Source: a virus | IMG/VR virus record: IMGVR_UViG_3300009151_000331 | Location: 1-25,842 of that record | Reading direction: 5' to 3' (one strand) | DNA length: 25,842 nt | In this document: positions 1 to 25,842 of the stretch, piece by piece | Position numbering within the stretch: the stretch's first letter is position 1 | Layout of the letters: each line of letters starts with the position of its first letter | The notes under the pieces: generated by a model | What the model was told of the DNA's origin: nothing | What the model saw: only the letters and a program-made list of their open reading frames with translations | The model's database searches: none | Program-made: the position numbers and the translations under genes

Positions 1-2570
1 ATACTGAAGAAGCAAAGCCAAATATAAAAGATGAGCCAGGTAAAAGATGGAAAAACCCTTTAGGTAATTTTTCAAGCTATACTTACCAAATTTCGTTGTA
101 TATGATAACTCCAGATGCGTATGAAGCATTTATTGCTAGTGGTAGAAGAGATATCAATGCTATTAATAATTTAGCAGGTGGACAAGAAGCTGTAATACAA
201 GCTAATGAGCAATCTGCAAGAGATGTTCAAACTAGTAATAATTCACCAACTAGATCATCAGGTTCACCACCGGCATCTTCTTCTACCTCAACTAATACAA
301 TTAGAAAAGGTGCTGCATATTTGATTGCTCAAAGCGGTGGTATCAACAACAGTGGACCAAATCAACGAGCACCGGGATTTGATTTAGATTTTTATATAGA
401 TGATTTAACAATCACTCAAGCTATTAGCGCAAAAGAAACACAAAGTGCTACTAATATAACTGATATTACTTTTAAAATAACTGAACCATATGGATTTTCT
501 TTTCTTACAAGATTAAAAAAAGCACAAGCAGAATTAAAAAATCTTTGTTCAACTCCCGGTTATGAAGATATATCAAACCCAATTAAGCAATTTTATATTT
601 TAGGAATAAGATTTTTAGGGTACGATGTTAATGGTAACATAATTGATCCAGCAAGTATCAAAGATAGTAATGGAAATGACATAGGCACTGGTCTTGGATT
701 GTATGAAAGGTATTTTGATATCATTCTTTCTAAAATGGACTTTAAGTTAGGTGGACAATCAGTTACATATAATTGTGAAGCTAAGTCAGTACCGGGATCT
801 GAAGTCTTTGGTACTAAGAGAGGTATAGTTTGGTCTGGTGCTAGTGTATCAGGTAAAACAGTATATGATGCATTACTGGGAGGAAGTGGTTTAACAAATA
901 CTAGTAAACCAGGCGAATCTAATATGGCTAGTAGTACCTCAGGCGAATCAGCAGGATCATTAGGATTATTAACTACATTGAATAGAGAACAACAAAAAAG
1001 ATTAAACAATAAAGAAATAGAATACGCTAATGAATGGAACATCTCATGGTTAGGAGATTCATTTGATGCAATAGGAAAAGCAACAATAATAAGTCCAAGT
1101 GATGTAGATAAAAGACGTACTCCCACAACTACTGCTACTAGCACAGCAGAATCTAATGCAGTAACTGCTCAAGCATCAAGTAAACCAAATACAAATTTAA
1201 AAACAATTAGTTTAGGTAAAGGTATCCCTATTATACAAGGAGTAGATGAAATAGTTAAACAAAGTTCATTTTTAGAAGATGCATTAAATCTTGTTATAAG
1301 AACTGACACAGATAATAATACTAAAACCGATGGTTCACCGTCGGTTACTGATAATTCAGATAAGTCAGTAGAGGTTAGATGGTATAATCTTAGCGCAGAA
1401 GTGGTAATTAAAGCCTGGGATAAAAAACAAAATGATTTTGTCTTTAAAACTAATTTCATTATTCAACCATACAGTACTCCTGTGACAGTCAGTGCATACT
1501 CTGGAAAAACAACACCATATTATGGTCCACATAAAAGATATGAATATTGGCATACAGGTAAAAATACCGAAGTATTAAAATTTGAACAAACATTTAATAA
1601 TGCATTTTTTAATGTAGCAATTGAGGGTGCAGGAGTTGCACCAACTGCAACTGCTGGCACATTTGATATACCGGTTGTTGTTGGGCAACCAACCGGGCAG
1701 TCGATTCAAGGTAGACCTAACTATAATTTAGAAACACAAAACTCATATATTTCTAGTTTATATGATCCTGGTGCATGGGCTGAAACTAATATGACTATTT
1801 TAGGTGATCCTGATTTTCTAATGCAACCAGCTGCTAGTAGTATCTCTACCTTATACAATAAATTTTACGGTACCGACGAATATACAGTAAGTCCAAATGG
1901 CGGTCAAGTGTTCGTTGAAATTAATTTCAGAGAACCAACTGATTATGATAATAATAAAGGAATTATGAATATAAATGATTCTGTAAACATTTATCCTCAT
2001 CCAAAATATATTCAAAAGAAAATAAATGAAAGAGGTGGCGGTATAGCATTAATGTTAAAGTCTGTGACAAGCAAGTTTAGTAAAGGAACATTCACTCAAG
2101 ACTTGGTAGGTTTTCCGGGAGCATTTGCGGATGATCCAAAAGATGAAGTCAACGAAAGACAAACAGATGCTCAGTCTCCTTTTGCAGCATTTAGTCAAGT
2201 AAAAACAGTGCCCACTACTAACTCAGGTGCAGGTACTACAGCAGCATCTAGCGCAGCCAAAACCAATCAGGTAAAAACTAGAACTGGAACTACAACTCCA
2301 ACTACACCTAGATTTACACCAGGTGGAAATGCTAAACGCGGCGGTGTTACAACTGGTACAGCACCTACTACGACTGGACAAGGCACAACAGTTAAAAGTG
2401 TTGCTAGCGCAGAAGTTGTAAAAAATCTAGGAGTTAATAAACCATTAACATCAAACAATAATGTAGCACCGGTCATTAAACCAGTGCAAGATCAAACAAT
2501 ACTTAACAAACAAGGTGTACAGAATGATGATGCTGGAACTACTATTCCTATCAGAAGAATTAAGTTGTAA
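1..2570 (+). CDS. Putative baseplate hub protein, 5'-truncated by the window edge
   Basis: Reading is open from the first complete codon (position 3) to TAA at 2568-2570, giving 855 residues. The ATG at 96 is not the start: the codons before it read like the same protein (NPLGNFSSYTYQISLYM), so the true start is upstream of the window. Visible parts are an aromatic-rich N-terminal segment, a Ser/Thr/Pro linker (about residues 75-100), a domain with DDLTITQAIS and TFKITEPYGFSFL followed by PIKQFYILGIRFLGYD, a second domain with KRYEYWHTGKNTEVLKFEQ and FNNAFFNVAIEGAG, a third with QVFVEINFREPTDYD and FSKGTFTQDLVGFPGAF, and a Thr/Ala/Pro-rich low-complexity tail of about 140 residues. The position directly before the gp5-type spike gene fits a hub subunit (T4 gp27 role), holding the spike at the tube end. 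The hub assignment rests on context and overall style rather than on a catalytic motif; another baseplate or tube-associated protein is possible. The repeated Thr/Ala/Ser linkers suggest flexible joints. Confidence 0.6.
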   Translation, partial: TEEAKPNIKDEPGKRWKNPLGNFSSYTYQISLYMITPDAYEAFIASGRRDINAINNLAGGQEAVIQANEQSARDVQTSNNSPTRSSGSPPASSSTSTNTIRKGAAYLIAQSGGINNSGPNQRAPGFDLDFYIDDLTITQAISAKETQSATNITDITFKITEPYGFSFLTRLKKAQAELKNLCSTPGYEDISNPIKQFYILGIRFLGYDVNGNIIDPASIKDSNGNDIGTGLGLYERYFDIILSKMDFKLGGQSVTYNCEAKSVPGSEVFGTKRGIVWSGASVSGKTVYDALLGGSGLTNTSKPGESNMASSTSGESAGSLGLLTTLNREQQKRLNNKEIEYANEWNISWLGDSFDAIGKATIISPSDVDKRRTPTTTATSTAESNAVTAQASSKPNTNLKTISLGKGIPIIQGVDEIVKQSSFLEDALNLVIRTDTDNNTKTDGSPSVTDNSDKSVEVRWYNLSAEVVIKAWDKKQNDFVFKTNFIIQPYSTPVTVSAYSGKTTPYYGPHKRYEYWHTGKNTEVLKFEQTFNNAFFNVAIEGAGVAPTATAGTFDIPVVVGQPTGQSIQGRPNYNLETQNSYISSLYDPGAWAETNMTILGDPDFLMQPAASSISTLYNKFYGTDEYTVSPNGGQVFVEINFREPTDYDNNKGIMNINDSVNIYPHPKYIQKKINERGGGIALMLKSVTSKFSKGTFTQDLVGFPGAFADDPKDEVNERQTDAQSPFAAFSQVKTVPTTNSGAGTTAASSAAKTNQVKTRTGTTTPTTPRFTPGGNAKRGGVTTGTAPTTTGQGTTVKSVASAEVVKNLGVNKPLTSNNNVAPVIKPVQDQTILNKQGVQNDDAGTTIPIRRIKL

Positions 2571-2578
2571 ACAAAAAT

Positions 2579-2586
2579 ATTAAATA
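2579..2586 (+). promoter_or_regulatory. Weak T4-type late-promoter-like box before the gp5 gene
   Basis: ATTAAATA matches the T4 late consensus TATAAATA at 6 of 8 positions and keeps the TAAATA core. The ATG follows 6 nt after it. In such AT-rich DNA this could be chance. Confidence 0.25.
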
Positions 2587-2592
2587 ATTACT

Positions 2593-5500
2593 ATGGCAGA
2601 GAATAATTTTAGTCCTAAGGGACAAAACAAAAGAAGTAAACCAGACGCAGGCGGCGGAGTCTTACGTGATTTGCCAGTGGTTGGAATTGTAAAAAACAAT
2701 ATTGATGATACTCGTGCCGGCAGAATAGATGTCTACATTGCTGACTTTGGTGGAGCCGACCCTGATGATGACTCAAATTGGACTACTGTAAACTATATGA
2801 GTCCTTTCTTTGGTAGTACTCCTGCAACCGCAGGAAGCGATGCAGCAGACTATGGTACTTATGAAACTAATCCAAGTTCATATGGAATGTGGTTTAGTCC
2901 ACCTGACATTGGAAGTAAAGTAGTTTGTATATTTTTGAACGGTGATTCAAACTATGGATACTATATAGGTGGTATATTAGAACCAGAATTATTACAAATG
3001 ATTCCTGCTATTGGTTCATCAGATCATATTGTACCAAATAAAGGTGAAGCAGAGCAAACGGGCGGCTCACCTAAATTACCAACATCTAATTTAAACACTA
3101 ATAACAAAAGTATTACTGATAGTGAAAACTTCTTAAATGAAGCACGACCAGTACACAGTTATGCAGCAGGCATTTATCAACAACAAGGCTTGCTTAGGGA
3201 TCCAATAAGAGGTCCAATTAGCAGTAGCGCATTACGTGAAAGTCCATCTCGTGTAGGATGGGGAGTTAGTACACCGGGTAGACCTATCTATCAAGGTGGA
3301 TACAAAGATGAAGATGTATTAGAAAAAGGTAGCGAAGGTTCATTAGAAGCATTACAAGTTATATCACGCCGCGGTGGACATAGTATTGTCATGGATGACG
3401 GTGACATATATGGCAAAGATCAATTAGTAAGAATAAGAACAATTCAAGGTCATCAAATATTGATGAGTGATGATGGACAAACATTACAGATTATTCACAG
3501 CAATGGACAAAGCTACGTTGAGTTAGGAACAGAAGGTACAGTTGATGTTTTTGCAATGAATAGTGTTAATGTTAGAACGCAAGGTGATTTAAACTTACAT
3601 GCTGATAATAATATAAACATCAATGCTAAAAAAGATTTAAACATAGCAGCAGATAACATAAACATCAATGCTGCTACCAATATTGGATGGAGAGCAGGTA
3701 GTAATTTTAGTGGATATACATTGGGAACTTATACTATAAAAGTTAATGGTTCAATGAGTATGAGTGCCGGGGGCGAAGGATCATATGCATCAGGTGGAAC
3801 TATGTTTGTTAACGGAATTAAAGTTAATCTTAATACAGGCTCTACTTCAGTAACACCAAATGAAGTTCCATTGATAACACAAATAGCACATACTGATACA
3901 CTAAATGATCCTAAAGTAGGATTTGCTGCTTCGCCTGCATCACTAAAATCAATAGTTACAAGAGCACCTGCACATATGCCATGGGCAAATGCAGGACAAG
4001 GGGTAGATGTAAGTGTATCATCTTCACCGGCGGATAATTTACCTGCACAAGAAAGTCCTGCACTTGAGAACGCAAATCAAGCGACAGCAGTTGCGCCGGT
4101 AACTTCAACTAACGCTGCATTGGCTTCAACTGTTCCTCCTGTCCCAGCAGTAAGCGAAAGTTTAGATACAAGTGTTTCAACTGCAATGGTCAGCGCAGCA
4201 GCAGTAGATGCATCAGCAGCAGCACCTGAAGTAGTTGCAAATGGTACAGGAGTAGTAGAAGATGCAACCGGTGAAACTAATGCAGCAGTAGGTAAAATGG
4301 CAATGACTCCACAGCAAATGGAAGCTGCAATGGTCATAAAACCGGGGTCGGCTGCACTAGCAACAAGCCTAGTGCAGGGTGGTGCTAATGTTGCTACTGC
4401 AATGCCAGCTAGTATGTTCACAGGCAAACCTGGAGCAGAAAATCTAGAAACATTTGTACAAAATACAGGAGCACAAGTAGTTGCTAAAGCTGCAACATTA
4501 CAGCAAGCACAAACAGCACTAACTACCGCAGGTGTAATTACGGGTAAAGAAGCACCCGGCTCTATTGCAGGAGTAGTAAATGCCGCTGCTACAGTAGGTG
4601 TCGCACCAACAGTAGATTTTATAAAAAATGCATCAGGAGTTACATCTAGTGCAGCAGCGTCATTAGGTTCATCTGGATTAGGTGCATTAGCAGACGCAGC
4701 AAAGGGAGTTCCCCCTGATCTTACTCTTCCAGCAACCCCAGGTGGACTAGCAGACTCATTAAAAGGTGCAGGGGGTAATGTAGCTTCTGCTATCGCTTCA
4801 GGAAATTTTGCATCAAATCTTTCTACAAATGCGGGGGGATTAAGTTCAATATCTACATCTCTTGCAGGATTAGGACCGGCGATTGCTGTTGGCGCTGCTG
4901 GAGCAGTAGCATCAACAAGAAGTTTGACTGCATCAGCGTTTGGAGCAATAACAAAATCATTTAAACCATTACAAGCAAATGTTCCGCAAAATTTAACAGC
5001 TATCGCAGCTAAAAATTCAGAAGACCAAGCAGTAGCAGAAGAAATTGCAGCATTGCCAGCATCACAAGTAGCAGCATTACAAACAATGCCGGGCACAAGT
5101 GCATTAACTTCTAATTTAAAAACTGCTAAAGCTGCGGCAAGTGGAATGAGTCCACAAACTAGCGCATTGTTATTATCAACTGTTACAGCATTAGCAAGTG
5201 GTGGAAAGAATAGCGCAATCAGTGGTGCTACTGCTGGTTTATTAAAACAAGGTATTGGAATAACACAAACATTAACCAATGGCAAGAATCTAAGTCAAGG
5301 TCAAATTGGTTCATTGATTGGTTCAATTGGAGCAGCAACAGGTGGCACAAGTGCAGGTGCAAGACAAACAGCATCGTTGTTGACAGCAAGTATTGGTATA
5401 GGACAAACATTGTCCAGTGGAAAAAATCTCAATGCTGGACAAATTGGTACAATTGTTGGAGCATTAAATTCTACTCAGGGTAAAAATGCACTACCTAATT

Positions 5501-6624
5501 CATTGATAACACAAAGTATAGGATTAGCACAAACACTAACTAGTGGCAAAAGTATTACACAAGGTCAAATCAATGGGTTAGTTGGGTCAGTAGCACAAAT
5601 TGGTGCTGCTAATGGCGGCAAAAGAATTAATTCAGCAACCGCAGCATTGATAGCACAAAGTATTGGATTGACTACTACTGTAGCAAGTGGAAAGAAAGTA
5701 TCTCAAGGACAAGTAAGCGCATTGGTTACTTCAAGCATCAATGCTGCAATACTTGCTGGAAGCCCGACGAATAGAAGAAATGGCGGAGGTAGTGGTGTAG
5801 GAGCATTACCTGGTGGTTTAGCTGCTATTGCTGCTGTGACTATTGGTGCAGCAGTTACAGGAAATCAAGTCAATCCTAAAACTATTGGAAACATAGCAGT
5901 CAATTCAATAAGTTCAATTCCAGGACTTGGGCCATGGGGAGCAGTAATTAGAAATGCATCTGCGGTTGCGATGAATAATATATCAAAACCAAAAGCCGCA
6001 GCAAGCACAGTTGCTTCATTGGCAGCAGGACCTTTAAGTAGTACAGTCAATACTGGGGTATCTACAGCAAGTGTAGAAAGTACTGCAATAACACAGAATA
6101 TAGAAAAGACTAAAAAAGTACCATTATCTGCATTAGCTACTAGCGGATTACCCCCGTCCGCAGCAGCAGCATTGTCAGCTAGTGTGAATGCTATGAATGC
6201 AGGCGGTTCTTCTCCAATTAAATTACCTACAGTAGCAACAGGTACAGTTGATAGAAGTCAACTAACTTCTCAAATTAATTCTATGCTAGGTAGTAATAAG
6301 ATTCAAGTGCCAAATTTCTCTGGAATCCCACCATTACCAAACAAAATTAATACTGATAGTGCATCTCTAGCAGAACAAGATGCTGTGATAAAAGAGATTG
6401 CAACATTGAAAGATAAACGTTGGGATGTAGCAAAAACTGCCGGTAGTGCGAGATATAAAGCAGCAGACGCTAAACAAAAATTACCCCAAGGTGATCCTCA
6501 AATTGTAGCACTTGAAACTGCATCAATAGCAGCACAGCAAGATTTGGATGATTTGGACAAAAAAATAGTAGAATTGCAAAGAAAACAATATACTTTAGCT
6601 ACCGGTGAACCAGCACCAACATAA
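2593..6624 (+). CDS. gp5: gp5-like central tail spike / baseplate hub protein, lysozyme-less, with a long Ala-rich extension
   Basis: 1343 residues; start at ATG 2593, 22 nt after the hub gene, no clear Shine-Dalgarno. Residues about 26-140 form an OB-fold-type domain (LPVVGIVKNNIDDTRAGRI, then MWFSPPDIGSKVVCIF and YGYYIGGILEPE), as in T4 gp5 and VgrG. Residues about 190-245 carry GLLRDPIRGPISSSA and STPGRPIYQGG. Two GH-x-I-x-M-x-DDG motifs follow (about 261 and 287), then an octad beta-helix (317-366) that would form the trimeric membrane-piercing needle. T4 gp5 has a lysozyme domain between OB-fold and needle; I see no such domain here. Residues about 440-1255 are Ala/Gly/Ser/Thr-rich with four tandem repeats (889-1056), and about 1257-1343 are charged helical, probably coiled coil (EQDAVIKEIATLKDKRWD; LDDLDKKIVELQRKQY). 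T4 gp5 is 575 residues, so this is more than twice as long. The extension's role is unknown. Confidence 0.85.
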   Translation: MAENNFSPKGQNKRSKPDAGGGVLRDLPVVGIVKNNIDDTRAGRIDVYIADFGGADPDDDSNWTTVNYMSPFFGSTPATAGSDAADYGTYETNPSSYGMWFSPPDIGSKVVCIFLNGDSNYGYYIGGILEPELLQMIPAIGSSDHIVPNKGEAEQTGGSPKLPTSNLNTNNKSITDSENFLNEARPVHSYAAGIYQQQGLLRDPIRGPISSSALRESPSRVGWGVSTPGRPIYQGGYKDEDVLEKGSEGSLEALQVISRRGGHSIVMDDGDIYGKDQLVRIRTIQGHQILMSDDGQTLQIIHSNGQSYVELGTEGTVDVFAMNSVNVRTQGDLNLHADNNININAKKDLNIAADNININAATNIGWRAGSNFSGYTLGTYTIKVNGSMSMSAGGEGSYASGGTMFVNGIKVNLNTGSTSVTPNEVPLITQIAHTDTLNDPKVGFAASPASLKSIVTRAPAHMPWANAGQGVDVSVSSSPADNLPAQESPALENANQATAVAPVTSTNAALASTVPPVPAVSESLDTSVSTAMVSAAAVDASAAAPEVVANGTGVVEDATGETNAAVGKMAMTPQQMEAAMVIKPGSAALATSLVQGGANVATAMPASMFTGKPGAENLETFVQNTGAQVVAKAATLQQAQTALTTAGVITGKEAPGSIAGVVNAAATVGVAPTVDFIKNASGVTSSAAASLGSSGLGALADAAKGVPPDLTLPATPGGLADSLKGAGGNVASAIASGNFASNLSTNAGGLSSISTSLAGLGPAIAVGAAGAVASTRSLTASAFGAITKSFKPLQANVPQNLTAIAAKNSEDQAVAEEIAALPASQVAALQTMPGTSALTSNLKTAKAAASGMSPQTSALLLSTVTALASGGKNSAISGATAGLLKQGIGITQTLTNGKNLSQGQIGSLIGSIGAATGGTSAGARQTASLLTASIGIGQTLSSGKNLNAGQIGTIVGALNSTQGKNALPNSLITQSIGLAQTLTSGKSITQGQINGLVGSVAQIGAANGGKRINSATAALIAQSIGLTTTVASGKKVSQGQVSALVTSSINAAILAGSPTNRRNGGGSGVGALPGGLAAIAAVTIGAAVTGNQVNPKTIGNIAVNSISSIPGLGPWGAVIRNASAVAMNNISKPKAAASTVASLAAGPLSSTVNTGVSTASVESTAITQNIEKTKKVPLSALATSGLPPSAAAALSASVNAMNAGGSSPIKLPTVATGTVDRSQLTSQINSMLGSNKIQVPNFSGIPPLPNKINTDSASLAEQDAVIKEIATLKDKRWDVAKTAGSARYKAADAKQKLPQGDPQIVALETASIAAQQDLDDLDKKIVELQRKQYTLATGEPAPT
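3541..3690 (+). repeat. Octad beta-helix repeats of the gp5 needle
   Basis: Codons for residues about 317-366 of the spike protein give successive units near eight residues long: VDVFAMNS, VNVRTQGD, LNLHADNN, ININAKKD, LNIAADN, ININAATN. The alternating aliphatic and Asn/polar pattern with period eight is the signature of the triple-stranded beta-helix of T4 gp5 and VgrG proteins. The fifth unit is one residue short. It is a protein repeat; the DNA copies have diverged. Confidence 0.8.
5257..5760 (+). repeat. Four tandem 42-48 residue repeats in the spike extension
   Basis: Four consecutive units start at 5257 (46 aa), 5395 (42 aa), 5521 (48 aa) and 5665 (partial, 32 aa). Each begins G-I/L-x-x-T-L/V-x-S/N-G-K and continues with S/T-Q-G-Q-I/V, a Gly/Ala/Ser stretch, and (units 1-3) an A/Q-S-I ending. 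Examples are GIGQTLSSGKNLNAGQIG and GLAQTLTSGKSITQGQING. A more diverged copy may precede them (TALASGGKNSAISGATAG, near 5194). The units look like alternating small-residue helices and turns; no family recognised. Confidence 0.85.
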
Positions 6625-6629
6625 CAATA

Positions 6630-6637
6630 TATAAATA
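6630..6637 (+). promoter_or_regulatory. Perfect T4 late-promoter box TATAAATA before gp25
   Basis: An exact TATAAATA lies in the 17-nt gap between the spike gene and gp25. T4 late promoters place this box at about -13 to -6, so transcription would begin near 6643, at the gp25 start codon itself. Either the gp25 message from this promoter is practically leaderless or lacks the first base of the AUG, or the promoter mainly serves gp6 and the giant gene. No Shine-Dalgarno sequence is evident before 6642. Confidence 0.5.
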
Positions 6638-6641
6638 CATT

Positions 6642-7091
6642 ATGCCCTCATACGTTGGATTCAGTACAATAACAGCAAATGAACCTAGGTCAACTAATTT
6701 GCCTACTGGTCCTGCAGGTGGCACGGGGTCATTAATTGATCCAGTCAACATTGGCAATAAGTTTATGTTAGTAGATACCCCGTTGGTACTACAAGATTTT
6801 GTAAATGCATTGAATATCCCTCAAGGTCAAAAAGTAGGACAACCCGGTTATGGAACCACACTTTGGAGTTTTGTTTTTGAGCCAAATACAGCGGATGTCC
6901 AATTTCAATTAGAAAACGAAATACGCAGAATAGCCGGATTAGATCCAAGATTAGTATTAAATTCAGTACGAGCCTTCCCTCAAGAAAACGGAATATTACT
7001 AGAATTAGAAATAGCAGTATCACCCTTCAATCAAGCACAGTTATTAAATGTATTTTTTAATAATGCTACTAATACTGCTTCCATGCAATAG
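6642..7091 (+). CDS. gp25: Baseplate wedge subunit gp25 (GPW/gp25 family)
   Basis: 149 residues against 132 in T4. The family core spans about residues 42-125: LVDTPLVLQDFVNALN, then the Gly/Pro turn VGQPGYGTTLWSFVFEP, then ENEIRRIAGLDPRLVLNSV and a final beta strand ILLELEIAV. These correspond to the LVLQD, PGxG..IW and DPRL segments of T4 gp25. In contractile tails gp25 joins gp6 in the wedge core bundle and initiates sheath polymerisation. The N-terminal 40 residues (Thr/Asn/Gly/Pro-rich) are poorly conserved. The start at 6642 is preferred because it uses the full frame and the next in-frame ATG (6765) would cut into the conserved core. It uses TAG as its stop, so TAG is not recoded here. 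It lies 17 nt after the spike gene. Confidence 0.93.
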   Translation: MPSYVGFSTITANEPRSTNLPTGPAGGTGSLIDPVNIGNKFMLVDTPLVLQDFVNALNIPQGQKVGQPGYGTTLWSFVFEPNTADVQFQLENEIRRIAGLDPRLVLNSVRAFPQENGILLELEIAVSPFNQAQLLNVFFNNATNTASMQ

Positions 7092-7092
7092 T

Positions 7093-7114
7093 CTTAAAAA
7101 CCCAAGTTTTTAAG
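7093..7114 (+). terminator. 9-bp perfect hairpin after gp25, possible weak terminator
   Basis: CTTAAAAAC (7093-7101) pairs perfectly with GTTTTTAAG (7106-7114) around the loop CCAA, starting 2 nt after the gp25 stop. The 3' arm contains five T residues but no separate U tract follows, and the stem is AT-rich, so termination would be partial at most. It could instead protect the 3' end of the upstream message. Confidence 0.4.
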
Positions 7115-7130
7115 TATGATAAATACTTAA
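7110..7130 (+). promoter_or_regulatory. Palindrome overlapping the first hairpin and enclosing a late-promoter-like box
   Basis: TTAAGTAT (7110-7117) is the exact inverse of ATACTTAA (7123-7130) with GATAA between them. It shares 7110-7114 with the preceding hairpin, so only one of the two RNA stems could form at once. The promoter-like box GATAAATA lies within it. Confidence 0.4.
7118..7125 (+). promoter_or_regulatory. T4-type late-promoter-like box before gp6
   Basis: GATAAATA matches TATAAATA at 7 of 8 positions. Transcription would begin near 7131, leaving a leader of about 12 nt that contains the weak ribosome-binding sequence AAAGAGAA before the ATG at 7143. This spacing is more natural than that of the gp25 box. 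Confidence 0.5.
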
Positions 7131-7142
7131 AAGAGAATACTT

Positions 7143-10100
7143 ATGGCTACAAGTTCAAGACAATCAGCACTATTTGGGGTAAACGACTGGAAAACTATTT
7201 ACCAAACGTTCCAGCAAGCAGATTTCCGTAGTTATGACTATGAGACATTACGTAAAAGTTTCATAGATTATCTACGCATCTATTATCCTGAGACCTTCAA
7301 TGACTACATTGAGAGTTCAGAATTTATCGCATTACTTGACGTTATGGCATTTATGGGTCAAGGTCTTGCATTCCGCAATGACTTAAATACCCGTGAAAAC
7401 TTTATCGATACTGCTGAACGTAGAGATAGCGTTATCAAATTAGCTAATCTTGTAAGCTATACTCCTAAAAGAAACTTGACAGCAGAAGGTTATTTAAAAG
7501 TAACAAGCATCCGTACTACTCAAAATATTACTGATTTGAATGGTTTTAATTTAAGTAATATTCCTATATTATGGAATGATCCTGCAAATCCAAATTGGCT
7601 AGAACAATACAATACCGTTATTAATGCTACATTAATCAATACTCAGCGTGTTGGATTACCAGCTAATTCAGCACAGATTCTTGGAGTAAAGACCGATGAA
7701 TATACATTACAGATACCGGCGGGAACAAGCCCAGTAGTACCATTCTCAACCACTGTAAATGGTATGAATATGAATTTTGAATTATGTAGCGTCAGCACAG
7801 TAGGTGAAGATTATGTATATGAAATTCCACCTGCACCTACCAACCAATTCAACATGTTGTACCGTAACGACAAGTTAGGATACGGCAGCCCAAACACAGG
7901 ATTCTTTTTCTACTTCAAGCAAGGTACATTACAAAACTTTGATTTTAATTATCAGAATCAGATTGCTAACCAAGTGCTTGACATTGGTGCGATACAAGGT
8001 GTTAACAATACTGACACATGGTTATATCAAATAAGCCAAACTAATGGTACTTATGGGTTATGGATCAAAGTAGATAACATCTATGCAAATGCGTACCTAC
8101 AAACACAAAATAGTGTTAGAAAAATATATTCTGTAAACAGTCGATTCAACGACCAAGTAAGTTATGTATTTGGTGACGGTGTATTCAGTGAAATACCAGT
8201 CGGTAACTTTAGAGCATATGTTCGTGCTGGTAATGCATTGACTTATACTATACAACCTACACAGATACAAAATCTTACTGTTACCATGAACTATGTCAGC
8301 AGAGTTGGGCGCGTAGAAACATTGACCATTGGATTGAGTTTACAAACTCCGGTGACTAACGCACAAGCTAGAGAAACATTAGCTGACATTAAACAACGTG
8401 CGCCAAGTCGTTACTATACACAGAATCGTATGGTCAATGGTGAAGATTACAATAACTTCCCATATACATTGTATAGTTCAATCATCAAGAGCAAGGCTAT
8501 CAATCGCAGCAGTGTTGGTGTAAGCAAGAACTTAGATTTACTTGACCCAACTGGCAAGTATAGTAGCAGTAACAGTTATTCAAATGACGGTGGAGTTTGG
8601 TTAGATGATACTGATGGATATGCATTATTGAACATTACTAATCTTAGTGATATACAAACTTTCTTGAACGATACATTAGCAAACATATTAGGTGATAACA
8701 AATCATTACAATATTATGTTCAGAATTATCCAAGATATAATACAACTATCAGTTCAGATGATAATTTAGTATATTGGCATACTAGCACAGTAGATGCTAA
8801 TAGCACTTCTGGTTATTTTTATGAATTGCTCAACGGCAATGATACTCCAGTGCCAATTGGTACATATTCAACTTACAACTTAAAGTATTTGACTAAAGGT
8901 GCATTGATAAAATTCATAGCGCCGGACAGCTATTATTTTGATAGTAATAATAGATTGGTATATGGTGTTGCCGGTCCTTCAAACATAACATCTATTTGGA
9001 CAACTGTATTGAATGTTATTGGCGATGGGTATAACAATGGATTAGGACAATTTGCTAATGGAACTGGGCCAGTGACATTAAACAAATATGTGCCACAAGG
9101 TGCAATTATTACCACAGTAATACCTGCGTTTCAAAATACTTTACCTAATACAGTATCTAATGAATGTATCATCAGATTAGAATTACAACAAAATTTTACA
9201 TTAGTTTTTAACAATGCATTAACTATTGTACAAGACAGATGGAGTGTTGATCCTACGTCACAACCTGGCTACTTTGTTAAATTTACTAGCACTGGGTACA
9301 ATAGATATACAGTAAGCTATAAATCATTGAATTATTATTTTGGTAGTGTAGCTGATACTAGATTTACTTATGAAGCCGGTAAACTAGTATATGATCCTTT
9401 TTCTGGAATAATACTACAAGATTTTATAAGTGTACTTCCTACGAATACACAACCAAATAGTAATTATCCATTAGCTAAAGCAGTTACCAGCAGTATTATT
9501 GGACAAACAGTTGAAAGTGATGGTTATATAAATGATTTTGAAGTACAAGTTGCTAGTATCGATGTTAATAATAGAACAGTGGTAGATAATCCAGATTTCT
9601 TTTATGACATCACTGGTTATGTTACCGGAAATACTAATATAGGAATATATGCTTTCTTTGAAGAAATACAAGATGCTATCAACTTAACTAGAACTGAATT
9701 AATTTCAACTAGTATGGTTGCATATCAATATGCAACTGCTACAGATGTAGATGTTGTAAAATATGATTATCCAGAAGGACAACTATTTTATGCATACACA
9801 GATAATATATTTTATATAACAGTTCAAGACCCAACCATCACTACTCCATATTATACCTTAGTTAAACAACCGCAGTATAGTATGAAACCAGGTCGTCAAG
9901 GACTACAGTTTCAATATCGTCACAACAGTAATAATACCACACGCATTGATCCTGCTACAACTAATATTATTGACCTGTATGTAGTTACACAAGCCTACTA
10001 TACAGAATATCAAAATTGGATACAAGATACTACTGGCACAGTACCAATGCCAACTAGACCAACAATCAACGATTTGACTACTGAATATAGTAAGGTTCAA

Positions 10101-10517
10101 GATTATAAGATGTTAACTGATAGTGCTATACTAAACAGCGTAGTGTTTAAACCATTGTTTGGTGCTAAAGCTGCTGCTGCACTAAGAGGAACAATTAAAG
10201 TAATTAAAAATTCTGCAACAAATGCCAGTGATAGTGAAATTCGTAGCGCAACATTGACTGCTATGAATAATTATTTCAATATTAACAATTGGGACTTTGG
10301 AGATACTTTTTACTTTAGTGAATTAAGCGCATACATACACAATCAAATTGGGGAGTATGTTAGTTCATGTGTACTAGTACCCAATGACCCAACAATGAAA
10401 TTTGGAGATTTATATGAGATTAAATGTTTACCTTACGAAATTTTTGTAAACGCAGCAACTTCAAATGATGTACTTGTTATTGCGGCCCTCACACCCGCCG
10501 AATTACAGATAGCATAA
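7143..10517 (+). CDS. gp6: Baseplate wedge subunit gp6, enlarged
   Basis: 1124 residues against 660 in T4. The N-terminal 110 residues are strongly gp6-like: FGVNDWKTIYQTFQQADF, TLRKSFIDYLRIYYPETFND, SSEFIALLDVMAFMGQGLAF, NDLNTRENFIDTAERRDSVI and LVSYTPKRNLTAEG. A second signature, near residues 405-450, reads ETLADIKQRAPSRYYTQ then RMVNGEDYNNFPY, matching the gp6/J-type segment. The C-terminal 125 residues carry NSVVFKPLFGAKAAAAL, SDSEIRSATLTAMNNYF and FGDTFYFSELSAYIHNQ. gp6 dimers link the six wedges into the inner baseplate ring and drive closure around the hub. About 450 extra residues sit between the second signature and the C-terminal domain, rich in Asn, Tyr, Thr and Ser, apparently beta-rich insertions. 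Weak AAAGAGAA sequence precedes the start; the neighbours gp25 and the giant gene are 51 and 27 nt away. Confidence 0.92.
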   Translation: MATSSRQSALFGVNDWKTIYQTFQQADFRSYDYETLRKSFIDYLRIYYPETFNDYIESSEFIALLDVMAFMGQGLAFRNDLNTRENFIDTAERRDSVIKLANLVSYTPKRNLTAEGYLKVTSIRTTQNITDLNGFNLSNIPILWNDPANPNWLEQYNTVINATLINTQRVGLPANSAQILGVKTDEYTLQIPAGTSPVVPFSTTVNGMNMNFELCSVSTVGEDYVYEIPPAPTNQFNMLYRNDKLGYGSPNTGFFFYFKQGTLQNFDFNYQNQIANQVLDIGAIQGVNNTDTWLYQISQTNGTYGLWIKVDNIYANAYLQTQNSVRKIYSVNSRFNDQVSYVFGDGVFSEIPVGNFRAYVRAGNALTYTIQPTQIQNLTVTMNYVSRVGRVETLTIGLSLQTPVTNAQARETLADIKQRAPSRYYTQNRMVNGEDYNNFPYTLYSSIIKSKAINRSSVGVSKNLDLLDPTGKYSSSNSYSNDGGVWLDDTDGYALLNITNLSDIQTFLNDTLANILGDNKSLQYYVQNYPRYNTTISSDDNLVYWHTSTVDANSTSGYFYELLNGNDTPVPIGTYSTYNLKYLTKGALIKFIAPDSYYFDSNNRLVYGVAGPSNITSIWTTVLNVIGDGYNNGLGQFANGTGPVTLNKYVPQGAIITTVIPAFQNTLPNTVSNECIIRLELQQNFTLVFNNALTIVQDRWSVDPTSQPGYFVKFTSTGYNRYTVSYKSLNYYFGSVADTRFTYEAGKLVYDPFSGIILQDFISVLPTNTQPNSNYPLAKAVTSSIIGQTVESDGYINDFEVQVASIDVNNRTVVDNPDFFYDITGYVTGNTNIGIYAFFEEIQDAINLTRTELISTSMVAYQYATATDVDVVKYDYPEGQLFYAYTDNIFYITVQDPTITTPYYTLVKQPQYSMKPGRQGLQFQYRHNSNNTTRIDPATTNIIDLYVVTQAYYTEYQNWIQDTTGTVPMPTRPTINDLTTEYSKVQDYKMLTDSAILNSVVFKPLFGAKAAAALRGTIKVIKNSATNASDSEIRSATLTAMNNYFNINNWDFGDTFYFSELSAYIHNQIGEYVSSCVLVPNDPTMKFGDLYEIKCLPYEIFVNAATSNDVLVIAALTPAELQIA

Positions 10518-10523
10518 GTAATA

Positions 10524-10531
10524 TATAACTA
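10524..10531 (+). promoter_or_regulatory. Late-promoter-like box before the giant gene
   Basis: TATAACTA matches TATAAATA at 7 of 8 positions within the 27-nt gap after gp6. Transcription would begin near 10537 and the ATG is at 10545. An AAAAGA sequence (10531-10536) is the only ribosome-binding candidate. Confidence 0.35.
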
Positions 10532-10544
10532 AAAGATTTTTAAA

Positions 10545-10710
10545 ATGGCAACAAGAATTAGAACACTAGATTTTCTACCAGAGATATTTAAAACCACAAC
10601 CAATGCTCAGTTTTTGGCAGCAACATTGGACCAGCTAGTTGCTCAACCTAATACTGAAAAAATTCAAGGTTATATTGGTAGTAGATTTGGTTATGGAATA
10701 AATGCCAATG
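10545..10710 (+). other. N-terminal wedge-type segment of the giant protein
   Basis: Residues 1-55 contain LDFLPEIF (8-15), FLAATLDQLV (23-32) and GYIGSRFGYG (42-51). I recall this arrangement at the start of large structural proteins after gp6 in marine T4-like phages. It is the part most likely to dock to gp6 or gp10-type partners. No structural homology to T4 gp7 can be shown by eye. Confidence 0.5.
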
Positions 10711-13700
10711 ATTATTATGTAACTGAACCTACTAAAATAAGAACTGATTATCAATTAGATCCAGGAGTTGTTTTCTTAAAAGAAAACGATACTACTGCAA
10801 AAGATTTTATTAGCTATCCTGGTATTATAGATGCATTGAATCTCAGAGGTGGCATAACAGATAACAATAGTAGATTGTTTAGTAGTCAAATTTATTCTTG
10901 GGATTCTTTTACTAATTTAGATAAAATAATAAACTATAATCAGTATTACTGGTTGCCAACAGGACCTGAACGTGTTACAGTACAACCTAGTGCAGTTTAT
11001 ACTGAAGCTACTTATGTAGTTGAATCACAACCTGCTGATTACTTAATAACATCTGAATCATTAGCTGATGCTGAAGCTAACCCAACATTAACATTAATTC
11101 GCGGCGGAACTTATAAATTTATTGTAAATCAAAATACTAAATTTTGGATACAAGGTGCACCAGGTATCACAGGATTTAGTCCAACTCAAACTAATTTACA
11201 AACCCGTGATGTATATGGAGTTACTAATAATGGTGCATCAGACGGTACTATTACATTTAATGTACCACAAAAAAATGCATTAGCTGATTATATTTTTCCT
11301 GGTGAAAATACAGTAGGTGTTGTTTCTACACTTCCGTATAGTCAAGTCAACGGCGCTTACGTAAATGACATAGGTGGCATCGATGGAATTACCGCATTGG
11401 ATGGATTGACACTAATGTTTTATAACACTGGTGAAAATGATTTAGGTACCGAGACTAATTTTTACCAAATTGCATTAACCGGCGCAGCTAATAACCCTGT
11501 TATAGCATTGACTTTAGGCGATGCTATTCCAAATGAGCAAAAAATAACTGCTTTATATGGGGTTGAGTGGATCAATAGACTTTTCTATAGAAATAATACA
11601 GGTTACATACAATTAGAACCATATAATAGTCCAATATTAGATACATTGTATTATCAAGATGATACTATTTCTACCAGAGTAGGCATTATTAAACTAGTTG
11701 AAAATAATAGTACAAATCAAATTAATGTTATCACAGATATACTAGGTAAAAAGCAATATACTTCACCTAATGGAGTAGTATTTACTAATGGACTGAAAGT
11801 TATATTTCAAGGAAATATATTTCCTGATACTTATAAAAATGTTGAATACTACGTAGAAGGGGTTGGTACTAATATAGAGTTACTAAATGTGACCAATTTA
11901 GTATCACCGGGACTATTTGCATCAGGTGAATATACTCCATGGGACACAACAGCATGGGATGTTGGAAATTATGATTCTAGTCTATACGTGCCTGTAAATT
12001 CAGATTACATAACTATTGCTAGAAATGCAATTAATAGAAATGCTTGGTCAAGAAGTAATCGTTGGTTTCATATCGATGTTATCAATGCTACTGCCGCGTA
12101 TAATAATAATCCAGCATTAATAACAGAATTTACTACTGACTCTAATAAAGCAAAACGACCTATTATTGAATTTTATCCAAACTTAAAATTATTTGATTCT
12201 GGTTCAGTAGGAAAAAGCCCAGTAGACTTTTTTGATACTAGAACAACTGACGCACTTACATATGTAGCAGGACAAACTGGATACTATCCAGATGTAGCAG
12301 GTTGGACAACATATAATGCAGTAATAGCACCAGTGACTGGAGCAATTACTAATAGAACAGCAACTACAACTTATGCAGTTACTAATCAGATTTTGTTGAG
12401 TAGCACAGCTACCTTGCATATTAACGATACTATAAGTTTTGGCGGTACTGTATTTGGTGGTATAATATCCGGAACTACTTATTATATAACTACTATCAAT
12501 GGTAATCTAATAACTATATCTAGTATCAAAGGTGGATCAGCGTTTGTTCTAACCACTGGCAGTGGCACAATGACTACCTCTATATATCCATATTCTACTA
12601 CCATAACAGTTCCTACTAGCGGAGTATCTGGGTTATTTGAAGTTAATCAATATATAACAGATACCACCGAATTATTACCTTCTGTTACTTTAATTAGTAA
12701 TGTTTCTGTTGCAGGTTCAAATACAATTATAACAGTTACTTGGTACAATCAATCAATAGTCAATGGGACTTCTGTTGCATCTGTTGTTACAGGAGATACT
12801 CCATTAGATAACTACGCACTTTTTGACGGTGCAAGAATTGTATTCTCGGCTGACACTACGACAAATATACGAAATAAAATTTATATAGCAAGATTTTCAA
12901 CTACTACTTATAATGGTACACCATTGATTACTTTGTTTGAAGCTGAAGATGGTTTGGTACTACCAGATGAACAAACTGCTGTATATCGCGGATATAATAA
13001 TATAGGTAAAGATTTCTACTTTGATGGTGCATATTGGTATGCTGGACAACAAAAGATCACATTGAATCAACCTCCAAAATTTGATATATTTGATGAAAAT
13101 GGTGTTAGTTTTGGTGATCCTTTAGTATACACTAGTACATCATTTACCGGTACAACATTGTTTAGATATGGAATAGGTACTGGTACTGATGACATTTATT
13201 TAGGTTTTCCTATTCGCTATAGTTCAGTAAATAATATTGGAGATATTAGTTTTGATGTATCTTTAAATTTAGATACCTTTAACTATGTAAACGGGTCAAC
13301 AGCGATAACACAAAATGTTAACACTGGGTATGTTTATAATTACGATACACGTACTAATTACGTAAGACAATTAGGCTGGCAAACTGCGGTATCTCCTAGC
13401 GCACAATATCAAATATTTGAATTTGATTGGACTGCATTATCACCAGTGTATATTTTTACTTGTGATGTTGCCCCAATGAGTGCAGCAAAAACAAATTGGC
13501 CTACAATACAAGTATACATTAACAATCATTATATACCTAATACTGACTATACAGTAACAACTACTGATAATACTACTATAGTTAATATTCCTGTTATTGA
13601 TGCAGTAGAAACTGTAGTACAAATTTTAATATTAAGTGACCAAATAAGCAATACTGCTTATTATCAAATTCCTGATAATTTGAATAATAATCCATTAAAT

Positions 13701-16700
13701 GAAGATATTACCACTGCTAATATTGGCGACATTCGCGGACAATATCAAAGCATTTTTTACAATAATCCAAACACCACCGGCAAAGTATTTGGACCTAACA
13801 ATTATCGTGATTTAGGTAATTTAGTACCCTGGGGTAACAGAATAATACAGAATAGTGCTTCACTTGTATTGCCCGGCGTATTTTTACGAAATCAAAAACA
13901 TGATTTAACTGATGCATTGTTATACAACAGCAGACAGTATATTACTTTTAAGAATTTATTGATTGATACAGTTAATAATTCTAGCTACAGTACAATGCTG
14001 ACTCCTGCTCAAATGTTAGATGATGCAATCATTCAAATGAATGCATCACGTAACAATGAACAACCTTTTTTCTGGAGCGACATGCTTCCAGCCAAAGCAC
14101 CGTATATTACCAACACCTATAGTTTTGCTAACTCATTAGATACTAGTATCTATCCACTAAGTAAAATATATAATTTTGCCACAGCAAATTACAATAGCGT
14201 TTTAGTATATCTAACTCGTAACGGAAAACAAACACAGTTGATCAAAGGAGTAGACTATACAATAAGTACTACTAGTACTACATTAACTGTTACTACTGAT
14301 TTACAACCAAATGATCAAATTACCGTTAATGAATATAATCAAACATATGGTAGTTATGCACCTAATACTCCTACTAAATTAGGTTTATTTCCAGCGACTA
14401 TTCCTGCAGTAGTTTTAGATACCGCATATAATCCAGAAACATATTTCATAGTAGGACATGACGGATCATTTACTAAATTATATGGAAATTATGATCCAGC
14501 AATCGGCAAACTAATTGATTTCAGAGATCAAGTATTACTTGAGTATGAGACCCGAGTTTACAACAATTTAAAATTAAGTGAGACAGTTCCAGCTGGTTCG
14601 TATGAAGGAGTAATTATTCCAGGCTTCTTTAGAGATACTGATTACTCATACGATGAGTTCTTGCAAATATATAGTGAATCTTTCTTAAATTGGATAGGAC
14701 AAAATAGAATTGATTACAAGACACAATTCTATAACAAGAACAATCAGTTTAGTTACAACTACGTTGACAGTGGTAACAAAATAAATCGCCAACCAATCGA
14801 ACAAGGATACTTCAGAGGATTGTATCTATACTATTACGATACTTCAACCCCGAATCAAACACCATGGGAGATGTTAGGTATATCTAACAAGCCGTCTTGG
14901 TGGGAAACTAGATATGGACCTGCTCCATACACTAGCGACAACTTAGTTCTTTGGGGAGATTTAAGTGAAGGATTAGTTTGGAACAACGGTAATTCTTATA
15001 TAAAACCTAAGTACGCTCGTCCAGAATTATTAAACATCATTCCAGTGGACAGCAATGGAGATTTAGTTTCACCATTGATTTCTATTGTAGGCGCATATGA
15101 TCAAAATGCATTCCAGCGTGATTGGGTCGTTGGAGATGTTGGGCCTGCAGAGTTTAGCTACCGTAGAAGCAGTTCATGGCCGTTTGATTTGATGCGTATA
15201 TTAGCAATAACTAAACCGGCAGACTTCTTTAACTTAGGTGTCGATGTTGATAACTACAAATATAATGTTGAATTTAATCAATACTTAGTAAACAATAGAG
15301 ACCACTTAGTCATAAGTGATATACCAATCTATGGTTCTGGCACGCCTGCAACTAGTTATATCAACTGGATCATTGATTACGAAAAACAAGTTGGGATAGA
15401 TGCAACTACAACCATAACTACATTGTTAGACAACTTAGATGTACGTTTAGTATATCGTTTGGCTGGATTCAGTGATAAAAATCTATTAAAATTCTATGTA
15501 GAAAAAGGTTCTGCTAACAGTAATAACAGTTCATTATTAATACCAGACGAAAGCTATCAAGTACTATTATACGAAAATCAACCGTTTGATAGAATAGTTT
15601 ATAGTGGAGTTATAGTGCAAGTCACAGACCGTGGATATAAAGTATTTGGAAATAGTCAGACTAATGCTTATTTCAAAGTATTAGCACCTAAACCAAATCC
15701 AGCAATTGAGACTATCACAGTTGATACTCTTACAGTAAAGGTAGCAACAGATTTTTATGATAGAACAGTTACGGTTCCATATGGAACTGAATTCTACACA
15801 GTTCAACAAGTATCACAATTCTTAGTAAGCTATGGTGAATACTTGATACAAAAAGGTGTTATATTTGATGAGATAGAAAATGGTATTCCAATCAACTGGA
15901 ATCAAATGATTGCAGAATTTCTATATTGGGCACAAACAGGGTGGGATATTGGTAGTATAACATCTATCAATCCTGCTGCAAAGATACTTTCAATAAGCAA
16001 AGAAAGTTCTATTGTTCAACCATTGACATTACAACAGTTTAACTTTATACTAAATCAAAATCTTTACCCTATATCAGGTACAGATATGTCTGTTGTTCGT
16101 GATGGAACTGCTTTTAGTGTAACAGCATTGAATGAAGGAGATACTATATCATATGGACAATTTAATATTAGTAATATTGAACATGGTATCGTATTCAATA
16201 ACTTAACATTATTCAACGATGTGATTTACAATTTAATTACTGGGTTACGTCAGAATCGCATTATAGTTCGTGGTACAAAAACTGCTGAATGGAATGGCAC
16301 AGTAGATGCATATGGTTTCATTCTCAACCAAGACAATATACAAGAGTGGACTAGGGAAGTAAAATACACTCAAGGTTCAATTGTAAAATATAAAAATAGA
16401 TATTGGACAGCTATAACCATTGTTCAAGCTAAAGAAATTTTTGATGAGCAAGATTGGTTGCAGACAAGCTACGACCAAATACAAAAAGGATTATTACCCA
16501 ACAGCCAAACTCGTTCATATGAAAGCACATTATACTATGATGTTGACAGGGCTAATTTAGAAAATGATGCGGACTTATTGAGTTTCAGTTTAATTGGATA
16601 TCGTCCTAGAGACTATATGGCATTAGCTGACTTGACTGATATTACACAAGTCAATGTTTACAAAAACATGATTAAAGATAAAGGTACGTTAAATGCTGCT

Positions 16701-19700
16701 AGCGCATTCAAAGGTGCAACATTGGCACAAGGTGGAATTGACTACGAATTGTATGAAAACTGGGCTATCAAGTCAGGTGAATTTGGTGGAGTATTGAATA
16801 ACAACTTTATTCAATTCAAATTGAATCAAACTGAATTGACCGGCAATCCTAGCATTGTAGGATTGACAAATGGAGTAGCTATAGATGGTGTACAACAAGA
16901 AGTGCCTATATATAGCGTGTTCAACTATGGTCGACCAATAAACAATGTTGATATACTACCCACAATAGCAAATACATACCCATCTGAATTATATCCTACA
17001 GCAGGATATGTCAATTATGATGATGTCAAGATGGCTAGCTATTATTATTCAGGATTGTCAACTGCACAAAACTCAGTTGGAACTACTATACCAATAACTG
17101 AATTCTATGTTCGTGATTATGCTTGGTTAGCTAACTATTTGTCAGACTGGAAAGTTTATACTCCTGCAAGTTTGGGTTCTGTAATATCAGCACAGAATAA
17201 TCTTAATGGTACAGTAACAATTAGATTTAATCAAGCACACAATCTAACAACTTATCAAATTTTTGCAGTGGTTAACTTTGATGTTGCTATAGACAATTAC
17301 TATATCGTTGCAGCAGTAGTTGATCCATACAGAGTTATAATTAATCTTTCACTAGACCCTAATATAACTAGCTTGACTGGACAAGGAGTTGGTTTCAGAA
17401 TGCAAAATCAACGTGTTGCTACTGCACCTGAAATTATTAATTTACCATTATTGGATAATGAATTCAACAAATTAAAAGTTTGGGTTGATACAAACAACGA
17501 TGGTAGCTGGGCTGTTTATCGTAAGAGTTTAAACTATCAATATAGTAATGAGATCACTGAATTAGGTAGTCAAACATTTGGTAGTGCAGTTGCATACACT
17601 GATACACTAGGATATTTAATTGGTGATAGTAGTGCCGGAACAGTTAACAGATATAGATATTATTCTGATACAAATTCATATAATTCTATTCAAACTTTAA
17701 CACACGGAGCATCATTTGGTTCTAATATATCATATGTTAATGATTTATTTGTAATATCAGAACCAACCGGTTCACCTAATGTTTATATCTATCAATTAAT
17801 AAACACTACTTTAGTAAATACTTTACAATTGTATCAAACAATCTCTGCGCCAGTAGGAGTAACAACTTGGGGTACTTCAACCTCATTGTCTGGAGATCAA
17901 AATTGGTTATACATTTCTGATATAGATAACAATTATGTTTATGTTTATCGTAAATCTGCACTAACAAAACTATATGAATATTCTACTAGAATCACAGTAG
18001 CAGGTCTTGTTAGTGGAGACACGTTTGGATATTCTATCGCAACTGATTATTATGGCGATACTGTTGTAGTAGGCACACCATATAAAGATTATGATGTAAA
18101 TACTCAAAATTATGGTTACACTTATGTGTTCTCTAGAACTGTTCAGAATACAGTTTCAAGAACTAGTAGTCAAGCCTTTATTCCTGTAGTAATTCCTGTA
18201 GCATGGACTCCAACAACAGTAACACAAACCGCTACTGCTACCGATAGTACAACTGACAGAATTACAGTAAGCAGTAGTGCAGGGTTTAACATAAATGACC
18301 CTGTCGTATTCACCGGTACGTTGATATCAGCAGGTGCAATAGCTGCTAATACGGTTTATTATGTCTATGATAAACCAACTAGCACAACATTTAGAATTGC
18401 GTTAACTCGCAATGCAGCATCATACATTCAATTATCAACAGGTAGTGGTAATATGACAGTTACTGTTCAAACTACCCCGTTGTTTGTTTCAGTCAATGGG
18501 ACACTATTAAGTGATAACACCTATGCAATAATTGGTTCTTCGTTGTATGTCTATAGTTCACAATTACCTACAATAAATGCAGGTGATTTAATTAATATCA
18601 GTGGTAGTAATTTCGTATTAACACAAACACTAACCAATGAAGAAACACCAAGAGTTGGTGTTGAATTTGGTATTAGCGTAGATGTCAATCGTTATGCAAA
18701 TGAAATATTGATTGGTGCACCGTACGAATTAAGTGATCAGAATTATGAGGGTGCAGTACACAGATATACTAATGCCGGCGAAAAGTATGGTATGATTGTT
18801 GGCAACACTACTTGTAATATTACGACTCCTAGAACTATTTTGATTAATGGATTTGCTGTAGTATTACCAATTGGTAACGCTACCGCAGCAGCTACTAGTA
18901 TTAATATCGTTTCAATACCAAATGTTTATGCGACTACAATTAATGGCAAATTAGTAATATCATTAGTTGATAGTACTATTGGAATAGCCGGAAACAAATT
19001 GTCATTGTCAGTAGTTAATACTACTACGCTAAGTGAGATAGGTATTACTATTTACAGTCAAACTCAGAAGATAATGTGTCCTCATCCTGCAGGCAGAACT
19101 CAGTTTGGCACAGTAGTAAAATTTGACAAATCATACACTGGATCATTCATTGCAAGTGCTCCTGTTGGTGCACGTTATAGCGCAACAACATTTGATTTTA
19201 CTGACGATGAATTAGACAATGATACAGTATTTGACAACAACGGTACTCAGTGGATAGATATTTTCAACAATGCCGGTGCCGTTTACATGTTTGATTATTT
19301 GTCAGCATACAACGAAAACATAGACAATCCTGGTAATTTTGTATATGCACAAAGTACTAATTCTTTAGATATAGAGTATGGTACTCAACCAAATTTTGGT
19401 ACTGCATTAGATTTCAATAGCAATCATGTAACAATTGGTACACCTAACTTTGTTCCTAATACTGGATACAATGGTCAAGCTATAACTTATGTAAGTCAAA
19501 GTAGCACTCCAGATTGGGCCGTGTATAGAAGTTCTGCACCAGTTGTTGATGTTAATGGAATATTTAATATTCAATTGTTTAGTGCTTTGACTAATGACAC
19601 CTTAGAAAATCTAGATTATATTGATCCGCTTCAAGGAAAATTATTAGGCGCAGTAGCGGAAAATATTGACGTTACATCAAATAATGATCCTGCAGGATAC

Positions 19701-22700
19701 AATAGTCCTACTAGTACTCAAGGTGGTATTATTTGGGCAAGTGATAAAGTAGGACAATTATGGTTTGATACTTCTAATACTAGATTTATGAATTACCATC
19801 AAAATGATGTTACATACAACAGTCAATGGTGGGGTCGTGTGTTTCCTGGCAGTGATGTAGCAGTATATTCATGGATTAGTAGCAACGTACCTCCATCACA
19901 ATATACAGGTCCGGGCGTTCCATACAACATAGATAATTATTCAGTAGGCGGCGTGATTAATGCTGAAGGATTAATTGCCCCTGTTTACTATTTCTGGGCA
20001 AGAAACACAAATATAATATTTGAAAAAATAGGCAAAACGTTATCAGATACAGTATTAGAATATTATATAATACAACCACAATCAACCGGTATAACTTATT
20101 TTGCACCATTATTACCAAGTGTCTATGCATTATACAATGCATTTGCTTATTTTAATGCAAATGATACGGTTCTAAATATTGGATATGCGACAGGAACTAA
20201 TGATGATGTTCCTCACAATCAGTATAGTTTAATTCGTGCTAATTATGCTGATGACTTTTTATCAGGAACCCCAGGGTCTGGTGCTGGATATCAATATCAC
20301 GGGGCAGTAGGCATTGAACAACCAATTGGTTTGTACAATAGAATGCTAGATAGTATGTGCGGTGTTGACAATGCAGGCGGCGTTGTACCTGACCCGCTAT
20401 TACCAAAAGCAGTACAGACCGGTATATTATCTAGACCAAGACAAGGTTTCTTCTATAATAGATTTGGGGCGTTGAAGAATTATCTACAATATGCCAATAC
20501 TGTACTTGCTCAATTCCCGATTGCAGAAATCAGAAACCCAGTGTTTTTAACAGAAACAGGTGAATCATTTGACACAACTGGTTATTGGTCATATATTAAT
20601 TGGTGGGCAACTGGTTATAATAATAATACTAAAGCATCAATACAAGTTCCGCTATATGCAGATTTGTCTACTTTAGAAGTTTCCGCAGGAACAATTGTAA
20701 AAGTAATAGCCAATGGTTCTGGCAACGGAGAAACATACATATATGGTGCAGACAAATTGTGGACAAGAATTGGGTTGGACAATGGCACAATAGAATTCTC
20801 ATCTGTGTTATGGGATTATCCTAGTGCTAGATTAGGGTTTGGTGATAATTTCTTTGATACAACACCTTTTGATTCATATCCTTCAACCGAAACACGATAT
20901 ATTGTCCGCGCATTGAATGAGGAAATATATACTAATGAGTTATTGATTTTTAGAAACAAGAGTTTAATACTATTATTTGAATACATTCAAAGTGAAACAA
21001 TTGAAAGTCAAAATTATTTGACTTGGTTAAATAAAACTTCATTCTTAGATGTTTCACATACGATTCGTGAATTAGTACCAATTGAAGTATTCCGTTCTGA
21101 TAATCAGTTATTTCTAGAAGGATATTTGAATGAGGTCAAACCTTACCATGTTGTAATCAAAGAGTTCTTGTTCAAGTATACTCGTACCGATGTGTTCGAA
21201 GGTGATATAACTGATTTTGATTTACCGGCACAATGGAATGCAAACATTGGTGAATTTGTAACACCTCAGTTAGTTTACAGTGGTGGAGATAGTGTTTATC
21301 AATATCCACCTACAAGTTCAATATGGAATAGTAATGCATATACTGAATGGTATAACAATTACGGATTGAGTATCGGTATATTTGTAGATAAAACTCAATC
21401 GTATATTGGACAAAAAGATTTTCAGATTGGTGTACTAGAATCATATCTGTCATTGAATACAGTATATTGTTATGTTGATAACATTTATGGATTCCCTGTT
21501 AACGGGACTATAACAATTGGGGAAGAACAAATAGGGTATAGTGGAAAAGATTTACTGAACAATCAATTAATTGGGTTGTCAAGAGGGATAAATGGAACGG
21601 CTATAACTACTCATTTGCCGGGTGAATATATCTTTATGGATATTCCTCCTGTGATTATTCTCAATACAGGTAGAAATTATGTAAATCCGCCAAAGATAAC
21701 TGCGTACATTGACACTACAATATATCCTGAGCCTAGAGTTCCTGCTCAATTAGCAGCTATAATGAGTTTGGGTACTGTCATTGGTGTTGAAGTAATCAAC
21801 CCAGGTTCTGGTTATGCGGTATTGCCTAAGATTGTTATCGACCCGGCTTATATACTATCAATCGATAGTAGTCAAGTTAATGTATTAGATAATACCATTA
21901 ACATAAACACAGCACATGATTTACAAACTGGTGATGTAGTAATATATACAGTAGGTTCTGATTCAACAACAATTCAAGGATTAGTTGAAGGACAAGCCTA
22001 TTATGTAAACTTATTAGAAATTACACCATCTCCGGTGTTTGCTCTTTACACAATGTATCAAGAAGCAATTCAAAATCACAATAGAATTGTATTTGGTACT
22101 ACCGGTACAGGAACACAAAACTTCAGTATTGGTGCAGTTGGATATTGTATCACAAATTCAATGCCAATAAGAGAAAATGTAGTAACTTTGAGATTTGATA
22201 GAACCACATATAATTCTCAAGTTATTGATTGGTCACCTGGTGGATTATATGGTTCTTTCTATGCAGGTGATCTACATAACAGTAATCAAATATCATCGTC
22301 ATCTATAAAATTATATGGAGAATATCCTTCTATCGATTCTATATTGGCTAGTGCAGCAGGCGCAACATTTGAAATTTTAGATGCAGAAAATCAACAATCA
22401 TTGACTTGGTCATCTAGAACTAGAAATACAGTACAGACATATGGTTCTAGCTATTCTACTACTGCATATCGCAATGCAATAAGAATCAATCCTAATTCTG
22501 GTGGCGCAGCAGTAGCAGGTGATATTGGTTCTACTGTTGGTTTCTATGTAGGTATGCCAGTCAAGTTTGTAGGATCTACTATTGGTACTACACTAGTTGA
22601 CGGCACTACTTATTATGTAAAATCGTTAGTACAATTGCCAAATGCGTCTAGTACAAGTTCTTTAAACCTTGACATAGGATATAATTACGTAATTACTGTG

Positions 22701-25700
22701 TTAGGTACTACCAATTGGAATAGTGTAGCTGACACAGTGGGTATTACTTATGCAGTGGGTGATGTTATCATTTCAAAATTTACAGCTAGTGGAACAGGTA
22801 CCGCTGCAATATTAGAAGATACTGGTTTTACTATTTCTAATACTGTTGATGTTAATGGTAATCCGGGTGCAGTTTTTGCTCAAAATACAGCTACTATTGT
22901 AACTGCTGGATTAACTTTATATGTTGGTCAACTAACAAATCAAGCTATACTTACTATTAATTATAGTGGATTAAGAAATGCAGTTGCTACTACTGCTACT
23001 ACAAACAATGTAACAGTCTTATTAACACCAACTGGGCAAAATGGAACTGTTGGGTTTTACACAACAATGCCTTTATTCTTTGTAACTAATAGTCAAGGAA
23101 ATAATAAAGCATTTGGTAATATTATAGAAAACAAAATTTATTATGTGTTGACAGTTATAGATTTACAAACATTTACAATGTCCGCCACAAATGAAGTACC
23201 GGTGATGTTTGCCGTTACTGCAACATCGAGTAGCAATAATTCTATTACTTGTGAAAGTACACAAGGATTGACTATTAATGAACCTATCATATTTACTGGT
23301 ACTACATTTGGCAATATAGTTGCAGGCACAACATATTATGTAAGAGAGAAATTTACTAACGGAACTTCATTCTCTATATCAACTTCTGTGAACGGTGAAG
23401 CAGTAGTACTAACTACAACCACTGGTTCTTGTACGCTTAACAGTCAAGACCTCGCAGTACCGTTAATCAATGGGTCTGGTTCAATGACATTGAATGTTAA
23501 TTTACCAGTAAGTCCGGGACAAATTACAGGTCAACAATTTACCTTATATCAAACTTCACAACAGTACAGTGGATTATCGGGTACTATCTCTAATCTGTTA
23601 ACTAGAAGCATATCAGCTACTTTAGCAACCGTAAACAGAATTTGTATCTCTACTTTTAGTGGTGGACTAACTAACATATACAATGGTCTTAAGTTTAATG
23701 TAGCAAAAGACATAGGCGGATTAACTACGACAGGTGGACCATATACCGTTACAGGTACTGGCACTACTGCATTGACTGTAACAGCTACCACAGTCGGTAC
23801 TAATTGGTTAACTGCACCGTTAAGTTTAAATCCTAATTTAACTAGTGTGTTATATGTTGGCATGCCAATATACTTTAGTGGCACTTCGATTGGTGGCGTA
23901 TCATTGAATCTAGTATATTACGTGTACTCTATTGATAGTGCGCCTCCTGCTAATACAGGTAGATTTACTATATCAGAAGATCAATTGTTTGGTACAGTAT
24001 ATAATGTAACTACTGATAGTGGATTAATGACACTAAGTGGTGAAGGTTATATAACTGTAGGTACTAGTTTATTAAATTCTACACAAGCTGCTACTATTAC
24101 TGATAGTTCAACTCCATCTGCTGCTACAATTACAGTAACAAATGGGTCAGCGTTCCCAAATGGTACGTCAGTTGTTCTTAGCAGCACAGGGACTCTACCG
24201 GCACCGTTCAATGTATATACTACTTACTATGTTGCCAATAAAGTTAGCAACACATTTAATTTAGTATATGTTGTAGGTGGGTCAACAATTAAGACTACTA
24301 CTGCTGGTTCAGGTACACATTATGTATTAGAATCACAAGTATCAATGGTACAAGAAGTTGTTACTGATCCTAACTTTGATGTAAGCTATATCTTAGGTGG
24401 ATATAGAATAGTAATCACTAGTGCTGGTCAAGGATACGCAATTGACAATACCGTAACTATAGCAGGCTCTAGTATTGGTGGAACTAGTCCAGCAAATGAT
24501 TTAACACTAACCGCATTAACGATTGATACAATCGGCGGTATCACTTCAGCAATATGTGTTGGTACACCTGCAGGTACTGTTGAAAAATATTACCTTGAAG
24601 TAATATCATCAAATCAAGTAGCAGTATACTCTAATCCAGAACTAACAGCTCCTGTAAGTGGACAAAATTTTGCATATAGTGGAATAACATCTACTACTGC
24701 AACACAAACAGTATCATCATCTGACAGAATTACTGTTACTAGTTCTACTATTTTCAATGTTAATGAACCAGTGGTATTCACTGGAACTGTATTTGGTAAT
24801 ATTGAATTAGGACTTACATATTACATATATGACAAGCCTACTTCAACTACAGTAAGAATATCTACATTGCCGGCACTATTAAGTTCATTGGTACAATTAA
24901 CAAATGCTACCGGGTCAATGACAATGGCATCATCAGGTGACTATGCATTACTACCAGAACCATTCTATTTCAGTCCTAGTATAGTTAAGTTTAATAATCG
25001 TGTATATCAATGTGTTGTTAGTAACAATGATAATGAATTCATCATCGGTAAATGGGAATTATTATCTTCAGACAATCGACATTTAAATGCATTAGACAGG
25101 ATCATAGGTTACTATCAACCTACTGTTAACATGCCGGGTAAAGACCTTACACAATTAGTAAGTGGAATAACATATCCAAATAGTACCTATTTAGGCAATG
25201 CTTTTGCTCCAGCAGATGAATATACTTTAAACACAATATTAACAGATCAAACATTCTATCCAACTGGACTTAATGGACAATCAATAACCTTTAAGGGTTC
25301 TACGTATTTTATAGCATCAAATTCTAGTGATTATTCTTCTATCAATACTAGTACAGTATCCAACTGGACAATTAACAAGTTATCAAATACACCAATCAAT
25401 ATAACTTCTATAATTTATACCGGTGGTACTAATGGTAAATTTATTCTTTCTTCAAATAATAAAGCTACTCCTATATTAGTAAGCGTTGACGGTATTAATT
25501 GGGCAGCAACTGCATTATATAACTCAAATGATCCAATATTGTTAGATTCTTCAGGTGTAACATTAAATTGTGTAACATATTCTAGTATTGCTGAAGTTAC
25601 TGTCGCAGTTGGAAGTAGTATTATTACTTCACTAACACAACCTAATGATAATGTGCCTTATTTATGGGATGAAACATTTACATTTACTAACGGATTTACT

Positions 25701-25842
25701 AATGAATTCAATGGTGTTACGTATGCAAGTACAGCAGGTTTCACCGGTTTTATTGCAGTTGGATTAGGGCAAGCCTCAGCTAGCGGAACAGTTGCACCTA
25801 CAAATTATGGAATAATTTATTCTAGTACTGACGGAATGTCAT
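10545..25842 (+). CDS. Giant multidomain baseplate/adhesin-type structural protein in the gp7 position, 3'-truncated by the window
   Basis: ATG at 10545, 27 nt after gp6, opens a frame with no stop up to the window end: 5099 complete codons plus one base. I translated it throughout and found Asn/Thr/Ser/Tyr-rich, beta-type protein with very few Cys and no membrane segment or signal peptide. T4 has gene 7 (1032 residues, wedge) at this place, and the start (LDFLPEIFKTTTNAQFL, ATLDQLV, GYIGSRF) is of a kind I recall from wedge/structural proteins of marine T4-like phages. In order: N-terminal wedge-type segment (1-60), cupredoxin-like segment (about 183-259), beta module M1 (about 606-682), fibre-type motifs (about 987-1265), aromatic block with WWETRYGPAPYTSDN (about 1350-1490), ChiC-like motif (1941-1971), SLIGYRPRDY block (about 2013-2110), propeller (2343-2986), WWGRVFPG block (about 3045-3200), NEVKPYH block (about 3420-3565), eight more beta modules (about 3768-4797), second ChiC-like motif (about 4808-4837) and Asp-box repeats (from about 4900). 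Probable role: wedge-anchored peripheral protein contacting the host surface. Function is inferred; the frame is directly seen. Confidence 0.85.
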   Translation, partial: MATRIRTLDFLPEIFKTTTNAQFLAATLDQLVAQPNTEKIQGYIGSRFGYGINANDYYVTEPTKIRTDYQLDPGVVFLKENDTTAKDFISYPGIIDALNLRGGITDNNSRLFSSQIYSWDSFTNLDKIINYNQYYWLPTGPERVTVQPSAVYTEATYVVESQPADYLITSESLADAEANPTLTLIRGGTYKFIVNQNTKFWIQGAPGITGFSPTQTNLQTRDVYGVTNNGASDGTITFNVPQKNALADYIFPGENTVGVVSTLPYSQVNGAYVNDIGGIDGITALDGLTLMFYNTGENDLGTETNFYQIALTGAANNPVIALTLGDAIPNEQKITALYGVEWINRLFYRNNTGYIQLEPYNSPILDTLYYQDDTISTRVGIIKLVENNSTNQINVITDILGKKQYTSPNGVVFTNGLKVIFQGNIFPDTYKNVEYYVEGVGTNIELLNVTNLVSPGLFASGEYTPWDTTAWDVGNYDSSLYVPVNSDYITIARNAINRNAWSRSNRWFHIDVINATAAYNNNPALITEFTTDSNKAKRPIIEFYPNLKLFDSGSVGKSPVDFFDTRTTDALTYVAGQTGYYPDVAGWTTYNAVIAPVTGAITNRTATTTYAVTNQILLSSTATLHINDTISFGGTVFGGIISGTTYYITTINGNLITISSIKGGSAFVLTTGSGTMTTSIYPYSTTITVPTSGVSGLFEVNQYITDTTELLPSVTLISNVSVAGSNTIITVTWYNQSIVNGTSVASVVTGDTPLDNYALFDGARIVFSADTTTNIRNKIYIARFSTTTYNGTPLITLFEAEDGLVLPDEQTAVYRGYNNIGKDFYFDGAYWYAGQQKITLNQPPKFDIFDENGVSFGDPLVYTSTSFTGTTLFRYGIGTGTDDIYLGFPIRYSSVNNIGDISFDVSLNLDTFNYVNGSTAITQNVNTGYVYNYDTRTNYVRQLGWQTAVSPSAQYQIFEFDWTALSPVYIFTCDVAPMSAAKTNWPTIQVYINNHYIPNTDYTVTTTDNTTIVNIPVIDAVETVVQILILSDQISNTAYYQIPDNLNNNPLNEDITTANIGDIRGQYQSIFYNNPNTTGKVFGPNNYRDLGNLVPWGNRIIQNSASLVLPGVFLRNQKHDLTDALLYNSRQYITFKNLLIDTVNNSSYSTMLTPAQMLDDAIIQMNASRNNEQPFFWSDMLPAKAPYITNTYSFANSLDTSIYPLSKIYNFATANYNSVLVYLTRNGKQTQLIKGVDYTISTTSTTLTVTTDLQPNDQITVNEYNQTYGSYAPNTPTKLGLFPATIPAVVLDTAYNPETYFIVGHDGSFTKLYGNYDPAIGKLIDFRDQVLLEYETRVYNNLKLSETVPAGSYEGVIIPGFFRDTDYSYDEFLQIYSESFLNWIGQNRIDYKTQFYNKNNQFSYNYVDSGNKINRQPIEQGYFRGLYLYYYDTSTPNQTPWEMLGISNKPSWWETRYGPAPYTSDNLVLWGDLSEGLVWNNGNSYIKPKYARPELLNIIPVDSNGDLVSPLISIVGAYDQNAFQRDWVVGDVGPAEFSYRRSSSWPFDLMRILAITKPADFFNLGVDVDNYKYNVEFNQYLVNNRDHLVISDIPIYGSGTPATSYINWIIDYEKQVGIDATTTITTLLDNLDVRLVYRLAGFSDKNLLKFYVEKGSANSNNSSLLIPDESYQVLLYENQPFDRIVYSGVIVQVTDRGYKVFGNSQTNAYFKVLAPKPNPAIETITVDTLTVKVATDFYDRTVTVPYGTEFYTVQQVSQFLVSYGEYLIQKGVIFDEIENGIPINWNQMIAEFLYWAQTGWDIGSITSINPAAKILSISKESSIVQPLTLQQFNFILNQNLYPISGTDMSVVRDGTAFSVTALNEGDTISYGQFNISNIEHGIVFNNLTLFNDVIYNLITGLRQNRIIVRGTKTAEWNGTVDAYGFILNQDNIQEWTREVKYTQGSIVKYKNRYWTAITIVQAKEIFDEQDWLQTSYDQIQKGLLPNSQTRSYESTLYYDVDRANLENDADLLSFSLIGYRPRDYMALADLTDITQVNVYKNMIKDKGTLNAASAFKGATLAQGGIDYELYENWAIKSGEFGGVLNNNFIQFKLNQTELTGNPSIVGLTNGVAIDGVQQEVPIYSVFNYGRPINNVDILPTIANTYPSELYPTAGYVNYDDVKMASYYYSGLSTAQNSVGTTIPITEFYVRDYAWLANYLSDWKVYTPASLGSVISAQNNLNGTVTIRFNQAHNLTTYQIFAVVNFDVAIDNYYIVAAVVDPYRVIINLSLDPNITSLTGQGVGFRMQNQRVATAPEIINLPLLDNEFNKLKVWVDTNNDGSWAVYRKSLNYQYSNEITELGSQTFGSAVAYTDTLGYLIGDSSAGTVNRYRYYSDTNSYNSIQTLTHGASFGSNISYVNDLFVISEPTGSPNVYIYQLINTTLVNTLQLYQTISAPVGVTTWGTSTSLSGDQNWLYISDIDNNYVYVYRKSALTKLYEYSTRITVAGLVSGDTFGYSIATDYYGDTVVVGTPYKDYDVNTQNYGYTYVFSRTVQNTVSRTSSQAFIPVVIPVAWTPTTVTQTATATDSTTDRITVSSSAGFNINDPVVFTGTLISAGAIAANTVYYVYDKPTSTTFRIALTRNAASYIQLSTGSGNMTVTVQTTPLFVSVNGTLLSDNTYAIIGSSLYVYSSQLPTINAGDLINISGSNFVLTQTLTNEETPRVGVEFGISVDVNRYANEILIGAPYELSDQNYEGAVHRYTNAGEKYGMIVGNTTCNITTPRTILINGFAVVLPIGNATAAATSINIVSIPNVYATTINGKLVISLVDSTIGIAGNKLSLSVVNTTTLSEIGITIYSQTQKIMCPHPAGRTQFGTVVKFDKSYTGSFIASAPVGARYSATTFDFTDDELDNDTVFDNNGTQWIDIFNNAGAVYMFDYLSAYNENIDNPGNFVYAQSTNSLDIEYGTQPNFGTALDFNSNHVTIGTPNFVPNTGYNGQAITYVSQSSTPDWAVYRSSAPVVDVNGIFNIQLFSALTNDTLENLDYIDPLQGKLLGAVAENIDVTSNNDPAGYNSPTSTQGGIIWASDKVGQLWFDTSNTRFMNYHQNDVTYNSQWWGRVFPGSDVAVYSWISSNVPPSQYTGPGVPYNIDNYSVGGVINAEGLIAPVYYFWARNTNIIFEKIGKTLSDTVLEYYIIQPQSTGITYFAPLLPSVYALYNAFAYFNANDTVLNIGYATGTNDDVPHNQYSLIRANYADDFLSGTPGSGAGYQYHGAVGIEQPIGLYNRMLDSMCGVDNAGGVVPDPLLPKAVQTGILSRPRQGFFYNRFGALKNYLQYANTVLAQFPIAEIRNPVFLTETGESFDTTGYWSYINWWATGYNNNTKASIQVPLYADLSTLEVSAGTIVKVIANGSGNGETYIYGADKLWTRIGLDNGTIEFSSVLWDYPSARLGFGDNFFDTTPFDSYPSTETRYIVRALNEEIYTNELLIFRNKSLILLFEYIQSETIESQNYLTWLNKTSFLDVSHTIRELVPIEVFRSDNQLFLEGYLNEVKPYHVVIKEFLFKYTRTDVFEGDITDFDLPAQWNANIGEFVTPQLVYSGGDSVYQYPPTSSIWNSNAYTEWYNNYGLSIGIFVDKTQSYIGQKDFQIGVLESYLSLNTVYCYVDNIYGFPVNGTITIGEEQIGYSGKDLLNNQLIGLSRGINGTAITTHLPGEYIFMDIPPVIILNTGRNYVNPPKITAYIDTTIYPEPRVPAQLAAIMSLGTVIGVEVINPGSGYAVLPKIVIDPAYILSIDSSQVNVLDNTININTAHDLQTGDVVIYTVGSDSTTIQGLVEGQAYYVNLLEITPSPVFALYTMYQEAIQNHNRIVFGTTGTGTQNFSIGAVGYCITNSMPIRENVVTLRFDRTTYNSQVIDWSPGGLYGSFYAGDLHNSNQISSSSIKLYGEYPSIDSILASAAGATFEILDAENQQSLTWSSRTRNTVQTYGSSYSTTAYRNAIRINPNSGGAAVAGDIGSTVGFYVGMPVKFVGSTIGTTLVDGTTYYVKSLVQLPNASSTSSLNLDIGYNYVITVLGTTNWNSVADTVGITYAVGDVIISKFTASGTGTAAILEDTGFTISNTVDVNGNPGAVFAQNTATIVTAGLTLYVGQLTNQAILTINYSGLRNAVATTATTNNVTVLLTPTGQNGTVGFYTTMPLFFVTNSQGNNKAFGNIIENKIYYVLTVIDLQTFTMSATNEVPVMFAVTATSSSNNSITCESTQGLTINEPIIFTGTTFGNIVAGTTYYVREKFTNGTSFSISTSVNGEAVVLTTTTGSCTLNSQDLAVPLINGSGSMTLNVNLPVSPGQITGQQFTLYQTSQQYSGLSGTISNLLTRSISATLATVNRICISTFSGGLTNIYNGLKFNVAKDIGGLTTTGGPYTVTGTGTTALTVTATTVGTNWLTAPLSLNPNLTSVLYVGMPIYFSGTSIGGVSLNLVYYVYSIDSAPPANTGRFTISEDQLFGTVYNVTTDSGLMTLSGEGYITVGTSLLNSTQAATITDSSTPSAATITVTNGSAFPNGTSVVLSSTGTLPAPFNVYTTYYVANKVSNTFNLVYVVGGSTIKTTTAGSGTHYVLESQVSMVQEVVTDPNFDVSYILGGYRIVITSAGQGYAIDNTVTIAGSSIGGTSPANDLTLTALTIDTIGGITSAICVGTPAGTVEKYYLEVISSNQVAVYSNPELTAPVSGQNFAYSGITSTTATQTVSSSDRITVTSSTIFNVNEPVVFTGTVFGNIELGLTYYIYDKPTSTTVRISTLPALLSSLVQLTNATGSMTMASSGDYALLPEPFYFSPSIVKFNNRVYQCVVSNNDNEFIIGKWELLSSDNRHLNALDRIIGYYQPTVNMPGKDLTQLVSGITYPNSTYLGNAFAPADEYTLNTILTDQTFYPTGLNGQSITFKGSTYFIASNSSDYSSINTSTVSNWTINKLSNTPINITSIIYTGGTNGKFILSSNNKATPILVSVDGINWAATALYNSNDPILLDSSGVTLNCVTYSSIAEVTVAVGSSIITSLTQPNDNVPYLWDETFTFTNGFTNEFNGVTYASTAGFTGFIAVGLGQASASGTVAPTNYGIIYSSTDGMS
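11091..11320 (+). other. Cupredoxin-like segment without metal ligands
   Basis: Residues about 183-259 read IRGGTYKFIVNQNTKFWIQG, then DVYGVTNNGASDGTITFNVP. This matches the recurrent R-G-x-T-Y-x-F-x-V ... F-W-I ... G-V-T-N-N-G ... G-T-I-T-F-x-V-P pattern of plastocyanin-like modules in marine phage and bacterial proteins. The His of the usual GHPFWI position is replaced (NTKFWI) and no Cys-x-x-His follows, so copper binding is unlikely; a structural beta-sandwich is inferred. Confidence 0.45.
12360..12590 (+). repeat. YY[VI] beta module, copy M1
   Basis: Residues about 606-682, with FGGTVFGGIISGTTYYIT, then LITISSIKGGSAFVL and TTGSGTMT. It shows the full pattern of the family: a preceding strand, a G-T-x-F-G-x-I turn, T-Y-Y-I, a strand with I-S-S, and a closing G-S-G-T-M-T. 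It lies about 5.6 kb before the next copy. Confidence 0.65.
13503..14345 (+). repeat. Two fibre-type NG..L..G.DYT motifs
   Basis: The first (13512-13640) reads VYINNHYIPNTDYTVT followed by a strand and VETVVQILILS. The second (14205-14340) reads VYLTRNGKQTQLIKGVDYT, then LTVTTDLQPNDQITVNEY. A third copy lies inside the propeller at 18483-18605 (VSVNGTLLSDNTYAI, then INAGDLINIS). This N-G-x-x-L-x-x-x-x-D-Y-T ... L-x-x-x-D-x-I-x-V pattern is common in phage tail-fibre and neck-whisker proteins. Confidence 0.5.
14580..15025 (+). other. Aromatic conserved-looking block in the giant protein
   Basis: Residues about 1346-1493 contain IIPGFFRDTDYSYDEFLQIY, FLNWIGQNRIDYKTQFY, YFRGLYLYYYDTSTPNQTPW, and WWETRYGPAPYTSDNLVLW. 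The high density of Trp and Tyr, and Gly/Pro turns, suggest a folded structural core that I recall from giant structural proteins of marine phages, without an assigned function. Confidence 0.4.
16365..16457 (+). repeat. ChiC-like carbohydrate-binding motif, copy 1
   Basis: Residues 1941-1971: YTQGSIVKYKNRYWTA, then a 10-residue spacer and FDEQDW. The pattern Y-x-x-G-x-x-V-x-Y-x-N-x-x-Y/W-x-A ... F-x-x-x-x-W is typical of CBM5/12 (ChiC-like) folds that bind chitin-type or other polysaccharides. Copy 2 is at 24966-25055. Whether sugar is bound cannot be told. Confidence 0.4.
16560..16875 (+). other. RPRDY / GGVLNNNFIQF block
   Basis: Residues about 2006-2110 carry SLIGYRPRDYMALADLTD, ITQVNVYKNMIKDKGTL, LYENWAIKSGEFGGVLNNN and LTGNPSIVGLTNG. 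It directly follows the first ChiC-like motif, and near the C-terminal end of the visible protein a ChiC-like motif is again followed by a comparable block (LNALDRIIGYYQP, MPGKDLTQLV), suggesting a duplicated pair. Confidence 0.4.
17571..19500 (+). other. Probable seven-bladed FG-GAP-like beta-propeller with inserted modules
   Basis: Seven blade-like segments share F/W-G-x-x-x ... hydrophobic strand ... G-x-P/S ... Y/V-x-V/I-Y: TFGSAVAYTDTLGYLIGD (17574), SFGSNISYVNDLFVISEP (17712), TWGTSTSL with NWLYISDIDNNYVYVY (about 17865), TFGYSIATDYYGDTVVVGTP (18024), EFGISVDVNRYANEILIGAP (18663), QFGTVVKFDKSYTGSFIASA (19104) and NFGTALDFNSNHVTIGTPNF (19392). Between blades 4 and 5 sit a YY[VI] module and a fibre-type motif, and about 300 nt of beta-type insertion separates blades 5 and 6. 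The pattern resembles integrin-alpha-type FG-GAP propellers; no clear DxDxDG calcium loop is seen. Confidence 0.6.
18207..18475 (+). repeat. YY[VI] beta module, copy M2, inserted in the propeller
   Basis: Residues about 2555-2644: DRITVSSSAGFNINDPVVF, TGT, then NTVYYVYDKPTSTTFRI and STGSGNMTVT. It shares RITV(S/T)SS, N(D/E)PVVFTGT, YDKPTSTT and G-S-x-M-T with M9, about 6.4 kb downstream. Confidence 0.7.
19680..20130 (+). other. WWGRVFPG / YFWARN block
   Basis: Residues about 3046-3195 contain GGIIWASDKVGQLWFDTS, QWWGRVFPGSDVAVYSW, PPSQYTGPGVPYN, APVYYFWARN and YYIIQPQSTGITYFAPL. It follows the propeller directly. I recall comparable W/Y/P-rich blocks in giant structural proteins of marine phages, but cannot name a function. 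Confidence 0.35.
20800..21240 (+). other. NEVKPYH conserved-looking block
   Basis: Residues about 3420-3566 carry RLGFGDNFFDTTPFDSYPST, ETRYIVRALNEEIYTNELLI, KTSFLDVSHTIRELVP, GYLNEVKPYHVVIKEFLFKY and DFDLPAQW. This helical-looking stretch is unlike the surrounding beta modules and looks like a folded structural domain, perhaps a second docking site. No family named. Confidence 0.35.
21474..21645 (+). other. GFP..GTI.IG.E.I.Y.G beta motif
   Basis: Residues about 3644-3700 read YGFPVNGTITIGEEQIGYSG then LIGLSRGINGTAITTHLPGE. I recall the combination G-F-P-x-x-G-T-I-x-I-G-x-E-x-I ... G-L-x-R-G-x-x-G-T ... H-x-x-G as a recurrent beta module in phage tail proteins. Confidence 0.4.
21651..21850 (+). 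repeat. Two G-x-x-Y-x-x-x-P-x-I motifs
   Basis: VIILNTGRNYVNPPKITAY (from 21651) and VEVINPGSGYAVLPKIVID (from 21789) follow the same pattern. A third, diverged copy is IVITSAGQGYAIDNTVTIAG (near 24408). These G-S-G-Y-x-x-x-P-x-I turns occur in beta-rich tail proteins. Confidence 0.5.
21846..22135 (+). repeat. YY[VI] beta module, copy M3
   Basis: Residues about 3768-3864, including HDLQTGDVVIYTVGSDST, LVEGQAYYVN and GTTGTGTQNFSIG. The T-G-D-V-V-I-Y and G-T-G-x-x-F ends match the same module type known from bacterial repetitive adhesins; it is one of the more diverged copies. Confidence 0.55.
22467..22680 (+). repeat. YY[VI] beta module, copy M4
   Basis: Residues about 3975-4045: YVGMPVKFVGSTIGTTLV, DGTTYYVKSLVQLPNASS. 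The V-G-M-P-V-x-F-x-G-S/T pattern returns in M7 (YVGMPIYFSGTSIGG), so M4 and M7 are the closer pair. Confidence 0.6.
22980..23200 (+). repeat. YY[VI] beta module, copy M5
   Basis: Residues about 4146-4219: AVATTATTNNVTVLLTPTG, then MPLFFVTNS, AFGNIIENKIYYVLTV and FTMSATNEV. The FGNI turn is shared with M6 and M9. Confidence 0.55.
23211..23450 (+). repeat. YY[VI] beta module, copy M6
   Basis: Residues about 4223-4302: NEPIIFTGTTFGNIVAGTTY, YYVREKFTNGTSFSIS and TTTTGSCTL. It is a near-consensus copy and starts within about 15 nt of the end of M5. Confidence 0.65.
23757..24050 (+). repeat. YY[VI] beta module, copy M7
   Basis: Residues about 4405-4502: ALTVTATTVGTNW, YVGMPIYFSGTSIGG, NLVYYVYSIDSAPP and RFTISEDQLFG. 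It is longer than the consensus because of an insertion before the G-M-P strand. Confidence 0.55.
24085..24320 (+). repeat. YY[VI] beta module, copy M8
   Basis: Residues about 4514-4592: AATITVTNGSAFPNGTSVVL, then YTTYYVANKVSNTFNLVYVV and TAGSGTHYV. The G-S-G-T-H-Y-V end repeats the closing motif of M1 and M2. Confidence 0.6.
24690..24935 (+). repeat. YY[VI] beta module, copy M9
   Basis: Residues about 4716-4797: DRITVTSSTIFNVNEPVVF, TGTVFGNIELGLTYYI, YDKPTSTTVRIS and GSMTMAS. Closest to M2 over its first half; the eight residues YDKPTSTT (24828-24851) are identical, yet five of the eight codons differ. Confidence 0.7.
24966..25055 (+). repeat. ChiC-like carbohydrate-binding motif, copy 2
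   Basis: Residues about 4808-4837: YFSPSIVKFNNRVYQCVVS, then F and KWELL. The core I-V-K-[YF]-x-N-R-x-[YW] is shared with copy 1 (SIVKYKNRYW). A block with LNALDRIIGYYQP and MPGKDLTQLV follows. Confidence 0.4.
25250..25842 (+). repeat. Asp-box (S-x-D-G-x-x-W) repeat region, runs off the window
   Basis: Residues from about 4903 on. Two blades show an Asp-box: ILVSVDGINW (25473-25502) and GIIYSSTDGMS (25809-25841), the latter cut just where W is expected (next base is T). Both follow a strand of the type F-I-x-S / F-I-A-V-G (GKFILSSN; GFIAVGLGQ). Asp-box repeats form beta-propellers and often carry sugar-binding loops. Sialidase catalytic residues cannot be claimed from this part. Confidence 0.6.

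Follow-up and report, generated by a model that had tools for sequence, protein, structure and literature searches.

A Giant Gene Behind the Baseplate Wedge Genes of an Uncultured Phage and Its Relation to the Giant Virion Proteins of RaK2-like Jumbo Phages

The Locus and Its Neighbouring Genes

The stretch of DNA analysed here, referred to as the window, comprises 25,842 bases and is an entire virus record (IMG/VR record IMGVR_UViG_3300009151_000331). All of the features described below lie on the + strand. The 5' end is taken up by an 855-aa open frame without a start (3..2570), which weakly matches the virion structural family phrog_11190 (E 1.9e-5, with no single stretch passing). This frame is followed by a gene for a gp5-like baseplate hub protein of 1343 aa (2593..6624) that is matched by phrog_13211 over residues 28-507; beyond these residues the protein appears by eye to be Ala-rich, with repeated 'GQTLTSGK'-like units. 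The next two genes encode homologues of the baseplate wedge proteins gp25 (149 aa, 6642..7091) and gp6 (1124 aa, 7143..10517; phrog_10646, E 5.7e-258), and profile matches confirm both assignments, which had been made in an earlier note on this DNA. Immediately 3' of the gp25-gp6 pair and on the same strand lies a giant gene of the phrog_10938 family (10545..25841), which begins with an ATG, runs for 5099 codons, and is 3'-open at the contig end. The slot after gp6 is the one occupied by gp7 in T4.

The gene order is shared with cultured phages that carry homologues of the giant gene. The gp6 protein of the window matches 62 phage records, 45 of which contain a place over 80% of its length. 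In PA5oct, Phosso, RaK2, Atu_ph07, and CBB, the giant gene is preceded by an annotated baseplate wedge gene of gp6 size, preceded in turn by a small or gp25-type gene; the large gene that comes before the giant in SCTP-2 and Vibrio phage 2.275.O carries no wedge annotation. The downstream side can be read in L050, a close relative of the window, where the giant gene is followed by a 206-aa gene of the phrog_11259 type whose product is 37% and 38% identical to the protein following the giant in PA5oct and SCTP-2, respectively; a frame of equal length (206 aa) is found downstream of the giant gene in L070. Further downstream in L050, behind fibre-like genes, frames that look glycosyltransferase-like by eye are present at 18163-20701.

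Extent and Coding Signal of the Giant Frame

The open reading frame list and the translation agree that the frame at 10545-25841 is stop-free across all 5099 codons, a length far above chance expectation. Because the window is the whole record, the open 3' end of the frame reflects the contig end only. The frame has also been probed by comparison with L027, a relative on a 303,057-base contig that is 91% identical to the window protein over 5100 residues. Third positions differ in 21-38% of codons in each of 11 codon blocks, while first positions differ in 4-11% and second positions in 1-6% of codons in all 11, indicating that the giant frame is under selection up to the window end. Third-position GC lies between 0.16 and 0.24 across ten blocks of 1500 bases (to base 25544), as it does in the gp6 gene (0.24). 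Thus the single uninterrupted frame described in the earlier note stands, with a coding substitution pattern throughout.

Relatives were collected from IMG/VR using residues 3001-4000 (48 pattern matches, giving 41 loci) and residues 4866-5099 (38 pattern matches, giving 27 loci). Start and stop lie in a single frame in 28 of the 41 loci, which encode proteins of 5694-6886 residues (24 distinct proteins). In 12 of the other 13 loci, the frame continues past the 3' edge of the contig or of the sequence retrieved; in the last, L033, no stop precedes the frame within its stretch. The L027 protein ends at residue 6459, and those of the other closest relatives end at 6796 (L019 and L023) and 6794 (L008), indicating that the window copy is short by about 1360-1700 residues. 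The longest family member has 7756 residues and lies on contig 3300032331_000813, as read from the coordinates of two identically overlapping stretches.

These 28 complete copies, each read through in one frame, rule out a programmed split of the giant gene; together with the substitution pattern, they also make an assembly artefact very unlikely. As far as the contigs tell, neither of the two faults that the earlier note had named as fatal is present: the same frame in 28 of 41 loci speaks against a hidden indel, and the colinearity of the parts with one known protein family speaks against a fusion of unrelated genes. Among 80 more distant loci, two copies are broken: L111 carries an in-frame stop, and L126 is split into pieces that lie in three frames. 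In L172, the frame has an early stop near the contig end. Error and decay are both possible causes of these breaks.

Relationship to the Giant Proteins of RaK2-like Jumbo Phages

Two scanned parts of the giant protein match phrog_10938 with E-values of 1.1e-201 and 5.9e-48, and the N-terminus matches at 1.2e-30. The matched stretches, several in number, lie within positions 22-2131 of the 3324-position profile. Residues 1-2333 have matches in 57 of 50,697 phage records, in none of which does a single place cover 80% of the query. The matches listed (40 of the 57), at 24-29% identity across the aligned parts, are all jumbo phages or pieces thereof, and include PA5oct, Atu_ph07, Phosso, SCTP-2, RaK2, CBB, GAP32, and 121Q. 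A megablast search of the phage records with residues 1-2120 returned nothing. Six isolates (RaK2, PA5oct, SCTP-2, 2.275.O, Atu_ph07, and Phosso) were aligned with the window protein, while the homology of CBB_236 was established by tblastn. The homologues range from 3326 aa (RaK2 ORF070) and 3340 aa (CBB_236) through 3771 aa (Vibrio phage 2.275.O 424), 3807 aa (SCTP-2 gp140), and 3857 aa (PA5oct gp355) to 4449 aa (Atu_ph07 gp180) and 4555 aa (Phosso 294).

Blastp alignments of the window protein with the six isolates form colinear blocks at residues 1-137, ~375-554, ~748-2111, and 2961-3564. Judged by sequence similarity, the window gene is a homologue of the gene for the RaK2-like giant virion protein, with which it shares these core blocks and the slot after the wedge gene. 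In contrast to the isolates, whose proteins have 3326-4555 residues, the window protein has at least 5099 residues and its complete relatives have 5694-7756, with additional sequence inserted between the blocks and with a 71-residue repeat not present in any of the six isolates. Outside this family, few matches were obtained. Pfam gave sub-threshold matches to the giant protein (CBM_5_12, E 0.047; FG-GAP_2, E 0.0096) and no match to residues 3002-6459 of L027. PDB sequence and profile searches returned no solved structure of the family and a single chance-like row, a VirB activator (E 0.02, 0.14).

The earlier note had called the product a structural protein, and mass spectrometry on two cultured homologues supports this. 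The record of PA5oct gp355 carries an 'ESI-MS/MS' note. For CBB_236, Table 4 of PMC5259590 gives 21 unique peptides and 7.72% coverage, and the adjacent row, CBB_237, reads 'Baseplate wedge'. Consequently, the giant protein is a virion protein in cultured relatives.

Domain Architecture

The window protein is built from the core blocks with inserted and appended modules, in agreement with the mosaic make-up suggested earlier. Core block 1 (residues 1-137, 10545..10955) is common to the jumbo-phage isolates and is followed by an inserted beta domain (residues 153-387, 11001..11705) that is predicted, with fair to good confidence, to adopt a cupredoxin-like fold. The best structural match is rusticyanin 2cal (Z 10.1, 2.3 A over 95 residues). 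Residues 150-390 contain no His or Cys, making a copper role unlikely, and a reading of this insert as a copper protein is rejected on that ground. Core block 2 (residues 375-554, 11667..12206; bounds from PA5oct) precedes core block 3, the longest shared block (residues about 748-2111, 12786..16877; bounds from RaK2), and core block 4 spans residues 2961-3564 (19425..21236; bounds from PA5oct).

In the window protein, an iterated profile detects the 71-residue repeat nine times, including one weak copy. Single modules lie between core blocks 2 and 3 (residues 612-678, 12378..12578) and between core blocks 3 and 4 (residues 2568-2640, 18246..18464), and the weak copy is at residues 3782-3857 (21888-22115). 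The remaining six (residues 3995-4087, 4152-4229, 4229-4298, 4419-4497, 4527-4593, and 4724-4794) form one region at 22527..24926. The 28 complete relatives have 3-19 copies (L035, 3; L027, 13) and the open-ended L015 has 24; the same profile finds 0 copies in each of the six isolates. It should be noted that the profile was derived from these very proteins, so its E-values are internal to that set, and that some copies are partial. A search of the phage records with a single repeat copy yielded no hits at E 0.01, the repeat was not found in the other four frames of the window, and Tandem Repeats Finder returned zero rows within the giant gene. Near the end of the window (25140-25841) and in residues 4866-5300 of L027, repeats of the type 'VAVG..G.I..S.DG..W' can be seen by eye, resembling those of beta-propellers.

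Structure prediction was less informative for the core. The model of residues 1-1150, built on an alignment of 27 rows from 26 of 40 loci, has a mean pLDDT of 53.8, with core segments under 50. A deeper alignment (A8) for the compact RaK2 homologue gave a mean pLDDT of 59.4; it used 49 of 58 prepared rows, leaving out L172 for its early frame stop and L165, L169, L176, L093, L106, L107, L015, and L037 for likeness or length. Neither model had a Foldseek match in PDB with an E-value of 0.001 or lower. Fold matches in BFVD include a structural protein of Atu_ph07 and other phage proteins, many of them unnamed.

Relationship to gp7 of T4 and Its Counterparts

The gp7 slot proposed in the earlier note holds as a matter of position, since the gene follows gp25 and gp6 as in T4; homology to T4 gp7 was not found. 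In gene slot, the window gene resembles the genes for T4 gp7 (1032 aa; phrog_964), XM1 gp17 (242 aa), and P2 gpI (176 aa). In contrast to T4 gp7, the window protein is about five times longer even as a fragment and shows no significant sequence similarity. Alignment by hhalign to a profile of seven T4-type gp7 proteins gave a probability of about 1%. Pfam Gp7 and Tail_P2_I (PF09684) matched the KGT-motif stretch (residues 1983-2120, 16491..16904) in 0 of 5 family members, and PF09684 matched 0 of 23 N-termini. The same searches succeed with the controls, as T4 gp7 matches its own domains and P2 gpI matches PF09684 at 6e-56. The T4 gp7 profile, phrog_964, was found in one of nine records (T4 only) and in 1 of 14 control genomes, so that a hit with it, or the lack of one, carries some noise. 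In turn, phrog_10938 was found in the other eight records and in 0 of 14 control genomes; the two do not co-occur in this small nine-record set.

Weaker resemblances were also noted. With deeper alignments, three overlapping versions of the KGT stretch were the top three of 22 windows scored against a gp7/gpI core profile (21.8, compared with 18.05 for the best non-overlapping window), although the probability was 7-8% and the 22 windows spanned residues 1-145, 1260-2120, and 2950-3610 only. In a shallower run, the stretch ranked fifth of 61 windows. The compact RaK2 homologue has predicted N-terminal helices at residues 14-28 and 37-51, modelled with low confidence (block pLDDT 38-49). According to PMC10457771, the gp7 orthologue of XM1 has 242 residues, compared with 1032 in T4, joins the gp6 core bundle through an N-terminal helix-turn-helix, and has parts that bind the tail spike. 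The predicted RaK2 helices would fit a helix-turn-helix of this type, and a helical hairpin and KGT motif may be shared with gp7 and gpI at low confidence. The Foldseek matches listed do not include gp7, which has little bearing on a gp7/TssG/gpI-like fold given that the core segments were modelled at low confidence. Since the sequence tests for gp7 gave no match, the giant protein is not filed as a gp7 member, and its assignment to that family is rejected; most likely, it works in gp7's place.

Giant Proteins After gp6 in Cyanophages

Very large proteins after gp6 are also found in cyanophages. In S-PM2, gp25 and gp6 are followed by p084, a 3048-residue 'virion structural protein', then by a short gene and gp8. 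The gene next after gp6 in ACG-2014f, gp119, is annotated as a baseplate wedge subunit and spans 4225 aa by coordinates, and SynMITS9220M01 083, next after the annotated wedge gene, is annotated as a baseplate wedge initiator and spans 4067 aa by coordinates. The gene after the annotated wedge gene of DSL-LC02 (2514 residues by coordinates) is annotated as a baseplate wedge subunit or initiator, and the one in the same slot of MA10 (1942 residues) as a 'structural protein'. Further along in S-PM2 (L180), after gp8, more very large structural genes lie at 20759-29002 and 33492-40001; one measures 8244 bases, and the other, for a tail fibre, has a length of 10,017 bases.

The cyanophage giants resemble the window protein in slot, giant size, and patchwork make-up. 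In contrast to the window protein, S-PM2 p084 matches phrog_4406, phrog_2885, and further families in the PHROG scan, with no match to phrog_10938, and a count by names finds no cyanophages among the 57 records matched by residues 1-2333. The wedge family phrog_2885 has 4179 positions and is reached by T4 gp7 at E 1.3e-4 over 29 residues; another structural family in PHROGs, phrog_701, has 6136 positions. Residues 3631-3709 of the window protein (79 residues) are 36.7% identical (E 5e-4) to a segment close to the p084 C-terminus in S-PM2, which hints at a possible exchange of modules between such giants. The presence of very large post-gp6 proteins in two phage groups indicates that the idea of a gp7 slot is sound, yet not new in kind. 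A giant gene in this slot is an already known kind of gene, and the novelty that the earlier note saw in its tie to the wedge genes is therefore not upheld, as the tie is present in RaK2-like jumbo phages and cyanophages.

Size Variation Within the Lineage

The C-terminal part of the protein is the more variable. When split into 500-residue blocks, 33 relatives longer than 5600 residues, some of them open-ended, have median identities to L027 of 0.62-0.77 as far as residue 4000 and of 0.43-0.57 thereafter. L019 has about 333 more residues than L027 in its C-terminal part, and its two alignments to L027 share approximately residues 5739-5905 of the latter, as expected from duplication or insertion.

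A scan of viral contigs with the core block found at least 594 related stretches, of which 80 were kept. Both gene ends are in frame in 27 of these 80 loci, and 25 of the 27 encode 4170-5098 residues. A core-block tree has 53 rows. Besides the window, L177, and the six isolates, it takes in 22 of the 28 near relatives that are complete and 23 of these 25 more distant loci; near-identical copies and the two broken loci were dropped. In this tree, the six isolates (3326-4555 residues) stand apart, and a group of 21 rows (4610-5098 residues) is sister to the 25-row group that contains the window (4170-6886 residues). The root is a midpoint and the program warned of long branches among the isolates, making the basal order, and hence the direction of growth, unsure.

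The family is also present on three contigs (L177, L178, and L179) of two bacterial MAGs, assigned to Neomarinimicrobiota and Rickettsiales, where L177 and L178 encode 5265 residues each. Most simply, these are phage contigs that were binned with bacteria; the binning itself could be a hint of the host or a mis-binning.

What is new at this locus is the size of the protein and its added modules, notably the 71-residue repeat without counterpart in the six isolates. No phage baseplate protein of over 5000 residues was found described in the literature consulted, mostly open-access papers (among them the RaK2 paper PMC3622015 and the CBB paper PMC5259590, as well as PMC10457771, PMC6300606, PMC12619734, PMC9723584, PMC3037559, PMC12774648, PMC6102473, PMC6892783).

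Proposed Role and Alternative Explanations

The giant protein is probably an enlarged form of the baseplate-associated giant virion protein of RaK2-like phages, with a gp7-like role in the wedge. One copy would be present per wedge, with its N-terminus pairing with two gp6 chains in the manner of T4 gp7, and the conserved blocks would form the wedge body. The missing sequence similarity to gp7 and the 'head and packaging' label that PHROGs gives to phrog_10938 speak against this reading. The beta inserts and the C-terminal third, which is rich in repeats, are less conserved, with modules gained or lost between close relatives. These parts might project from the baseplate, perhaps as arms serving as spacers or as attachment points for fibres or the host surface. 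Contact with a receptor would be a guess, and dominance of the baseplate by this protein, as the earlier note has it, is likewise a hypothesis.

Alternatively, the product could be a giant peripheral adhesin or fibre connector that merely adjoins gp6, the job of gp7 being done by an unrecognised small protein. The missing gp7 homology and the beta-rich inserts are consistent with such a role, and the N-termini of 6 of 23 members weakly match a wedge-to-fibre connector family (best E 0.0041). However, residues 1-137 and the large middle blocks are conserved across the six isolates amid otherwise variable sequence, and the giant gene occupies the same slot in the five jumbo isolates whose neighbours are annotated as wedge genes, with a parallel in cyanophages, which makes a peripheral role unlikely. 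It is considerably less probable still that a single chain is made and then cleaved by a phage protease into several virion proteins. Head proteins are processed in T4-like phages, and cleavage might leave low peptide coverage like that of CBB_236, but a long protein present in few copies would be poorly covered in any case, and this analysis yielded no evidence of cleavage. That the frame was fused during assembly, or stays open through an error, can hardly be entertained: broken copies exist, yet the complete single-frame copies, the substitution pattern, and the close match to L027 largely refute this.

A bolder form of the preferred reading, a gp7-like wedge protein, is possible but rather doubtful. 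In an uncultured large-phage lineage, a gp7-type wedge protein may have become a chain of up to 7756 residues, its wedge core split and trailed by acquired beta domains and a lineage-specific repeat. About six copies (an assumed number, amounting to over 4 MDa at 110 Da a residue) would then provide wedge, arms, and host-contact surface from one polypeptide. If the protein is a gp7-type wedge part, a conserved component of the contractile tail can carry thousands of inserted or appended residues, suggesting a route to large jumbo-phage baseplates from few genes. The family forms a series of 3326-7756 residues whose short members come from cultured phages of Klebsiella, Pectobacterium, and Pseudomonas, making the question testable in laboratory phages. 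These results are also relevant to annotation, as PHROGs assigns phrog_10938 to 'head and packaging' and many records among the matches listed carry its members as 'hypothetical protein'.
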